Shown: positions 1 through 64,000 of the stretch, in pieces
Position numbering within the stretch: position 1 is the stretch's first letter
Layout of the letters: every line of letters starts with the position of its first letter
Assembly: GCA_021770755.1 (NCBI GenBank)
Contig: JAETQI010000006.1
Coordinates: 1-64,000, forward strand
Source: Lachnospiraceae bacterium
GTDB taxonomy: Bacteria; Bacillota; Clostridia; Lachnospirales; Lachnospiraceae
Reading direction: 5' to 3'
Length of the DNA: 64,000 nt
Position numbers and translations under genes: made by a program
The notes under the pieces: model-generated
Seen by the model: the letters and a program-made list of their open reading frames with translations, nothing else
What the model was told of the DNA's origin: nothing
The model's database searches: none

Positions 1-142
1 GCAGCACCGAAAAAGGGGTTGCTTAGACACCGCCTATAGGCGGTACCGAAAAATGCCCCGGAGGGGTTCATCCAAACCACCGGCAGAGCCGGTGGTCAAG
101 CCGTATGGCTGTGATTTTTTACAAAAGAAGGGAGGTGGTGCG

Positions 143-237
143 ATGAGTACTTATGAAATTTAAGCCTGATGTTTTTCGGCGGAAACTTTCTAATTGCACT
201 GCTTACCTACATAGATAGGAATAATAAGCGAAAATAA
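143..237 (+). pseudogene. Small hydrophobic type I toxin, copy 1, frameshifted
   Basis: ATG at 143 follows GGGAGGTGG. The frame stops after six codons (MSTYEI) because the run is GAAATTTAAG, where copy 2 has GAAATTTTAAG. Restoring one T gives the same 31-residue hydrophobic peptide as copy 2, ending at 237. The antisense promoter downstream is still intact, so this locus may now work only as an antitoxin-RNA source. I infer loss of toxin function from the frameshift. Confidence 0.75.
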
Positions 238-324
238 ATAAGCCTACCTTGTTTCTTGGCGGATCCAGGTAGGCTTATTGCCACTTCGGGAGGTCAACCA
301 CTTTGTGGGCGGTTGTTCCTTTCT
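232..324 (-). ncRNA. Predicted antisense antitoxin RNA, copy 1
   Basis: On the minus strand TTGCGT (354-359) and TATAGT (331-336) are 17 bases apart, pointing into the 3' end of the toxin frame. Transcription would run through the 13-bp inverted repeat AATAAGCCTACCT/AGGTAGGCTTATT (237-279) followed by a T-rich stretch. This is the TxpA/RatA-like arrangement. The RNA ends are estimated. Confidence 0.55.
237..279. terminator. Bidirectional hairpin at toxin copy 1
   Basis: A perfect 13-bp inverted repeat, AATAAGCCTACCT and AGGTAGGCTTATT, encloses a 17-base loop. It lies at the end of the toxin frame and in the path of the antisense RNA, so it could end both transcripts. Confidence 0.7.
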
Positions 325-625
325 GTATTTACTATAACATATCTTGAAACATGACGCAAGATTTTTTCATGAGACGAATTTTCCCGCATGCTCTTGTTCA
401 ACTTTTATTCTGAAAAACATTAATAAAAAATCGCCGGAGGAAGATTTTTTTACATAAAATTTGGAAAAAGCCTTCCAGTTTTTCATAACGTTTTTACAAA
501 ATGCCCCTGCGAATTTTTTGGGCTTGTCCGAAACGAGAAGTTATGATAAAATTTTTCACATGGAATAATCGTGTTGCAGGGTGGAAAGCCTCCCTAACTT
601 TTTACAAAAGAAGGGAGGTGGTGCG

Positions 626-721
626 ATGAATACTTATGAAATTTTAAGCCTGATGTTTTTCGGCGGAAACTTTCTAATTGCACTGCTTACCTACATAGAT
701 AGGAATAATAAGCGAAAATAA
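626..721 (+). CDS. Small hydrophobic peptide, putative type I toxin (holin-like)
   Basis: The peptide has 31 residues: a short polar start (MNTYEI), one membrane-spanning stretch (about residues 7-23) and a basic tail (DRNNKRK). GGGAGGTGG lies 5 bases upstream of ATG. The layout of a tiny membrane peptide, a convergent reverse promoter and a shared hairpin matches TxpA/BsrG-type and putative holin-like toxins of Firmicutes, which act at the cytoplasmic membrane. It is the intact partner of the frameshifted copy at 143. Function is inferred from architecture; the peptide is below the ORF-track cutoff. Confidence 0.7.
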   Translation: MNTYEILSLMFFGGNFLIALLTYIDRNNKRK

Positions 722-809
722 AAAAGCCTACCTTGTAATCTTGACCGGATGCAGGTAGGCTTTTGCCAAACTGGGAGGTCAACCACTTTGTGGGCGGTTG
801 TTCCTTTCT
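715..809 (-). ncRNA. Predicted antisense antitoxin RNA, copy 2
   Basis: Minus-strand promoter TTGCGT (839-844), 17-base spacer, TATAGT (816-821). The transcript would cross the inverted repeat AAAAGCCTACCT/AGGTAGGCTTTT (722-764) and overlap the end of the toxin gene. The hexamers are identical to copy 1, although the spacer has diverged, which supports selection on the promoter. Confidence 0.6.
722..764. terminator. Bidirectional hairpin at toxin copy 2
   Basis: Perfect 12-bp arms AAAAGCCTACCT and AGGTAGGCTTTT around a 19-base loop, immediately after the toxin stop codon. Confidence 0.7.
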
Positions 810-1036
810 GTATTTACTATAACACATCTTAAAACGTGACGCAAGATTTTTTCATGAGACGAATTTTTCTGCATGCTTTTGTTCAACTTTTATTCTGAAA
901 AACATTAATAAAAAATCGCCGGAGGAAGATTTTTTCCACATAAAATTTTGGAAAAAGCCTTCCAGTTTTTTACAACATTTTTACAAAATGCCCCTGCGGC
1001 ATTTTGGAGGGGTTTGGGGATGTTCCCCAACAAGCA

Positions 1037-1195
1037 TTTCTGAAATTTATTTCAGAAATAGCACTCATGTGCACATCTCCCGTTTCGTCAGAAATGGGAG
1101 AGTGTGTACATGAGTGCGTTGCTTGCTATTCCGTAAAAAGGGGTTTTTTACGGAGGTCTTCGCCGGGCACCGGCGTCCCGGCGCGTATGCGCCGG
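1037..1195. repeat. Cluster of four hairpins, non-coding
   Basis: Four inverted repeats follow one another. TTTCTGAAAT/ATTTCAGAAA is at 1037-1058. A long imperfect palindrome GCACTCATG/CATGAGTGC with inner TCTCCC/GGGAGA is at 1061-1117. TCCGTAAAAA/TTTTTTACGGA is at 1130-1154 and CCGGCGC/GCGCCGG at 1178-1195. The ORF listed at 1004-1279 crosses all four, lacks a plausible ribosome site and has no recognisable protein, so I read the region as structured DNA or RNA of unknown role. Confidence 0.5.
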
Positions 1196-1265
1196 ATCAA
1201 ACCAGTGTCGGCAGATACTGGCATAAAATTTTCGGGGAAATATGTGTGGCGGTGTTGGAATTTAG

Positions 1266-1294
1266 TTGAGACATTGTGACAGATATGCTATACT
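1266..1294 (+). promoter_or_regulatory. Promoter for third toxin module (TTGAGA-17-TATACT)
   Basis: TTGAGA and TATACT are spaced by exactly 17 bases. About 49 bases around it recur at 4773-4823, including the downstream TTTTAAAA and ATACCATAA. The leader to the toxin ATG at 1413 is about 110 bases, long as is usual for type I toxin mRNAs. Confidence 0.75.
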
Positions 1295-1412
1295 TTTAAA
1301 AGACAATACCATAACGGTAGGCGGTTAGCCCTCCACGGAGGACTGTTACCCTCCGATCACATAGAGATCTGTACGGAGTACAGAAATATATGGACAAAGG
1401 AGGGGGATACGA

Positions 1413-1523
1413 ATGATGACTATGGAAGGTCTGCTTGCGGTGATCAGCCTTGTGCTGACCGTATTCGGACTGGGATATACCATCGGCAGTAATAACACAA
1501 AAAAAATAATCGCCTCAGCCTGA
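1413..1523 (+). CDS. Small hydrophobic peptide, putative type I toxin 3
   Basis: The peptide has 36 residues: MMTMEG, then a hydrophobic helix (about residues 6-24) and a polar tail. AGGAGGGGG lies upstream of the double ATG (1413/1416). Its sequence is unlike the 626 toxin, but the layout is the same: forward promoter at 1266, hairpin across the 3' end, and a reverse promoter downstream. It fits the short holin-like toxin group (Hol_Tox/TxpA-like). Function is inferred. The gene is below the ORF-track cutoff. Confidence 0.65.
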   Translation: MMTMEGLLAVISLVLTVFGLGYTIGSNNTKKIIASA

Positions 1524-1590
1524 GAAACTAGACGATTATTTTTAACTAAAAAATTTCGACGGGCTAACCGTCTATCGGTATTGCCTTTTC
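1503..1590 (-). ncRNA. Predicted antisense antitoxin RNA 3
   Basis: Minus-strand TTGATT (1620-1625), 17-base spacer, TATATT (1597-1602), facing the toxin 3' end. The inverted repeat AAAATAATCG/CGATTATTTT (1503-1542) would end it and overlaps the last toxin codons. Confidence 0.5.
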
Positions 1591-1709
1591 AAATTTAATA
1601 TAGCATAGTTTCAAAAAGAAATCAAATTTTTTCTTGAAATCATGAAAAAATTTTTCTGGTCTGGATAAAAAAATTCCGCATCAGCAGAATACAAAAGAAG
1701 GTGATTTTA

Positions 1710-2516
1710 TTGAGTACGACAGAGCAGATGCATCAAAAGGATCTGGAACGTATCAGGCAGCTTCGGTATATGGACGACTCTTTCATGACGGTCTGCCTTG
1801 CAGATAATTTTGAAGGAGTGGAGCTGATACTCCGGATCATCCTGGGACAAAAAGACATAGAGGTCAGATCCGTCAGGACACAGGAGCTGATGAAAAATCT
1901 GCAGGGACGTTCGGCAATTTTAGATGTCCATGCAGTTGACAGCACAGGTAAAGAATTTGACGTGGAGGTTCAGCGGTCGGACGCAGGAGCAGGAGCAAAA
2001 CGGGCAAGGCATAACAGCAGCCTGCTGGACGCCCATATCTTAAAACCCAGAGCAGATACAGAAGAAATTCCGGACAGCTATGTTATCTTCATTACAGAAA
2101 ATGATGTGATGAAAGGAGACCAGGCAGTTTATCCGGTAGAGAGATATGTGAAGATCGGAAGAAAAAAAGTATTGTTTGGGGACGGATCACATATCCTATA
2201 TGTGAATGGAAAATATCGTGGAGACGATGAGATCGGAAAACTGATCCATGACCTGTCCTGTACCGATCCAGATGAGATGAACTATGAAGCCCTGGCAGAC
2301 AGGGCGAGGTATTATAAAAAGAATGAGAAAGGAGTCGCGGTTATGTGCAAAATTATGGAAGATATGAGAATTGAAGCTGAGCAGAATAGAGCAAAAAAGA
2401 TGGCAATCCGTATGATTAAAGCGGGTAAAATGTCATTGGATGATATAGCTGATTATACAGAGTTATCTCTTGAAGAATTAAAAAAACTTGAAGCAGAAAT
2501 CATACAGATGGTGTAA
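1710..2516 (+). CDS. Rpn-family recombination-promoting nuclease (PDDEXK_2)
   Basis: The protein has 268 residues if started at TTG 1710. That start follows AGAAGG and gives MSTTEQ, matching MSTTKQ in the paralogue at 41457, so I prefer it to GTG 1701. It belongs to the Rpn / PD-(D/E)XK nuclease family transposase group: the N-terminal DDSFM motif, an ILDVHAVDSTGKEFDVEVQ nuclease core (about residues 70-90) and YVNGKYRGDDEIGKLIHD (about 170). The C-terminal tail is helical and charged. Rpn proteins are RecA-independent DNA nucleases often found in or next to mobile DNA. A duplicated tail follows at 2529. Confidence 0.85.
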   Translation: MSTTEQMHQKDLERIRQLRYMDDSFMTVCLADNFEGVELILRIILGQKDIEVRSVRTQELMKNLQGRSAILDVHAVDSTGKEFDVEVQRSDAGAGAKRARHNSSLLDAHILKPRADTEEIPDSYVIFITENDVMKGDQAVYPVERYVKIGRKKVLFGDGSHILYVNGKYRGDDEIGKLIHDLSCTDPDEMNYEALADRARYYKKNEKGVAVMCKIMEDMRIEAEQNRAKKMAIRMIKAGKMSLDDIADYTELSLEELKKLEAEIIQMV

Positions 2517-2528
2517 GGAGTCGCTGCT

Positions 2529-2728
2529 ATGTGTAAAATAATGGAAGATATGAGAAATGAAGCTGCAAGAGAAGCAGCAATCGAAGCTGAACAGAAAAGT
2601 GCAAGGGAGACCGCAGAAAGAATGATCAGGGACGGAGAGATGCCACTGGAAAAAATTGCACGTTATGTTCCAACAATCTCCCTTGAAGAATTAAAAAACT
2701 TGAAGTAGAGATCATGCAGTTGGTGTAA
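2529..2728 (+). pseudogene. Duplicated, frameshifted C-terminal tail of the Rpn gene
   Basis: Starting at ATG 2529, the frame encodes MCKIMEDMRNEA..., repeating the end of the preceding Rpn protein (MCKIMEDMRIEA at about residue 209). It runs through EELKNLK and stops at 2708. One missing A in the run before CTTGAAG causes the stop; with it restored the frame ends VEIMQLV at 2728, parallel to AEIIQMV in the full gene. This looks like a tandem duplication of the tail cassette that later decayed. Confidence 0.75.
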
Positions 2729-2749
2729 AGAGCTTGAAGTAGTAATAAT

Positions 2750-2798
2750 ATCAGAAAATAGCCTCTAAGTTTTACAAACTTAGAGGCTATTTTCTGAT
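2750..2798 (+). terminator. Perfect 23-bp hairpin after the Rpn region
   Basis: ATCAGAAAATAGCCTCTAAGTTT, TAC loop, then its exact complement. Arms of this length with a 3-base loop are stronger than needed for termination. It isolates the Rpn region from the next operon. Confidence 0.75.
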
Positions 2799-2826
2799 AC
2801 GATGCAATAAAAATGAATGATATGCA

Positions 2827-2856
2827 TTGACAATACCACTCAATGAGTGGTATTGT
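2827..2856 (+). promoter_or_regulatory. Promoter with palindromic operator ahead of the Cas7 operon
   Basis: TTGACA (2827-2832) and TATTGT (2851-2856) are 18 bases apart. Almost the whole spacer is the palindrome ACAATACCACTCA-A-TGAGTGGTATTGT (2830-2856, 13-bp perfect arms). A dimeric repressor bound here would block RNA polymerase; the XRE protein at 3571 is a candidate. Further downstream, GGGAGG precedes a three-codon frame (ATG TGT AAG TAG). Confidence 0.7.
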
Positions 2857-2957
2857 ATATAAGGGAGGAAACGAAATGTGTAAGTAGTAAATTTAATTTG
2901 GGGATAAGAAAAAGCGGTTGAAAATGCCATTGTCCCTATCGATATGGAGGTCACTAT

Positions 2958-3578
2958 ATGATAAGCAGGACTAAAAAACTCTGTCAGATATGTGGTACTG
3001 CTTTTTTTGGAGGCGGGGATTACCATTATTGTCCAGACTGCGCAAAACTCAGAAAGTCTGACACAGTGGTTAGGATACGGATCTGTCAGGATTGTGGTAT
3101 TGAGTTTTTTGGCGGTCCCAGAGCTAAACGTTGTCCGAATTGCGCATATGCGGCACGCAAAGAAGCCCAAAGGCAGTACAAAAGAAACGGAACAATGCGA
3201 CCGATTGGCAGTATTGACAAATGTGTAGTTTGTGGCAAAGAATATACCGTAGTTTCAGGACGACAAAAATATTGCTCGGATGAATGCCAACGTGTTGGTG
3301 TTCTGGAATGGCAGCGTGCCCACAAAAAAGGATATCACCATATCTCTGGACAGGATATAAAAAGAATGCAACGTCGTCGCCAGACACAAAAAATTTGCCT
3401 ATATTGCCTTATGCCTTTTACAAGTAATACATCGACAAATCTATGTTCCGATTACTGTCGTACAGAGCAGAAAAAACTGCAGCAGTGCATGTCGGATATC
3501 AGGAGAGGATATAATCGGGACTTAAAAAAATATGAAGAAAAAAGAGAAAAGTACAGGGAGGATTGTAAAAATGAATGA
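2958..3578 (+). CDS. Four-zinc-knuckle protein, unknown function
   Basis: The protein has 206 residues with four CxxC...CxxxC/CxxC knuckles: CQICG...CPDC (residues 9-28), CQDCG...CPNC (about 43-62), CVVCG...CSDEC (about 90-110) and CLYC...CSDYC (about 148-168). The first two share a FFGG turn and look like internal duplicates. The C-terminus is a lysine- and glutamate-rich helix. GGAGG precedes ATG. It overlaps the XRE gene by 8 bases and heads a three-gene operon ending in an orphan Cas7, so co-transcription is likely. Zinc knuckles suggest nucleic acid or protein binding; no enzyme motif is seen. Confidence 0.8.
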   Translation: MISRTKKLCQICGTAFFGGGDYHYCPDCAKLRKSDTVVRIRICQDCGIEFFGGPRAKRCPNCAYAARKEAQRQYKRNGTMRPIGSIDKCVVCGKEYTVVSGRQKYCSDECQRVGVLEWQRAHKKGYHHISGQDIKRMQRRRQTQKICLYCLMPFTSNTSTNLCSDYCRTEQKKLQQCMSDIRRGYNRDLKKYEEKREKYREDCKNE

Positions 3579-3897
3579 CAAGTTATTCGCAAAATTATGG
3601 AATGATGCCCTTGTCCAGCCCCAAAAAGATATGTATATAGCAGAGTATGGTTATCCGGATTGGTTCGACGATATTAGTTCGGACATGGAGAAAGTGTTTA
3701 ATACATTAGGGAATATCCATGACATTGCGCACATGAGTGTTAAAGATCTGATATCAGTATCCGGTCTTACACAGTCGGATTTTGCCATAAAATTCTGCAT
3801 CCCGTTACGTACAATTGAAAACTGGGCAACCCAAAAGCGCCAATGCGCTGATTATATTCGGCTTTCGATCGCCAGGCAGCTCGGCCTGATTAATTAA
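3571..3897 (+). CDS. HTH (XRE-like) protein in the Cas7 operon
   Basis: The protein has 108 residues. I chose ATG 3571 over the upstream in-frame ATG 3532 because GGGAGG lies 9 bases before it. The C-terminal half holds a helix-turn-helix: VSGLTQSDFAIKFCIPLRTIENWA (about residues 68-91), followed by KRQCADYIRLSIARQLGL, an arrangement common in Clostridia antitoxin-like regulators. The N-terminal half (YGYPDWFDDIS) is acidic. It overlaps the zinc-knuckle gene and ends 16 bases before cas7. It may bind the palindrome at 2830-2856; that link is inference from position. Confidence 0.75.
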   Translation: MNDKLFAKLWNDALVQPQKDMYIAEYGYPDWFDDISSDMEKVFNTLGNIHDIAHMSVKDLISVSGLTQSDFAIKFCIPLRTIENWATQKRQCADYIRLSIARQLGLIN

Positions 3898-3913
3898 TTT
3901 ATGGAGGGATTTT

Positions 3914-4750
3914 ATGAACAAAATAGATTTTGCACTTATTATATCTGCTCGGTTCTGTAACCCCAATGGCGATCCCCTTAACTTAAACCGCCCGAGACAA
4001 GATTATGACGGATATGGCTATATCACAGACGTATGCCTGAAACATAAGATTCGCAACCGTTTCCTAGATAACGGGGAAAACGTTCTGATTGTTGAAGACT
4101 CGCGCGTTACTGATGGACTTTTTTCTGTGAACGCGCGTGTAAAAGCACACGATTCATTAAACGATTATGTGAAAAGAAAAGATCCTGATGGCTTTAGAAA
4201 CGAAGCGTGCCGTACATGGCTGGATGTGCGGACTTTCGGGCAAGTCTTCGCATTTAAGGCATCTGATAAAGACGACAAACATATAGGAGTTTCAATCCCT
4301 GTACGTGGTCCGGTAAGCATCGGGGAGGCAAGAAGCCTGGATGTAATTGATATTATTGACTTAGGAATAACAAAATCAACTAATTTGGACGACGCAGGCG
4401 GTCGAAAAAAGGACAGCACCACAATGGGATGCAAATATGTAGTAGCTCACGGCGTCTATGTTGCATATGGCTCCATTTTCCCGCAACTTGCAGATCTGAC
4501 AGGTTTTTCAAGCGCAGATGCGCAAATCCTAAAAAACTCCATGGCTACAATTTTTGAAAACGATGCGTCTTCATCCCGGCCGAGCGGAAGCATGGGAAGT
4601 CAATTGTTTTGGTGGGAACACGATTGTTCTAATGGTCGTAAAAATTCGCTATACGTCCATAGATCATTACATATTAAAGCCATCGAAGATTTTCCGTTTT
4701 ATACTTGTGAGCCAGAACACATTCCAGGTATTGAACTTTCTGTGTTATAG
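3914..4750 (+). CDS. cas7: Orphan type I-C CRISPR backbone protein Cas7 (Csd2)
   Basis: The protein has 278 residues, the usual length for Csd2/Cas7c. Family signatures are present from end to end: NPNGDPLNLNRPRQDYDGYG (residues 16-35), TDVCLKHKIRNRF, TFGQVFAFK, SIPVRGPVSIGEA, the long DSTTMGCKYVVAHGVYV block, TGFSSADAQ, and FENDASSSRPSGSM near the C-terminus. In type I-C Cascade several Cas7 copies coat the crRNA spacer. No cas3, cas5, cas8c, cas4, cas1, cas2 or repeat array exists in this window. The frame is intact and has its own GGAGG, and it sits third in an operon with a zinc-knuckle and an HTH protein. Its role here is unknown. Confidence 0.9.
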   Translation: MNKIDFALIISARFCNPNGDPLNLNRPRQDYDGYGYITDVCLKHKIRNRFLDNGENVLIVEDSRVTDGLFSVNARVKAHDSLNDYVKRKDPDGFRNEACRTWLDVRTFGQVFAFKASDKDDKHIGVSIPVRGPVSIGEARSLDVIDIIDLGITKSTNLDDAGGRKKDSTTMGCKYVVAHGVYVAYGSIFPQLADLTGFSSADAQILKNSMATIFENDASSSRPSGSMGSQLFWWEHDCSNGRKNSLYVHRSLHIKAIEDFPFYTCEPEHIPGIELSVL

Positions 4751-4773
4751 ATATATAGGTGATTTATATTTTG

Positions 4774-4802
4774 TTGAGATATTGCGGCGTATATGTTATA
4801 CT
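4774..4802 (+). promoter_or_regulatory. Promoter TTGAGA-17-TATACT, copy of the 1266 promoter
   Basis: TTGAGA (4774-4779), 17 bases, TATACT (4797-4802). Roughly 41 of 49 bases match 1265-1313, extending through TTTTAAAA and ATACCATAA. It drives the genes from 4863 onward and lies directly after cas7. Confidence 0.75.
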
Positions 4803-4862
4803 TTTAAAAAGCGATACCATAAGGGGAAAATGAAGTGATTTATAATTAGGGAGGTAAATAAA

Positions 4863-5231
4863 ATGGATAAGAGTAAGCAGTATGGGGTAAGCAGTAAGTT
4901 TGATTTTGGTGACTGGAACCATGTTGTGTATGGTCCGTTTACAACAGAGGATCAGGCACAGAATTGGCTTAACATGGAAGAGTACGATTTTAGGGACCGT
5001 GAATTAATGAGTAAAACATCTGCTATAAAATTAGCTGGAAAGAAAGCCGTTGAAAGAGCCATTGACCCTAAAGATTTGGGGATCTATCCAGATGAACAGC
5101 GTGGAAATAATAGAACTGAAAAGCAAGATAAAGAATCCGTAGTTTCAAAATTGACGGATTATAGGAATAAAATATCCAGCCAGACGCAGAATCAGCCTAT
5201 GAATGAAAGGAAATATGATATTATAAGGTAG
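4863..5231 (+). CDS. Unknown accessory protein with shared C-terminal tail
   Basis: The protein has 122 residues, with GGGAGG 8 bases before ATG. The N-terminal half (WNHVVYGPFTTEDQAQNWLN) resembles small DUF-type folds in conjugative elements. The C-terminal third is polar and ends KESVVSKLTDYRNK...PMNERKYDIIR. The same tail pattern closes the next protein (KESIVSKLADYRK...PMDKRKCDIVR), although the N-terminal parts are unrelated. That points to a portable tail, perhaps a docking or targeting signal. I do not recognise a function. Confidence 0.7.
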   Translation: MDKSKQYGVSSKFDFGDWNHVVYGPFTTEDQAQNWLNMEEYDFRDRELMSKTSAIKLAGKKAVERAIDPKDLGIYPDEQRGNNRTEKQDKESVVSKLTDYRNKISSQTQNQPMNERKYDIIR

Positions 5232-5291
5232 TTTATTTATGTTCCCTACGAACCATAAATATGTACAAATGAAAAGTATGGAGGTACCGAC

Positions 5292-5843
5292 ATGACATAT
5301 GTAGAAAAAATTTATGAAATATCAAAAGAGGCTTTTAGAGATGCAAGCATCAATCAGATGTCTTTTGATATCCTGTATAACTGCGATACAGGAGAGGTAT
5401 ATGCAACGCAGAAGCAGACGTTGAGAACAGAGAACGCAGAATATCTCTTTACAATCCCTGCGGATAACGATCAGGGATGGATTGATTCAAACGACGATAC
5501 TCCAGTCGAAGAACAATTTAATCAGGCGTTTGAAGAGGGCAACTTTAGTGAGTGGTTTTATAACGATTTGTTAGAGGAGGGGAGAAGTAATTTTGAAGGT
5601 CTTGAAGAGATTGAGGATACAGAGTATGATAAGACCTCTGGTGTGGAGAAACCAAAGCAGGAAAAGGAGTCCATGGTTTCAAAACTAAAAGATTATAGGA
5701 AAGGGTATGATAAGACCTCTGGCGTGGAGAAACCAAAGCAGGAAAAGGAGTCCATAGTTTCAAAACTGGCGGATTATAGGAAAGCAATAGCTACGCAAGA
5801 GAAAGAACCTATGGACAAAAGAAAGTGTGATATTGTAAGGTAG
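5292..5843 (+). CDS. Unknown accessory protein with tandem 27-residue repeat and shared tail
   Basis: The protein has 183 residues, with GGAGG upstream of ATG. Residues 1-110 form an acidic domain (FSEWFYNDLLEEG). Residues 112-138 and 139-165 are a near-identical repeat, YDKTSGVEKPKQEKES followed by VSKL and DYRK; the DNA repeat is 81 bp at 5625 and 5706. The protein ends PMDKRKCDIVR, like the upstream neighbour at 4863. The very similar DNA of the two units indicates a recent duplication. No known enzyme motif is seen. Confidence 0.7.
   Translation: MTYVEKIYEISKEAFRDASINQMSFDILYNCDTGEVYATQKQTLRTENAEYLFTIPADNDQGWIDSNDDTPVEEQFNQAFEEGNFSEWFYNDLLEEGRSNFEGLEEIEDTEYDKTSGVEKPKQEKESMVSKLKDYRKGYDKTSGVEKPKQEKESIVSKLADYRKAIATQEKEPMDKRKCDIVR
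5625..5786 (+). repeat. 81-bp in-frame tandem repeat
   Basis: Two copies (5625-5705, 5706-5786) start TATGATAAGACCTCTGG and differ at only a few positions. They lie inside the 5292 gene and duplicate its VSKLxDYRK tail motif. Confidence 0.9.
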
Positions 5844-5848
5844 GTAGT

Positions 5849-6427
5849 ATGTATAATAAAAATGTAAAAATATTTAGTTTTGGCAACAAGATTGGAGAAA
5901 TGGAAACGATCAGAATAGAAGACCTGTTTGATGACGGTCTGGCATATGGGTGTGACGTATACGTCAATGCAATCCATGAAGAAATGGAAACCTCTTTTTT
6001 GATCGTTCCTGACATCAATTTATATATAGATGTAATCACAGCTAAGAATAATGAAGAAAAATTGAAAGTCATTGAGTGTCATACTGATAGAAGTGATTAT
6101 AAATTTTATGAAATTACAGCTTATGATGAGGACGAGGATGGAATAAATGAATATTCCGAAAAACGTTATATAGCATCTTTTTTTGACGGAGCAAAGCGTA
6201 AATTCGGAAGTGCAAGTTTCCGAACTATTAAAGACGCGGTTCGGTATATTAAAATTGGGGAAGATACTGAAAAAATGCGTTGGAAAGATGGCGAGGGAAG
6301 AAAGTATTCTATTGATGACCTTTACAATTTGGAAACAGTATCAATCTTATTTCATATGACCCTTGATAAATATAGTATTTTTGACCGAAGTGAGAATTGT
6401 ATTTTTTCGAGAGAAATTGATGAATAG
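5849..6427 (+). CDS. Unknown acidic protein
   Basis: The protein has 192 residues and starts at ATG 5849, 5 bases after the previous stop, with AGGTAGGTAG as a weak ribosome site. It is likely translated from the same transcript as 4863 and 5292. The sequence is rich in acidic and aromatic residues, with an EITAYDEDEDGINEYSEKRY stretch, and has no signal peptide or membrane segment. I do not recognise a family. Low GC and the accessory context fit horizontally acquired cargo. Confidence 0.6.
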   Translation: MYNKNVKIFSFGNKIGEMETIRIEDLFDDGLAYGCDVYVNAIHEEMETSFLIVPDINLYIDVITAKNNEEKLKVIECHTDRSDYKFYEITAYDEDEDGINEYSEKRYIASFFDGAKRKFGSASFRTIKDAVRYIKIGEDTEKMRWKDGEGRKYSIDDLYNLETVSILFHMTLDKYSIFDRSENCIFSREIDE

Positions 6428-6447
6428 GAGAAAATATTTATGATAAG

Positions 6448-6552
6448 GTAACTTATAAAATTATTACCCCAGATGAAATCATAGACTGTGATCGAAATGG
6501 AAGACTCGTAACCATAGTCTTTAACAGAATGCTTACGAGTAAGTATGCATGA
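6448..6552 (+). pseudogene. Remnant of a lipoprotein C-terminus (copy of the 7419 gene end)
   Basis: A 43-bp segment at 6443-6485 matches 8023-8065 with one mismatch, and the open frame continues as VTYKIITPDEIIDCDRNG to a TGA at 6552. It parallels VTYKIITPNEIIESQ near the end of the lipoprotein at 7419. No start codon or N-terminal part is present. This marks an old duplication or rearrangement around 6430-8160. Confidence 0.65.
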
Positions 6553-6671
6553 AAATCCGTGTCTTTGTATTGCCTATGGTCGTGGCGGGTTACCAACATT
6601 TAGGTATTACAGCCTAAAAGTCCTATCAAGGGAAGGGTTAAATTTAGCGAAATATTTATAGGGATAATAAT

Positions 6672-7010
6672 ATGGATATTATAAATGAAATAATTCAAAC
6701 ATATAACAAAACACAATCAATAAGGGCTACGGCAAAAGAAACTGGTAACAGTTGGAATAGGGTGGTAAAAATACTATCGTCGAACGGGGTGATTATTAAC
6801 GATACCCATGAATTGATCTTGCGAATGCAGAAGGAAGGAAAAACCATATCTGAGATAGCAAAAGTGACAGGACACAACACAAGAACAGTGAGTGCATACC
6901 TGCCAGCTACAAGGCCGTATTATAACGTAAATCTATCTGATAACGCAAAACGAATTAAGAACTGGCGTGCAAAAAAAGGTAGCCGGAGTGGCTGGAAGGT
7001 GATATTATGA
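6672..7010 (+). CDS. Small double helix-turn-helix protein
   Basis: The protein has 112 residues with two HTH-like segments: SIRATAKETGNSWNRVVKIL (about residues 16-35) and TISEIAKVTGHNTRTVSAYL (about 57-76). Both resemble the DNA-binding helices of resolvase/transposase-type HTH domains. The C-terminus is basic (KRIKNWRAKKGSRSGWK). It overlaps the next gene by 4 bases (ATGA), so the two are translationally coupled. It is probably a regulator or DNA-binding accessory protein; there is no catalytic domain. Confidence 0.75.
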   Translation: MDIINEIIQTYNKTQSIRATAKETGNSWNRVVKILSSNGVIINDTHELILRMQKEGKTISEIAKVTGHNTRTVSAYLPATRPYYNVNLSDNAKRIKNWRAKKGSRSGWKVIL

Positions 7011-7384
7011 TATATGGAAATTTCGATATGTGCAAAAAAATTGTAGGTTCAGGCTCTTCAAAAGTGTTTGAGAATTGGAGAAGCCTTGCATTCATAACAA
7101 AGGAAGATTTTTTAGAGGCATTAAGCTGGCTTTGTGAGGAACCGCGAGATGGAGGGACGAGAAAAAATCAAATGACTAGGGAGATCGGTCTGATTCCATC
7201 GGGTATCGTGAGGCTAAAGCGTGTTTATGGCACTGATAATTCCTGCACCATACGTTATCAGAACGGATTCCTTTGGTGTGGAGCCGTGTTTCATGTTCCG
7301 TGCGATAATCCAGATTTTGCTGATGAGGACGGGACATGTCCAGTAAATCTTAAAATATCTCTGTCATGTATGGACAGGATTTAG
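7007..7384 (+). CDS. Unknown protein coupled to the HTH protein
   Basis: The protein has 125 residues and starts inside the stop of the HTH gene (ATGA overlap). It has several cysteines (MCKKI, SWLCEEP, SCTIRY, LWCGAVFHVPCDN, GTCPVN) but not in a clear zinc-knuckle spacing. No signal peptide or membrane segment is seen. Coupling to the HTH gene suggests the two work together. I do not recognise the family. Confidence 0.6.
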   Translation: MIYGNFDMCKKIVGSGSSKVFENWRSLAFITKEDFLEALSWLCEEPRDGGTRKNQMTREIGLIPSGIVRLKRVYGTDNSCTIRYQNGFLWCGAVFHVPCDNPDFADEDGTCPVNLKISLSCMDRI

Positions 7385-7418
7385 AAGATTGAGCGAGTGG
7401 TAAGGAGAATATAAATTT

Positions 7419-8159
7419 ATGAAGAAGAAAATCTTTTTAATTGGTTTGGTTACGATAGTGTTGATGGGAATGGTAGCATGTGGGAAAGAAGAACCGGAAG
7501 TAGCGTTAACCGCACAAGTTGAAACACAGTCAGAGATACAGACTGAAAGTGATGTGGAAGAACCTGAGTCTGAGCAGGCAGAACCAGAGAACAGTAATGA
7601 TAAGAGATTCGAATGTCTTCCTGAGATTCAGGAGGCATCGATTGATAGCGGAAAATTTCAAATAGATGATATGGTATTCACGATCGGGGCACCTGTGCAG
7701 GAAATCTTTGATGAATTGGAAAGAAGCGAGTGTGAATATGAATATGATTATACACCTGATGCATTAGTTGCAAATGGACAGGAAATTCGAGTAACTTTTA
7801 AAAAAAATGGTAAAGACTATTTTTATGTCGTTGCTCATAATTTTACAGATACAACAGGTGAATTGAAAGATTGCATCCTTTATGCAACGCAAGTGCTTAC
7901 GACAGAGTCATATGCTTATTATGCAGGAAATATTGCAGATGGTGGTTCATATGATGATATAACCGCAAAATTTGTCGACTGTGAAATATTGAAAGAATAC
8001 TCAGATACTATTAGACAGGAGTATAAGGTAACTTATAAAATTATTACCCCAAATGAAATCATAGAAAGTCAAACGATGGTAAAATATGATGGTTATATAT
8101 TGGAATTGGTATTTGACAGTAATACAAAAATTTTGAAATACTGGTATGCCCGAGCATGA
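7419..8159 (+). CDS. Putative lipoprotein, unknown function
   Basis: The protein has 246 residues. The lipoprotein signal is MKKKIFLIGLVTIVLMGMVACG, with a lipobox ending at Cys21. A glutamate- and serine-rich linker (to about residue 60) follows, then a globular domain. It should be anchored on the outer face of the membrane. A ribosome site (AAGGAG) precedes ATG. A fragment of its end is repeated at 6448. A strong bidirectional hairpin follows at 8165. No enzymatic motif is seen. Confidence 0.75.
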   Translation: MKKKIFLIGLVTIVLMGMVACGKEEPEVALTAQVETQSEIQTESDVEEPESEQAEPENSNDKRFECLPEIQEASIDSGKFQIDDMVFTIGAPVQEIFDELERSECEYEYDYTPDALVANGQEIRVTFKKNGKDYFYVVAHNFTDTTGELKDCILYATQVLTTESYAYYAGNIADGGSYDDITAKFVDCEILKEYSDTIRQEYKVTYKIITPNEIIESQTMVKYDGYILELVFDSNTKILKYWYARA

Positions 8160-8164
8160 GAAAA

Positions 8165-8192
8165 TTAAGGCGAGAAGCAGTTCTCGCCTTAA
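8165..8192. terminator. Bidirectional terminator
   Basis: TTAAGGCGAGAA, GCAG loop, TTCTCGCCTTAA: perfect 12-bp arms between convergent genes 7419(+) and 8233(-). Confidence 0.85.
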
Positions 8193-8232
8193 TAATTGCT
8201 ACATATGAGCACCCTCTGTCACGAAGAAGTAT

Positions 8233-9324
8233 TTAGCCAGAAAATTCTTGCAATATTTTTATTATAGAGGCACCGTATTTATTAACTTTAACAGAACCAA
8301 AACCAGAAATCTTAAGTAGTTCATCTGGTGTATGGGGCATTTTGGCGATCAGGTTATCCATTTGGGCATTATTGAAAATAAGGTATGGAGCAATTCCTTC
8401 ACGACGACTCTGTTCAAGGCGGAAATCTTTTAAATGTTTGATTAAGATTTCATTATTGTTATTGTCTTCAGTATATGTTGTTTTCATTGGAGTATGGATC
8501 TGTGTAGCCTCTGTTTCGGCAGTGCACGGTAAAATAATTTTCTTTTCATTCGTATTCTGGGAATCCGCGTTTGTAGTACGCAAAAGTTCCTCGTATTTTA
8601 ATGAATAATCAAGCTTGTTGGGTTTATGCTGGCTTAGATAAAATTTAGCAGCTTCTAACATATCTCCATTACTCAGATTATTTTTAGATTCAGAGTCCTT
8701 TTGGCGGATATATGTTATCAGATGATCCGCCCTTATGACTTGTTCTCTGATATCTTTTGGGGCATATTTCATATTAATACAAGTTTCAGGATTGGCGAGA
8801 ACAACGATTGAATGAAAATTGGTATCAAAATTCTTTTCAAAATTCTTTCGTGTAAAAAGATTTTCTCTATAATGCATCCAGATTTCCTTGATTACCTGCA
8901 GGTGTCTCTTATTTTGTGTAACAGGTGAGTACATACCTTTCTTGTAAGACTTGCCAGAATAGTTATAATATCTGATAAATGCTCCAGTATTGTCAATTTC
9001 GATATTGCCGGAGAGCATTTTGCATTCAATGATATAAGTATGTTTTCTAGTAATGACAAGATAATCGATTTGTGCAGACAGATCTTCATATTCCAGATAA
9101 ATATCATGTAATATATACATATCCATTCCACTGTTTTTCAATTCATAAGCAACATTTGATTCGCCCTTTTTTCCATATTTCATCCAACTAATCTGTTTTT
9201 CTATTTCTTTAACAGTACTGCCAGAGGCTTTCTGCGCTAAACCTTGTAATTTTTCGATATATGAATCTGCATCGTAGTTTTCCTTTAAAAACACTGATCC
9301 TATTCGTTTTGAAAATAATCTCAT
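8233..9324 (-). CDS. NERD-domain protein with C-terminal HRDC domain
   Basis: The protein has 363 residues. The NERD (nuclease-related) domain spans about residues 52-180: GKKGESNVAYEL, the DYLVITRKHTYIIECKML core with the acidic-E-x-K arrangement, and SPVTQNKRHLQVI. A polar linker (240-295) leads to an HRDC-like helical domain at the end (DFRLEQSRREGIAPYLIFNN...LLKISGFGSVKVNKYG), typical of RecQ/RNase D nucleic-acid binding. NERD-HRDC fusions are known in Firmicutes and are thought to act in DNA processing. Its biological role is not established. Convergent with the lipoprotein gene. Confidence 0.85.
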   Translation of the reverse strand: MRLFSKRIGSVFLKENYDADSYIEKLQGLAQKASGSTVKEIEKQISWMKYGKKGESNVAYELKNSGMDMYILHDIYLEYEDLSAQIDYLVITRKHTYIIECKMLSGNIEIDNTGAFIRYYNYSGKSYKKGMYSPVTQNKRHLQVIKEIWMHYRENLFTRKNFEKNFDTNFHSIVVLANPETCINMKYAPKDIREQVIRADHLITYIRQKDSESKNNLSNGDMLEAAKFYLSQHKPNKLDYSLKYEELLRTTNADSQNTNEKKIILPCTAETEATQIHTPMKTTYTEDNNNNEILIKHLKDFRLEQSRREGIAPYLIFNNAQMDNLIAKMPHTPDELLKISGFGSVKVNKYGASIIKILQEFSG

Positions 9325-9561
9325 AATTTTTCCGCCTTGTATTTCATTTCTATATTTTTCTCATATAAAATAATTCACCTAGTATAATCCAACATAATTA
9401 ACCATATGTTTGACACGATAAGCAAGCGACAAAAATCTCAACTAAACAGTTTGTTAAACATAGGGCTATTAAAATTGAGTTATACTAGCCATAACACTTC
9501 CTCAGACCAATAACCTTCGTAGGACGTTTACATTTCCAACAGAATTAATGAGGGAAAGGTA

Positions 9562-9942
9562 TTATGTGGCATTTGCCATTGAAGTAGCTTTTCTTTTTTC
9601 TTCGTTATACTGGCTTTTTAATAGTTTTTTTGCTTCGCCAATTAATATATCTTGATTATCTTCATTTAGTGAATTAAATGCATTCATTAGTTTTTGTGCA
9701 GATGGCGATACAGAAATACTCTGATATTGTTCGGGTTTCAATTTTCTATCATTTTTCAATAGAACATCTGCACTAATACAAAAGTAGTCTATCAGAGAAA
9801 CAAAATATTCAAGAGAAGGCGTTCGTTTATTTGTCTCCCAAAGACCAACCAATCCATGACTAATGCAAAGTTTTTGAGCTAATTGTTTTTGGCTAATTTC
9901 ATTTTGGTTGCGCAATTGCGCTATCATATGACCTACTTGCAT
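9562..9942 (-). CDS. XRE-family transcriptional regulator
   Basis: The protein has 126 residues from ATG 9942 (GGAGG 7 bases upstream; the longer ORF start at 9963 lacks a site). The HTH_3 domain covers residues about 3-60: IAQLRNQNEISQKQLAQKLCISHGLVGLWE, then TPSLEYFVSLIDYF. The C-terminal part (KLMNAFNSLNEDNQDILIGEAKKLL) is a short helical oligomerisation tail typical of element repressors. It is divergent from a second XRE gene at 10153, and the shared 210-bp region carries the promoter and repeats. Confidence 0.85.
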   Translation of the reverse strand: MQVGHMIAQLRNQNEISQKQLAQKLCISHGLVGLWETNKRTPSLEYFVSLIDYFCISADVLLKNDRKLKPEQYQSISVSPSAQKLMNAFNSLNEDNQDILIGEAKKLLKSQYNEEKRKATSMANAT

Positions 9943-10024
9943 TTTTTTGCCTCCTTTGTACAAATAACAATAACAGAAATAAGGGTTTATAGGGACATAT
10001 TATCAAAAAATCTCACAATATATA

Positions 10025-10054
10025 TTGACATACTTACTTAGAGTGAGCTATAAT
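10025..10054 (+). promoter_or_regulatory. Consensus promoter TTGACA-18-TATAAT with operator-like repeats
   Basis: Both hexamers are perfect, 18 bases apart. AGTGAGC occurs twice (about 10042 and 10062), bracketing the -10 region 20 bases apart, as expected for XRE repressor sites. It drives the XRE gene at 10153. Confidence 0.85.
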
Positions 10055-10082
10055 GCATATGTATAGTGAGCAAATGGAATGA

Positions 10083-10111
10083 AATTTCCCATAGCAGAGC
10101 TGCGGGAAATT
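10083..10111 (+). promoter_or_regulatory. Leader hairpin with family copy at 22503
   Basis: AATTTCCCATAGC-AGA-GCTGCGGGAAATT folds into a stem of up to 13 pairs. On the minus strand 22503-22530 carries the same stem, with loop CCT instead of AGA. Both lie in the 5' leader of a small DNA-binding protein gene. A transcribed regulatory hairpin or a protein-binding site are the likely options. Confidence 0.5.
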
Positions 10112-10152
10112 AGCCCTTGAGAGATTAAAAGTAGGAAAGGACGGATGCATCG

Positions 10153-10449
10153 ATGGAAAAGGGTAGAAAGGTATCAATGTCTGTTTTACGATCTATAAAA
10201 GGTGTATCTCAAAAGCAACTAGCCTATGATATTAATGTAAGTCCAGGATTAATAGGAATGTATGAAACAGGAAAAAGAAAGCCATCATTAGAAAAAGCAA
10301 TAATTATTGCAAAATATTTTAATACTCCAGTTGAAAATATTTTATTTGGCAAATGTGATTGTGTGGAAAAAGTAATTATGGATAGGACAACTTTAGAGCA
10401 AAGCAAGCAGATGACAATATTTGATTTAGATACTCAAAATGGAGATTGA
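10153..10449 (+). CDS. XRE-family transcriptional regulator
   Basis: The protein has 98 residues. The HTH spans about residues 8-60: LRSIKGVSQKQLAYDINVSPGLIGMYETGKRKPSLEKA, close in style to the divergent regulator at 9562 (the two share SxKQLA and xGLxGxxE). A short C-terminal tail includes CDC. A GGAAAGGA ribosome site precedes ATG. The leader contains the hairpin at 10083. The divergent pair resembles a CI/Cro-type switch for the element, an inference from layout. Confidence 0.85.
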   Translation: MEKGRKVSMSVLRSIKGVSQKQLAYDINVSPGLIGMYETGKRKPSLEKAIIIAKYFNTPVENILFGKCDCVEKVIMDRTTLEQSKQMTIFDLDTQNGD

Positions 10450-10535
10450 TCTAAACCAAGTTTAAAGTGTAAAGTGCAGTATTATATACAGCAGGCGTAT
10501 ATCATAATTTTTGATATTAAATTGGGAGGTGTATC

Positions 10536-10688
10536 ATGGAACAGAACCAGACAATTTTTCAGATTTTACAAGAGGTTACAGATGATATGTGTGATAATTT
10601 TTGCAAATATCAGGATACTACAGACGAAGAAGGTGATTGTGACTGGATTCGAAACGGAGGTAAATGTCCGCTGGACAAGATAAATTGA
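10536..10688 (+). CDS. Small cysteine-rich accessory protein
   Basis: The protein has 50 residues, starting MEQNQTIFQIL, with GGGAGG 6 bases before ATG. Cysteines fall as CDNFCKY...DCDW...KCPL, a pattern I recognise from small phage- and ICE-associated proteins that likely bind a metal. The ORF track shows another frame here (10474-10683), which has no ribosome site. Function is unknown. Confidence 0.6.
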   Translation: MEQNQTIFQILQEVTDDMCDNFCKYQDTTDEEGDCDWIRNGGKCPLDKIN

Positions 10689-10740
10689 AAGAGACAAAAA
10701 ATTATGAATTCGGAATTTCTTAAGAAGGACAAGAGCGACA

Positions 10741-11085
10741 ATGCAAAGATATGTTAAAAATTGGAACCTGTTGGACACGGCAATCTATTATATCGAGATA
10801 TTTGCTGCCAAGATAAAGCAGCACCTGCATGAAGAGGCAGAGCCGGCAGTGGAGGAGATCATAGATGCGGAGACACAGTATCTGCAGGAAGAGATTATAC
10901 ATTATAGAGCACATCAGCGGCCCGGGTGGATCGTGGACCAGCAGGGAACATACTGTTGTCCGGAATGTAGAAAGGGCATTGCGTCGGAGCTGATCGATGA
11001 CTATAAGATAAAGTATTGCCCAGAATGTGGAAAGCGGATTGTAAAACATCAACCGTTAACGCTGGGAAAAGAGGAGACAGCCTAA
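10741..11085 (+). CDS. Small zinc-ribbon protein
   Basis: The protein has 114 residues. The N-terminal half is helical and acidic. The C-terminal half carries one zinc ribbon, CCPECRKG...YCPECGKR (about residues 72-100). AAGAAGGAC lies upstream of ATG. It follows the small Cys-rich gene at 10536 and is probably in the same transcript. Such ribbons are common in phage and conjugative-element cargo; the role is not known. Confidence 0.7.
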   Translation: MQRYVKNWNLLDTAIYYIEIFAAKIKQHLHEEAEPAVEEIIDAETQYLQEEIIHYRAHQRPGWIVDQQGTYCCPECRKGIASELIDDYKIKYCPECGKRIVKHQPLTLGKEETA

Positions 11086-11344
11086 TGTAATGTGAATACA
11101 ATTAATCATTTGAATGAAAAGGCAATCCAAGGGTGGTACTGTCAATCTAAAGGAATGTAAAAAACAATCAAAACAAATAATACAGAGCAATCACATTGTC
11201 CTGGTTATTAAATATCTGCACCTTGACAATTTCATATAGAAAAGTCCGACACGTCCGATATAAGTAGCTTTTTATGCAGTGGGGATTCGCGGAAATCAGA
11301 AATTGACAGTTCTTTTGGGGAATTTATATATCGCACAATTTTGA

Positions 11345-11505
11345 TGGACCACCCTGTTCTGCATGTGGGTGCCTATTGGCACGGCACCCTAGCATTGAGA
11401 TATATCGAGTAGAATAATGATACACCCGCAAAACACGGGCTCCTAGACCGAAGGGAGCGGAGAGAAAACTTCGTGGAGCTTGCCAAAGCCGTCGGCAATT
11501 AATTT
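11345..11505 (+). other. Hairpin-dense non-coding region upstream of the recombinase
   Basis: Within the gene-free stretch 11086-11563 several stems follow closely: CACCC/GGGTG (11350-11371), the overlapping alternative GTGCC/GGCAC (11369-11382), CCCG/CGGG (11425-11439), GCTCC/GGAGC (11439-11458) and TTGCC/GGCAA near 11490-11505. GC is higher than the surroundings. It may be a structured RNA, or a DNA site used in transfer or recombination. No open frame here has a ribosome site. I see nothing clear in 11090-11340. Confidence 0.4.
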
Positions 11506-11563
11506 GAATGATACAAACTATTATTAGCATACAATAAACCAAATGATAATGGAGGTGGATTTT

Positions 11564-11728
11564 ATGGCGATGATAATGGAAAAATCTTCATCACCATGTA
11601 CAAGTGTATTTGCACATGGTGATGAAGAGCGATCAGAGGCTTTCACGAATCTTTGGATACAGATTATTAATAAAAAAGAAACAGAAAGTCAGATTAACAT
11701 TGCCAACGCTGATGTTTTAGATTTATAA
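11564..11728 (+). CDS. Small protein ahead of the serine recombinase
   Basis: The protein has 54 residues from ATG 11564, with GGAGGTGG 6 bases upstream. It reads MAMIMEKSSSPCTSVFAHGD and ends in a helical segment. It is 41 bases from the recombinase and in the same direction. Small frames ahead of large serine recombinases are common in gut Firmicutes elements, and some such neighbours are directionality factors, but nothing here proves that. Confidence 0.55.
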   Translation: MAMIMEKSSSPCTSVFAHGDEERSEAFTNLWIQIINKKETESQINIANADVLDL

Positions 11729-11769
11729 TAAATCTGAGATATTGGTTTGTATTATCTGAGGTTAGTAAT

Positions 11770-13338
11770 ATGAACAATATAGTAGGAATTTACAGCAGGT
11801 TGTCCGAAGAGGATAGAAACAAGCTGAATGAAGATGATGAGAGCCGCAGCATACAGAACCAGAAAAGCCTGCTGATCACGTATGCAACAGATCAGGGGTG
11901 GGATATTTATAATATTTATTCTGATGACGACTACAAAGGAAGCGATCGCAACAGACCAGCATTTAACCAGCTCCTGGCAGATGCGCGGGATCATAAGTTT
12001 AACATCGTACTTTGCAAGTCACAGTCCCGTTTTACGCGGGAACTAGAACTTGTGGAAAAGATTATCCATGGTGATTTTGCAGAGTGGGGGATACGTTTTG
12101 TAGGGCTGGCAGACAATGCCGATACAGCGAACCATGGAAATAAAAAGTCCAGGCAGATCAATGGCCTTGTCAATGAATGGTACTTAGAAGATTTGTCTGA
12201 TAACATAAAGACAGTTCTTACAGACCATCGAAAAAAAGGTATTCACATCGGTGCATTTGCCCCGTATGGATACCAGAAAGATCCGGATCAGAAAGGTCAT
12301 CTGATCATCGATCCGGAGGCGGCTGTAGTTGTGAGGGAAGTGTTTGAACTTTATGCTTCCGGCGTTGGCAGAACGAATATTGCAAGGATTCTGAACGATA
12401 GGGGAATACCTAATCCGACAGAATATAAGCGCAGGAAGGGGCTGCGATACAATGGAGCCGATAAGACGTGTGGTATTCTTTGGAAATATTACGGAGTGTC
12501 TGCCATACTGGAAAATGAAATGTATATTGGTAACATGGTACAGGGAAAATATGCGAATCCTACATACAAGTCCAGACATAGCAAACCAGTTCCGAGAGAA
12601 AAGTGGATCAAGGTGGAAGGAACTCATGAACCAATCATTGACATGGATCTGTGGAATCGTGTGCAGCAGCGCCGCGCAGAGAAGGCAAAACCGTGTTACA
12701 CTGGAGAAATTGGTATATTTGCAGTAAAAACAAAATGTATGTACTGTGGATACACACTTGCAAGCTGCAATAATAGGGGACTGCGGTATTTAAAATGTCC
12801 TACAAGGAATCTGGGTAAACAATTCTGCAAAGGTGCATTTATTGCACAGAGATTCCTAGAGAAAGCGGTTCTTGATGAACTAAATCGTATAATATCAGAA
12901 TATTTTGATGAAACTTCCGCAGAATCAAAGCTTTCGATAACCCGAAATCTTGATACCCGAAAGCAGCAGATGAAAAAAGAGATTTCCAATATGGAGTCAA
13001 AAATAGAGAGTTTAAGGAAAGCTATCCAGAACCTGTATGTTGATAAGGCAAACGGATTAGTTTCGGATAATGAATATATAGAATTTCGCAAGGATTTTTC
13101 AGAGGAAATAGAACGATACAGAAAACTACAGGCGGACAGGACATCAGATCTGGAAGCATTGGAGGCGGAAGGTAAGAATATTCGTTCAAAAGAGGAAATC
13201 TTAAAAAAGTATAAAAATGTATCCAAACTGGATCGGGATATTATGGATTCCCTGATCGACTATATTGAGATAGGACGTTGTGAGAAAAAGGTACACCGGA
13301 ATGATCTGCCGCCGATTGTGATCCACTGGAAATTTTAG
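11770..13338 (+). CDS. Large serine recombinase (integrase of element A)
   Basis: The protein has 522 residues. The resolvase catalytic domain (residues 1-155) has the nucleophile in GIYSRLS (Ser9), SIQNQKSLL, CKSQSRFTRE and the DLSDNIK helix. The recombinase domain (about 165-290) has PYGYQKDPD, VVREVFELYASG, the IARILNDRGIPNP helix and YIGNMVQGK. A zinc ribbon (CMYCG...CPTRN...FCKG, about 318-355) and a coiled coil (380-475) follow. It would catalyse integration and excision at short att sites. It sits at the element's right edge, about 20 bases before cotJC-like sequence, which fits att placement. No frameshift is seen. Confidence 0.93.
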   Translation: MNNIVGIYSRLSEEDRNKLNEDDESRSIQNQKSLLITYATDQGWDIYNIYSDDDYKGSDRNRPAFNQLLADARDHKFNIVLCKSQSRFTRELELVEKIIHGDFAEWGIRFVGLADNADTANHGNKKSRQINGLVNEWYLEDLSDNIKTVLTDHRKKGIHIGAFAPYGYQKDPDQKGHLIIDPEAAVVVREVFELYASGVGRTNIARILNDRGIPNPTEYKRRKGLRYNGADKTCGILWKYYGVSAILENEMYIGNMVQGKYANPTYKSRHSKPVPREKWIKVEGTHEPIIDMDLWNRVQQRRAEKAKPCYTGEIGIFAVKTKCMYCGYTLASCNNRGLRYLKCPTRNLGKQFCKGAFIAQRFLEKAVLDELNRIISEYFDETSAESKLSITRNLDTRKQQMKKEISNMESKIESLRKAIQNLYVDKANGLVSDNEYIEFRKDFSEEIERYRKLQADRTSDLEALEAEGKNIRSKEEILKKYKNVSKLDRDIMDSLIDYIEIGRCEKKVHRNDLPPIVIHWKF

Positions 13339-13359
13339 TCGTTGGTTGCATATACCAAT

Positions 13360-13490
13360 GTGTAGCAGAGCAGAAAGCCCGGACAACGTACGACAATATT
13401 CTCCGCTTGGTCAAGGATCCGGATGTCTGTGATCCGATCAAGTTCCTGCGGGCGAGGGAAATCGTGCATTTCCAGCGGTTTGGCGAAGCG
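13360..13490 (+). pseudogene. cotJC: CotJC/manganese-catalase-like gene, internal fragment
   Basis: The frame reads VAEQKARTTYDNILRLVKDP, then DPIKFLRAREIVHFQRFGEA, a signature of CotJC/Mn-catalase proteins (the REIVHFQRFGEA helix carries metal ligands). No start codon exists; the 5' side abuts element A. On the 3' side the frame continues as KPARLSR, which is not family sequence. The proper end, LRIAQENLDSRNF, lies at 44325. So this is the middle piece of a gene cut twice. Confidence 0.8.
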
Positions 13491-13516
13491 AAGCCTGCGA
13501 GGTTAAGTAGATTTTT

Positions 13517-13544
13517 ACCACCAGAGGGTATCCCTTCTGGTGGT
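13517..13544 (+). terminator. Rho-independent terminator
   Basis: ACCACCAGAGGG, TAT loop, CCCTTCTGGTGGT, followed by a T run. It lies just inside the left edge of element B. Confidence 0.85.
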
Positions 13545-13919
13545 TTTTTAGATAGTGGGTAGTTTGGAAATGTCGGAGAGATTGAAGTATAAACCTTTGT
13601 ATATTTGACTTTTAGGATAGCATCAAATGTGTAGGGTACATTTAGAAGGTCATGCTCAAAATAGTTTACTGTAACATTTTTTCGTTGCGGTTCTATTATC
13701 TATTCATGAACCCCATATTTTTTGTAATAGTAGAGTTTTCGGATATAATCATTTGTAGGGCTACTAGGTGATTATTTAAGGTTTTGATTCTCTGAAATAG
13801 TGTCTCATTTTTAAATCATGGACTTACAGAATGCATAGTTAATGCACATTCCAAACACATGAGAGTAACAATCTCGGGCAATAGTATTACTGGAAGAACT
13901 GGAAATAGAGTGTGATTAG

Positions 13920-13928
13920 TGATATAAT
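13920..13928 (+). promoter_or_regulatory. Extended -10 promoter (TGATATAAT)
   Basis: TGATATAAT, about 33 bases before ATG 13961, has no good -35 at the right distance. The rest of 13545-13919 is AT-rich and I see no gene or clear repeat in it. Confidence 0.5.
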
Positions 13929-13960
13929 AAAAATAAAAAAGGAAAATCGGGTGGGTTAAA

Positions 13961-15628
13961 ATGAATTTTTTGCAAGAGTGTGAGTTGAGATACTATAGTA
14001 AAGATGATTCAACAGAAGTGTTGGGGAAAATGCATGAAGAATTGGATTCTACTATTGTTTCTTGCGAGCATGCGTTATTGTGTATTTTTAATGATATTTT
14101 AAAAAAAGCTCCTTGCTGTTATTGGGACAAGGCAATTTATACTCAAACAAGCGAGCAACTAGAAAAAATAATCTTTCAAACTCCCAATATTGTAATAGAC
14201 GAGAACATAGTGGAATATTTCATAATTGCATATCATACATATGTTCAAATTAGCGACATTATAAATGATTTATCAGAATTGAATGATACTCAGACAATTA
14301 GAAACCGTCAATATCGTATTCCTACATATATTTCGATTGTTGAGGGATGCTTAGCTAACTTATTTCATTTTATTGCTTTATTGCTGGATCAGACAAGTAG
14401 TAAAGATTATTCTTCCTTATTTAAATTAAATACTCTTTGTGAGGTTATGAAGAAAAATAGTTTTTCATTGTTAACAAAGGACATAGATGTAAATATAAGA
14501 AATGCTATTAATCATGGTGGAATTATTTTTAGAGAAGATGGAAAAATAATCGATTTTCATTATAATGAGAATCATCATAGTGTATCTTCTTCGTTAAATT
14601 ATTATGAATTTGATAACCTTATTGAACGTGTATATGATGCTGCAAGTGCCATTATTTTGGGGGTTACCTCTTTTCTCAATAATCATTGGGCAAATGTTAG
14701 TATTGATATGTCTAAAAAAGCATATGTTCCTTTTTGCATGAATAGCATGGCATTAAGTATTCCTTCCATTCGCTGTCGTTATTTAAGTGAGATAGCTGAT
14801 AATAAACAATTAAACGCGGACATAGTTATTGAGAATTGTGATAGGACTTTCATATTGCAAACTGCTATTGAATTTGCAATGCTTATTTATAAGCAATACA
14901 ATGATTATGAAAAATATTTCATTTCTTTTAGTAATGACCGTTTGCAAACAAGTTGGGTTCGATTTACTAATGATGAAGTGTATGATATGATTAGTAAAAG
15001 ACGAGAAATTGTGGAAGTGACGAAGCAAGCAATAAATCGTAAAGATGTAATCATTTTTGATCCTTCGAATGAAAAAATAGATTTACAAGAAATAAAATAT
15101 TTTCGCTTTCCGAACTATAGGGGAGAAAAGTTTAATATTAATCATATTACTGATGCAAGTTTACCTGATCAAAAAAGATTAAAATGTAATTTATTTGTTG
15201 GTAGCATTGATAAAAGAGAAGAAATCATAGAAATTATAAATGAGGGTATTAAATGGCTTAAAACTTTGAAAAATATTGGTTCTCCTACGCTATATCGCAA
15301 ACATGGTGACATGGAAGCTGATGCTTTATATATAAATATTTATCATTTTGATGCACGAAGGAATAAAGAATTATTTCCTAGTAATGAGAATTTTATTTGT
15401 TTTGTAGATTATAATATTAATGGGAATACAACATTAAGATACGGCGGTTTGCCTCCCGCAATTTGGAATCAATTTTATCATGAAAAAATAGGGAAAATAA
15501 ATATTGCATGGAGAGAAAGCAAATATATAAGAAGAAAATCCAAAAAGATAGGAGCAAATGAACTTTGTCCTTGTGGAAGCGGAAAAAAATATAAAAAGTG
15601 TTGTCGCGAAAATGGAATATATGATTAA
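13961..15628 (+). CDS. HEPN-like/SEC-C protein, candidate defence effector
   Basis: The protein has 555 residues in a very AT-rich gene (much lower GC than its neighbours). At residues 180-185 it has RNAINH within DVNIRNAINHGGI, which matches the R-N-x3-H motif of HEPN ribonucleases; the flanking segments (80-240) look all-helical, as in HEPN domains. The last 20 residues hold a SEC-C zinc motif, CPCGSGKKYKKCC, as in SecA and many defence-associated proteins. The middle (240-530) is unrecognised. HEPN proteins often act as RNases in abortive infection and toxin systems. Its position as first gene at the left edge of element B fits defence cargo. Function is inferred. Confidence 0.65.
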   Translation: MNFLQECELRYYSKDDSTEVLGKMHEELDSTIVSCEHALLCIFNDILKKAPCCYWDKAIYTQTSEQLEKIIFQTPNIVIDENIVEYFIIAYHTYVQISDIINDLSELNDTQTIRNRQYRIPTYISIVEGCLANLFHFIALLLDQTSSKDYSSLFKLNTLCEVMKKNSFSLLTKDIDVNIRNAINHGGIIFREDGKIIDFHYNENHHSVSSSLNYYEFDNLIERVYDAASAIILGVTSFLNNHWANVSIDMSKKAYVPFCMNSMALSIPSIRCRYLSEIADNKQLNADIVIENCDRTFILQTAIEFAMLIYKQYNDYEKYFISFSNDRLQTSWVRFTNDEVYDMISKRREIVEVTKQAINRKDVIIFDPSNEKIDLQEIKYFRFPNYRGEKFNINHITDASLPDQKRLKCNLFVGSIDKREEIIEIINEGIKWLKTLKNIGSPTLYRKHGDMEADALYINIYHFDARRNKELFPSNENFICFVDYNINGNTTLRYGGLPPAIWNQFYHEKIGKINIAWRESKYIRRKSKKIGANELCPCGSGKKYKKCCRENGIYD

Positions 15629-15683
15629 GTTTCTAAAATATATCAGAAGTAAAAGATTTTTATAAAAGTTAAGGAAATTTATA

Positions 15684-15860
15684 ATAGGTGATGTGGAATG
15701 TTCTGATGCTATACAAAGACTTACACCGAAAATAGGAAACTGTGTGAAGAAGATATGCGAAATGATAGATGAGATTTCAGTACTGTCAGAGATACAGAAG
15801 CAATTATTCATATCAATGATAACGAATCAATATGAAAAGGTATTATTTTCGAGTCTATAA
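15684..15860 (+). pseudogene. Protein fragment without a start codon
   Basis: An open frame reads IGDVECSDAIQRLTPKIG...ICEMIDEISVLSEIQKQLFISM and ends at a TAA. It looks like genuine coding sequence, vaguely like the C-terminus of HipA-type kinases, but lacks an ATG or ribosome site and its N-terminal part. I treat it as debris of a lost gene. Confidence 0.4.
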
Positions 15861-15896
15861 CAATGGATTAGAAAATATGAAAGGACTAAACATATT

Positions 15897-16088
15897 TTGA
15901 GTGAAGACTTATCGGAAGGGCTACAATGGGATTTTAAGGAATTGCGGGAGTACTATGATGCTGATGACTGGTTTGTGTTTGATACATTTTTTGAGGCGGT
16001 GGAGGTGACTGTAAAAGCATATTATCTGGCAGGGAAAACCAGCAGGGAAGATTTGAATACGATCTTCCGAAAATATGGGATTGTATAG
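15897..16088 (+). CDS. Small acidic protein upstream of the AAA/PDDEXK gene
   Basis: The protein has 63 residues from TTG 15897, with a distant AAAGGA site. It is acidic and aromatic (WDFKELREYYDADDWFVFDTFF). It ends 11 bases before the AAA-ATPase gene, so the two probably form a unit. No motif is recognised. The start is uncertain and the gene could be a truncated longer one. Confidence 0.5.
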   Translation: MSEDLSEGLQWDFKELREYYDADDWFVFDTFFEAVEVTVKAYYLAGKTSREDLNTIFRKYGIV

Positions 16089-16099
16089 GGGGATAACAC

Positions 16100-17692
16100 G
16101 TGGGCATTTATCTGAATCCGGGGAATATCGGTTTTTGGAAGTCCGTTCGTTCGGAGATTTATGTGGACAAGACTGGACTGATTGCATGTACCAACAAAGT
16201 GATCAACACAGAAGAACAGTGTGTCTGTGTCAGCAGGCCAAGACGTTTTGGCAAGTCGATGGCATTGAAAATGCTTGCTGCCTATTATAGCTGTGGGTGT
16301 GATTCGTCTGATTTATTCAAGGGTTTCAAGATAGAAAGCGATGAGACGTTTCGGGAGCATTTGAATCAGTACAATGTGCTCTTTCTGAATATGCAGCAGT
16401 TCCTGATCCGGGCAAAGAATGATGATGTGACGGGATATTTGGAACAGGCTGTAATGAAAGAATTAAAAGTGACATATGGGAATTTGATTACAGGGCAGGA
16501 TACTATTCTGGCAGAGGTCCTTGAGAAAATATATATGCGGACGGAAAAGCAGTTTATCTTTCTGATAGACGAGTGGGACTGTGTGATGCGCGAACGGCAG
16601 GAGTCGGAGACGATGCAGAAGCAATATCTTGATTTTCTGCGTGATCTTCTCAAAGACCAGCCATACGTGGCTTTGGCCTATATGACAGGTATTTTGCCAG
16701 TAAAAAAAGTATGGAATCCAACGAAGTTGGATTTGAATTCTGCACTGAATATGTTCTGGGAATATTCAATGACAGACCAGTTTGTCTATGAGGAATACAC
16801 CGGATTTACGGAGGATGAGGTAAAGGGGCTGTGCGAGAGATACGATATGGATTTTGCGCAGGTCAGCAACTGGTATGACGGCTATCAGTTCCGGCAGTTT
16901 CAGCATATCTACAACCCAAGGTCTGTTGTGGCGGCGATGAAGAGCCGTGTGTTGTCAAATTACTGGACTTCCACAGAGACATATGAGGCATTAAAGATTT
17001 ATATAGAAATGGACTTTGACGGGCTTCGGTCAGACATTGTGCAGATGCTCGGCGGGGAACGCGTTAAGGTCAATACGTTGAGTTTCCAGAATGACATGCG
17101 CAATTTTGAGGTAAAAGATGATGTCCTGACACTATTGATTCATTTAGGATACCTCGGATATGATGCGGAGACAAAAGAGGCATTTATTCCGAACAAAGAG
17201 ATTATCGGAGAATTTGAAAATGCCATGAGTGTAAGCGGCTGGTCAAAGGTGATGCAGGTTTTAAAGGCATCAGAAAAGCTTCTCGAAGATACGTTGAGAG
17301 GGGATGCTGATAGCGTTGCCAGGGCGCTTGATCAGGCACATACAGAGGTAGCATCAATTCTGACTTACAATGATGAGAATTCACTTGGGTGCGCAATCGG
17401 TCTTGCATATTACAGTGCGAGGAAGGATTACAGGCTTATAAGGGAACTGCCTACAGGACATGGATTTGCGGATGTTGTATTTCTGCCATTGCCTGCTACA
17501 AATAAACCAGCACTTGTTGTTGAACTAAAATACGACAAGACTGCTGACACAGCGATACAGCAGATCAAAAGTAGACATTACACACGGGCACTGGAAGATT
17601 ATGTCGGTGAGATTGTGATTGTAGGGATCAATTATGATAAGGATAATATTGTCAAGCCGCATAGTTGTCTGATTGAAAGACTCACGAAATAA
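16100..17692 (+). CDS. AAA-ATPase-like protein with C-terminal PD-(D/E)XK domain (copy 1)
   Basis: The protein has 530 residues from GTG 16100, after GGGGGA. The AAA-ATPase_like domain (PF09820 type) includes YVDKTGLI, Walker A SRPRRFGKSMAL (about residues 45-56), Walker B FLIDEWDCVM (about 153-162) and sensor MTGILPVKK. The C-terminal PDDEXK_9 nuclease-like part has GFADVVFLP and ALVVELKYDK (about 470-495). These two-domain proteins are abundant in gut bacteria and of unknown function. It is adjacent to a paralogue at 17721 in the same direction; tandem pairs suggest duplication. No signal or membrane segment. Confidence 0.85.
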   Translation: MGIYLNPGNIGFWKSVRSEIYVDKTGLIACTNKVINTEEQCVCVSRPRRFGKSMALKMLAAYYSCGCDSSDLFKGFKIESDETFREHLNQYNVLFLNMQQFLIRAKNDDVTGYLEQAVMKELKVTYGNLITGQDTILAEVLEKIYMRTEKQFIFLIDEWDCVMRERQESETMQKQYLDFLRDLLKDQPYVALAYMTGILPVKKVWNPTKLDLNSALNMFWEYSMTDQFVYEEYTGFTEDEVKGLCERYDMDFAQVSNWYDGYQFRQFQHIYNPRSVVAAMKSRVLSNYWTSTETYEALKIYIEMDFDGLRSDIVQMLGGERVKVNTLSFQNDMRNFEVKDDVLTLLIHLGYLGYDAETKEAFIPNKEIIGEFENAMSVSGWSKVMQVLKASEKLLEDTLRGDADSVARALDQAHTEVASILTYNDENSLGCAIGLAYYSARKDYRLIRELPTGHGFADVVFLPLPATNKPALVVELKYDKTADTAIQQIKSRHYTRALEDYVGEIVIVGINYDKDNIVKPHSCLIERLTK

Positions 17693-17720
17693 TTCGGATA
17701 GAATGAGAAAAGAGGTAGCC

Positions 17721-19418
17721 ATGACAATGAAAACAAAGATTCCTGTTGGCGTTGAAAATTTTGCTGAAATGCGCAGGGAGGGATTTTATTATATTGATAA
17801 GACAGGGATTATACGGGAGCTTTTAGAGAATCAGGGAAAGGTAAATCTATTTACGCGTCCAAGACGCTTTGGAAAAACTTTGAATATGAGTATGTTGAAA
17901 CATTTTTTCGAGACAGAATGTGACAGCGGTCTTTTTGACGGCCTTGAAATTTCCAGAGAAGAAGAGATCTGTGATAAATACATGGGAAAGTATCCGGTGA
18001 TTTCTATCAGTTTAAAAGGTGCGTCTGGTACAGAGTTTGATTCAGCGAAGAGAATGCTTCGAAGGATCATAGGAAAAGAAGCAATGAGATTTCATTTTCT
18101 CATGAAGAGTGATACTTTGACGGAATTGGAGTGCAGACAATATAAGGCAATTGTTAAAATGGATGAAGAAGGAAACTTTATTATGACAGATGAAGTGTTG
18201 AAAGATAGTCTCCTGACATTATCACAATTGCTGCATAAGCATTATGGGATAACCGCTATCATACTGATCGATGAATATGATGTTCCGCTTGATCAGGCGT
18301 ATCAGTCGGGATATTATGACAATATGGTCGATCTTTTAAAAGGTTTATATGGTCAGGCGCTTAAAACAAATGACAGTCTGGCGTTTGCTGTGCTTACAGG
18401 ATGTCTGAGGATATCGAAGGAAAGTATTTTTACTGGATTAAATAATTTTAATGTTTATACAGTGAAAGATGTACAGTACAATGAATATTTTGGTTTTACA
18501 GACACGGAAGTAAAAAGGATGCTGGAATATTATGGCTGGGAAGAGCGGTATGAAATTGTAAAGGAATGGTATGATGGTTATCGGTTTGGTAATCTGGAGA
18601 TATATTGTCCATGGGATGTTATCAGTTACTGTCATGCATTAAAGATGAATTTGTCTGTGAATCCGCAAAATTACTGGGTAAATACGAGTGGAAATGATAT
18701 CATTAGAAACTTTATTGACAAGGCAGATGCAGCTACGAGGGATGAGATTGAGCAATTGATTGATGGTGGCTATATAAAAAAAGAAATTCACCAGGAATTA
18801 ACTTATAGAGACTTTGATTCTGATATTGATAATTTATGGAGTCTGCTTTTTACAACTGGATATTTGACACAGTATGGAGAAGATGAAAGTGGGAGAACAA
18901 AACTTGTCATCCCAAACAGGGAAGTGCATTGGATATTTGTGCAGCAGATACGCAAATGGTTTAAAGAGGAGACAAAGAAAGATATCACAAAACTACAAAA
19001 TTTTTGCAGGGCGTTTCAGAAAAATGATGTGACAGCTATAGAGGAGGGGTTCACTTCATATTTGAGAAAGACGATTAGTATCCGTGACAGTTATGCCAGG
19101 AATGACATGAAGGAGAATTTTTACCACGGTATTTTACTCGGGCTTCTGGGAAGTATGACTGATTGGAAAATCAGGTCAAATGCGGAAACAGGAGATGGAT
19201 ACAGTGATATCTCTGTGGAAATCGTGGATGATGAGATTGGTATTGTTATAGAATTAAAGTATGCCGAGAATGCAAAGTTTGATGCCGCATGTGACGAGGC
19301 AATGAAGCAGATCAAAGACAGGAATTATGAGGAAGTTTTGGTAGATGATGGCATGAAATTGATATACAGATATGGAATTGCATGTTATAAGAAGCGTTGT
19401 AAAGTGATTTCCGAATAA
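17721..19418 (+). CDS. AAA-ATPase-like protein with C-terminal PD-(D/E)XK domain (copy 2)
   Basis: The protein has 565 residues from ATG 17721 (AAAGAGG upstream; the 17673 start overlaps the previous gene). Same architecture as the neighbour: GVENFAEMRREGFYYIDKTG at the start, Walker A TRPRRFGKTLNM (about residues 44-55), Walker B IILIDEYDVPL, sensor VLTGCLRIS, and a C-terminal nuclease core YSDISVEIVDDEIGIVIELKY. It ends with the usual GIACYKKRCKV. It is only moderately similar to copy 1, so the pair is old or was acquired separately. A hairpin follows. Confidence 0.88.
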   Translation: MTMKTKIPVGVENFAEMRREGFYYIDKTGIIRELLENQGKVNLFTRPRRFGKTLNMSMLKHFFETECDSGLFDGLEISREEEICDKYMGKYPVISISLKGASGTEFDSAKRMLRRIIGKEAMRFHFLMKSDTLTELECRQYKAIVKMDEEGNFIMTDEVLKDSLLTLSQLLHKHYGITAIILIDEYDVPLDQAYQSGYYDNMVDLLKGLYGQALKTNDSLAFAVLTGCLRISKESIFTGLNNFNVYTVKDVQYNEYFGFTDTEVKRMLEYYGWEERYEIVKEWYDGYRFGNLEIYCPWDVISYCHALKMNLSVNPQNYWVNTSGNDIIRNFIDKADAATRDEIEQLIDGGYIKKEIHQELTYRDFDSDIDNLWSLLFTTGYLTQYGEDESGRTKLVIPNREVHWIFVQQIRKWFKEETKKDITKLQNFCRAFQKNDVTAIEEGFTSYLRKTISIRDSYARNDMKENFYHGILLGLLGSMTDWKIRSNAETGDGYSDISVEIVDDEIGIVIELKYAENAKFDAACDEAMKQIKDRNYEEVLVDDGMKLIYRYGIACYKKRCKVISE

Positions 19419-19423
19419 AAACC

Positions 19424-19444
19424 ATCAGGGGTAAAACCCCTGAT
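19424..19444. terminator. Bidirectional terminator
   Basis: ATCAGGGG, 5-base loop, CCCCTGAT, between the convergent AAA-ATPase gene and recombinase gene. Confidence 0.75.
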
Positions 19445-19446
19445 AG

Positions 19447-20976
19447 TTAGATATTCCAGATGATTTTGGTACTGCCGTCTTCGCTTATGATGATCTGGTG
19501 GATCATGATCATAGCGACCTCTTTTTTGCGGTTGTAGTCAGCTGTTTTCCATGATTTGGCAAGATCGATGATGACATCTGTTTCGTCGTCCATACTTTTT
19601 AACTCATCGATCCGTTCATACAGAGCCCGTTTATCGTTTTTAAACTGTGTAGCTTTTTGGTTGGCGAGTGACAGCAAATCTTCGTTAAAACCGCCTGTCA
19701 GCATTGTATCCATAAGCTGCTTCTCTGATCTTTCAATCGCTTTAATCTTTAATTTCAGTTCATTGACTTCGGGAGAATGGTCATTTGCTGTTATATGCTT
19801 TGCTTCCTTCAGATCGGATAGTTTTTCGCAGATACAGTCATAGACCATGTTTTCCAAATCCTCGGCATAGATGGATACTTTTGTCCCAGTACAGATTTTC
19901 TTATGCGTTTTGCCTGTGCAGTTGAAGTAGCGCCGCATTTCGCCACTTTTGTTGATTTTACCTTTGATCGTAGTCATGGTATGCCCGCATTTTTCACAGA
20001 TCACTTTACCGGAGAGCCAGCTGGTCTGATTGCTGTAACTGTTTGTGATCTGTTTATTTTTCTCGAGCTTCCGCTGGCATTTGAGCCAGATATCCGAATC
20101 CACGATGCCGTTATGGGTTAAGAGTACCAGCTTCATGTCAGACCAGTCGGGATTGTCGGGCTTATGCTTGGTATGTCCGTAGAGCTGTGCCCCATATTCC
20201 CCAGTAAACATGGATACATCAGTTACCATCTGAACTCCATGCCGTTCATAGTAATCGTAGATATCGGAATCCGCTTTGACATAGATCGGATTTTTGAGTA
20301 TCGTGGAAAGTTTAGCTGTAGACCATGCACTTCCATTCAGGGGCAGCCTGTTTTCGGCAATCAGGATATTCATCAGACGCCGCAAAGAGACGCTTTCCTG
20401 CGCATAAACCTCATATATGTATCGTATCTGTTCGATCTCCGCGGGAAGGGGACTTAGCTTTTTGGTGTGGATATTATGAATGACTGTGGGGACAAGCTCG
20501 AATCCGTAAGGTTGTCTTCCTCCCATATAAAATCCCATCTCGCTTCGATGGGCGTAAGCCTGGGTGATGCGGTTGATGATGGATGTTCTCTCAAATTCAG
20601 CAAATATCATCAGGATCTTGACAATCAGTTCCCCGTAGGGAGAGGATGTGTCAAAAGACTCCTGTGAGGAGACAAATTCTACTTTATGGGTTTTGAACTC
20701 CTGCAGAATATTGACGAAGTCGGAGAGAGAGCGGCTGATGCGGTCAAGCTTGTAGACAATGACTTTGCTGACCTTATCCTGACGGACGAGATTCATCATC
20801 TTCTGAAAGCCGTCACGATTGATGTTGCCGCCTGAAAAGCCGTTATCCACAAGGGTTATGACCTTTTCGTTCCGCTCGTCCGGTTTGATGACAGACTTGC
20901 AGTATTCAAGCTGGGTTTCACAGCTGATGCTGTTCTCTCGTTCGATTGATTTTCTTGCGTAGAGCACAATTGCCAT
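19447..20976 (-). CDS. Large serine recombinase (element B)
   Basis: The protein has 509 residues. The resolvase domain includes VLYARKSIERENS (Ser10 nucleophile), DNGFSGGNINRDGF, VYKLDRISRSLSD and FAEFERTSIINR. The recombinase domain (about 155-290) has PYGFELVP, RRLMNILIAENRLP and TILKNPIYVK. A zinc ribbon (CEKCGHTM...CTGKTHKKIC, about 325-360) and a coiled-coil tail follow. It is quite different from the 11770 recombinase. It heads the leftward mobilisation block, so it probably excises element B or a smaller element nested in it. AAGGAAGTG precedes ATG. Confidence 0.92.
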   Translation of the reverse strand: MAIVLYARKSIERENSISCETQLEYCKSVIKPDERNEKVITLVDNGFSGGNINRDGFQKMMNLVRQDKVSKVIVYKLDRISRSLSDFVNILQEFKTHKVEFVSSQESFDTSSPYGELIVKILMIFAEFERTSIINRITQAYAHRSEMGFYMGGRQPYGFELVPTVIHNIHTKKLSPLPAEIEQIRYIYEVYAQESVSLRRLMNILIAENRLPLNGSAWSTAKLSTILKNPIYVKADSDIYDYYERHGVQMVTDVSMFTGEYGAQLYGHTKHKPDNPDWSDMKLVLLTHNGIVDSDIWLKCQRKLEKNKQITNSYSNQTSWLSGKVICEKCGHTMTTIKGKINKSGEMRRYFNCTGKTHKKICTGTKVSIYAEDLENMVYDCICEKLSDLKEAKHITANDHSPEVNELKLKIKAIERSEKQLMDTMLTGGFNEDLLSLANQKATQFKNDKRALYERIDELKSMDDETDVIIDLAKSWKTADYNRKKEVAMIMIHQIIISEDGSTKIIWNI

Positions 20977-21121
20977 TTTGATACACTTCCTTTTAGATAT
21001 TCATCTTTTTTTGTAATACATCCCATTTTGTTGGTTTCCGTTCCTTTATCACTGGTAATTTATGTGGTTCATTTTCTGTGAGATCCAGATCATTCAGCTT
21101 TTTGACAAGCCTTTTATTTCT

Positions 21122-22102
21122 CTAGCGTTCCTCATAGGAAGCTTTGACAGACTCGCCAAGACTGGATATATAGGAGACGGGGTAATTTAAACCGCTTATG
21201 GCGACCAGTGTACTTCTGCCGTTATAGCCTTCAAATACATTTGTGGGTTTTCCGACTTCTGCTATGATAACATCTTTCTCGATGTCTGAATTGCCTTGTC
21301 CAGCGTGGATGATGGCAATGTTCTCACATATCATATTTTGTTCTACAGGTGCAAAAATCCCATCTCTGGTTAATTTCCGCAGCATGAAAGCCTGATCTAA
21401 GGTCTGGTCCTTTTCTTTTACTCCCATGAGATTGATTACCATCATCCCATTATTTTTTAACATTTCAAGTCTCTCGGCTTCATCAAAGTTATTCAGCTCT
21501 CCATAAGTGTCGTTCGAGAGGAAAGTATCAAGAAACTTTGCGAAAGTGTTATTGATGTATTGATAGTCTTTTTCTTTATGGGCACTATTGGAGATACTGA
21601 AATTATTGTTGATGAAAAATGCTGCACCGAGTCTTATCCCAGATTCGCTGATTTCCTGTAGCTCCTTTACTGCATCATAAGTGTTTTTGTGTTTTTTGAC
21701 GGCCTCGTCAATGGAAGGGAGTGCAATAACCGGACATATTATTTTTGAAGGGTTTCCCTCTTCGTTGGCATCCTGTGCAAGCATTTCAGCTAAGATCGTA
21801 GCGCATCCGCTTCCAAAGGAACCTCCGCCACTGAAAACAAGGAATATGATTTCCTCATCAATATTTGACATAAACCTTAAGAACTCTGGATTCTGTTCAA
21901 GGCATGCCAAAGCTTTTTCACGATCGCCCCCAAATCCATCAAAGCCGTTTAAATGATACTTGGGAATGTCACCAAGTACTTTTAAATCCTGTTCACTTCC
22001 ATTGGCAGCAATCACTTTGTAATTTAGTAAATGGAACTCTTTTACCTGTTTGCCGCCATAGTTTCCCAAACCTATAAATTTGCAGTTGTTCTTTAAATTC
22101 AT
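21122..22102 (-). CDS. TubZ-like tubulin/FtsZ-family GTPase
   Basis: The protein has 326 residues. GTP-binding signatures are T1-like GLGNYGGKQ (residues 11-19), the tubulin signature GGGSFGSG (92-99) after FLVFS, a T5-like PSIDEAVKKHKNTYDAVKEL, and a T7 catalytic loop NFDEAE (205-210, matching NxDxxE). Overall length and divergence from cell-division FtsZ fit the plasmid/phage TubZ group, which forms treadmilling filaments that move DNA in type III partition. It overlaps a winged-helix gene by 4 bases (tubR position) and lies with relaxase and coupling-protein genes. The exact family is inferred from motifs; function in this element is untested. Confidence 0.8.
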   Translation of the reverse strand: MNLKNNCKFIGLGNYGGKQVKEFHLLNYKVIAANGSEQDLKVLGDIPKYHLNGFDGFGGDREKALACLEQNPEFLRFMSNIDEEIIFLVFSGGGSFGSGCATILAEMLAQDANEEGNPSKIICPVIALPSIDEAVKKHKNTYDAVKELQEISESGIRLGAAFFINNNFSISNSAHKEKDYQYINNTFAKFLDTFLSNDTYGELNNFDEAERLEMLKNNGMMVINLMGVKEKDQTLDQAFMLRKLTRDGIFAPVEQNMICENIAIIHAGQGNSDIEKDVIIAEVGKPTNVFEGYNGRSTLVAISGLNYPVSYISSLGESVKASYEER

Positions 22103-22371
22103 ACAATTTTTCCTCCTTCGACTGTTTTGATGCCCTTTTCCAAGAGATAAAATGTGTCAGCATGGTTATCAAGGCATCCTTTTTTGATATAACCAGCATT
22201 TGTTAATTTTTGCATTTTTCTGTAAACCGTCATACGGGCTCCAAGCACACCTTCATTATCGTTGATTAAATCCATAATTGTCATGGAATGATATGGATTT
22301 GTGCAGTTGGCATTGTATAAGGAATTTAAAATCATAAATTCCATACGATTTAGTTCGATTATGTCATTCAT
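22099..22371 (-). CDS. TubR-like winged-helix DNA-binding protein
   Basis: The protein has 90 residues: a compact winged helix (EFMILNSLYN, then TIMDLINDNEGVLGARMTVYRKMQKLTNAGYIKKG, wing, YLLEKG). AAAGGA precedes ATG. It is translationally coupled (4-base overlap) to the TubZ-like GTPase, exactly the tubR-tubZ order, and an iteron-like site lies 30 bases upstream. In type III partition TubR binds the centromere tubC and links DNA to TubZ. The assignment rests on context and fold pattern. Confidence 0.7.
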   Translation of the reverse strand: MNDIIELNRMEFMILNSLYNANCTNPYHSMTIMDLINDNEGVLGARMTVYRKMQKLTNAGYIKKGCLDNHADTFYLLEKGIKTVEGGKIV

Positions 22372-22402
22372 ATTGACAAGTCCTTTCTCTGATGTTATCT
22401 AC

Positions 22403-22453
22403 ACATTGACTGGATATGTCATATACATTGACTTGAAATATATATGACATATC
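22403..22453. promoter_or_regulatory. Candidate tubC-like centromere/operator
   Basis: ACATTGACT occurs at 22403 and 22425 (22 bases apart, two helical turns). GATATGTCATATA (22413-22425) and its exact complement TATATGACATATC (22441-22453) form a 13-bp inverted repeat. A further ATTGACA lies at 22373. The site is just upstream of the TubR-like gene, where tubC and the tubR operator are found in known systems. Confidence 0.6.
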
Positions 22454-22502
22454 AATTATTTTCCTTTGCTGCCTTTGCTCTTTTTTCAAAATGTGAAAAA
22501 GG

Positions 22503-22530
22503 AATTTCCCGCAGCAGGGCTATGGGAAAT
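22503..22530 (-). promoter_or_regulatory. Leader hairpin, copy of the 10083 hairpin
   Basis: On the minus strand TTTCCCATAGC-CCT-GCTGCGGGAAATT. The stem is identical to 10083-10111 and only the 3-base loop differs. It lies about 130 bases upstream of the TubR-like start, on the same strand. Confidence 0.5.
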
Positions 22531-22592
22531 CCTGCCATAGCTATTATTCGATTACGCAGTATGCTGCGGGATATGGTGGCCTGCGATCTGAC

Positions 22593-22748
22593 TTATGTAG
22601 AGACATATTTGCGTGGTCTTGTCAGAGCACGGAACAGTTCTTCGGTGATTTGTTCTTTGCTATTTTTCGTAGCAGATGATAGAATAATATGTTCGACATT
22701 GTGCTTAATCTCTTTGGTGTCAATGTACTCTTTGATTAAATTAGCCAT
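22593..22748 (-). CDS. Small protein upstream of tubRZ-like genes
   Basis: The protein has 51 residues from ATG 22748 (AGGAGG 8 bases upstream). Charged helical sequence MANLIKEYIDTKEIKHNVEH ending LTRPRKYVST. It is 11 bases after the gene at 22760, so co-transcribed. No motif is recognised. Confidence 0.6.
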   Translation of the reverse strand: MANLIKEYIDTKEIKHNVEHIILSSATKNSKEQITEELFRALTRPRKYVST

Positions 22749-22759
22749 TTGAAAACCTC

Positions 22760-23467
22760 CTATATCGCGCCACACAGAGGGGCAGTATTGGAATCCAGAT
22801 CGATTCCGTCTGTTACTATCATATGAGTAAAGTCACAGCAAATTTCATGATTGAGCAGATTTAAAATGCCCTCCTGGTTATAGGGAAAGAAACAGCTTGT
22901 CAACAGCGGTGGTGTTACCTTGATATCCTGTCGCTTGTATTTTCGGTCATAATAATGACATTGATTGACAACCCCTTTTCCGTCTTTGTAGTACTGTAAC
23001 TCGATAAAGATAGAGCGGTGGAGCTTATTTTTCAATCGGGTACATAAGCGTGCAGGCAGTTCATTGTAGGTGTCGCCACTGCCGACCATAATCAGAAAAT
23101 GATACTTTTTGTGCGTGGCTTCTGATTTCACCTTCAAATAGTGGTCAAGTGGGAGAGCAGCGTTATCGGTTGTAATGATGTCAACATCATAAAATTTTTT
23201 GTCGAGTTCTGTGTCGATAACGTATAGCAGCTCGTCGATGTGAAAATGGAATGTTTGTAGTTTCTGGGGTTTTGCGCAATAACGATCCGCTCCGCATTTT
23301 CCCTGGTTGCGATCAGTGTAAAAGCAGTCTAATATAGTACAATTGGTACCATTAATCTTCACAGCCAGATATACAACCCTGCCATGCTGTGTTTTAAAGA
23401 GTGTTCGGAATGTGTCTGTGTTGTTGTCGCTTGCGAACACTTCAAGCTTTAAGATGCTCTTGTGCAT
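22760..23467 (-). CDS. Unknown protein of the mobilisation block
   Basis: The protein has 235 residues, with AAAGGAGG upstream of ATG. It contains scattered cysteines and histidines (CFYTDRNQGKCGADRYC, HFHIDELLY) and an FLIMVGSGDTYNELP stretch. No membrane segment. It lies between the relaxase gene and the TubRZ-like genes on the same strand, so it probably belongs to the same maintenance/transfer operon. I do not recognise the family. Confidence 0.65.
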   Translation of the reverse strand: MHKSILKLEVFASDNNTDTFRTLFKTQHGRVVYLAVKINGTNCTILDCFYTDRNQGKCGADRYCAKPQKLQTFHFHIDELLYVIDTELDKKFYDVDIITTDNAALPLDHYLKVKSEATHKKYHFLIMVGSGDTYNELPARLCTRLKNKLHRSIFIELQYYKDGKGVVNQCHYYDRKYKRQDIKVTPPLLTSCFFPYNQEGILNLLNHEICCDFTHMIVTDGIDLDSNTAPLCGAI

Positions 23468-23547
23468 ATTTGATACCTCCTTTGAGTTAGAATATATAAT
23501 CAGTGAATGGGCAAATACGCTTTCTGAATGAGAATTAATATTTGATG

Positions 23548-24324
23548 TTATCGGGACAATTCTAATTCGTATCTGCGTTCTTGGTTCAATTGGTGTTGAA
23601 GAATACGTTCTTCATTATGTTTTTTGATTGCACGTTTTCTGTCACCAGCATTTGTATGTTCACCACGCTGTTCCTTCTGCCAGTCAATACGGCTCAAATG
23701 TATAGTAGGTTCACGGTTTTTTTGACCTTGGATTTCAAGACTTTCATGAGTGACACGTATGTCATATCCATTTCGTTCATAAGCTCTGTTCTGAACTTTT
23801 GCCCAATTCTCACGCCAGATATTGATATATTTGATATTATTTCGCTCACGATCCTTTTTTTTGTTAAAACCATCTGGTCCAACAGTACGTGTTGATACCA
23901 ATATATGGACGTGAGGATTATTTTTGCTTGGTTCAATTTCATTCCTGCCTTCATGGATAGCTGCGATTGTACATAAACCATATTCTGTGAAATTGTTCGT
24001 GACATATTCTTTGACAATATGAATTAATTCGTGAGTAGGGAGTTCATTAGGCAGAGAACCTATAAACTCTCGCGCAGTACGTGCATCGTATCGTTTTTCA
24101 GCCCTGTCGATCTCATCACAGAGATTTTGAAGATTGTGGTACTTTGGTGGAGCTTTTTCAGGTTGAAAAATTTCGTGATAAAGAACATCTTGCCTTTGAC
24201 GATAATAGGTTTTATCATTATAGGTGTCATGGAGTCTTTCGCCACTAATGTAGTGGGCTGCTTTGGTAATAGACCGTCCTTTTCCTCGGCTGATGTTTTT
24301 AATTTCTAAATGAAAATTTGCCAT
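23548..24324 (-). CDS. MobA/MobL-family relaxase
   Basis: The protein has 258 residues from ATG 24324, after GGAAGGAG; the longer ORF start runs through the oriT-like hairpin and is unlikely. The MobA_MobL domain (PF03389 type) has MANFHLEIKNISRGKGRSIT, AAHYISGERL, a conserved tyrosine region near the start, and the HUH histidines in NNPHVHILVSTR (about residues 160-170). It nicks oriT and pilots the strand during mobilisation. It lacks the long C-terminal helicase/primase extension of larger MobA proteins. Downstream of the coupling-protein gene and the small 24430 gene. Confidence 0.9.
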   Translation of the reverse strand: MANFHLEIKNISRGKGRSITKAAHYISGERLHDTYNDKTYYRQRQDVLYHEIFQPEKAPPKYHNLQNLCDEIDRAEKRYDARTAREFIGSLPNELPTHELIHIVKEYVTNNFTEYGLCTIAAIHEGRNEIEPSKNNPHVHILVSTRTVGPDGFNKKKDRERNNIKYINIWRENWAKVQNRAYERNGYDIRVTHESLEIQGQKNREPTIHLSRIDWQKEQRGEHTNAGDRKRAIKKHNEERILQHQLNQERRYELELSR

Positions 24325-24373
24325 AATTAAAATCTCCTTCCGCGTCTGAGCGCTGTCAGATTTTTTGTGTTTG

Positions 24374-24410
24374 GTCCACTTACACATCTGGAGGGATTTT
24401 GTAAGTGGAC
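24374..24410. other. oriT-like inverted repeat upstream of the relaxase
   Basis: GTCCACTTAC (24374-24383) and GTAAGTGGAC (24401-24410) are exact complements separated by 17 bases. The site is 50 bases upstream of the relaxase start and 20 bases from the end of the 24430 gene, a usual oriT position. The nick site is not identifiable by eye. Confidence 0.55.
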
Positions 24411-24429
24411 AATTTCTATATTCTCCTGT

Positions 24430-24726
24430 TTATATCTTATTGGTGGCCTTTTCTTTAATTTGATTGACCAATTCCTGATCGGCAGCTAGTGCCGATAGGA
24501 ATGATTCAATAGATGCAAAAGTAACAGCATTTTCTGCTTTAGTACCTGGTTCAAGATTTAAAACTTCGGGAAAATGTTTGGAAACCAGTTCGCCGATGAT
24601 ATAATTGCGACGTTGGTCCTTTTTCTTACGGATGTCTCTGTCTTTTTTAAGCTGAATTTTTCGCTGTCGTTTAAGCTGGGCAATTTTCTCTTCTGTTTGT
24701 TTGATCTGTTCATCTAATGTTATCAA
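24430..24726 (-). CDS. Small coiled-coil mobilisation accessory protein (DUF3847-like)
   Basis: The protein has 98 residues from TTG 24726, with GGAGT at the right spacing. A charged coiled coil (LDEQIKQTEEKIAQLKRQRK, then KKDRDIRKKKDQRR) is followed by a small helical domain (IGELVSKHFPEVL, FLSALAADQELV). Proteins of this shape sit next to MobA/MobL relaxases and act like MobC accessory factors or are annotated DUF3847. It is upstream of the oriT-like repeat, same strand as the relaxase. Confidence 0.7.
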   Translation of the reverse strand: MITLDEQIKQTEEKIAQLKRQRKIQLKKDRDIRKKKDQRRNYIIGELVSKHFPEVLNLEPGTKAENAVTFASIESFLSALAADQELVNQIKEKATNKI

Positions 24727-24782
24727 TCTAAAACTCCTTTCACACGTTCTGGTTACGTTATATATTGCAGAACGAAATAAAA

Positions 24783-26519
24783 CTACAGAAAATTGTTGGT
24801 GTCTGTTCGTGCTACTGTTCTTACTGAGACTACTCGAATACCAGAAGTTTGTCTATTTTCTCTATCTTTTGAGTCTCTTCCAGGAATTGCTCCATCATCA
24901 ATGTGATTTGAGGTATCAATTTGTGTTAATATGTTGTGTGTCGTCGATGTAACTTTTGCAGTAGCGGGAAGTATGGTGTGTTTAGGTAACAAAGGATTTT
25001 CAGCTAAATTGTTATTCAGCTGAAGTTTGTCCACTCGACAGAAGCCGTAAGGCGTAATCAAAGGGATATCTGTCAGGATTGAAAGCTCATGTGGGAAGAC
25101 AATATATTCACGAGTTTCTGTTAGTTGATTACTGTACCCAACAGGATCCATGAGATCGTCGAAACTTTCACTTCTACCGCGGTATGTGACCAGGTGTGTG
25201 CCAATAAGATGGCTGATGTTCTCCTGGGTATCAGCATCATTTGCTCGCAGGACAGCTTGAAATTGACAGTTATCAAGAATAATCCGTCTATCACATGTTC
25301 CGTAAAATTTGTCAATTTGGGCTAAGCTTTGAACTGCCAGGCAGATGTTTATATTCTTGCTCCGCAAAGTTGCTAATGCGTTTGTGATCATTTCCAACTT
25401 TCCAAATCTTGCAAATTCGTCCATGAGCAAAAGCGTTTGGGTATTATCTACCCCCTCTGGACTGTATTGATCAGGTCTGCGCTCTAAGTGGCGTATGAGC
25501 TGTGTATACATGATATTAATTGCACCGCTCCATTCTTCAATCTTTCCAGCAGGAATACATAGAAAAATGTTATTTTCCGTTAAATCATCCCATGTGAAAC
25601 AGTCTGTGTTACTTTGAGTGCTGCGAAAAGCTTTTTGGATATATGGGTCGGTGGCGAAAACAGACAGTTTATTTCGTATCCCTCTGTCGATACAGGCAAT
25701 TTGCTCCGGCTTGAGGTCGAGTAGTTGTCCTAAAAATATTTTGGCCTGTGTATCATTTTCCTCGGATATTTCCTTACTCAATTTGGCAACTGTTGATGAG
25801 GCTATTTTTGTCATGGATTCAATGAAACTGCACCCCAGATGGTAATAATATAACAAGGCTGCTGTGAGTACATTTTGTTCGGATTCAGCCCAGAATGGGT
25901 CGATATTGCCAGGCGGTGTTGGGATAATTGCAAGAACAATCTCCCGTATGTTGCAGATGATGTTCATCTCTCCGTCCTGCGTGACCAAATCAAATGGGTC
26001 ATAGACTGCTCCGTCAAGTTGCATAGGGTCAAAAATTATAAATGGACGTTTAACATATCCACACTGATACAGCTTTTGATAATAGGAAGACAGTTCACCT
26101 TTGATGTCCGTTACACACAGGGCTGCTTTCCAAGTGTATAATGTGGGCTTGATTATGCCAGCGCTTTTTCCGCTGCCGTTGCCCCCTATGATCAGTATGT
26201 TTCCTTCTGTCCCCTGGCGTATGCCGAAAAATTTGTTAAATCCGCAGTTTTTTTTATATCCCATGAAAAAACCTGAGTCAGAATATGTATCAAGAAGCAG
26301 CTGAGTCAGAACGAGGTCTGATTTTAACATCTGCTCCAAGTTATGATCTGGCGACTCGCGGGGTGACATGTCACATACGTCGGGGAAAAGTTTGTCATCG
26401 TCTATTGCTTGGCGATATTTCTTTTTCTGTCTGCGAGAAGAGTTATTTTTCGAATTAGTTATATCGTTGACTATCTTGTTGAGGTGTCGGATGGCTTTTT
26501 TCTCTTTTTTTCTGTCCAT
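24783..26519 (-). CDS. VirD4/TraG-type coupling ATPase, soluble form
   Basis: The protein has 578 residues. Walker A IIGGNGSGKSAG (about residues 111-121), DIKGELSSYYQ, FDPMQLDG, Walker B TLLLMDEFARFGK (about 364-375) and the LAVQSLAQIDKFYG motif are all typical of type IV coupling proteins. The N-terminus is basic and lacks the usual two membrane helices, so it probably docks as a soluble ATPase on a helper element's secretion channel. It brings the relaxase-DNA complex to the pore. No VirB4-like or other pore gene is present in the window. Confidence 0.9.
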   Translation of the reverse strand: MDRKKEKKAIRHLNKIVNDITNSKNNSSRRQKKKYRQAIDDDKLFPDVCDMSPRESPDHNLEQMLKSDLVLTQLLLDTYSDSGFFMGYKKNCGFNKFFGIRQGTEGNILIIGGNGSGKSAGIIKPTLYTWKAALCVTDIKGELSSYYQKLYQCGYVKRPFIIFDPMQLDGAVYDPFDLVTQDGEMNIICNIREIVLAIIPTPPGNIDPFWAESEQNVLTAALLYYYHLGCSFIESMTKIASSTVAKLSKEISEENDTQAKIFLGQLLDLKPEQIACIDRGIRNKLSVFATDPYIQKAFRSTQSNTDCFTWDDLTENNIFLCIPAGKIEEWSGAINIMYTQLIRHLERRPDQYSPEGVDNTQTLLLMDEFARFGKLEMITNALATLRSKNINICLAVQSLAQIDKFYGTCDRRIILDNCQFQAVLRANDADTQENISHLIGTHLVTYRGRSESFDDLMDPVGYSNQLTETREYIVFPHELSILTDIPLITPYGFCRVDKLQLNNNLAENPLLPKHTILPATAKVTSTTHNILTQIDTSNHIDDGAIPGRDSKDRENRQTSGIRVVSVRTVARTDTNNFL

Positions 26520-26711
26520 AAAAGTAAACTCCTTTCAAAAAAATATATAAAAGTTACGCTTGAAATGTTGCTTCCAGTTAGGTAGAATAAGTTTGTATTT
26601 TATCGAAAGCCTAACTGATATCTATACTTTACGCCACACATGGAATACAAATCTCGGACTTTTTTGAAACATAGTTAAAACTTTTTAAGGACTTTTTTGG
26701 AGGTGATTCTT

Positions 26712-27704
26712 ATGACATGGAATACTTTTACGAAGGCTATTGAAGAATCTGGGATAGAGAATGGAAATCAGGCTCAGATTTTAGTTAAACTTTTTAAAAG
26801 AGCAGGATGCATTAACAAGAAAGAAGAAAATATTACTGAATCAGCTGCTAATACATGGATTAAAAGGATTAGAAATTGTAAAGAATTCAGTTATTTTCCT
26901 GATAAAGAAATGGTGAAAACACAAGAGGTTTACAATTTTTTTAGGCGTAGACCGGAAAACAAGCTGAAAAAGCTTCAAGAAATATTTTGTGAAAAAAGAA
27001 GTGATGACAGCCCTGTTGATTGTGAAACGAAAGATATGGATGTATTTTGCTTTAGCCTTGTAAATCAATTTTTAGATCTTCTCAAATTAGAGAGAGAAGA
27101 TTTCTCAAGTTTTTTCCATAAAGAAAATGACAGCTTTGATAGAGAGCATAAGGAAGCAGAAACGATCAAGCATATTTTTAATGATAAGAAGAAAAAGACT
27201 AAATCTCACGATGCAGAGCAGTCAGAACATTTACTGGATATTTTCGATAAAAGTTTTCGGGGATTTGGTGTACAAGACTTTTTAGAAGTTGATCCAATTG
27301 AGTCTATAGAACATTTTCGCATAGAAGATACTTATCAATTTATTGGAAGGATAAAAGTAAATCAAGAAAATAGATCAGAGATGAGGTTAGATACGGATGC
27401 GGAAGCATACGAAAATATTAGTAGGTTTATCGAAATATTATGGGAGTATGTTGCGTATTTAGAGAACAATATGAGAGAGAGCACTGAAAATAACCAATGG
27501 AGATATTATATTCGTGATGTGTCAATGGAGAAGGAATTTAGGGGTAAAACTGACAGCTATCGGCAACAACTAAAAAGTTTATATAACACGATTGATGTTG
27601 AGATTGAAAAGAGATTCAATAAACATAAAGAAGAGTTAAGAGCTCTTCAAAGAGAAGCGTGGGAGAAAAATACACAAACGACTCATATAACAGACAGGTC
27701 GTAA
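26712..27704 (+). CDS. Unknown helical protein divergent from the coupling-protein gene
   Basis: The protein has 330 residues from ATG 26712; GGAGGTGATT is a near-perfect Shine-Dalgarno 4 bases upstream, so the 26697 start is rejected. Low-GC gene with a charged helical sequence. The N-terminal part (MTWNTFTKAIEESGIENGNQ, ANTWIKRIRN) is HTH-like, and long helices follow. No catalytic motif. It may be a regulator of the leftward block; its function is unknown. Confidence 0.65.
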   Translation: MTWNTFTKAIEESGIENGNQAQILVKLFKRAGCINKKEENITESAANTWIKRIRNCKEFSYFPDKEMVKTQEVYNFFRRRPENKLKKLQEIFCEKRSDDSPVDCETKDMDVFCFSLVNQFLDLLKLEREDFSSFFHKENDSFDREHKEAETIKHIFNDKKKKTKSHDAEQSEHLLDIFDKSFRGFGVQDFLEVDPIESIEHFRIEDTYQFIGRIKVNQENRSEMRLDTDAEAYENISRFIEILWEYVAYLENNMRESTENNQWRYYIRDVSMEKEFRGKTDSYRQQLKSLYNTIDVEIEKRFNKHKEELRALQREAWEKNTQTTHITDRS

Positions 27705-28090
27705 ATTTTGCAATTTAATCAAAAGATGACAAAAGGAGCGTTCCAGAAGACCAGAGTGCTGCTTTTTGATCTTTAAGGATTTATTTATGACAAAACTAAT
27801 GATAACAGAGGAAGCAGAAAGATATTTATCTGGAACGAGTATTTTGCTGATGATAGATTAAAACAATTTTAAACGGATATTACGTATGTAAGATTATATA
27901 TTCTTTCTAAGTAATTATAAAAGTTCAAAATTGCAATAAGTAGGGGAATAAGAATAAAATGCAGATAAGAGACTGTTTATTGCTGTTATCAATGATGCGC
28001 GCAGGAATACCCAATGGATGTAAAAGCGGATATTTTACCAACGGAAGGGTATCTAACTGAAAATTAATTTAATTAAAAGAAGAGAAGAAG

Positions 28091-28120
28091 GAGCATTCTG
28101 TTAGTCAGAATGCTCTTATT
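28091..28120 (+). terminator. Terminator in a gene-poor stretch
   Basis: GAGCATTCTG, TTAGT, CAGAATGCTC then a T-rich tail. The stretch 27705-28143 holds otherwise only debris: a 24-codon frame at 27787 (MTKLMITEEAERYLSG) that stops early, and a fragment ending near 28062. It may mark a junction between nested elements. Confidence 0.7.
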
Positions 28121-28143
28121 TTAATTTAAGGAGGTTTATAATT

Positions 28144-28698
28144 ATGAACAAACCAATGACAACAGAGGATCTGTTTAACAAGATTCAGGATATTTTGAAA
28201 GAGAAAGGAAAGCTCCCGGCTATTCTCGACTATGGACTGGCGACAAGAAGTCCAGTACCAGTCAAAACATATGAGTTTGATCTGGTCAATCAGCTTGCTA
28301 TGGGAGGTAGTGAAGGTATTTATCTCGATCTCTGGATTGAGTATTATGTCAATAGTAATAAGGAAAAAAGAAGACTTGGTACATTTAAGACACTGCATGA
28401 AGACAATGATGCAATGTATGTCATGGCAGGACTGCTGGCTGATTTTACGATTGAGGGTCGTGCCTATGTTAGTGAGCATCTCGACGATTTCATATGGGAA
28501 GGAGTGGATGTCCATGCGCTTGATCAAAACGGGAAACGCTACAGCTGGGGATATACCTGCTGTGACATGGAAATAGCAATGCACAGGAAAGATGAGTTGC
28601 TGAAAAAGTATTCGCAGGTAGTGGTGAGGGATAATGCGACAAGGAAAGAAAGGATATTCAGTCAGGACAGTCTGAAACGTAAAGGAAACATTGACTAG
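28144..28698 (+). CDS. Unknown accessory protein
   Basis: The protein has 184 residues, with AAGGAGG upstream of ATG. Mixed sequence with LDLWIEYYVNSNKEKRRLGTF, HEDNDAMYVMAGLLADF and a closing basic tail. No signal peptide, membrane segment or catalytic motif. Genes of this kind are common in gut Firmicutes conjugative-element cargo. It starts a rightward run of small accessory genes. Confidence 0.7.
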   Translation: MNKPMTTEDLFNKIQDILKEKGKLPAILDYGLATRSPVPVKTYEFDLVNQLAMGGSEGIYLDLWIEYYVNSNKEKRRLGTFKTLHEDNDAMYVMAGLLADFTIEGRAYVSEHLDDFIWEGVDVHALDQNGKRYSWGYTCCDMEIAMHRKDELLKKYSQVVVRDNATRKERIFSQDSLKRKGNID

Positions 28699-28804
28699 CT
28701 GTACAAGCACAAATGTCTGTGTGGAATGACTGCAGGGTACAGAAACGAAAGCTGACTATCCGCAGGAAAACATATCCGTATATAAGGATCAGGGAGAATA
28801 ATGT

Positions 28805-29044
28805 ATGTTAAAAAGAATTATTTATTTCTATAACAGGTACGAAGGAATCATAGACTCATACCGGGGTGACAGGACAGACTGGAAAGAAAAATATAACCAG
28901 TTGGATGTACTCGTTAAAGATGTTACTGATTTAAAGATCAGACATTGCAGGAATCTCGCATTTTACAGCTGGTTAAGGTTAGCTCTTATCAGAGAAGTTA
29001 GAGAGGAACTGATACGTGTTTTTCATTTAGCATATGATAAGTAA
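28805..29044 (+). CDS. Small unknown protein
   Basis: The protein has 79 residues, with GGGAGAATA before ATG. Basic-aromatic N-terminus (MLKRIIYFYNRYEGIIDSYRG) and a helical remainder. It is followed by more small same-strand genes. No motif recognised. Confidence 0.55.
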   Translation: MLKRIIYFYNRYEGIIDSYRGDRTDWKEKYNQLDVLVKDVTDLKIRHCRNLAFYSWLRLALIREVREELIRVFHLAYDK

Positions 29045-29103
29045 GGATTTTATCACAAAACTGATTCTGATGTTACATGAGCGTATTTTGAAAGGACATT
29101 TCT

Positions 29104-29262
29104 ATGCAGAGAAAGGTAAATGAAATAAGAAATAATCTATTTGATACAAATGAAATTTTATGGCTGTTAGACGGCAATGAAGATATGCCGGCTCTTGAAT
29201 TTGTATGCAGATACATTTTGGAAGTGGAACCTGAAAACATTTCAGATGTGTTGGAAAAATAA
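29104..29262 (+). CDS. Small unknown protein
   Basis: The protein has 52 residues: MQRKVNEIRNNLFDTNEILW followed by an acidic helical end. GAAAGGACA lies upstream of ATG. Below the ORF-track cutoff. Codon use looks genuine and it sits in the same-strand cargo run. Confidence 0.5.
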   Translation: MQRKVNEIRNNLFDTNEILWLLDGNEDMPALEFVCRYILEVEPENISDVLEK

Positions 29263-29288
29263 TGATTTTACGGGTGGAGGGATATAAT

Positions 29289-29372
29289 GTGAATGACCGG
29301 ACAGAAGAAATGATAAAAGCAGGTTTTATTCATGGAGGCAGCGGACATGGTTCCGCTGTCCATTATTTTTAA
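29289..29372 (+). CDS. Very small frame overlapping a terminator-like hairpin
   Basis: A 27-residue frame from GTG 29289, with GGAGGG 8 bases upstream. Its 3' half coincides with the hairpin CAGCGGA/TCCGCTG (29339-29358) followed by a T-rich run. It may be a leader peptide linked to attenuation of the 29385 gene, or chance. Weak evidence. Confidence 0.3.
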   Translation: MNDRTEEMIKAGFIHGGSGHGSAVHYF

Positions 29373-29384
29373 GGAGTTTGAGCA

Positions 29385-29660
29385 ATGGGAAGATATGATT
29401 GCAATACAGAACATTTTCAAAAAGTCAGTGTATGCGGCATCAGGTGTGAATTTAGTGATGTACGTATCGACCGCAGCACTGTGCCGGAGGAAAAATACCA
29501 GTATGAGGTTGCCGGGGATGATGACAGCGGCGGTGATCTGGCAAGAGTCAGGCCGGGGATCATGGTCAATTTCTTTGACACGCTCATCAGTGACCAGCCG
29601 CTTCCAGTTGAAAATGATGGTGTATTATGGCTGGGGGACGGTGATTTTGTATGGCTGTAA
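29385..29660 (+). CDS. LPD28-like small accessory protein
   Basis: The protein has 91 residues, with AAGGAG upstream of ATG. VRIDRSTVPEEKYQYEVAGD followed by an acidic DDDSGG turn and a closing FFDTLISDQPLPV is the pattern I associate with LPD28, a small domain of conjugative-element large polyvalent proteins in gut Firmicutes. It overlaps the next gene by 10 bases. Function is unknown. Confidence 0.7.
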   Translation: MGRYDCNTEHFQKVSVCGIRCEFSDVRIDRSTVPEEKYQYEVAGDDDSGGDLARVRPGIMVNFFDTLISDQPLPVENDGVLWLGDGDFVWL

Positions 29661-30037
29661 AGTGCTGTGAACGTATTGGCATCTGTAATGTAGACAGGAA
29701 CGGCAGTATCACAGAGCTGCAGAGGGAGTTTTTCGGTCAGGGATGGATATTCAAGGACTGGAAAGCGTTTCATGAGCATCAGAACGCCCCGTGTTATGTA
29801 CCCGAGCTGTCGGATACGGTGTATACAAGGGAAGATTTTATCTCACTATGCGACAATCAGGAGAAGATTGCAGAGAGAATGTTTGATGAAGTGGACTGGC
29901 AGAGTCCATCAACCCTTATGTATGAATGGGAGAAAGACGGGGAGATTGATATCTGCGACCAATGTGGCAGGATGTTCTTGTCATATGATGTGCATAAGTG
30001 TCCTCATTGTGGGTGTTTTATATGCGAAGGGCAATGA
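29651..30037 (+). CDS. Accessory protein with C-terminal zinc ribbon
   Basis: The protein has 128 residues, overlapping the LPD28-like gene by 10 bases (coupled translation). The C-terminus carries CDQCGRMF...KCPHCGCFIC (about residues 101-124). The rest is acidic with no motif. Such LPD28 plus zinc-ribbon pairs occur in conjugative-element cargo. A strong terminator follows. Confidence 0.7.
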   Translation: MAVKCCERIGICNVDRNGSITELQREFFGQGWIFKDWKAFHEHQNAPCYVPELSDTVYTREDFISLCDNQEKIAERMFDEVDWQSPSTLMYEWEKDGEIDICDQCGRMFLSYDVHKCPHCGCFICEGQ

Positions 30038-30081
30038 TTTATTAATGGCAATAAGCAAAGAGAGAATTTGTTTAATTGGCA

Positions 30082-30120
30082 GGGGATAAGACTGTGATGA
30101 TCTTATCCCCTTTTGTCTTT
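30082..30120 (+). terminator. Rho-independent terminator
   Basis: GGGGATAAGA, 9-base loop, TCTTATCCCC, then TTTTGTCTTT. Confidence 0.85.
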
Positions 30121-30180
30121 ATTAAGGAGACGGTCAGATTGGGCAGAGGAACAGATCTCATGATGGGGGAAGGTAAATAG

Positions 30181-30333
30181 GTGTCGGCAGGAGCGGACGG
30201 CACGGACATGACTATCAAAAGAGATGGAAAAGTGCTGGCATTTGATGATTGGACAGCATTTATCAATCCTGTCAGCGAAGATCAGGCTGTGTATTGTAAA
30301 CGCGCGATTTACCTGATGGCAGGTGAGTCATAA
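30181..30333 (+). CDS. Small unknown protein
   Basis: The protein has 50 residues from GTG 30181 after GGGGGAAGG: TIKRDGKVLAFDDWTAFINP then a short C-terminal helix. Codon use is like the neighbours, and it lies 29 bases before the PP-loop gene. Below the ORF cutoff; no motif. Confidence 0.45.
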   Translation: MSAGADGTDMTIKRDGKVLAFDDWTAFINPVSEDQAVYCKRAIYLMAGES

Positions 30334-30362
30334 CGGAAAACGAAATGTTAGGAGGCATGGAG

Positions 30363-31682
30363 ATGTTTATAAAAGATATTGATTGTACAAAAGATACGCC
30401 TGTTGTCCTGGGAAGACCAGATAGTCCGATCTATGGAAAAGGCGTCAGGATGAAGCCCAGGGTAGATGGAAGAAAGGACAGCGGGCATTTCAAAGAAATT
30501 TATTTACCGGAACTGCTGCCATTAGAAGAATATGATCTTATCGTGGTGCTGTTGTCGGGAGGAAAGAATTCAGTGGCGTGTCTTTACAAGCTACTGAAAT
30601 TGGGCGTACCAAAAGAAAAAATAGAACTATGGCATCATAATATAGATGGAGGACATCCATCAAGGCGCATGGACTGGCGGTGTACGCAGAACTATGTACA
30701 AGCACTGGCAGAGGCGGAAGGGATGAAACTGCGGATCTCATACAGGGTAAATGGATTCTTCGGTGAGTTATACAGAATAGGAGCATCAGAACCTATCGAA
30801 TGGATAGAGCCTGATACCAGTGAGGTGAAACAGTGTAAGTTATCGCCAAATTACATAAAGTGCCAAAAGTTAAAGGAACAGGCGGCAGATGAGATAGAGT
30901 CCCTGTTAAAAGAATATGGTTACAGAATGAAGTTTCCTGCAAAGTCCCCTGATCTGTCAAAACGCTGGTGTTCCGCTTATCTGAAGATCTGTGTAGCAGA
31001 TGCAGTTGTAAGCAATTTAGACTGGATCGGAGAATTGGAGCGGCTGGGAGGAAAACGATTGAAATTTCCGGCAAAGGGCAGCACGCATCAGGGACGCCGG
31101 TGTTCCGGCAGTCTGAAAGCTGCAGTGCAGGACAGTGTTACAAGTAATCTTGAAAAAACCAGGACGGATAAGAAGATCCTGATCGTATCAGGTGAAAGGC
31201 GGGGAGAATCGGCCGGACGTTCAAAATACAATGAGATGGAGATACACCGCACCAATGCTGAAAAGCGCTTCCATAGGACAGTACACCAGTGGAGGGCTGT
31301 CATAGATTATTCAGAAAAAGATGTATGGGAAGTACTCAAACGCCATGAGGTAAACCCGCATCCCTGCTATCGTATAGGCTGGAACCGCTGCAGCTGTGCA
31401 ATGTGTATCTTTTCCACACCGCCGCTGTTTGCAGGAATCAGGGAGATTTATCCAGAGGAATATGAGGCATTGAGACAGGATGAGAAAATACTTGGTTTTA
31501 CTTTGGATAATAAGAAGTGTCTGGATGATTTTGTGGGAAAGGCAGAGTCATGTGTATATTGGAACGACAGGGCGGCAGTCCGTTCCGTTCAAACGGGTAA
31601 ATTTGCGGTTAAAGATATATATGTGAAGGACTGGAAATATCCGGCCGGGGCGTTTCACGGAGCAGAAGGTGGACCGTGTTAG
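30363..31682 (+). CDS. PP-loop / PAPS-reductase-family protein with internal duplication
   Basis: The protein has 439 residues from ATG 30363 (AGGAGG 7 bases upstream; ATG 30357 is too close). PP-loop SGGKNS at residues 65-70 (Asn where many have Asp), then the LWHHNIDGGHP loop. A segment FPAKSPDLSKRWCSAYLK (about 191-208) recurs 44 residues later as FPAKGSTHQGRRCSGSLK (about 235-252). Both lie before SGERRGES (276-283). Most relatives I know carry this CxxxLK segment once. A cysteine cluster SCAMC occurs near 360. Family members in phages and ICEs are often annotated PAPS reductase; substrate unknown. Confidence 0.82.
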   Translation: MFIKDIDCTKDTPVVLGRPDSPIYGKGVRMKPRVDGRKDSGHFKEIYLPELLPLEEYDLIVVLLSGGKNSVACLYKLLKLGVPKEKIELWHHNIDGGHPSRRMDWRCTQNYVQALAEAEGMKLRISYRVNGFFGELYRIGASEPIEWIEPDTSEVKQCKLSPNYIKCQKLKEQAADEIESLLKEYGYRMKFPAKSPDLSKRWCSAYLKICVADAVVSNLDWIGELERLGGKRLKFPAKGSTHQGRRCSGSLKAAVQDSVTSNLEKTRTDKKILIVSGERRGESAGRSKYNEMEIHRTNAEKRFHRTVHQWRAVIDYSEKDVWEVLKRHEVNPHPCYRIGWNRCSCAMCIFSTPPLFAGIREIYPEEYEALRQDEKILGFTLDNKKCLDDFVGKAESCVYWNDRAAVRSVQTGKFAVKDIYVKDWKYPAGAFHGAEGGPC

Positions 31683-31785
31683 ACTGGAAAGGGAACGCAG
31701 ATAAGGTTTGGCAATAAATAAAATATGGATGATGAAACCCCACGCAGATATGGCGCGGGGATTTACGTTTTATGGAGGGTTTTAA

Positions 31786-32004
31786 ATGAATATTGAAAAT
31801 AAATATACAAATGATGGAAGCACTTATTCAAGGGAAAATTTTAAGGTCGAGATTACAGACCTCATGTTATATGACAGATTACATACACTGTCTGCCGAGT
31901 ATTCGGTTTCTGTTGAGCTTCTTGTCAATGCAGCTGTAAAACGGCTGATTGAAGATATTGATTTCGTAAGGAATCTGCGTGGTGGGAAAGTAAACCCCAA
32001 ATAG
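31786..32004 (+). CDS. Small ribbon-helix-helix-like protein
   Basis: The protein has 72 residues, with GGAGGG before ATG. FKVEITDLMLYDRLHTLSAE followed by SVELLVNAAVKRLIED resembles an RHH fold (beta strand then two helices), as in small regulators. A hairpin CCCCACGC/GCGCGGGG lies just upstream (about 31738-31761). Convergent with the XRE gene at 32009. Confidence 0.6.
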   Translation: MNIENKYTNDGSTYSRENFKVEITDLMLYDRLHTLSAEYSVSVELLVNAAVKRLIEDIDFVRNLRGGKVNPK

Positions 32005-32008
32005 TCCG

Positions 32009-32344
32009 TTACATCCTTTCATTTTCAAAGTATGAAAAGATGGTGCGCAGTACATTGACTGCCATCTGTTTCCGTTCTAACGGCTGGCGGTCAATGATCT
32101 GCTTGAACTGTTCCATGATATTGGAATCAGTGTCAGTTACGGAATCAGAAAGCAGGTAGTCAACAGTTACGCCAAGTCTGTTTACGAGCCTCACAAGGGT
32201 ATCCAGTGTGAGGCTCCGTTCCCCACGTTCAATTGCACCCATGTAAGTATCAGATATGTCAATTGCTTCTGCAAGCTGTGCCTGTGTAAGATTTAATCGT
32301 CTGCGTTCCTCGCGGATTCGTTCGCCCAGTTTTTTATAGTCCAC
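32009..32344 (-). CDS. XRE-family transcriptional regulator
   Basis: The protein has 111 residues from GTG 32344, after AAGGGGTGA. The HTH_3 domain covers residues about 6-60: LGERIREERRRLNLTQAQLAEAIDISDTYMGAIERGERSL, then LVRLVNRLGVTVDYLL. A helical tail follows. It is a typical element-borne repressor. Directly repeated sites upstream (32401-32432) are likely operators. Confidence 0.88.
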   Translation of the reverse strand: MDYKKLGERIREERRRLNLTQAQLAEAIDISDTYMGAIERGERSLTLDTLVRLVNRLGVTVDYLLSDSVTDTDSNIMEQFKQIIDRQPLERKQMAVNVLRTIFSYFENERM

Positions 32345-32400
32345 GTAATCACCCCTTTCTTATTGTATATAGAGATTGTCAGAAGAGTGAAACATCTAAT

Positions 32401-32443
32401 TGTGGTAATAGTATTGACTAAATGTGGTATTACATGATAAAAT
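32401..32443 (+). promoter_or_regulatory. Promoter with direct-repeat operator
   Basis: TTGACT (32414-32419), 18 bases, TAAAAT (32438-32443). TGTGGTAATA and TGTGGTATTA flank the -35 box about two helical turns apart. It faces right, divergent from the XRE gene. Confidence 0.6.
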
Positions 32444-32559
32444 AATTACATTGGCATACAGTCAATAATAAAATTTGGAAAAATGATTACATATTCTGAG
32501 CTCATTGGCCAGTGGACAAGGCTTATATTGTTTTAGTACTTTCACGGTAATAAGATTGA

Positions 32560-32958
32560 TTGTCCCGTGCGGCTGTACCGTCTATCCTGAAAAGGATGAA
32601 AGTGACAGGCTCGAAAGAGCCATATACATCATTGACTGTCTGTATTATGGCTCCGGGTATATTTATACTGGCAACAAAAAACCATGCAGAACTGCATACT
32701 GGCTGTGGAGGAAATATCAGGGTGCACATTAGGCATATACCTGAGTCACCCATTTTTCCTAAATCTGATGATAAAACTGCTGCACATATATCCCCTGCAT
32801 GGGACTGGATGGATCACGATCCCTGCTGCATGTATTGTTCTCTATTTCGTATCCTGTGTGACAGTGTATGTGTTAAGGAAAATTCCTATTTTATTGCTGA
32901 ATTTTCGATTCGGGAGGTGTATATACAAGATACAGATAAAATGAAAAATGTCTGCTGA
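32560..32958 (+). pseudogene. Acyltransferase-3-type membrane protein, broken C-terminal remnant
   Basis: Frame 32684-32944 contains EISGCTLGIYLSHPFFLNLM and a last membrane helix ending VYVLRKIPI, which is the end of OafA/WecH-like acyltransferase-3 proteins. The upstream part is scattered over other frames (AIYIIDCLYYGSGY, MAPGIFILATKNH), so frameshifts and a large N-terminal loss have broken the gene. Confidence 0.6.
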
Positions 32959-33032
32959 CAGCAGACCCAAAAACAAAATATCTTTTATAATAAATAATAA
33001 AATGACAGGAAATGAGAAAGGGGATTTTTTCA

Positions 33033-33398
33033 ATGAAGAAATTTTTACTGGTATTTGTAATCGTATTACTGACATGCGCAGTAATCAGGCCTAAGGAAAG
33101 TGATATCACCAAATCACGAGACAAATATGGACTTGATTGTTTAGGATCAAATAATGGATATGTGGCGTGTTATGAAAGAGAATATCCACACAGGATTTAT
33201 ATTGAATACGATAACAAGAAGTTTGTATGGTATAAGTTAAGATTCGTATACAAACCATATTACTTACCATATTTTGACTATGATGGTACACAATCATGTG
33301 TTGATGTTGATACATATACTACATTTCCAATCAGCACACTTCCAGAATATGATGAGAATACGGAACCGTTATCTCTTGGGCTTGATAATATGAAATGA
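33033..33398 (+). CDS. Exported unknown protein
   Basis: The protein has 121 residues from ATG 33033 (AAAGGGGA upstream; the 33012 start lacks a site). N-terminal signal MKKFLLVFVIVLLTCAVI, possibly a lipoprotein Cys at 15 although the box is atypical. The mature part is tyrosine-rich (YKLRFVYKPYYLPYFDYDG). It opens a run of four same-strand unknown genes (33033-35972), two of which are exported. No function recognised. Confidence 0.65.
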   Translation: MKKFLLVFVIVLLTCAVIRPKESDITKSRDKYGLDCLGSNNGYVACYEREYPHRIYIEYDNKKFVWYKLRFVYKPYYLPYFDYDGTQSCVDVDTYTTFPISTLPEYDENTEPLSLGLDNMK

Positions 33399-33418
33399 TA
33401 TAAAAGGAGAAGGTTAAG

Positions 33419-34087
33419 ATGGATGAAGTTATGAATGTGGCAACCGATCTGAATATGCATGAGGCTAGTATAGTCAAAAAAATTGAATGGAATATTATAT
33501 TACCCTTAGTCAAGGAGATCCGTCATAAACTGGAGACTACACATAATATGCAGGAACATTTGGACTTTATGGGATTATGTGATGAAGCATCTACCATGAT
33601 GGTTGATGAACTGATGCTATCAGCAGAATTAAAGGAGTATCCAGTATTTGATTTGGAGATAGTCAAGGTTCATGGAGAAATGAATCACAAACCATTTATA
33701 CCAAGTAAATATTGGCCGAGACAAAACACATGGGTTGAAATTGGGATGAATTTTGAGACAAAGAATTTGAATATTTCCCGTATCAGGAGTGTGTATATAT
33801 ATGTTGATTGTACATGCCAACAATTCAGAAATATGTTTGAGGATATCCCTGACTTCTATATTTCTACATTGCCACCCAGGTGGTTCTATCCAGACCGGTA
33901 TAATTGGGCGCGTAAAGAAGATGTGTTCGTATGGCTGAATGAAAATATCAGAATTTCGGTTCGGGGAAAAGGTAATAAATATCAGGGTAACAGTATTGGT
34001 TTATCAGAATACTGCCAATATGAGATATGGGGGAAGATATCGGATTGGCTGGGTAAAAAGAACATCCTGGCAGGTTGGAAAATATAG
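33419..34087 (+). CDS. Unknown protein of the 33-36 kb cluster
   Basis: The protein has 222 residues, with AGGAGAAGG before ATG. No signal peptide. Aromatic-rich mid-section (WPRQNTWVEIGMNFETK, FYISTLPPRWFYPDRYNWA). It begins 20 bases after the exported protein and ends next to the following gene. No motif recognised. Confidence 0.65.
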   Translation: MDEVMNVATDLNMHEASIVKKIEWNIILPLVKEIRHKLETTHNMQEHLDFMGLCDEASTMMVDELMLSAELKEYPVFDLEIVKVHGEMNHKPFIPSKYWPRQNTWVEIGMNFETKNLNISRIRSVYIYVDCTCQQFRNMFEDIPDFYISTLPPRWFYPDRYNWARKEDVFVWLNENIRISVRGKGNKYQGNSIGLSEYCQYEIWGKISDWLGKKNILAGWKI

Positions 34088-34143
34088 AGAAACAGGAACT
34101 CTTTTATTTTGATTATTATTATAAATTTATAGGAGAACTGATA

Positions 34144-34647
34144 ATGGGAGGGTTAACAGAGTTTTGTAGCGTTGTCGACAAGATGATTTTAAAGGAAGGA
34201 TGTACTATACCATGTCAGATATCGGTGGAGGATATCGGACATGCATATCCGCGAGTATTCAAACCAACAACTGGGCAAATATATAAAAATATATTCTACA
34301 TATTGAATAGCAGTGCAAGGGGAGCAGGAGCACGGTATCTATGCTCTTCAAGTGATATCGGAGAGGAATCGGATCAGATGAACTATGCATATTATTTGGG
34401 AACAGTTTGGGAAGATGGTATAAAGTATGCAGGATATATTTATATGTATTCGTACTATCAGGAGAAATATCCAAATAAAGTAATGATTTATACAAAAAGT
34501 AGACAAATCATCCTGACTCAAAATGATAAAAATGTGCGGGTGAACCCTGAGAATACGGATGTATATAATATGCTGGTAAATATTGATAATGAAACCAGTC
34601 GTGACAAGATCATCAGTTATCTGAAAAATATTGACAGGCGATCATAG
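34144..34647 (+). CDS. Unknown protein of the 33-36 kb cluster
   Basis: The protein has 167 residues from ATG 34144 (AGGAGA 8 bases upstream). A TTG start at 34075 inside the previous gene would give 190 residues; the choice is open. The sequence has many tyrosines and a CTIPCQISVEDIGHAYPRVF stretch. No membrane segment. It lies 14 bases before the anchored protein at 34662. Confidence 0.6.
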   Translation: MGGLTEFCSVVDKMILKEGCTIPCQISVEDIGHAYPRVFKPTTGQIYKNIFYILNSSARGAGARYLCSSSDIGEESDQMNYAYYLGTVWEDGIKYAGYIYMYSYYQEKYPNKVMIYTKSRQIILTQNDKNVRVNPENTDVYNMLVNIDNETSRDKIISYLKNIDRRS

Positions 34648-34661
34648 GAGGATTCTGTATT

Positions 34662-35972
34662 ATGCGTAGTGGGAAAACAGTGTATTATTTGGTAATCTTT
34701 TTTGTGGTGGTGGGAATATTTGGTATTCTATTTGGCCCACGTCAGAAGGATCTTGAGAAGATTAGAAAGCAACATAATATGGTTCCAGTTGTGGCTGCTT
34801 CTGACCGTCCCGCAAATGAAAAAACAGGGGGATTTATGTATCTGAAAGATGAGCCGCACCTTTTATATGTAGAAATAGTTGATATGAAATGGCAATGGTT
34901 TAGAATACATTATACGGCGGAATATATTCAGTATTCTGAAAAAGATGCTAATGGGAATATACTTTACTATGCATATGATCCTGACACGGGTGAAACTGTT
35001 ATAGCGGATGTGGGAACTATGGCATCATCGGCTTTAGATGATAAAGTTTTAGACGAAGCGGAAAGTATTTCAGTTAATAATACAAACAGGGATGAAACTC
35101 CGAAACGTTTGCTTAATCAGACGTATATAAACGAAGGAGAAGGATTTTCATTTATGTATCCAGAAGGGTGGATTGTTGAAGAAGGAAGTTCAGATTTACT
35201 GGTGAGGGTATCAGCACCAGACGAATCAGTGCCAGCAGGAGCTCAGATAAAGATAACAAAAACTTATGCTATTGACGCCTTTTTTTCAGCCAGTATTTCA
35301 GAATGGGAGCAAATACTTCCAATGGTTTTGAAAGATGATATAGTAGATATACGTGTGTTAAGTTTGGATGATATTTCATTAAATGGATATTCTGCAAAAA
35401 AATTGATATATACTATTGCATGGGATGGAGAGAGTGCAAGGCAAATCCTCTATTTTTATTTGAGAAATTCTGAAATGTATATGGTTGCATGTGCCTCGAA
35501 CGAGGATTTATGGCATAAGTACGAACCTGTTTTCGGAGAAATCATGGATAGTTATGTTATTACAGATGTTTCTTTAGATAAGGAAGCAAATATTTCTGAT
35601 AGTTGCTTTACAGAAGAGATTCCATTTGGATATGAAGGGGAAGAAACCTATACAGATTATATTGAATGGGGAGGAATCTACGATGACGGGTGGATGGATA
35701 CGACGTTGACATTTACGCTTTATTCAGATGGAACGGAAGACCCGGAATGCGGATATATGACGATATGTTTTAGAGGAATGGAAAACTCAGGAAGGCTGTA
35801 TTACCTGGGGGGAAATGGATTTCGGTGGGAGGGCGAAGGATATGAGTCCTCTTTCTCTAAAACATACTATATCTACGCGGTGAATAATAATGGGATGTAT
35901 CAATTGGAAATATATAATAGTGATGGGACATATGAAGTTACATTTACCTTGTATGAACAATATGTATCGTAG
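34662..35972 (+). CDS. Membrane-anchored protein with a PsbP/DcrB-like segment
   Basis: The protein has 436 residues, with AGGAGG upstream. One N-terminal membrane helix (YYLVIFFVVVGIFGILF, about residues 8-24) anchors an extracellular part. Residues about 155-305 (INEGEGFSFMYPEGWIVEEG ... YMVACASNEDLW) resemble PsbP/DcrB-like folds. The C-terminal part (330-436) looks like a second beta-rich domain. It closes the four-gene cluster. Likely works at the cell surface; partner unknown. Confidence 0.7.
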   Translation: MRSGKTVYYLVIFFVVVGIFGILFGPRQKDLEKIRKQHNMVPVVAASDRPANEKTGGFMYLKDEPHLLYVEIVDMKWQWFRIHYTAEYIQYSEKDANGNILYYAYDPDTGETVIADVGTMASSALDDKVLDEAESISVNNTNRDETPKRLLNQTYINEGEGFSFMYPEGWIVEEGSSDLLVRVSAPDESVPAGAQIKITKTYAIDAFFSASISEWEQILPMVLKDDIVDIRVLSLDDISLNGYSAKKLIYTIAWDGESARQILYFYLRNSEMYMVACASNEDLWHKYEPVFGEIMDSYVITDVSLDKEANISDSCFTEEIPFGYEGEETYTDYIEWGGIYDDGWMDTTLTFTLYSDGTEDPECGYMTICFRGMENSGRLYYLGGNGFRWEGEGYESSFSKTYYIYAVNNNGMYQLEIYNSDGTYEVTFTLYEQYVS

Positions 35973-36270
35973 AAACAGGACAGCGATATCTGTTTCTGTT
36001 TGTTTCACTTATTCATATGCGCTATGCAGCCGATTTTGTGGTGTGCTTTCAATATAAGGAAGAAGCGGACGAAAGGTGTGAAAGGGATGGTCTGAGCAGC
36101 TTTCGGTATCGTGTGATGAAATGACTGTTTAAATGGCTGAACCGGCAAAGCCACAGGAATCTTATCACAAGGGTTAATCTGCGTGGTATAGCCGTTTTTT
36201 ATACAATATTAAGCACAGTGAATGATTAAGAATAATAATGAAAATATTTGCATGGCACAGTGCTATCGCA

Positions 36271-36327
36271 TATCACCTCGTTTCAGATATATATTCTGAT
36301 CTTAGAATAAAAAGAAACGAGGTGATA
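36271..36327 (+). promoter_or_regulatory. RBS-occluding hairpin
   Basis: TATCACCTCGTTTC (36271-36284) is the exact complement of GAAACGAGGTGATA (36314-36327), which contains the ribosome site of the next gene. Folded mRNA would hide the GAGGTGAT. The gap 35973-36270 shows no gene. Confidence 0.75.
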
Positions 36328-36329
36328 AA

Positions 36330-36446
36330 ATGTCAAAAAAAGGTATTTTCAATCTGGTGCTCTTGGTGCTTTCCACCCTGTTTGTGGTAGTCAAGAGCAT
36401 CAGTGACAATGCCTATCTGGTAGGCACTGCAGATGAAACTGAATAA
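36330..36446 (+). CDS. Small membrane peptide with occluded RBS, toxin-like
   Basis: The peptide has 38 residues: MSKKG, a hydrophobic helix (IFNLVLLVLSTLFVVV, residues 6-21), then a polar acidic tail. The ribosome site GAGGTGAT is locked in a perfect 14-bp stem with upstream anti-SD sequence. Translational silencing of this type is typical of type I toxin mRNAs. No clear antisense promoter was found. A terminator follows at 36457. Confidence 0.6.
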   Translation: MSKKGIFNLVLLVLSTLFVVVKSISDNAYLVGTADETE

Positions 36447-36456
36447 GGTAATGAAT

Positions 36457-36486
36457 ACAGGGGGCTTCCGCTATGGAGCCCCCTGT
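36457..36486 (+). terminator. Terminator
   Basis: ACAGGGGGCT, 10-base loop, AGCCCCCTGT. Confidence 0.75.
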
Positions 36487-36546
36487 CACTGTTCCTTTGT
36501 TAATTTAAGGAATCGAACGGTCAAAAGAGAAAAGGAGATGTAAAAA

Positions 36547-37479
36547 ATGGCAGCAAATGTAGAGACAATGTTTTACACAAGGGTGGCTCCCTGGCATGGG
36601 CTTGGCGTGCGTGTTGAAACTGCATTATCGTCACAGGAAGCATTGCGGGCGTCAGGTCTTGACTGGAATGTCATTCAGAAACCCATTATGACAAGTGCAT
36701 ATGAACCAATTCCCGGCTACAAGGCAAATGTCAGGGATACGGACAATAAGGTGCTCGGCGTGGTCAGTGACCGCTACAGGGTTGTCCAGAATGCGGAAGC
36801 CTTTGCGTTTACGGATGCCCTTCTGGGAGAGGGTGTTAAGTATGAGACTGCAGGCTCTTTGCAGGATGGGCGCAGGATATGGCTCCTTGCGAAGCTTCCG
36901 GACAAATATATCATTGAAGGGGAACAGATTGAGCCTTATCTTGTATTCAGCAGTTCCCATGATGGCAGCGGTGCTATCAAAGTTGCAATGACGCCTGTGC
37001 GTGTAGTGTGTCAGAATACCCTAAACATGGCTTTATCAACGGCGAAACGCATCTGGTCAACCGTCCATGTGGGAGACCTTGCAGCGAAGATGGACGAGGC
37101 GCACAACACGCTGTTGCTGGCAGAGAAGTATATGGGGAAGCTTGGCACGGAGATTTCGGCATTGTCAAAGATACGCCTCCCTGACAGCAGGGTCATGGAG
37201 TATATTGACATGCTGCTCCCAATGGATGAGCAGCCCACGGATATCCATAAGAAGAATATCAGCCGTATCCGGGAAGATTTAAAGATACGTTACTTTGAGG
37301 CTCCCGATCTGAAGCATGTCGGAAAGAACGGATACCGTTTTATCTGTGCCGTTTCGGATTTTGCAACCCATGCAAAGCCTGTCAGGGAGACGGCAAACTA
37401 CAGGGAGAACATGTTTGCAAGGACAATTGAAGGAAACCCGCTGATCGACAGGGCATATGAGATGATATGTGCAGCATGA
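36547..37479 (+). CDS. DUF932 (phage/plasmid-like) protein
   Basis: The protein has 310 residues, with AAAGGAGA upstream. The start VETMFYTRVAPWHGLGVRVE, the LGVVSDRYRVVQNAEAFAF block and TPVRVVCQNTLNMAL (about residue 145) are the DUF932/TIGR03299 pattern found on phages, plasmids and ICEs. The biochemical role is unknown. It is usually near recombination genes, as here (YqaJ and Rad52-like downstream). First gene of the recombination module. Confidence 0.9.
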   Translation: MAANVETMFYTRVAPWHGLGVRVETALSSQEALRASGLDWNVIQKPIMTSAYEPIPGYKANVRDTDNKVLGVVSDRYRVVQNAEAFAFTDALLGEGVKYETAGSLQDGRRIWLLAKLPDKYIIEGEQIEPYLVFSSSHDGSGAIKVAMTPVRVVCQNTLNMALSTAKRIWSTVHVGDLAAKMDEAHNTLLLAEKYMGKLGTEISALSKIRLPDSRVMEYIDMLLPMDEQPTDIHKKNISRIREDLKIRYFEAPDLKHVGKNGYRFICAVSDFATHAKPVRETANYRENMFARTIEGNPLIDRAYEMICAA

Positions 37480-37599
37480 TAAAGTGCGGTCGTGAAGGAC
37501 AGGAACCATGTGTTTCTGTCCTTTATGTATACACACGGGAGGAGAAGTTTTCCCTGCCCGTGTGAAGGATAAAAATTTATGAAAGGAAGGATGATGGAT

Positions 37600-38529
37600 A
37601 TGTATGAAAAGATACCAACAACAGGAATGAGTAATGAAGAATGGCTCACACTCAGGAAAACAGGGATCGGGGGTTCTGACGCTGGTTCCATCTGTGGTGT
37701 GAACCCGTTTGGCAGTCCGATGAAGGTGTATTATGACAAGACAGGCAGCAAAGTTGAAGAACTGGACAACGAGGCGGTGCGTCAGGGGCATGACCTCGAA
37801 GATTATGTCGCACAACGGTTCATGGAGGCAACAGGGCTGAAAGTAAGGCGTTCCAACTTTATGTACCGGAGTGTTGAGAATCCTTTTATGATCGCTGATG
37901 TGGACAGGCTTGTGATCGGGGAGGATGCAGGTCTGGAATGTAAGACAGCGAGCGCATACAACGCAGATAAATGGAAGGACGGGGATATCCCCCTGCATTA
38001 CATCATGCAGTGCTATCATTACATGGCAGTTACAGGAAAACGCACATGGTATATTGCGGCGGTCATACTCGGCCAGCAGTTTACTTACCGTAAACTGGTG
38101 TGGAACGATGAGATTATTAAGCAATTGGTAGATGTTGAGAGGGAATTTTGGGAAAAACATGTGGCAGCCAGAATGATGCCGGACCCTGATGGCTCAAAAG
38201 TGTGCAGCGAGGTGCTGGAAGAATATTTCCATACCGTAAGGAAGGGGAGTACCATACGGCTGGAAGGCTTTGACGACAGGCTTAGACGGAGGGCAGAGCT
38301 TGTGGAGCAGATCAGCCGCCTGAAACAGGAGCAGGATACCATCGAGCAGGAAATAAAGCTTTATATGAAGGATAATGAATATGCGTCCAGCGACGGCTAC
38401 AGGGTTTCATGGAGCAGTGTGCAGTCAACCCGGCTTGATGCGAAACGGATGAAAGAGGAGCAGCCGGATATCTACAGGGATTACGCGGTGCAGTCCGTAT
38501 CGCGCCGTTTCCAGGTTAAGGCAGCATGA
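37600..38529 (+). CDS. YqaJ-type viral recombinase / exonuclease
   Basis: The protein has 309 residues from ATG 37600 (AAGGAAGG 9 bases before; earlier ATGs are too close). YqaJ/lambda-exonuclease fold: EEWLTLRKTGIGGSDAGSI (about residues 13-31), the catalytic LECKTASAYNADKW (about 115), IMQCYHYMAVTGKRTWYIAAV and the late CxxC-free helical tail. It should resect double-strand ends 5' to 3', partnering the Rad52-like annealing protein downstream. Confidence 0.9.
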   Translation: MYEKIPTTGMSNEEWLTLRKTGIGGSDAGSICGVNPFGSPMKVYYDKTGSKVEELDNEAVRQGHDLEDYVAQRFMEATGLKVRRSNFMYRSVENPFMIADVDRLVIGEDAGLECKTASAYNADKWKDGDIPLHYIMQCYHYMAVTGKRTWYIAAVILGQQFTYRKLVWNDEIIKQLVDVEREFWEKHVAARMMPDPDGSKVCSEVLEEYFHTVRKGSTIRLEGFDDRLRRRAELVEQISRLKQEQDTIEQEIKLYMKDNEYASSDGYRVSWSSVQSTRLDAKRMKEEQPDIYRDYAVQSVSRRFQVKAA

Positions 38530-38617
38530 CATACAGTATGGCACGGGGCAGTTTCAAAGACGGGACTGCCCTGTCTCTCAATGCCGGGATTCGTCCGGCA
38601 GAATGGAGGATCAGGAT

Positions 38618-38941
38618 ATGAAAGAACATTTTTTAGACAGGCTTTACGGGGAGTTCCAGGCATACAGGGCGTCCCTTCTGAGCTGTACAAATGCAGAGAT
38701 ATTCAACAGGTGCTATGAGATTGACGCGGTCGTAAATTTCTATGAGATCATGAGGGAAAGGGCGGAAAGAATGTCTGACTGTGAGATGGAGATTCTCTTA
38801 AAGGATAAGGATCTCCTGACAGAGCTTTACAATACATGGCTGCAGAAAACGGACAGTACGTTCATGGAGATGACGGCGCATGTCGAGGAGGAGGCCGGGA
38901 ATATCATAAACAGGATTTCAGGAAACAGGAGGCAGGGATAA
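38618..38941 (+). CDS. DUF3848-like small protein
   Basis: The protein has 107 residues from ATG 38618 (GGAGG 9 bases upstream). Helical, LYGEFQAYRASLLSCTNAEI resembles the DUF3848 opening. It lies between the exonuclease and annealing-protein genes, 1 base before the next start, so expression is coupled. No enzymatic motif. Confidence 0.6.
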   Translation: MKEHFLDRLYGEFQAYRASLLSCTNAEIFNRCYEIDAVVNFYEIMRERAERMSDCEMEILLKDKDLLTELYNTWLQKTDSTFMEMTAHVEEEAGNIINRISGNRRQG

Positions 38942-38942
38942 A

Positions 38943-39725
38943 ATGGGAGAAAATGTAAATGCGGTGAGGCTCCTGCATGCGGATGAGATCGAGTGCCGGG
39001 TGTCATCAGTTAATGAAAAAGGTTTAAGCCTGCTGTTATACAAGGATGCGAGGGTGGACCAGAAGATCCTTGACGAGACATTCGGGGCATTTGGCTGGAA
39101 ACGCAGCCACCAGTGTATTGACGGGAACCTGTACTGTACGGTTGAGATCCTCGACCGGCAGACAGGCGAATGGATTGCAAAGCAGGATGTCGGAACGACA
39201 GGATACACCGAAAAAGAAAAATCACAGGCTTCGGACAGCTTTAAACGTGCATGTTTCAACTGGGGGATCGGACGCGAATTATATTCTGCACCGTTTATCT
39301 GGGTTCCGGCATCCAAAGTACAGGTGCAGAAAAAGAATGACAGATATTACTGTAATGAGAATTTTCACGTTGCTGTCATCACATACAGTGAAGAGCGTGA
39401 AATTACAGGACTTTCCATAACAAATGACAGGGGAGCGGTTATTTTCGACTGGAAACTCAAAAACAGGGAGGCGAGTAAAAAGGATATAAATAAAAAGGAT
39501 CCAGTTAAAAAGCAGGCTGAAAAAGTATCTGCTCCAGGGAACGGCGTGGAAAAGACTTCCCTGTCAAAGAACCAGATGGACGGACTTGAGACAGAACTGA
39601 AACGCACCGGTGTTGCAATGGAGACTGTACAGGAGCGGTATCATATCGATGATCCGGCACAGATGTCGGAGGAACTGTATAACAGGGTGATGCGTGCGTT
39701 GTCAAGGACGAAGTCAGCCGCATAG
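38943..39725 (+). CDS. Rad52/22-like single-strand annealing protein
   Basis: The protein has 260 residues. Core LLLYKDARVDQKILDETFGA (about residues 30-49), WKRSHQCIDGNLYCTVEI, IAKQDVGTTGYTEKEKSQAS and DSFKRACFNWGIGRELY are hallmarks of Sak/Rad52-family annealing proteins of phages and ICEs. The C-terminal third is a lysine-rich linker and small helical tip. With the YqaJ exonuclease it forms a recombination pair that can mediate RecA-independent homologous exchange. Confidence 0.9.
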   Translation: MGENVNAVRLLHADEIECRVSSVNEKGLSLLLYKDARVDQKILDETFGAFGWKRSHQCIDGNLYCTVEILDRQTGEWIAKQDVGTTGYTEKEKSQASDSFKRACFNWGIGRELYSAPFIWVPASKVQVQKKNDRYYCNENFHVAVITYSEEREITGLSITNDRGAVIFDWKLKNREASKKDINKKDPVKKQAEKVSAPGNGVEKTSLSKNQMDGLETELKRTGVAMETVQERYHIDDPAQMSEELYNRVMRALSRTKSAA

Positions 39726-39740
39726 CAATGGAGGTTTGAA

Positions 39741-40775
39741 ATGGAGATACAAAGTTTTGCAGAGCAGGTAAGATCCCAGGTGGGAAACGAACTTGACAGC
39801 AGCCACGATATCAGGATACACAGGGTTAATAAAAACAACGGCGTTTATTACACCGGGCTGCAGATAACGGAGAATGGGATGAATATCTCGCCCATTATTT
39901 ATATTGACAGGTATTACGGGCTGTATGAAAAGGGCTGGGAAACGGTAGAAAGTACTGCAGCCTTTGTCATGGATACCTACAACAGGGAAAGGAGCGGCGG
40001 TATAATGCAGGTTGACATGGGAAAGTTTCTGTCATATGACAGTATCAGGGAAAGCATTGTATACAAGCTGGTCAATACAGAGAAGAACAGGGAACTTTTG
40101 GAGGACATACCGCACATGGAATATATGGACCTGTCCATTGTTTTCCAGTGCATGGTCTCACAGGAAGAACTGGGGACTGCATCAATACTGATCCACAATG
40201 TACACATAAAACTGTGGGATGTGACAGTCGGAGAACTATATAAGGAAGCAGAGAAAAACACACCGAAACTGATGCCATATGAGATCAAGACCATGGCGGA
40301 TGTTTTGTGTGAGATCATGGAGGCAGAAGAACCGGAGGAATTTGTAGATGAGGATTACAGGGCAGAACTCTCGGAAAGCGTTCCGATGTATGTGCTCAGC
40401 AACAGAAACAGGGTGGAAGGTGCGACCTGTATGCTGTATCCCAATCTGATCCGTGATCTTGCGGATACGATAGGAAGCAGTCTATACATCATTCCATCAT
40501 CGACGCATGAGCTCCTGCTCCTGCCGACAGAATATGACGGGGAGAGCGCGGAGATAAAACTGATGATCAGGGAGATCAATGATACACAGGTGCCGGAGGA
40601 GGAGATCCTGTCGTATTCCCTGTATTATTATGACAGGGAAGAAGGAAAAATAACAATGCTCTGTTATATGGAACATATAACAACTGATAAAAAAGCCGGG
40701 CTGTTTTCAGTCTGGCTTTTTTATCAGTATTTTTCAGCGGGCAAATCCGATGGTCATTGGATCTGCCATATATAG
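39741..40775 (+). CDS. DUF5688-family protein
   Basis: The protein has 344 residues, with GGAGG upstream. It matches the DUF5688 pattern of Lachnospiraceae elements: VRSQVGNELDSSHDIRIHRV, NGVYYTGLQI, NISPIIYIDRYY and the SVPMYVLSNRNRVEGATCMLY block (about 215). The last 30 codons read through a terminator-like hairpin (40683-40728), so the natural stop may have been lost by a late frameshift. Function unknown. Confidence 0.8.
   Translation: MEIQSFAEQVRSQVGNELDSSHDIRIHRVNKNNGVYYTGLQITENGMNISPIIYIDRYYGLYEKGWETVESTAAFVMDTYNRERSGGIMQVDMGKFLSYDSIRESIVYKLVNTEKNRELLEDIPHMEYMDLSIVFQCMVSQEELGTASILIHNVHIKLWDVTVGELYKEAEKNTPKLMPYEIKTMADVLCEIMEAEEPEEFVDEDYRAELSESVPMYVLSNRNRVEGATCMLYPNLIRDLADTIGSSLYIIPSSTHELLLLPTEYDGESAEIKLMIREINDTQVPEEEILSYSLYYYDREEGKITMLCYMEHITTDKKAGLFSVWLFYQYFSAGKSDGHWICHI
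40683..40728 (+). terminator. Terminator-like hairpin inside the end of the DUF5688 frame
   Basis: ACTGATAAAAAAGCC and GGCTTTTTTATCAGT are exact 15-bp complements with a second inner stem, followed by a T run. It lies within the annotated frame. Confidence 0.75.
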
Positions 40776-40798
40776 AAAAGAAAACGAGGCGAGACAAG

Positions 40799-41239
40799 AT
40801 GATTACAGTAAGGATGATTCAGTATTGGAACGATTACCACAAAAAGGAGCTGCGGGAGCGGTTCGGATGCCTGGAAGAACTGGCAGACTGGATATTTGAT
40901 CAGATGAGGGCAGATTACACTTCCGGGCGTGGGAGGGATCTGCTTTCCTTCCCTAAGTGCGATACAGACGACAGGATATATGAAATTTCGGTCAGACCGG
41001 AATACGGAGGTTGTGTATTCTGGATAAAGCAGATTGAAGATGAAAATTTAGGCATCATATTTTCTGATGGTACGTTTACCGCAGGACAGAAGCACTGCAC
41101 TAAGGTTGTTCGGGAATGGCTGGCAGGTTGTGAGGCCAGGAAGAAAAATCCTGTATTCGATTTTGCATCAGATGAAACAGAAACGTTACTTTTCACGGGT
41201 ATGGAATGCCCAAAAATTGCGCATTCTGTGAGCACTTGA
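40799..41239 (+). CDS. Unknown accessory protein
   Basis: The protein has 146 residues from ATG 40799 (GAGGCGAG upstream). The N-terminal VRMIQYWNDYHKKELRERFG and the FWIKQIEDENLGIIFSDGTF strand region look well folded. Its final 19 codons lie within the left arm of a 22-bp inverted repeat (41185), so the end of the gene may have been supplied by an inserted element. No function recognised. Confidence 0.6.
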   Translation: MITVRMIQYWNDYHKKELRERFGCLEELADWIFDQMRADYTSGRGRDLLSFPKCDTDDRIYEISVRPEYGGCVFWIKQIEDENLGIIFSDGTFTAGQKHCTKVVREWLAGCEARKKNPVFDFASDETETLLFTGMECPKIAHSVST

Positions 41240-41331
41240 TATCAGAATTAAGGGCTATCTGGGTGAATTAAAACTTTAAACACCTCCCAGATTCGTTGTT
41301 ATCATTGGCTTCCATACCCGTGAAAAGTAAC
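41185..41331. repeat. 22-bp perfect inverted repeat, possible miniature element
   Basis: GTTACTTTTCACGGGTATGG... (41185-41206) and its exact complement (41310-41331) enclose 103 bp. A nested ATCTGGG/CCCAGAT pair lies inside. No transposase is encoded. Confidence 0.7.
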
Positions 41332-41456
41332 CAGAAACAAATGTGGATTTCAAAGGGGAGTTATAGATTATTGAAAAAAATGAGGACTTGTGATAGGATG
41401 GTTACAAGAAAATATATCTACAAAAGATGCAGGATGAATGAAAGAAGGTAAGATTC

Positions 41457-42275
41457 ATGTCAACAACAAAACAGCATGAGGAAGATCTGCAGCGTCTGTC
41501 ACAGCTGAGACCCATAGATGACGACTTTATGCGTTGTCTTTTTAAGGATAATATTCCATTAGCTGAACTTGTGCTGCGTATTATTACAGACAGGAAAGAT
41601 CTGGTCATTACTGACTGTGAGACACAGCGGGACATGAAACGGCTGGCAGGGGCACGGTCCATCTGTCTGGATGCGTATGGAACGGATTCAGATGGGAAAA
41701 AGTACGATTTAGAAATACAGAAGGCTGGTGATGGGGCAGATCCACACAGGGCAAGATACCATTCCAGTGTACTGGATGTGGAGAACCTGCATTCCGGGCA
41801 GGAGTTTAAAGAGCTGCCGGATACGTATACTATATTTATTACGGAGAGAGACTTTTACGGAATGGGGGAGCCAGTCTATCCAATAGAGCGTATGAACCTT
41901 GCAACAGGGAAGCTTTTTGCAGATGGAGAATATATTCTGTATGTTAATGGGAAGTATCGCGGAGACTCAGAACTGGGAAAGCTCATGCATGATTTTAACT
42001 GCATGAGTGCAGACGATATGGAGTTTGAACTGATGGCAGAACGCACGCGGTATCTAAAAGAAGATCCGAAGGGAGTGAGTATGATGTGTAAAATTATGGA
42101 GGATATGAGGAATGAATCTTTGAAAGAAGGGATAAAAGAAGGGATAAAAGAAGGTGCAATAAGTACAGCTAAGCGAATGATAACTGTAGGAAAATATGCT
42201 TTGGAGGAGATTGTGAACATTTCAGGGCTTACTGTTGACGAAGTACAGAAGCTACAGGCAGATAAAAATGCATAA
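41457..42275 (+). CDS. Rpn-family recombination-promoting nuclease (PDDEXK_2)
   Basis: The protein has 272 residues, with GAAGGTAAG upstream of ATG. Paralogue of the 1710 gene: MSTTKQHEEDLQRLSQLRPI, DDDFMRCLFKDN, ICLDAYGTDSDGKKYDLEIQ nuclease core, YVNGKYRGDSELGKLMHDF. The C-terminal region has KEGIKEGIKEG repeats that are common in Rpn proteins and prone to slippage. A terminator follows. One of two Rpn genes at the right end of element B. Confidence 0.87.
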   Translation: MSTTKQHEEDLQRLSQLRPIDDDFMRCLFKDNIPLAELVLRIITDRKDLVITDCETQRDMKRLAGARSICLDAYGTDSDGKKYDLEIQKAGDGADPHRARYHSSVLDVENLHSGQEFKELPDTYTIFITERDFYGMGEPVYPIERMNLATGKLFADGEYILYVNGKYRGDSELGKLMHDFNCMSADDMEFELMAERTRYLKEDPKGVSMMCKIMEDMRNESLKEGIKEGIKEGAISTAKRMITVGKYALEEIVNISGLTVDEVQKLQADKNA

Positions 42276-42287
42276 GTTACATTACAG

Positions 42288-42318
42288 ACTGGGAATCTAA
42301 ACAGGTTCCCAGTTTTAA
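42288..42318 (+). terminator. Terminator after the Rpn gene
   Basis: ACTGGGAA, 10-base loop, TTCCCAGT, TTT run. Confidence 0.75.
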
Positions 42319-42507
42319 GTAGATAGCTTTGATATCAGTGGCCTGTAGATATCACCGTATACACAAATAGCAGGAACGTTTCAACAATAGTTACCATTCT
42401 ATATTAATAAAAGGAGTCATTATCAGTCTCACTTTAACAGACAACACGTTCTGCTATTTTTATTTTGTTATTTCTGTTCGAATCGTTACAGCGGTTTTAC
42501 GCTGCTC

Positions 42508-42738
42508 TCAGATACAGAAGGCAGCGTAAAGAGGAACCGTTTTTTTATGATTCTCGAAGCCGAAGTTTTTGGCAGAGAGCTTGATCGCATAGTCTGGTTG
42601 ACATTCTCATAGTGTTTCCGGCCAAACTCCAGAAGGGAATAAGTTTTTTCCGACCTGTCGTGCTCCCTGTAAAATGAGCGGTTTGCGGTGGGGACTTTCC
42701 TTCCATGTTTCCAGAAAACCAATAATTTTGCGATACAT
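42508..42738 (-). pseudogene. AAA+ DUF4143-type ATP-binding protein, internally deleted
   Basis: The start at 42738 (GGAGG upstream) gives MYRKIIGFLETWKESPHRKP followed by LILQGARQVGK (Walker A), then a one-base shift, TYSLLEFGRKHYENV, then a jump to the family's C-terminus YAIKLSAKNFGFENHKK ... PLYAAFCI ending at 42508. About 300 residues of the middle are missing. The remnant at 57585 is from the same family. Confidence 0.75.
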
Positions 42739-43020
42739 ATATCCGACCTCCTCAAAGAATCTGAACATAGTATATCGTAAACTCATGTACTTTTCAATGT
42801 GTTTTGGAGAATATTTTGCATTAAATGACATGAATATTTTTGCTTTGAGTACAGAAACAGCGGCGATATAGTCAGGGACTTATGTGGACACACCGGAAAT
42901 CAAAATAATTCTTGATACAGATTCATGTATAGGGTATGATAATTATATATCAATTTGTAGATGTACCAGTTGGAATATATGAGTGATTTTCCAAAACGGT
43001 ACAATGAAAGGGGGTTTATT

Positions 43021-43227
43021 ATGGAACGTCAAAAAAGGAAAATAGACATTAATGATTATAATAATTTGCCTGGCTTTTTGAGAATAGAAGTTATTGACGG
43101 TGAAATATATACAGATGACTGGACAATGCTGGAGATTGATGAAGACGTGTTTAACATACCAGCAACCGAGAATAGAAAGATAAAATATAGGCTGTCGATC
43201 GTAGAGATTGAAGAGAAGGAAACATGA
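43021..43227 (+). CDS. Small acidic protein upstream of the YhgA-like gene
   Basis: The protein has 68 residues from ATG 43021 (AAAGGGGG 7 bases upstream; the 42961 start has no site). Acidic, two-strand pattern (IDGEIYTDDWTMLEIDEDVF). It overlaps the following frame start (ATGA at 43224). No motif. Confidence 0.6.
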   Translation: MERQKRKIDINDYNNLPGFLRIEVIDGEIYTDDWTMLEIDEDVFNIPATENRKIKYRLSIVEIEEKET

Positions 43228-43253
43228 AGAGAAGAAATAATGAGGTGATGAGT

Positions 43254-44262
43254 ATGGGAAGGCTGGATATCCTCACAAAAGAATATGTGAAACAACCATC
43301 TGTGTTTGCAGATGTTTTCAATCAGTTTCTATATCATGGTCGGCAGGTCATTGATCCTGACAGACTGGTTGAAATTGATACTACGGAGATTGCGGTTCCG
43401 TATGGGTCGGATCGGGCATCTGTACCAGAGCAGCGATACCGCGATGTGTTAAAAATGCTGATGACCATGACAGATGGATCGGTTGCTTATTGCTTACTGG
43501 CAGTGGAGAATGAAGGAAAGATCAATTATGCTATGCCTGTGAAGGACGGATTATATGATTTTCTACAGCTTGCACATCAGGTAACAAAAGCTTCCAATTC
43601 TCATAAGGATACAAAGTCGAAAGATCATAAACCATCAGGGGATGAGTTTTTAAGCGGTTTCTGGAAAAGTGACAGGCTGCTCCCAGTGATGACAATTGTC
43701 ATATATTTTGGAGTAGAAGAGTGGGATGGGCCATTGAGCCTGCGGGAAATGTATACAGACTGTGACGAGGAAGTTCTTAAATGTGTTGCGGATTACCGCA
43801 TCAATTTGATAACACCCAGAGGATTGTCAGACAATCAAATTGATGAATTTCAAACAAATATGCGGGAGATAATGAAATACATTAAGTATTCAAATGATAA
43901 AAAGAAACTTAATGAAATTATCGGTACGGAGGTTCAAAAATGTAGAAAGAAGCGCAGTTGAGATTATCAATGCGGTAACAAATTCCAATATGAAGATTGA
44001 TGAGGGAAAGGAGACAGTTGATATGTGTCTTGCAATACAGGAAATGAGAGAGGAAAGTAGGCTCGAAGGAGTAAAAGAAGGAAGAAATGAAGGAAGAAAA
44101 GAAGGAAGAAATGAAGGAAGAAATGAAGGTGAAATCATAGGTGCAATTACCTTTGCACAAGAGTTAGGTGTTTCAAGAGAAGATGTGAAAAAGTCTTTTA
44201 TGATCAAGTATAAAAAGACGAATGAGGAGACGGAAGAGATTATGAAATTATACTGGAAGTAA
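43254..44262 (+). pseudogene. YhgA-like Rpn nuclease, frameshifted
   Basis: The first frame (ATG 43254 or 43224) gives MGRLDILTKEYVKQPSVFAD then NQFLYHGRQVI, typical YhgA-like (PF04754) sequence, and ends CRKKRS at 43961. The rest of the family sequence, RFKNVERSAVEIINAVTNSN through KEGRNEGRKEGRNEGRNEG, continues one frame over to 44262. A one-base change near 43930 breaks it. The KEGRNEG repeats arise from a 12-bp DNA repeat. Confidence 0.8.
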
Positions 44263-44324
44263 ATGTAACCGCCTTCAAACACTTGTAAACACCGGGATTG
44301 AGGGCAGTTACTTAAATTCATAAT

Positions 44325-44405
44325 TTCGGCGAAGCCCTCCGCATCGCGCAGGAGAACCTTGACTCGCGCAACTTCTACGCATTCAACCCGGAATTTGACA
44401 AGTAA
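44325..44405 (+). pseudogene. cotJC: CotJC/manganese-catalase-like gene, C-terminal fragment
   Basis: The frame FGEALRIAQENLDSRNFYAF followed by NPEFDK and a stop is the CotJC C-terminus. It continues exactly where the 13360-13490 fragment stops (FGEA). It has no start codon. The shared bases GGCGAAGC mark the insertion joint. Confidence 0.82.
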
Positions 44406-44590
44406 CTGAGCAATCCGGATAAAACTCCTAATGCTCCATTCAGGAAGAAATTAGACTTATGGGCTGCATGATCCGTGCCAGTGCGACGCAATGGTGCAAA
44501 ACAGGCGGTTCATGAGTCTTATTTCTGATGGGATAGAGTACCGGAGCGTGTTTTTTGTTTAGGATTTTTTGTTAAAAATCTGTAAACAAT

Positions 44591-44619
44591 TTGGTATATA
44601 TAACATTTTATGGTAAAAT
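44591..44619 (+). promoter_or_regulatory. Promoter of the flavoprotein gene
   Basis: TTGGTA, 17 bases, TAAAAT, about 57 bases before the GTG start. The gap 44406-44590 holds no gene. Confidence 0.65.
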
Positions 44620-44675
44620 AGAATTTATCTGCAGTGATATGCCAGGTAAAATATTTAGAGGAGGAAAAGAAAACA

Positions 44676-45836
44676 GTGGAAAAGATTACAGAAGATATTG
44701 TGAATATTGGCGTCAATGACAGGGATATCGTGCTCTTTGAGGGACAGTATGAATTGGAAAAAGGTATGGCATACAACTCTTATCTCATATTGGACGAGCA
44801 GGTTGTCGTGATGGACACGGTCGATCCCCGCGCCGAAGCGGAATGGATGAAAAATATGGAGGAGGCATTGGGATCGAGAAAAGTGGACTATCTGGTCATC
44901 CAGCATATGGAGCCGGATCATGGCGGCAGTATCCTGCAGTTGGTCGAGCGGTTCCCGGATATGAAGCTTGTCGGAAATGCCAAGACATTTCAGATGTTCC
45001 AGCAGTTTTTTGATGTCAGCCCTGATGACAAGGCGGTCGTTGTAAAGGAAGGCGATACGCTTTCTGTCGGCAGGCATACATTACAGTTCTTTATGGCGCC
45101 GATGGTGCACTGGCCGGAAGTGATGGTGACGTATGAGCAGTCGGAGAAGGTACTGTTCAGTGCCGATGGTTTTGGCAAGTTCGGAACGCGTGACGCGGAC
45201 GAGGACTGGACCTGTGAGGCGAGGAGATACTATATCAACATCTGCGGAAAATACGGTATGCAGGTGCAGGCGCTGCTGAAAAAAGCCGCTGCGCTGGACA
45301 TTAATGTGATCTGTCCTTTGCACGGACCCGTATTGTCCGAAAATCTGGAATACTATATCAATAAGTATCAGATATGGAGCAGCTATGAGCCGGAGGACGA
45401 AGGCGTATTGATCGCCTGCGCATCGATCTATGGTCATACCATGGAGGCGGCAGAAAAAATGAAAGCGATCTTAGAGCAAAAAGGTGCGAAGAAAGTAGTC
45501 ATCGCGGATCTGACGAAGGACGACCTTCACGAAGCTGTCGAGGATGCGTTCCGCTACAGCCATCTGGTGCTTGCGGCAGCATCTTACGATGCCAGCGTAT
45601 TTCCGCCTATGGAGGACTTCCTGAATCGGCTGAAAGCAAAGAATTACCAGAAGCGCACTGTCGGGATCATAGAGAATGGTTCCTGGGCGCCGACGGCGGC
45701 AAGGAGCATGAAAGCGATCCTGGAAGGGGCGAAAGCGCTGACTTTTGCAGAGACAGTGGTGACGATCAGATCCGCTGTGAGCGCGGAGAACCTTTCACAA
45801 CTCGAGACACTTGCAGAAGAGCTTTTGAATACATGA
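44676..45836 (+). CDS. fprA: FprA-type flavodiiron protein
   Basis: The protein has 386 residues from GTG 44676 (GAGGAGG upstream; the 44634 start runs through the ribosome site). N-terminal metallo-beta-lactamase-like diiron domain with HMEPDHGGS (ligands, about residues 80-88) and a later CPLHGP (about 222). The C-terminal flavodoxin domain starts ACASIYGHTMEAAEKM (about 250) and binds FMN. These cytoplasmic proteins reduce oxygen or nitric oxide, taking electrons from rubredoxin or NADH systems, and protect anaerobes. Confidence 0.93.
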   Translation: MEKITEDIVNIGVNDRDIVLFEGQYELEKGMAYNSYLILDEQVVVMDTVDPRAEAEWMKNMEEALGSRKVDYLVIQHMEPDHGGSILQLVERFPDMKLVGNAKTFQMFQQFFDVSPDDKAVVVKEGDTLSVGRHTLQFFMAPMVHWPEVMVTYEQSEKVLFSADGFGKFGTRDADEDWTCEARRYYINICGKYGMQVQALLKKAAALDINVICPLHGPVLSENLEYYINKYQIWSSYEPEDEGVLIACASIYGHTMEAAEKMKAILEQKGAKKVVIADLTKDDLHEAVEDAFRYSHLVLAAASYDASVFPPMEDFLNRLKAKNYQKRTVGIIENGSWAPTAARSMKAILEGAKALTFAETVVTIRSAVSAENLSQLETLAEELLNT

Positions 45837-45847
45837 ATCAAACCGTA

Positions 45848-45885
45848 ATAAAGTGGTGCCTACTCCCGGTAGGTCACCACTTTAT
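45848..45885. terminator. Bidirectional terminator
   Basis: ATAAAGTGGTG and CACCACTTTAT around CCTACTCCCGGTAGG (itself a stem), between convergent genes. It overlaps the antiporter's last codons. Confidence 0.85.
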
Positions 45886-47452
45886 CACCTTCCAGTATTC
45901 TTGTCTTTCCGTCTGGGATCAATGACTCTTCCCCGCGCATGATCATTGCGATCAATTCGTCCGATGCCAGTTTCAGGTCTGCGATCGTGCGGTTGCACCA
46001 GGGATGGTAGCGGTCAATAAAGATCTCGTCGAGCAGTTCGTTGCCGCTTGGATTATAGGCTGGCGCACTCAGGATGATGCTGTCGCCGGCTAAGATCAGG
46101 GTGTTTCCCTTGGTGATGATCGTTTCGTGGTTCCGCTTGATCATAAGGGCAAGGGAACCGGTAGGAAAATTGACTTCTTTGACCAGTTTGTTTTCCCAGT
46201 TGTGCCCTTTTGGTATGTACATGCGGATCAGTGTGATCGAAGAGTCCTCCTGGTAATCGTTGAATGTCTTGCGCACATCGGATTCCTCGTCGATCATGTC
46301 CAGCTTTTCGGCAACCCTTGGGAGCAGCGTCCCCTGTATGGCAGCGGAGAACAGGGAGACCATGAACACGATATGGAACAGGTTGTGCGGCATGATGACG
46401 CCGCCGGCTACAGCCACGATGGCAAAAACGGAAGAGGACGCTCCCCTGAGACCCGCCCAGGATACCAGAAGGCACTGCCTTGTGGAACAGTGAAATGGTT
46501 TCAGCAGCAGAAACACTGCGACCGGTCTGGCGATCACTGTGAGGATGACGGTGACAACGATTGCCGTAAAGATCACGTCCGACATTTCATGCGGGATCGT
46601 CAAAAGTCCCAGCAGGAAGAAGATCAGTATCTGTGCGAGCGAGGTGACACCGTCAAAAAAAGGGATCAGCGTCGCCTTGCTTTTGATCGGACCATTACCG
46701 ATGATAACGCCCATGATGTATACGCTCAGGTAAGCGTTTCCGCCCAGCAACTGCGACAGACCATAACAGATCAGGACCATCGCGATCATAAAGATCGTAT
46801 CAAGACCGTCAGAAACCAGATCGGTCTTTGTCATGAGACGGATCGTCAGCACGGCGAGGGCAACGCCCACCAGGGAACCGACTACTAGCTGCAGGAATAT
46901 GCGCATCACGATATGCTCTGATTCCCCGGAAAAAATGATTCCCAGCGCGATAAAAGTAAGCATGTACGCCATAGGATCGTTACTTCCGCTTTCCAGCTCT
47001 AAGAGAGAGGCCGTACCGTCTTTTAGATTTAGTTTTTTCTGACGCAGGATCGCAAACACGCTCGCGGCATCGGTAGAGCCCAGCACCGCGCCTACCAGAA
47101 AGCTTTCCGGCCATGTGTATCCTAAGATCAGTCTGACAAACAGCGCTGTGACAACTGCTGTGACAGCTACGCCGAGCGTTGAGAGGAGGACAGACCGCAC
47201 GGCAACATCTTTTGCGAGCGTCCATTTTAAGTTGAATCCGCCGTAAAACATGATGAACAGCAGTGCGATCGAACAGACATTTTCCGCCAGTTTGTAGTCG
47301 TTAAATGGTATCTTGAAAAAACCATCACTTCCAAACATCATGCCGATAAACATGAACAATATCAATGCAGGCATGCCAAACTTTCCGGAAAATTTTTCCG
47401 CCAGTACGCAGAGCAGTATCACTGCCGCCACGAGCAGTAAGATCACAGTCAT
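45860..47452 (-). CDS. Potassium/proton antiporter (CPA1, NhaP2-like)
   Basis: The protein has 530 residues from ATG 47452. About 12 membrane helices span residues 1-390 with CPA1 landmarks: FMFIGMMFGSDGFF, SVLLSTLGVAVTAV, VGAVLGSTDAASVF (ion-binding region), WAGLRGASSSVFAI. A soluble tail (about 400-530) carries a TrkA_C (RCK-C-like) domain ending DGKTRILEGDKVVTYRE. Such tails can bind regulatory nucleotides, including c-di-AMP, in related proteins. Its membrane position and tail suggest K+ efflux coupled to proton entry. Confidence 0.9.
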   Translation of the reverse strand: MTVILLLVAAVILLCVLAEKFSGKFGMPALILFMFIGMMFGSDGFFKIPFNDYKLAENVCSIALLFIMFYGGFNLKWTLAKDVAVRSVLLSTLGVAVTAVVTALFVRLILGYTWPESFLVGAVLGSTDAASVFAILRQKKLNLKDGTASLLELESGSNDPMAYMLTFIALGIIFSGESEHIVMRIFLQLVVGSLVGVALAVLTIRLMTKTDLVSDGLDTIFMIAMVLICYGLSQLLGGNAYLSVYIMGVIIGNGPIKSKATLIPFFDGVTSLAQILIFFLLGLLTIPHEMSDVIFTAIVVTVILTVIARPVAVFLLLKPFHCSTRQCLLVSWAGLRGASSSVFAIVAVAGGVIMPHNLFHIVFMVSLFSAAIQGTLLPRVAEKLDMIDEESDVRKTFNDYQEDSSITLIRMYIPKGHNWENKLVKEVNFPTGSLALMIKRNHETIITKGNTLILAGDSIILSAPAYNPSGNELLDEIFIDRYHPWCNRTIADLKLASDELIAMIMRGEESLIPDGKTRILEGDKVVTYRE

Positions 47453-47569
47453 ATATCCATCCCCTTTTTTCACATAGGAACTGTTCAGGATCAATAAAGA
47501 TTAATTCCTTAACAGTTCCCAGATTCATCTATATATAATACTAACTTTTTCTGGCGAAATATGCAAGCC

Positions 47570-47713
47570 TCAATCGTAAAGGGAAGCGTGACATGTGATC
47601 TTCCGGTATATTTTATAGAAGATCACTGCAAAAAGGGATACGATTATGTAAAGTGTTGAGAGTGCGCCAGTAGCGCCGCCGATAAAAATTAAAAGCCACA
47701 TCAATATATTCAT
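47570..47713 (-). CDS. Small membrane protein
   Basis: The protein has 47 residues, with GGAGG 8 bases before ATG. One long hydrophobic span (ILMWLLIFIGGATGALSTLY then IIVSLFAVIFYKIY), then a basic end. It lies 20 bases after the 47734 gene on the same strand, upstream of the antiporter. Function is unknown. Confidence 0.65.
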   Translation of the reverse strand: MNILMWLLIFIGGATGALSTLYIIVSLFAVIFYKIYRKITCHASLYD

Positions 47714-47733
47714 GATAAAACCTCCGTAATCTG

Positions 47734-47877
47734 TTATTTACTATTTTTTGTGTCTGATCCTGCATCGGACTGTTCCGAGACATTTGCGCGGGATGAGCCG
47801 CCGACCTCGTAGATACAGGTGACGATGCCTGCACCGACAGCTATGAGGACCATGATGCCAAATATGATATTTTCCAT
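47734..47877 (-). CDS. Small membrane protein
   Basis: The protein has 47 residues from ATG 47877 (GGAGG upstream; the longer ORF-track start has none). N-terminal membrane helix MENIIFGIMVLIAVGAGIVT, then a short serine- and acid-rich tail. It has the same length and orientation as its neighbour at 47570; the pair likely works with the antiporter. Confidence 0.65.
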   Translation of the reverse strand: MENIIFGIMVLIAVGAGIVTCIYEVGGSSRANVSEQSDAGSDTKNSK

Positions 47878-48021
47878 GACAAAACCTCCATCATTTTTGT
47901 GTACATCCTGCGTGTTTCGTTTCGGGCAGTGCTGTGAAAAAACGGATACCGCGCAGGAGATCTGACTGCAAAAAGGCACGCAAAAAAGACGCCAGGGCGT
48001 TTTCAAACGTGCAATTGAGAT

Positions 48022-48438
48022 TTATGCGATATGGGATTTTTTGCCGTCGTTGTGATGCATGTATTCCAGAGTCCGTCTGTTGTACTGATTATGATATCCG
48101 TCGGTACACAGATCAGAATTTTGGATAGAGATGGATAACAGATACACACTGGTCATGAGCAGGAATGCGACCATATACTGACTGATCCTTAAAACTGTGG
48201 AGCTCCGTGCGGACTGTCTGGCGAGCACAAATTCCTCGATCAGACGCATGGAACTTTTTTCATGATAGATATGTGTGTCAGCAATGGGATCCGCAGCCTG
48301 CAGGGAGGCTGTATATGTGTCGTCAGACGTACGGAAAAAAGAGGAATCTTCGTGAATATCTTCACAATAGATTCCCAGTACAAGCATTGATAGCATTAAG
48401 AAAATGCAGAGCAGCCTGCTATGTACCGTCTTTCTCAT
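48022..48438 (-). CDS. Small membrane protein with two spans
   Basis: The protein has 138 residues from ATG 48438 (AGGAGG upstream). Helix 1 is at residues about 8-24 (LLCIFLMLSMLVLGIY), and a polar segment and helix 2 around 88-105 (YMVAFLLMTSVYLLSI) follow. It ends in a His/Lys-rich tail. It heads a minus-strand run with two small membrane proteins and the antiporter. Unknown function. Confidence 0.65.
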   Translation of the reverse strand: MRKTVHSRLLCIFLMLSMLVLGIYCEDIHEDSSFFRTSDDTYTASLQAADPIADTHIYHEKSSMRLIEEFVLARQSARSSTVLRISQYMVAFLLMTSVYLLSISIQNSDLCTDGYHNQYNRRTLEYMHHNDGKKSHIA

Positions 48439-48504
48439 CGAGCCATTCCTCCTGGTAAAATATCTGCAGCAAGGAACACTGTTCCTTAGATATAGATGTT
48501 TGTA

Positions 48505-48573
48505 ACTATACCATAAATAAAAGAGATATTCAAGCAAAATCTTGTTGTTTGGGAAAGTTTTCTATGGTAAGAT
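48505..48573. promoter_or_regulatory. Divergent promoter pair
   Basis: Minus: TTGAAT (48528-48533), 17 bases, TATAGT (48505-48510), driving 48438. Plus: TTGTTT (48545-48550), 17 bases, TAAGAT (48568-48573), driving the glucosidase gene at 48625. Confidence 0.7.
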
Positions 48574-48624
48574 AGGTAATAGATGGTACGAAAAAAAACG
48601 AAAAATAAAAGCAGGAGGTTTGCA

Positions 48625-50631
48625 ATGAGATTTGAATTTGACAAAAAGAACTGGACGACCATAATAGAGGGTGAGAAGGACTGCTATCTGCTCACAAATG
48701 GGCTGGGCGGTTACAGCAGCCTGTCGGTCATAGGAGCCGCGGCAAGGGGCGACCAGGCGCTTCTGATGTCTGCCAGGAGGGCGCCAAATGTCAGGATGCA
48801 TCTCGTGACCAATCTTTTTGAAAAGCTGGTCGTCGACGGTAAAGAGTACATATTGACTTCCCAGCGCATGAGATCGGGTGCGGATCATGAAGGATTCCGT
48901 TATCTTGAAAAGTTTGTCTATGATGATTTTGATGTCAATGCGCCGGCATGGACATTTCGCGCAGACGGCGTGACAGTCACAAAGCATATACTGATGGTAC
49001 ATGACGGGAATACGGTTGCCGTAAAATATGAGGTGGACGATCCGGCAGGCAGGAATGTGACGCTCGAGCTGATGCCGCTTATGCGTTTCACTTCGAAAAA
49101 AGAGGACTTTGACGCCTCGCAGGATCTGGCTGCATACCACATCGAAACATGTAAGGAGAGGAACTCGGACAGGTCATACTGTATTACAGGCAATGACAGC
49201 CAGTTGTTTCTCATGTCAAATGCAGCGCTGTGCGCACAGCAGCCCTGCCTGTTCGGCGAGATGTATTTTTCACAGGACGAGCGCGACGGGCGCGTTGCAT
49301 TTGGCAATGCATTCAGTGTCTGTACGCTCAAAGGACAGGTACAGACAAAAAATGACATATATGTCATATTAAGTACAGACAGTTATGAAGAGACGGAAGC
49401 GAAAATCCTTTATGAACATTTGGAACAGCAGCAAAAAGAGCGGCGGGAGCAACTGCTTGTGCAGGCAGGTATGACATCGGAGCTTGGGAGACAACTTGTG
49501 CTGAGTGCGGATGCATATGTAGTGAGACGGGAATCGACTAACGGCAAGAGCGTCATCGCAGGATATCCGTTTTTTGAGGACTGGGGGCGTGATACGATGA
49601 TATCGCTTGCCGGGGCAACGATGGTGACAGGGCGCTTTGAGGAGTGTAAGAGTATTTTGAGAACCTTTGCCAAATATGTGAAAAACGGACTGCTGCCGAA
49701 TCTGTTTCCGGAGGGCGGTGAGACGCCGAGGTACAATTCGTTTGACGCGCCGCTGCTTTTTGTGAACGCCGTGTATGAGTATATGCAGTATTCCGGGGAT
49801 ACCGCGTTCAGGGAGGAGATACTTCCCGTGTTAAAACAGATCATTGATGCATACAGGAACGGAACGGATTTTCATATCAGAATGGACAGCGACAGCCTGG
49901 TCATGGGCGGAGACGGTCTGGAACAGCTTACATGGATGGATGTGCGCGTGGGCGATTTCCTGCCGACACCAAGGCATGGAAAGCCGGTGGAGATCAATGC
50001 ATACTGGTACAGCGCACTGATGATCATGCATGAGCTGACGCAGGAACCGGTTTATCAGGAACTGGCACTGGAAGTCAGAGACTCGTTCCGGAAAAAGTTC
50101 TGGAATGAAAACGCACAGTGCCTAAAAGACGTATTGTCAGGTGGAAAGGACGAAGATCAGATACGGTGCAATCAGATCTGGGCGCTGACGATGCCGTTTA
50201 CCATGCTGTCTGCCCAGGAGGAACGTCTGGTGATCAGAAAAGTCAGGGAGGAATTATATACAACGATCGGTCTGCGGACGCTGGCAAAAGACGATCCTGA
50301 TTTTCACAGCATCTACATCGGACCGATGGAGCAGCGCGACAGGGCGTACCATCAGGGAACTGTGTGGGCATTTCCGCTGGGGGCATACTACAGGGCCTGT
50401 ATGCGATATGCCGAAAAAAGTGCGGACATCACAGAGAAAGAGCGGATCCGTGCGGAACTGGCGCAGGGCTTTGCGGCATTGTCAGACTGGCTCCGGGAAG
50501 GCTGTGTTGCCCAGATCGCGGAGATCTATGACGGCGATACGCCGTCAGTATCAAGAGGGTGTTTTGCGCAGGCATGGAGTGTCACGGAGCTTCTGCGGGC
50601 AGTACATGATTATGAAAAATGGATCGCCTGA
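48625..50631 (+). CDS. Amylo-alpha-1,6-glucosidase (glycogen debranching-type, GH133)
   Basis: The protein has 668 residues from ATG 48625 (AGGAGG upstream). The N-terminal GDE_N_bis-like part starts at residue 1 (LLTNGLGGYSSLS, ARRAPNVRMH). The C-terminal catalytic (alpha/alpha)6 domain begins about residue 300: IAGYPFFEDWGRDTMISLAG, LLPNLFPEGGETPRYNSFDA, LTWMDVRVGDF and RDRAYHQGTVWAFPLGAYYR. It hydrolyses alpha-1,6 branches of limit dextrins or glycogen in the cytoplasm. Confidence 0.92.
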   Translation: MRFEFDKKNWTTIIEGEKDCYLLTNGLGGYSSLSVIGAAARGDQALLMSARRAPNVRMHLVTNLFEKLVVDGKEYILTSQRMRSGADHEGFRYLEKFVYDDFDVNAPAWTFRADGVTVTKHILMVHDGNTVAVKYEVDDPAGRNVTLELMPLMRFTSKKEDFDASQDLAAYHIETCKERNSDRSYCITGNDSQLFLMSNAALCAQQPCLFGEMYFSQDERDGRVAFGNAFSVCTLKGQVQTKNDIYVILSTDSYEETEAKILYEHLEQQQKERREQLLVQAGMTSELGRQLVLSADAYVVRRESTNGKSVIAGYPFFEDWGRDTMISLAGATMVTGRFEECKSILRTFAKYVKNGLLPNLFPEGGETPRYNSFDAPLLFVNAVYEYMQYSGDTAFREEILPVLKQIIDAYRNGTDFHIRMDSDSLVMGGDGLEQLTWMDVRVGDFLPTPRHGKPVEINAYWYSALMIMHELTQEPVYQELALEVRDSFRKKFWNENAQCLKDVLSGGKDEDQIRCNQIWALTMPFTMLSAQEERLVIRKVREELYTTIGLRTLAKDDPDFHSIYIGPMEQRDRAYHQGTVWAFPLGAYYRACMRYAEKSADITEKERIRAELAQGFAALSDWLREGCVAQIAEIYDGDTPSVSRGCFAQAWSVTELLRAVHDYEKWIA

Positions 50632-50642
50632 TCAGAAAAAAA

Positions 50643-50656
50643 TGTAAACGCTTACA
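50643..50656. promoter_or_regulatory. cre-like / LacI-family operator
   Basis: TGTAAACGCTTACA, within the palindrome ATGTAA-ACGC-TTACAT, 137 bases before the polygalacturonase start. It matches the catabolite response element pattern bound by CcpA-type and other LacI-family regulators. It could control the pectin genes by carbon source. Confidence 0.8.
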
Positions 50657-50792
50657 TTTTAGGTAGATATTTCTTTCAGTTTGTGCTATCTTATAAATAG
50701 GAGCGTGTAACGGTGCGGTGCGAACTGTTGCATTGCGGTATATCATGATAGCGTCAGAGTCCGAGCATGGCTCTGTCAGAATGGAGGATGCG

Positions 50793-52346
50793 ATGAAGTG
50801 CGATGTAATCTACAGGACTTCCACAAGTTTTGTGGTAGAGATCAGGGAAAACGGTTATTTTTCGTCAGAACAGGAACATGAGATCTATGTGAACGGAAAC
50901 CTTGCGGAGAGGAGCGACCGGAACGTAGCGACCGTGTTCGGGCTGGAGCCGGCGACCACGTATGAGGTACGGATCAGGTGCGGGTCTGATGAGAGTGAAA
51001 CGTTCAGCGTCACGACTGCGGAGGAGTATGTCACGCTGAACGTCAGGGATTTTGGCGCGAAGGGCGACGGTGAGACAGATGATACGCTCTTTATACAGTG
51101 TGCCATCAACGCGTGTCCCAAGGGTGGAAGGGTTTACATACCAGCGGGCGTGTACAGGATCTGTCCGCTTTTCCTAAAGAGCGATCTGGTGCTGGAAATC
51201 GGCAAGGACGCGACGCTCTCCGCGTTCACAGACAGAATAAAATTCCCGATTCTGCCAGGTAAGATCGAGTGTGTCGACAAGGAAAAAGAATACCTGCTCG
51301 GCACTTGGGAGGGCGATCCGCTCGACATGTTTGCAGGCATCATCACGGGTATTAATGTGGAGAATGTCGTGATCACAGGACAGGGGACGATAGACGGCTG
51401 TGCAAGCCGTGAAAACTGGTGGCATGATCCCAAAGTAAAGCGCATCGCGTGGCGTCCGAGAATGATCTTTCTGAACCACTGTAAGAATGTTGTTCTGCAC
51501 GGCATCACAGTGAAGAACAGTCCTTCATGGAACATTCACCCGTATTTTTCAGAGGATCTGAAGTTTATCGGCATCTCTGTCCTCGGACCGAAGGATTCAC
51601 CAAACACAGACGGCTTAGATCCTGAGTCCTGCAAAAATGTCGACATCATCGGCGTTTATTTTTCCGTTGGTGATGACTGTATCGCGATCAAATCCGGCAA
51701 GATCTACATGGGTGCAAAGTATAAGACGCCTTCGGAGAATCTCACGATCCGGCAGTGCTGTATGCGTGACGGGCATGGATCGATCACCATCGGAAGCGAG
51801 ATGGCAGGCGGCGTGAAGAACCTCAATGTCGAGAACTGCCTGTTCCTGCACACAGACCGGGGACTCCGCATCAAGACCAGGCGCGGCCGCGGCAGGGATG
51901 CCATCGTGACAGGTATCCGGTTTGAAAATATCATCATGGATCATGTGATGACGCCGGTGGTGATGAACTCTTTTTATTTCTGTGACGCGGACGGACATTC
52001 TGACTATGTGCAGTCCAAGGAATTTCACCCTGTGGATGAGAGGACGCCGTATCTTGGAGATTTCCTTTTCAGGAATCTGCAGGCGACAAACTGTCATGCT
52101 GCGGCTTCTTACCTGTATGGGCTGCCGGAGCAGAAGATTCATCATGTGGTGTTTGAGAATGCTTCGTTTTCTTTTGCGGAGAATCCCACGGCAGGCGTTC
52201 CGGCAATGATGGACGGTGTGGACAAACAGACCAACACAGGTATTTTTGCAAGGAATATTGAGACGTTGGAGCTGAAAAATGTTACGGTAACCGGGCAGAA
52301 TGGTGATGCTGTGATCAGTGACGGGATTGACCGACTTGTTCAATGA
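50793..52346 (+). CDS. Glycoside hydrolase family 28 polygalacturonase-type enzyme
   Basis: The protein has 517 residues from ATG 50793 (GGAGG upstream). A fibronectin-like N-terminal stretch (residues 1-80) is followed by the right-handed beta-helix: NVRDFGAKGDGETDDTLFIQ, FLNHCKNVVLHGITVKNSPS, NTDGLDPESCKNVDIIG and GDDCIAIKSGK (catalytic aspartates), DGHGSITIGSEMAGG, and RGLRIKTRRGRG. No signal peptide, so it probably acts on imported oligogalacturonides. First of four pectin genes. Confidence 0.93.
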   Translation: MKCDVIYRTSTSFVVEIRENGYFSSEQEHEIYVNGNLAERSDRNVATVFGLEPATTYEVRIRCGSDESETFSVTTAEEYVTLNVRDFGAKGDGETDDTLFIQCAINACPKGGRVYIPAGVYRICPLFLKSDLVLEIGKDATLSAFTDRIKFPILPGKIECVDKEKEYLLGTWEGDPLDMFAGIITGINVENVVITGQGTIDGCASRENWWHDPKVKRIAWRPRMIFLNHCKNVVLHGITVKNSPSWNIHPYFSEDLKFIGISVLGPKDSPNTDGLDPESCKNVDIIGVYFSVGDDCIAIKSGKIYMGAKYKTPSENLTIRQCCMRDGHGSITIGSEMAGGVKNLNVENCLFLHTDRGLRIKTRRGRGRDAIVTGIRFENIIMDHVMTPVVMNSFYFCDADGHSDYVQSKEFHPVDERTPYLGDFLFRNLQATNCHAAASYLYGLPEQKIHHVVFENASFSFAENPTAGVPAMMDGVDKQTNTGIFARNIETLELKNVTVTGQNGDAVISDGIDRLVQ

Positions 52347-52418
52347 TCAGAGAATAAATATTTGTTCGAAAAAGGTGAATTTATACATTGGGACTTTGGC
52401 GAAAAGGAGTTGTGCTGC

Positions 52419-53561
52419 ATGGCAATAGATATCATAGAAAAATATGTAAATGAACTGATCGACCGGAGCACGCTGGATGAACCAGTGTGGAATATTGAGA
52501 AGATACGGGCTGGGAAAAAGGCTTCGTGGGATTATATCGACGGCTGTATGATCATGTCCCTGCTGGAACTATATAAGGTGACGGACAACGAAAAGTATTT
52601 TGAGTTTGCCGAGAAGTATATCGACCACCGGATTCAGGAGGACGGTACGATCATCGGTTACAACAAGGACGAGCTGAATCTTGACAATATCAACGAGGGC
52701 AAGAACCTGTTTACCCTTTATGACCTGACTGGCAAGGAAAAGTATGCCAGGGCAACAGAGAAGATTTACCAGCAGATTCTTGAGATGCCCCGCACAAAAG
52801 AGGGGAATTTCTGGCACAAAAAGATCTATCCCAACCAGGTCTGGCTGGACGGACTGTATATGGCACAGCCCTATTACATGGAGTATGAAAACCGTTTTAA
52901 TGACAGGAAGAATTACAAGGATATCTTCACACAGTTCTTCAATGTGGAGAGGAACCAGAAAGACAGGGAGACAGGGCTGTACTATCATGCCTATGACTCT
53001 GAGCGGCTCATGTTCTGGGCAGATAAAGAGACCGGACTCTCACAGAATTTCTGGCTTAGGGCGCTCGGCTGGTTTTCGATGGCGCTGCTCGACACGCTGG
53101 CGCTTGCGGACACCGCGTATCCCGAATACGATCATCTGCTGAAAATGTATCAGGAGCTGATCGATTCCATGCTGAAATACCAGTCTCCGGAGGGTATGTG
53201 GTATCAGGTGCCGAACTTCCCGGGCAGGGAGAAAAACTATCTGGAGACGAGCGGAAGTTCGATCATGGCATACTGTCTGATGAAGGGGGCACGCCTGGGA
53301 TATCTTCCGGAAGCATACCGTGACAATGGTGTAAGGGCTTTCAGAGGAATCTGTGACACATACCTCTCCACAGTGGAGGGAGAGATGAGCCTTGGCGGCA
53401 TCTGTCTCGTGGCAGGTCTGGGACCAGACGACAATCCAAGGCGGAACGGGACATATGAGTACTATATGTCAGAACCGATCGTAAAAGACGACGCAAAAGG
53501 AACCGCACCATTCCTGCTAGCCTATGCGGAGATGTTGAGACTGGAAGAAGAGAATGCTTAG
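52419..53561 (+). CDS. GH105 unsaturated rhamnogalacturonyl hydrolase
   Basis: The protein has 380 residues from ATG 52419 (AAGGAG 9 bases upstream). YteR/RhiN-type features: WDYIDGCMIMSLLELYKVTD, WLDGLYMAQPYYMEYE, the YYHAYD helix, FWLRALGWFSMALLDTLAL and ETSGSSIMAYCLMKGARLGY. The enzyme releases unsaturated galacturonate from oligosaccharide ends in the cytoplasm. It belongs to the pectin operon with GH28 and CE8. Confidence 0.92.
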   Translation: MAIDIIEKYVNELIDRSTLDEPVWNIEKIRAGKKASWDYIDGCMIMSLLELYKVTDNEKYFEFAEKYIDHRIQEDGTIIGYNKDELNLDNINEGKNLFTLYDLTGKEKYARATEKIYQQILEMPRTKEGNFWHKKIYPNQVWLDGLYMAQPYYMEYENRFNDRKNYKDIFTQFFNVERNQKDRETGLYYHAYDSERLMFWADKETGLSQNFWLRALGWFSMALLDTLALADTAYPEYDHLLKMYQELIDSMLKYQSPEGMWYQVPNFPGREKNYLETSGSSIMAYCLMKGARLGYLPEAYRDNGVRAFRGICDTYLSTVEGEMSLGGICLVAGLGPDDNPRRNGTYEYYMSEPIVKDDAKGTAPFLLAYAEMLRLEEENA

Positions 53562-53622
53562 GCTCCGCATAGGCTTGTGTTTGCGGAGAAAGCGTAACCT
53601 CATATGTGAAAGGCACTTGATC

Positions 53623-54600
53623 ATGGAGAAAAGAGAATTGTATGTAGATATCGGCGGCGGACAGCAGTTTGCCAGGATCGGCGACGCGCTTGAGGCGGCA
53701 AGGCAGTATGCTGCTGCCTCGCCGCATACGGAGATGGAGGTTGTCATACATATTGCGCCAGGTGTTTACAGAGAACGCCTTGAGATAAAGCAGGATCATA
53801 TCTCGTTCATCGGCACAGACGCAGAACGGACGAAAATCACTTATTCGGACGGGGCGCTGGATCTGATGCCGGAGGGCGATAAGCGCGGCACCTTTCGGAC
53901 GCCGAGCGTCTTTATCGACGCGGATCATTTTTACGCCTGTGATATTTCGTTCTGCAATGAGGCGGGGCAGGGCAATAAGGTCGGACAGGCGCTCGCAGTG
54001 TACGCGGACGGGGATCATCTGGTCTTCGAACATTGTCGGTTTGACGGCCATCAGGACACGCTCTTCACAGCGCCGCTGCCGAAAAAGGAGAAACAGACGG
54101 GCGGTTTTAAAGGGCCAAAAGAATTTGCGCCCAGGCGCATTGGCAGACATCTGTACAAGGACTGTTATATCGCCGGGAATGTTGATTTTATCTTTGGCAG
54201 TGCAACGGCATATTTTGAGAACTGTGAGCTGTTCATGAAACAGCGAAAGGGCGAGATCAATGGTTACGTGACAGCGCCGTCGACTTACGAGGGACAGAGA
54301 TACGGTTATGTGTTCCGGGACTGCCGCTTTACAAGTGATTGTCCGCCTGAAAGCGCTTACCTTGGCAGGCCGTGGAGGAATTTCGCGCGGTGTGTCATCA
54401 TTCATTCTGAGATCGGCGCGCATATCCGCAAAGAAGGCTGGCACGACTGGGATAATAAGGAAGCGTGGGATACCATGTTTTTTGCGGAGTATGGCAACTA
54501 TGGGGAAGGCGCAGGGACAAAGCAGCGCGCGCCGTTCGTGAAAATACTCACCGAGGCGGAAGCCGCAGTGTATACCCGGGAGAATGTGATCGGGTTTTAG
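53623..54600 (+). CDS. Pectin methylesterase (CE8)
   Basis: The protein has 325 residues from ATG 53623. Signatures: FCNEAGQGNKVGQALAVYAD, the CRFDGHQDTLFT region, GNVDFIFGSATAYFENCEL (catalytic Asp), and YLGRPWRNFARCVII. No signal peptide is present, so it may act on imported fragments. It removes methyl groups from galacturonans, making them accessible to GH28 and GH105. It ends 16 bases before the epimerase. Confidence 0.93.
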   Translation: MEKRELYVDIGGGQQFARIGDALEAARQYAAASPHTEMEVVIHIAPGVYRERLEIKQDHISFIGTDAERTKITYSDGALDLMPEGDKRGTFRTPSVFIDADHFYACDISFCNEAGQGNKVGQALAVYADGDHLVFEHCRFDGHQDTLFTAPLPKKEKQTGGFKGPKEFAPRRIGRHLYKDCYIAGNVDFIFGSATAYFENCELFMKQRKGEINGYVTAPSTYEGQRYGYVFRDCRFTSDCPPESAYLGRPWRNFARCVIIHSEIGAHIRKEGWHDWDNKEAWDTMFFAEYGNYGEGAGTKQRAPFVKILTEAEAAVYTRENVIGF

Positions 54601-54616
54601 ATTAGGAGGAAAAACA

Positions 54617-55453
54617 ATGCAGTTTGGAATTAGGTTACACGATGCCGTGCAGGCACCGGTCGAGGAACGGTTAAAGATTGTAAAAGAACAGGGATTTACC
54701 TGTGCACATGTAGCGCTGTCAAAAGTGATCAGCGAAAATTCCGTGGCGCCGGAAGCGCTTACACCCGGTTATGCCATGTACTTACGGCGTTTGTTTGGCA
54801 AATATGAGCTGGACTGTGCAGTTCTTGGCTGCTATCTGAATCTGGCGACTCCTGACGCCGCGCAGTTAAAGGCAGCGCAGGAGAAATATATGGCAAATAT
54901 ACGCTTTGCGGCGCATCTCGGCGCGGGCGTGGTCGGTACGGAGACCGGCGCACCCAATGTGGAATACAAGTTCGAGGAGGCGTGCTGGAATGAAGAGTCC
55001 CTGCAGATCTTTATCAGGAATCTCAGACCTGTCGTAAAGTACGCAGAGCAGATGGGCGTGCTTGTGGCGATCGAGCCAGTCGTGCGTCATATCGTGTGCA
55101 ACCCTGTCCGCGCAAGGCGGGTGCTCGACGAGATCGGATCCCCGAATCTCCGGATCATCTTAGATCCGGTAAATCTTTTGGAGATCTATAATTATGAAAA
55201 ACAGGACGAGATCATCGACGAGGCGATCGAGCTGCTCGGGAAAGATATCGCGGTGCTGCATGTGAAGGATTTTGCCATAACGGATGGCAGACTGGTGTCC
55301 GTACCTGTAGGACAGGGACAGTGCCACTGGGACAGGATCATGCCTTATATGAAGAAGGAAAAGCCTTATATGCATGCCACGCTCGAGGACACCAGACCGG
55401 ACAATGCGGTGGCGGCGCTGAAATATATTTCTGAAATTTATCGGAATGCATAG
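54617..55453 (+). CDS. Sugar phosphate isomerase/epimerase (TIM barrel)
   Basis: The protein has 278 residues, with AGGAGG upstream. AP_endonuc_2-type TIM barrel: FAAHLGAGVVGTETGAPN (about 95), VLVAIEPVVRHIVCNPVR, NLRIILDPVNLLEIYNY and DIAVLHVKDF (metal-binding residues E, D, H). In the pectin cluster it may process a galacturonate- or rhamnose-derived intermediate; exact substrate unknown. A terminator-like hairpin follows. Confidence 0.85.
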   Translation: MQFGIRLHDAVQAPVEERLKIVKEQGFTCAHVALSKVISENSVAPEALTPGYAMYLRRLFGKYELDCAVLGCYLNLATPDAAQLKAAQEKYMANIRFAAHLGAGVVGTETGAPNVEYKFEEACWNEESLQIFIRNLRPVVKYAEQMGVLVAIEPVVRHIVCNPVRARRVLDEIGSPNLRIILDPVNLLEIYNYEKQDEIIDEAIELLGKDIAVLHVKDFAITDGRLVSVPVGQGQCHWDRIMPYMKKEKPYMHATLEDTRPDNAVAALKYISEIYRNA

Positions 55454-55467
55454 TGAACTGTGAGTGT

Positions 55468-55502
55468 ACACCCCATGCGGAGGAAGTGAGCGCATGGGGT
55501 GT
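55468..55502 (+). terminator. Hairpin after the pectin operon
   Basis: ACACCCCATGCG and CGCATGGGGTGT, perfect 12-bp arms. No long T run. Confidence 0.7.
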
Positions 55503-55514
55503 CTCTGTAAATGC

Positions 55515-55838
55515 TCAGCTACTATTTTTCTTTTTATATTCTGTTCCCCATGAAGACATCGCGTCCAAGATCGGTTTTAAGCTCAGTCCTGTTTCGGTAA
55601 GCGTGTATTCTACCCGTGGCGGTACTTCGGGATAAACTTTGCGGGTAAGCAGTCCGCTGTCTTCCATTGAGCGTAGATTGGCAGTCAGTACTTTTTGTGA
55701 AATGTTTCCGACGGACTTTTTTAACTCTCCAAAACGCTTGGTACCTTCCAGCAGGTCGCGGATGATAAGAACCTTCCATCGGTCGCTGATCAGCATTAAA
55801 GTGGTTTCTACCGGGCAGGCAGGTAAATTTTTTTCCAT
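55515..55838 (-). CDS. HxlR-family redox/aldehyde-responsive regulator
   Basis: The protein has 107 residues from ATG 55838, after GGGGGAT. The HxlR domain is complete: CPVETTLMLISDRWKVLIIRD (Cys near residue 8 is the usual redox sensor), LLEGTKRFGELKKSVGNIS, LTANLRSMEDSGLLTRK and PPRVEYTLTETG. It is divergent from the macrodomain gene, so it most likely controls that pair. Confidence 0.92.
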   Translation of the reverse strand: MEKNLPACPVETTLMLISDRWKVLIIRDLLEGTKRFGELKKSVGNISQKVLTANLRSMEDSGLLTRKVYPEVPPRVEYTLTETGLSLKPILDAMSSWGTEYKKKNSS

Positions 55839-55997
55839 CAAAAATCCCCCATTTCTTCACAATAGTATCCTTCTGGTAACTACGGCACAATAAAGTGCTT
55901 ACTTTACGTTTGCGCCCTACGGATATATTATAATCTTGCAAGCGGGAAAAAACAAGCCGAAAACGGAATCGTGAAATCGAAAAAAAAGGAGGATGTT

Positions 55998-56777
55998 ATG
56001 ACACAGCAAGAAAGACTTCTTTATCTGATCCAATATCTCATAAAGGAAAATGAGGAACTGAGATCTATAGATATTCCTGCGGAGGATACCGCGCGGAAAC
56101 GCTTCCTGCGCGCTCTTATGAATGTTCGTCCGCCAAGGGCAGTTACAAATGAGTTTCTGAAAATACAGGACGAATATCTGCAGGAGGAAAAAAACGGGAA
56201 AGGCATCGTTTCTTTAGCGGATATCCCGTTTGAAAAGTCCGGGATCTATCTGTGGCAGGGAGACATAACACGCTTGTCGGTAGACGCTATTGTAAATGCT
56301 GCGAACAGCGCTATGCTGGGCTGTTTTGTTCCCTGCCACGGGTGTATTGACAATGCCATTCACTCTGCCGCCGGTATCGGGCTTCGCCTGGAATGTTCCC
56401 GTATCATGGAAAAGCAGAAAGTGAAAGAGCCTGCGGGAAAAGCCAAAATAACAGGAGCCTATAATCTTCCCTGCCGTTACGTTCTCCATACGGTCGGTCC
56501 GATCATCTATGGGGAAGTCACGCAAAGGGATCGGAACCTGTTAGCGGACTGTTACCGGTCCTGTCTGGAGCTTGCGGCAGAACATCAGTTGAAAAGTGTT
56601 GCTTTTTGCTGCATTTCTACGGGAGAATTTCATTTTCCAAATGAAGCGGCCGCCGAGATAGCAGTCCAGACGGTAAGAGATTATCAGAGAAAAAATCCAG
56701 GTGATATGGAGGTGGTTTTCAATGTTTTCAAAGATTGCGACTATGAGATCTACAGACGCTTATTGGGATCGTATTGA
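55998..56777 (+). CDS. Macrodomain protein-ADP-ribose hydrolase (zinc-type)
   Basis: The protein has 259 residues from ATG 55998 (GGAGG 6 bases upstream). After a helical N-terminal part, the macrodomain (about residues 80-255) has LWQGDITRLSVDAIVNAANS, AMLGCFVPCHGCIDNAIHSA (with the extra Cys/His of the zinc-dependent class), GIGLRLECSRIM, LPCRYVLHTVGP and CISTGEFHFPNEAA. It removes ADP-ribose from proteins. It overlaps the SirTM gene by 56 bases. Confidence 0.93.
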   Translation: MTQQERLLYLIQYLIKENEELRSIDIPAEDTARKRFLRALMNVRPPRAVTNEFLKIQDEYLQEEKNGKGIVSLADIPFEKSGIYLWQGDITRLSVDAIVNAANSAMLGCFVPCHGCIDNAIHSAAGIGLRLECSRIMEKQKVKEPAGKAKITGAYNLPCRYVLHTVGPIIYGEVTQRDRNLLADCYRSCLELAAEHQLKSVAFCCISTGEFHFPNEAAAEIAVQTVRDYQRKNPGDMEVVFNVFKDCDYEIYRRLLGSY

Positions 56778-57588
56778 GAAAGTGAAAATAAAGATACAGC
56801 GTGCAGACGCTGTCCTGATCGGCGCAGGCGCAGGGTTGTCTGCTTCTGCCGGATTTACGTATTCCGGGAAACGGTTTGAAGACAATTTCCCGGATTTCAT
56901 CGCAAAATATCATTTTAGGGATATGTATTCAGCGGGATTTTATCCCTACAAAACATTGGAAGAGCATTGGGCGTACTGGAGCCGTTATATTTTTATCAAC
57001 CGTTACCAGCGTGCACCTAAAAGCGTCTACGATGATTTGTTTCATCTGGTACAGGGAAAGGATTATTTTGTACTGACTACAAATGTAGATCATTGTTTTC
57101 AAAAGGCAGGTTTTGATAAGAACAGGTTATTTTATACACAGGGCGATTATGGATTGTGGCAATGTTCAAAGCCTTGTCACGATAAAACTTATGATAACGA
57201 GTCCATTGTGAAAAAAATGGTTGCCGAACAAAAAGATATGCGTGTTCCGTCCGAGCTGGTCCCGCATTGTCCGGTTTGCGGTGCGCCTATGTCAATGAAT
57301 TTAAGGGCAGACGATACCTTTGTTGAAGATAACGGCTGGCATATGGCGGCAGACAGGTATCAGACCTTTGTGAACCGTCATAAGGATCTGAATATTGTAT
57401 ATTTGGAATTGGGCGTTGGCGGTAACACGCCGGGGATCATCAAGTACCCGTTCTGGCGGATGACGGCGGAGAATCCGAAGGCAACATATGTCTGCGTGAA
57501 TAATGGGGAGGCGGCCTGCCCGCGGGAGATTGCAGGGCAGTCGGTCTGCATTGACGGGGATATCGGGGAGATTTTGCTGAAAATGTGA
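56722..57588 (+). CDS. SirTM-class sirtuin (protein ADP-ribosyltransferase)
   Basis: The protein has 288 residues from ATG 56722, after GGAGG. Sirtuin features: IGAGAGLSASAGFTYSG (about residues 30-46), YFVLTTNVDHCFQKAGF, zinc cysteines CSKPCH and HCPVCG, and ELGVGGNTPGIIKYPFWRM. SirTM enzymes modify partner proteins with ADP-ribose and are reversed by the linked macrodomain protein. The usual lipoylated GcvH-like target and LplA genes are not nearby, so the substrate here is open. Confidence 0.92.
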   Translation: MFSKIATMRSTDAYWDRIEKVKIKIQRADAVLIGAGAGLSASAGFTYSGKRFEDNFPDFIAKYHFRDMYSAGFYPYKTLEEHWAYWSRYIFINRYQRAPKSVYDDLFHLVQGKDYFVLTTNVDHCFQKAGFDKNRLFYTQGDYGLWQCSKPCHDKTYDNESIVKKMVAEQKDMRVPSELVPHCPVCGAPMSMNLRADDTFVEDNGWHMAADRYQTFVNRHKDLNIVYLELGVGGNTPGIIKYPFWRMTAENPKATYVCVNNGEAACPREIAGQSVCIDGDIGEILLKM

Positions 57589-57782
57589 TTGAACTGCTTA
57601 AAAATTTTGCTTACGCTCCTTCAAAGGCAAATCTGACTTACTACCGGGATTCCAATGCAAAAGAAATCGATATATTTGTGGAAGAAAATGGCATCATCCA
57701 TCCTTTGGAAATAAAAAAATCAGAAAATCCTAGATCATCTCAAAAATATGTGAATATCGGCAACGAAATCACACTTTTTTGA
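57585..57782 (+). pseudogene. DUF4143-type ATP-binding protein, C-terminal remnant
   Basis: A 65-codon frame, NFAYAPSKANLTYYRDSNAK followed by EIDIFVEENGIIHPLEIKKS, is the nuclease-like end of AAA/DUF4143 proteins. It starts inside the SirTM stop without a ribosome site and is truncated after ENPR. Same family as the remnant at 42508. Confidence 0.7.
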
Positions 57783-57789
57783 AAAAATA

Positions 57790-57818
57790 TTGACAAAAGC
57801 AGTACAAAATTATATAGT
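57790..57818 (+). promoter_or_regulatory. Promoter TTGACA-17-TATAGT
   Basis: Strong hexamers with 17-base spacing upstream of the XRE gene at 57851. Confidence 0.8.
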
Positions 57819-57850
57819 GCTGATAGGATTTGAAAGGAGGCAGAAGTGGG

Positions 57851-58123
57851 ATGTTACAATATAAAATAGATGTAATTCATGAATTGGTAAAAGTCGGGAT
57901 AAATACCACAACCGCGAAGAAAAGTGGAATTTTTGGACAGGATACCATGCGGAAATTTAGGAACGGCGATACAAAAATATCTCTGGAAGTGCTCAACCGT
58001 TTGTGTTGTGTTTTGGAAATGCAGCCGAGGGACATAATAAAATTTGTGGAAACAGATGAGGATAGAGAGAAAATAATCTCAAAAATATGTGAAAAGGCTA
58101 TAGAATATCACACAAATATGTGA
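57851..58123 (+). CDS. XRE-like small regulator
   Basis: The protein has 90 residues, starting at ATG 57851 (AAAGGAGG about 13 bases away). The HTH lies in LVKVGINTTTAKKSGIFGQDTMRKFRNGDTKISLEVLNRLCCVLEM, typical of small YozG/Cro-type regulators that lack a separate effector domain. Followed by a small coiled-coil gene. Possibly a remnant of another accessory insert. Confidence 0.75.
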   Translation: MLQYKIDVIHELVKVGINTTTAKKSGIFGQDTMRKFRNGDTKISLEVLNRLCCVLEMQPRDIIKFVETDEDREKIISKICEKAIEYHTNM

Positions 58124-58187
58124 TATTCTATAATTGCCTAAAGGAATATAGAGGATAATAACCCAAAAAGGGAGAAAGGAGAGTAAA

Positions 58188-58340
58188 GTGGAAGTCATGA
58201 CAGATAGACAGTATGATGGAATTCTGCAAATGATTGAGATGATTGTTGGGAGCTGCAAGGACTTAGACGAGGCAAAAGCAAAGATAGCAGCTCTTCGACG
58301 CGATAGGCAGGAAAAAACAGAAAAGGAAACGACTGAATAA
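58188..58340 (+). CDS. Small coiled-coil protein
   Basis: The protein has 50 residues from GTG 58188 (AAAGGAG 7 bases upstream). Helical and charged (DGILQMIEMIVGSCKDLDEA then KAKIAALRRD). It follows the XRE gene and may be its partner. A GC hairpin (GGGCGGC/GCCGCCC, 58348-58371) follows. Below the ORF cutoff. Confidence 0.55.
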   Translation: MEVMTDRQYDGILQMIEMIVGSCKDLDEAKAKIAALRRDRQEKTEKETTE

Positions 58341-58401
58341 CAGAAAAGGGCGGCGGATACAAAAGCCGCCCGATTCACAACAAATTATAGCAGATAACAA
58401 T

Positions 58402-59325
58402 TTAGTGTTCACAACAATTGATCCACTCTTCCATGAGGATATCAAATATATCGTTTAACCGCTTAATAATACTTCCATTTACTGGAATTTTTTTATCAAG
58501 AAATTGCATACCTCTTTCCCCCATGAAATCAATACAGTAAAGTAGGCAATAAAATACAAATGCTTTGTACTCTATCGTGTTTGGATGAATTTCATTTAAC
58601 AGATAATCAATATACCTGGTATCTAAATCCATATTGAGCAATGCAACCTTCGTTAGTGCAACAAAGGTAAGCATATCACCCAATCCTAACCAATCAATAT
58701 CTATTATTCCGGATACTTTTCCCTCATAAATCAGTAAATTTTTTGTGCTAATATCATCCAAATATGGTGTCGGTCGAACCGCATCCAGATATTCCTTTAT
58801 TTCTTGTCGAATTTTTTTTATGGTATGTATTTTTTCAGTGTCAAAGTAACGTTTTCTTTTTATTCGCTCATTTGCACGATTCAACTGTTCATCAATAAAA
58901 CTGTTCCATGTCCACGCCGTGCCTGTTGGTATATCAATACTTGATACTCTTCGCTGTATCTCAACAACCTGTTTGGCAATTTGACTTTTCTCACTGTCAC
59001 TTAATACATCATAAACATTTCCAATATCGTCCCCAGGAATATGGGAAAGAATCAAATATGAATAGTCTTTGTAGGTTCCCTTCGATATCACAATCGGTAT
59101 CGGAATCTCACATACAGATAACTTGCTCAACCAATAAACAGTAGCTTTATAGGCATCCTCATCTTTACTGCACCTGAGAATAAACTTTTCAGTAGCCGTA
59201 GAAACGGCAAATACATAGTTCGCAATACCGACGCTGCACCGTTCTATTTGAACGACATTCTTTTTTGTATTGTTTTCAAAGATTATAACTGCTTCTTGAC
59301 AATCCATAATGTATTTGCACCCCAT
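58402..59325 (-). CDS. Aminoglycoside-phosphotransferase-like kinase
   Basis: The protein has 307 residues. APH/choline-kinase fold: FILRCSKDEDAYKATVYWLS (Lys region), YSYLILSHIPGDDIG, catalytic loop YLDDISTKNLLIYEGKVSGI (Asp and Asn in place of the usual HGDxxxxN), and IDIDWLGLGDMLTF (Mg-binding Asp). Low GC relative to neighbours, so possibly acquired. The changed HGD motif makes drug modification uncertain; small-molecule kinase is the safe call. Confidence 0.8.
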   Translation of the reverse strand: MGCKYIMDCQEAVIIFENNTKKNVVQIERCSVGIANYVFAVSTATEKFILRCSKDEDAYKATVYWLSKLSVCEIPIPIVISKGTYKDYSYLILSHIPGDDIGNVYDVLSDSEKSQIAKQVVEIQRRVSSIDIPTGTAWTWNSFIDEQLNRANERIKRKRYFDTEKIHTIKKIRQEIKEYLDAVRPTPYLDDISTKNLLIYEGKVSGIIDIDWLGLGDMLTFVALTKVALLNMDLDTRYIDYLLNEIHPNTIEYKAFVFYCLLYCIDFMGERGMQFLDKKIPVNGSIIKRLNDIFDILMEEWINCCEH

Positions 59326-59435
59326 TCCCTATAAACTAACGAATAAATCCCGACTTATCGTTCTGTTTGTTCTCATTATACCACGATTCCGAGAGCGTGG
59401 AAATAGCGAGTTTTTCGGGCTAATTTCCTGACTAC

Positions 59436-59600
59436 ATGAAAGAAAGCCCCTGTCAATACCTGCTGCCGCTGGAACACAGACCGGAAGTGATGCTGCAGGC
59501 ACATATACAGCAAGTGATCTCAACTGAATTTCTGAAAGTCTTAGATGACAGGATATTATATTGCAAAAAAATAAAAAATGAAATTGCGGATTCATATTGA
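59436..59600 (+). CDS. Doubtful small frame in the gap 59326-59740
   Basis: A 54-residue frame (MKESPCQYLLPLEHRPEVML then QAHIQQVISTEFLKVL) has protein-like composition but no ribosome site. It may be the tail of a decayed gene. The rest of this gap shows no gene; the hydrogenase ribosome site GGAGG lies at its right end. Confidence 0.25.
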   Translation: MKESPCQYLLPLEHRPEVMLQAHIQQVISTEFLKVLDDRILYCKKIKNEIADSY

Positions 59601-59740
59601 AATATTGTTAAAAATATGTCAGAATAATACTGTCCACAGTCACCAAAGTTCCGGCAATGCGATACTGTATTGCCAGCGGTGCACTGGGGGCAGTATTTTA
59701 GTGATACTCAAGTTCGTTCGATACGCAGGAGGCATAGATT

Positions 59741-61237
59741 ATGAGAGGGATAGATACACAGGTCCGTAAGACACGGCGTGCGATTTTCAGGGAAGTGGCA
59801 AACATGGCATATCATTCCACCAATCTGGTGGATGACATGGAAGCGCTCCCCTATAAGCTTGTGGATGCGGAAAATTCACCCTATTGGGACAATATATACC
59901 GGGAGCGCGAGATCATCCGGGAGCGCACGCGGCTTGCGATGGGCATGTCGCTGCGCCCGGAGGATGAGCCGGTGCAGGTCAGCCAGGGCGTGGAGGAGAG
60001 TAATATCGATGAGAAATATTATGAACCGCCTCTGATGCAGGTGATCGCGTCGGCGTGCAATGCCTGCCCGGAAAACAGATACGAGGTGACGGACAAATGT
60101 ATGGGCTGTCTTGCGCACCCGTGCAATGAAGTCTGTCCAAGAGGAGCGATCACGATGAAGAACGGACGCTCTGTCATCGATCAGGAGAAGTGCATCAAGT
60201 GCGGAAAGTGCAAGACCGTGTGTCCGTACGATGCGATATCGCACCAGCAGCGCCCCTGCCTTGCCCATTGCGGCGTGAATGCGATCCACTCGGACAGCCA
60301 CGGCAGGGCGGTGATCGACAATGACAAATGTGTCTCCTGCGGCCAGTGCATGGTCAGTTGTCCGTTCGGAGCGATCGCGGACAAATCGCAGATCTTCCAG
60401 TTGATCCGCGCGATGCAGTCGGGCAGGAAGATCATCGCGCAGGTAGCGCCAGCGTTTGTCGGGCAGTTTGGACCGAAAGTGACGCCGGACATGTTAAAGA
60501 CGGCGCTCAAGGAACTGGGATTTTATGATGTGTACGAGACGGCGATCGGCGCTGATATGGGGGCCATGACAGAGGCGGAGCACTATGTAACGGAAGTTGC
60601 GACAGGGGAAGTACCGTTCCTGCTCACGTCCTGCTGTCCGTCGTGGTCGATGCTCGCCAAGAAGTTTTTCCCGGAAACGATCGACAAGATCAGCAATGCA
60701 TTGACGCCGATGGTGGCGACGGCACGGGTCATCAAGGAAAAGCACCCGGATGCGAGCGTCGTGTTCATCGGACCGTGCGCCAGCAAGAAGCTCGAGGCGA
60801 GCCGCAGGACGATCCGTTCCGATGTGGATTTTGTCATTACCTTCGAGGAGCTTACGGGCATGTTTGAGGCAAAGGGAATCCTGCTCGAAGAGATCAAAGC
60901 GATGGATTCCATGAATGACGCGACAGCGGCGGGGCGCGGTTACGGTGTTGCCGGCGGCGTCGCCAGCGCTATTGAGAACTGCATCAAGGAATATTATCCT
61001 GACACGGAGATCCACATTGAGCATGCGGAGAGCCTTTCTGAGTGCAAGAAGATCCTGATGCTTGCCAAGGCAGGCAAGAAAAACGGCTGTCTGATCGAAG
61101 GCATGGCGTGTCCGGGCGGATGTGTCGCCGGTGCGGGGACAAACATTGCGATCCCTGCGGCGACCAAGGATTTGTTAAGCTTCAAGAATTCTTCGGAGAA
61201 GAAACTGCCGGAACACGATATACGCCAGCCGGAGTGA
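59741..61237 (+). CDS. [FeFe] hydrogenase, monomeric (group B-type)
   Basis: The protein has 498 residues, GGAGG 8 bases before ATG. N-terminal ferredoxin-like clusters: CNACPENRYEVTDKCMGC, CIKCGKCKTVCPYDAI and CVSCGQCMVSCPFGAI. H-cluster loops are complete: TSCCPSW (L1, about 288), GPCASKKLEAS (L2, about 343) and EGMACPGGC (L3, about 458). The single-gene layout and short length fit group B enzymes of fermentative Clostridia, which evolve or sense hydrogen. No maturase genes are nearby. Confidence 0.9.
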   Translation: MRGIDTQVRKTRRAIFREVANMAYHSTNLVDDMEALPYKLVDAENSPYWDNIYREREIIRERTRLAMGMSLRPEDEPVQVSQGVEESNIDEKYYEPPLMQVIASACNACPENRYEVTDKCMGCLAHPCNEVCPRGAITMKNGRSVIDQEKCIKCGKCKTVCPYDAISHQQRPCLAHCGVNAIHSDSHGRAVIDNDKCVSCGQCMVSCPFGAIADKSQIFQLIRAMQSGRKIIAQVAPAFVGQFGPKVTPDMLKTALKELGFYDVYETAIGADMGAMTEAEHYVTEVATGEVPFLLTSCCPSWSMLAKKFFPETIDKISNALTPMVATARVIKEKHPDASVVFIGPCASKKLEASRRTIRSDVDFVITFEELTGMFEAKGILLEEIKAMDSMNDATAAGRGYGVAGGVASAIENCIKEYYPDTEIHIEHAESLSECKKILMLAKAGKKNGCLIEGMACPGGCVAGAGTNIAIPAATKDLLSFKNSSEKKLPEHDIRQPE

Positions 61238-61303
61238 GCAGTGAAAACGGATGTTTCCGGATAATGTAGTGTTTGGGAAAAGCATAGATAGGAGGTACAA
61301 AAA

Positions 61304-62764
61304 ATGGCAGAGAAAGTGAGATGCAGATTTGCGCCAAGCCCGACAGGGCGGATGCATGTCGGCAATCTGCGTTCAGCATTGTATGAGTTTCTGATCGCAA
61401 AGCACGCGGGAGGAGATTTTATCTTCCGCCTGGAGGACACCGACCGCGAGCGCTATGTGGAAGGCGCAGTCGATATCATCTATGATACATTGAAAAAGAC
61501 AGGACTGGAGTATGACGAGGGACCTGACAAGGACAAAGGCTACGGTCCCTATGTGCAGAGCGAGCGCGTGCAGGCGGGGATCTACATGAAGTACGCCAAG
61601 GAGCTGATTGATAAAGGGGAGGCATACTATTGTTTCTGCGACAAGGAACGGCTCGCCACACTGAGATCAGAAGTAGTGGAGGGCAAGGAGATCACCGTCT
61701 ATGACAAGCACTGTCTCACGCTTTCGAGAGAGGAGGTCGAGGAAAAGCTCGCAAGCGGGATTCCTTATGTGATCCGGCAGAACAATCCGGTCGGCGGGAC
61801 GACGAGCTTCCACGACGAGCTTTACGGGGATATCACGATCGATAATTCCGAGCTGGATGACATGATCCTGATCAAGTCTGACGGATATCCCACCTATAAT
61901 TTTGCTAATGTGGTGGATGACCATCTGATGGAGATCACGCATGTCGTGCGCGGCAACGAATATCTTTCGTCCACCCCCAAATACAACCGTCTGTACGAGG
62001 CGTTTGGCTGGGAGATCCCGACATATGTGCATCTGCCGCTCATCACGGACGAGGAACACAAGAAGCTCAGCAAGAGAAGCGGACATTCATCCTTTGAGGA
62101 TATTGTGGAGCAGGGGATCCTGCCGGAGACGATCGTCAACTTTGTCGCGCTCCTTGGATGGAGCCCGGAGGACAACAGGGAGATCTTTACCCTTGACGAA
62201 CTGATTCGTGATTTTGATTATACCAGGATCAACAAGTCGCCTTCCGTATTTGACATGAACAAGCTAAAGTGGATGAACGGCGAATATATCAAGGCGATGG
62301 ATTTTGACCGCTTTTATGACATGGCGCTTCCCTATATGAAGGAAGTGATCACCAAAGACCTTGATCTGAAGAAGATCGCGGCAATGGTAAAGACCAGGAT
62401 CGAGGTATTTCCGGAGATCAGGGATCTGATCGGATTTTTCGAGACCTTGCCGGAGTACGATATTGCGATGTACACGCACAAGAAGATGAAGACGACAGCG
62501 GAGAGTTCGCTTGCCGTGCTAAAGGACGTGCTTCCTCTGCTCGAAGCGCAGGAGGATTACTCCAACGAGGCGCTGTACCAACTGCTTCTCTCTTATGTGG
62601 CAGAGAAGGAAGTGAAGAACGGTTACGTCATGTGGCCGGTCAGGACAGCGGCATCGGGACTGCAGATGACGCCCGCCGGCGCTACGGAGATCATGGAAAT
62701 CCTCGGAAAAGAGGAAACCCTTGTCAGGATCAGAAAGGGTATCGAATTATTGGAAAATGCTTGA
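61304..62764 (+). CDS. gltX: Glutamate-tRNA ligase
   Basis: The protein has 486 residues, with AGGAGG upstream. Class I motifs: [20 protein letters not shown] (HIGH region) and [15 protein letters not shown] (KMSKS region). The alpha-helix cage and anticodon-binding part follow. It charges tRNA-Glu. It overlaps the next gene by 8 bases. Confidence 0.95.
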
Positions 62765-64000
62765 ACAAAATGTAAATGAAGCCCAGTACAGGGCGATCAC
62801 CCACGGAGCCGGAGCCATGCTTGTGTTAGCAGGTCCCGGCTCCGGCAAAACATTCACTGTCACCTGGCGGATCAAATATCTGATCGAACATCATCATGTC
62901 AGGCCGGAGAATATCTTGGTCATTACGTTCACCAAGGCTGCTGCCACGGAGATGCAGGAGCGCTTTGTGAGACTCAATGAGGGGAGGCATTATCCGGTAC
63001 ATTTTGGCACCTTTCACTCCATTTTTTTCCAGATATTGCGGCGTACATACCGGTTTACCGCCCAAAATATCATACGCGAGGGGGACAAATACAGACTTCT
63101 TTCCCAGATCATCAGCGAGATTCCCGACGAGATCAGGACCCAGTCACAGATTGATGACAGCAGTGACATGCTGCAGCGGCTGCTCTCTGAGATTAGCACT
63201 GTCAAAAATAACGGGATCACACCGCAGGAGGTCAAAAGTACCACGGTATCACAGGCGGAATTTGAGTATATTTTTCGGATCTATAAGCAGGAGATGAACA
63301 GAAATAAGCTGATCGATTTTGATGACATGGTGCTTTTGTGCCGCGATCTGCTCGTGTCCAGGCCAGAGGCGCTGAAGGTGTGGCAGGACTGCTTTCAGTA
63401 TATTCTGGTGGACGAATTTCAGGATATCTGTCCGCTGCAGTACGAGGTGGTGAGACTGCTTGCAAAGCCGCAGGACAATCTGTTTATCGTGGGCGATGAC
63501 GACCAGTCGATCTACGGTTTTCGCGGCTCCAGACCGGAGATCATGCTGAATTTCTCCAGGGATTATCCGGAAGCCAGACAGGTTTTGCTGGATATCAATT
63601 ACAGGAGCAGGCAGGATATCGTCGATGTGGCTGGAAAACTGATCCGCCATAACAGGACACGGTTTGACAAGAAGGTCCGGGCACAGAACGAACAGCTTGG
63701 CGGCGTCAAGATCTATTCTTTTCACTCGAAGCTCAAACAGGCGGAGAATATCGCACAGTTGATCCGCCAGTACATGACACAGCCCGGATCCAGATACAGT
63801 GATATCGCGATCCTCTACCGCACCAACAACCACACGGTATACACGGCGGACAGGCTGATGAAAGAAGGGATCCCTTTCATTATGAAGGAAAAGCCCAGAA
63901 ACATCTATGACAGCAGTGTGGCAAAGGATATCACCGCTTACCTGCGATATGCTCTGTATGAGGACAGCGCGGAAGATTTTCTGCGGATCATGAACAAGCC
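62757..64000 (+). CDS. UvrD/PcrA-type DNA helicase (partial, runs off the window)
   Basis: The frame opens at ATG 62757 and has no stop before the end (414 codons seen). SF1 helicase motifs are clear: [12 protein letters not shown] (Walker A, about residues 25-36), [13 protein letters not shown] (motif Ia), [15 protein letters not shown] (motif II), [15 protein letters not shown] (motif III) and [10 protein letters not shown] (motif IV). It is missing from the ORF track because it has no stop. It overlaps gltX by 8 bases. Confidence 0.92.

Follow-up and report, generated by a model that had tools for sequence, protein, structure and literature searches.

We consider it rather probable that the 64,000-nucleotide stretch of DNA from a gut Lachnospiraceae bacterium analysed here (the window) carries a captured partition module of the phage c-st type within an integrative mobilizable element (IME) that inserts into the spore-coat gene cotJC, with a TubZ motor that in this copy is disabled or strongly altered and with TubR and its site looking intact. 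Sequence searches, AlphaFold models and Foldseek place both TubZ and TubR in the c-st type. The c-st TubRZ-tubC system, a type III system of a Clostridium botulinum phage, has the same gene order (tubC-tubR-tubZ) and gave the top sequence and fold matches for both proteins.

The tubZ gene (21122-22102, reverse strand) has 326 codons and ends in an amber TAG stop at 21122-21124. Its product matches the Pfam family TubZ_C_3 at 1.5e-11, better than the family cut-off, and the top PDB matches by sequence were the c-st TubZ structures 4xcq and 3v3t (3-5e-10), along the whole length. The AlphaFold (AF2) model, built from an alignment with 26 relatives (pLDDT 88, pTM 0.90), has the tubulin/FtsZ fold with TubZ structures as its closest matches, c-st TubZ being first in Foldseek (3v3t at 3e-24, 4xcq at 9e-24). 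The T7 loop, NxDxx(D/E), is intact as NFDEAE, with Asp207 invariant in the TubZ alignment and an acidic residue common to c-st TubZ. In the body of the protein 30 of the 31 conserved columns are kept, T96F being the sole deviation, which rules out decay of the whole gene, and comparison with the relative L107 gave dN of about 0.22 with dS saturated. Apart from the tail and T96F the body is thus well conserved, indicating that the gene has not been out of use for long. No second, intact TubZ was found elsewhere in the same genome.

Directly upstream lies tubR (22099-22371, reverse strand), encoding a 90 aa winged-helix protein whose stop overlaps the tubZ start by 4 bp (ATGA). It had no match among curated families; its closest PDB match was TubR 6tey (4e-6), and the AF2 model (pLDDT 90, pTM 0.81) again retrieved 6tey first in Foldseek, with the pBM400 TubR (4asn) near the top. 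The preliminary description of the locus, which had recognized a TubZ-like GTPase coupled to a small winged helix protein and had proposed structure prediction as a check, is therefore confirmed by confident models of both folds.

A tubC-like site (22360-22453, reverse strand) lies upstream of and over the tubR start. It contains three copies of the 18-mer iteron GTCAATgTaTATGACATA (coding strand) at 22415-22432, 22393-22410 and 22360-22377, the last spanning the tubR start, and a 17-nt inverted repeat (22413-22429/22437-22453). The iteron-like repeats reported earlier at 22403-22453 are thus real, and the site reaches further, to 22360. Iteron steps are 22 and 33 bp, both multiples of 11, and the observed repeat similarity was equalled by 3 of 300 dinucleotide shuffles. 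Taken alone, the window iterons are moderately convincing as a putative tubC, and the tandem repeat finder TRF called no array here since the copies are too few. The case is made much stronger by a sister element (L125, genome G002), which at the same place has four iterons spaced exactly 22 bp apart and a further one at the tubR start, an array that TRF does detect; the window has 2 + 1 copies against 4 + 1 in L125, and the repeat unit is conserved. Among relatives, tandem arrays were found upstream of tubR in 19 of 28 loci, compared with 27 of 159 random windows (Fisher p 1e-7), with periods that are mostly multiples of about 10 bp. Another inverted repeat (ATTTCCCGCAGCA/TGCTGCGGGATAT, 22504-22574) is located between the p60 gene and tubC and is partly retained in L125.

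The element that contains TubRZ is 30.9 kb long (13482-44335) and interrupts cotJC between two copies of an 8-bp flanking repeat, GGCGAAGC. The left copy (13482-13489, forward strand) lies in cotJC after ...HFQRFG, and the right copy (44328-44335, forward strand) is followed by the cotJC 3' end; the halves joined across the element read ...HFQRFGEALRIAQENLDSRNFYAFNPEFDK. An uninterrupted cotJC passes through the insertion point in L131, and distant relatives of the recombinase (37-50%) are close to cotJC in L126 and L128-L131. These ends agree with the integrative location proposed before, and an alternative boundary at AAAnuc1/SerRec was dropped in favour of them. We infer that 13482-44335 is a single element; a composite is possible.

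The TubRZ module sits between the integrase, a large serine recombinase of 509 aa (19447-20976), and a set of genes encoding the conserved element proteins p60 (22593-22775) and p235 (22760-23467), a MobQ-family relaxase (23548-24387), p98 (24430-24726), a small protein conserved beside the relaxase, and a VirD4/TraG-type coupling protein of the CD1115 family (24783-26519), all on the reverse strand. Pfam and NCBIfam matches bear out the earlier assignments of recombinase, relaxase and coupling protein. Cargo is also present beyond the mobilization genes, and the element has genes for a DUF932 protein, a YqaJ exonuclease and a Rad52-type annealing protein (36547-39725, forward strand). Among the element ORFs scanned, small ORFs only in part, no type IV secretion or conjugation channel genes were detected, and no replication initiator (Rep) was found among those scanned. 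With an integrase, a MobQ relaxase and a coupling protein, defined ends in a target gene, and no secretion or replication genes found, the element looks like an IME in its gene content. It resembles the MobQ/VirD4 IMEs of Clostridia, which have the same kind of serine recombinase, a MobQ relaxase and their own coupling protein without a secretion channel, and differs from them in carrying TubRZ, which is inserted between its integrase and its mobilization genes. No report of type III partition in an IME was found in the open-access papers searched, a coverage that leaves out most subscription papers.

Several neighbouring loci were observed in and around the element. Two adjacent AAA-ATPase/PD-(D/E)XK genes (16100-19418) are present, the second of which has no counterpart in L045 and carries an internal deletion in L125, and a PAPS-reductase-like protein with weak BrxP similarity (30345-31682) could be defence cargo. 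Just short of the cotJC 3' part at 13365-13514 lies the end of a second serine recombinase gene (11770-13338), and the cotJC 5' part is on another contig, C68 (L137:7275-7694), followed by a ParA gene. Since cotJC is interrupted twice and its 5' part is on another contig, two elements are probably inserted in this one spore-coat gene. To the left of the second recombinase is a Cas7 gene of type I-C CRISPR (3914-4750), probably cargo of that element. A related recombinase-MobQ-p98-VirD4 set was found beside a cotJC 3' fragment in genome G138 (L046:5559-10720), apparently at the upstream one of the two insertion points.

Comparison with sister elements showed that TubRZ is an optional 1.6-kb insert of the element. 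At the position where the window has 1598 bp (20994-22591), L045 (genome G027) has 28 bp; it has the same core beside cotJC, with a recombinase 90% and a relaxase 77% identical, and no TubRZ. In L125, whose recombinase is 97% identical, most of tubR and tubZ is deleted and tubC is retained; the deletion, at a short microhomology, is in frame and leaves the initial seven codons of TubR joined to the closing stretch of the TubZ tail. L125 has also lost the mobilization genes. Because the G002 assembly is a draft, with an estimated contamination of 7%, the L125 copy needs confirmation.

Two lesions set the window TubZ apart. The amber replaces codon 327, and the C-terminal tail, present in 26 of 26 aligned relatives, is missing. 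The tail is still recognizable downstream: 42 in-frame codons past the amber (20993-21121, reverse strand), followed by TAA, are homologous to the relatives' tails, and the conceptual translation reads ...YEER*RNKRLVKKLNDLDLTENEPHKLPVIKERKPTKWDVLQKKMNI*. This sequence aligns with the tails of L009 and L029 (shuffle p <0.001 and 0.002), which are on the same contigs as L107 and L109, respectively, and is also similar to the L106 tail, SKWEVLQKKMKK. The second lesion is in the T4 (nucleotide) loop, where residue 96 is Phe in the window and Thr in 25 or Ser in 1 of the 27 sequences, so the motif GGG(T/S)G(S/T)G with its Thr (or Ser) has become GGGSFGSG. Of the two motifs initially cited in support of a TubZ, NFDEAE is sound; GGGSFGSG is abnormal, its change from Thr to Phe being found in the window alone. 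Homology to TubZ is not in doubt despite this altered active-site motif. The c-st counterpart of residue 96 appears to be T100, given that 3v3t has Ala and 4xcq has Thr at the aligned position. The c-st T100A mutant has altered nucleotide turnover and retains assembly. Tail-truncated TubZ does not assemble in dilute solution and forms abnormal filaments under crowding, and the tail touches TubR-tubC (PMC5322520, PMC7762940). The TubZ body being otherwise constrained, the loss of the tail and T96F look recent or specific.

The amber is read here as a stop. Genome-wide recoding of TAG as an amino acid is ruled out because TAG terminates VirD4, p235, the second recombinase and other genes, and a search for a CUA suppressor tRNA found none, its single pattern match being tRNA-Arg(TCT). 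Low-level readthrough is possible, as is a base error of the draft assembly.

In terms of a type III system, the window has TubR upstream of tubZ and the tubC repeats and lacks the TubZ tail. With both the tail and the T4 loop failing, the module is not classed here as a functional type III system, and active partition of the excised circle would be doubtful, since the TubZs studied need the tail for normal filaments and for binding TubR-tubC. Without readthrough of the amber, this copy is unlikely to perform canonical segregation. The initial suggestion of active segregation or plasmid-like replication of the circle is thus not supported for this copy, in which the tail is lost, T96F is present and no Rep was seen among the ORFs scanned, with the module missing in L045 and mostly deleted in L125. 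A working system, in which the excised circle is segregated either by sufficient full-length TubZ from readthrough or by the tail-less T96F protein itself, is regarded as unlikely. The tail frame preserved behind the amber and the strong constraint on the TubZ body speak for it, as does the SXT/R391 precedent for relaxases being able to replicate elements after excision (PMC4489591), and polymerization of tail-less c-st TubZ under crowding, together with T100A assembly, could be a counterpoint to the damage. Against this stand the amber codon itself, the lack of a suppressor tRNA match, T96F, the related elements without tubRZ or with the pair deleted, and the lack of a Rep among the ORFs scanned.

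The arrangement of the genes raises another alternative, in which TubR-tubC is kept as a regulatory switch over an operon that includes the integrase, so that TubZ would be dispensable. The genes tubR, tubZ and integrase are in line on one strand, the original tubZ stop is about 16 bp ahead of the integrase start with no terminator-like site found between them, and TubR and the iterons are intact where TubZ is damaged. In known systems TubR represses tubRZ (PMC7762940), which counts for such a switch, as does the persistence of tubC ahead of the integrase in L125, where tubRZ is lost. However, L125 kept the site and lost TubR, the L045 integrase is present without the site, and the promoter and terminator scan was uninformative, with promoter scores no better than those of shuffles. 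We give this alternative a low probability.

TubR adjoins TubZ in about 40 loci. The relatives were recovered with alignment queries, which were needed in place of single-sequence ones: tblastn found none in plasmid and phage records, and single-sequence peptide scans found none in viral and genome contigs. The Lachnospiraceae loci L106-L108 and L109 encode TubZs 53-70% identical to the window protein next to a TubR; these have a full tail (339-357 aa) and the canonical GGGSTGSG (GAGGSTGSG in L109), unlike the window TubZ, and their settings, where assignable, are of phage type, unlike the window element. The Velocimicrobium porci prophage (L109) includes a serine integrase, replication initiator, terminase and portal, and L012 is a prophage-like locus with DnaD/DnaC adjoining TubZ. 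In L013, a conjugative element with RepA_N, VirD4, PrgI and VirB6, and in L037, which has the same layout, TubZ neighbours replication genes (RepA_N and/or DnaB) as well as a set of type IV secretion genes; these loci would be conjugative plasmids, or ICEs that replicate, with partition of the tubulin type. Such a pool of phages and conjugative elements would be a fitting source for the capture of TubRZ by a mobilizable element. Compared with c-st, the window TubZ lacks the tail, has Phe for Thr in the T4 loop and has 12 extra residues in two loops; its module sits in an integrated mobilizable element, and no TubY (no MerR-type match) was found among the part of the element ORFs scanned, TubY not being present in all TubRZ systems.

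Phage-type and plasmid-like contexts of the closest relatives, and the module being a clean insert, would also suit a prophage or plasmid leftover that recombined into the element and has been carried passively, without ever being used by it. This appears improbable: the TubZ body is under coding constraint, the placement in the operon is precise, and between sister elements the iteron copy number varies while the repeat unit is kept.

The preferred explanation, a captured module with an impaired motor, can be outlined as follows. An IME integrating into cotJC by its serine recombinase would have acquired tubC-tubR-tubZ from a Lachnospiraceae pool of phage or plasmid-like elements. In the original role, TubR dimers would coat the iterons and TubZ filaments would carry the TubR-tubC complex, keeping the excised circle through cell division. 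A need for partition could have come from relaxase-driven replication of the excised circle, as in SXT/R391 (PMC4489591). In the window copy, the amber would remove the tail, with its roles in TubR-tubC binding and filament shape, and Phe has replaced the nucleotide-loop Thr; TubR and tubC may still autorepress or remain in place as an operator ahead of the integrase. A partition module turned control device, with TubR and iterons regulating a tubR-tubZ-integrase operon, the altered TubZ as a non-cytomotive partner and excision linked to partition proteins, is the least probable of the readings considered.

When integrated elements carry partition systems, plasmids and integrative elements become harder to tell apart. 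SrpMRC of the SXT/R391 ICEs (PMC4489591), the precedent found, is a plasmid partition system that stabilizes an integrative element; unlike the window TubRZ, it is actin-type (type II), belongs to a self-transmissible ICE and has activity shown by experiment. Sister IMEs of a single host genus that carry the tubulin-type module or have lost it offer a natural experiment for asking if the excised circle needs segregation, and the damaged TubZ gives a direct prediction on the roles of the tail and the nucleotide-loop Thr.
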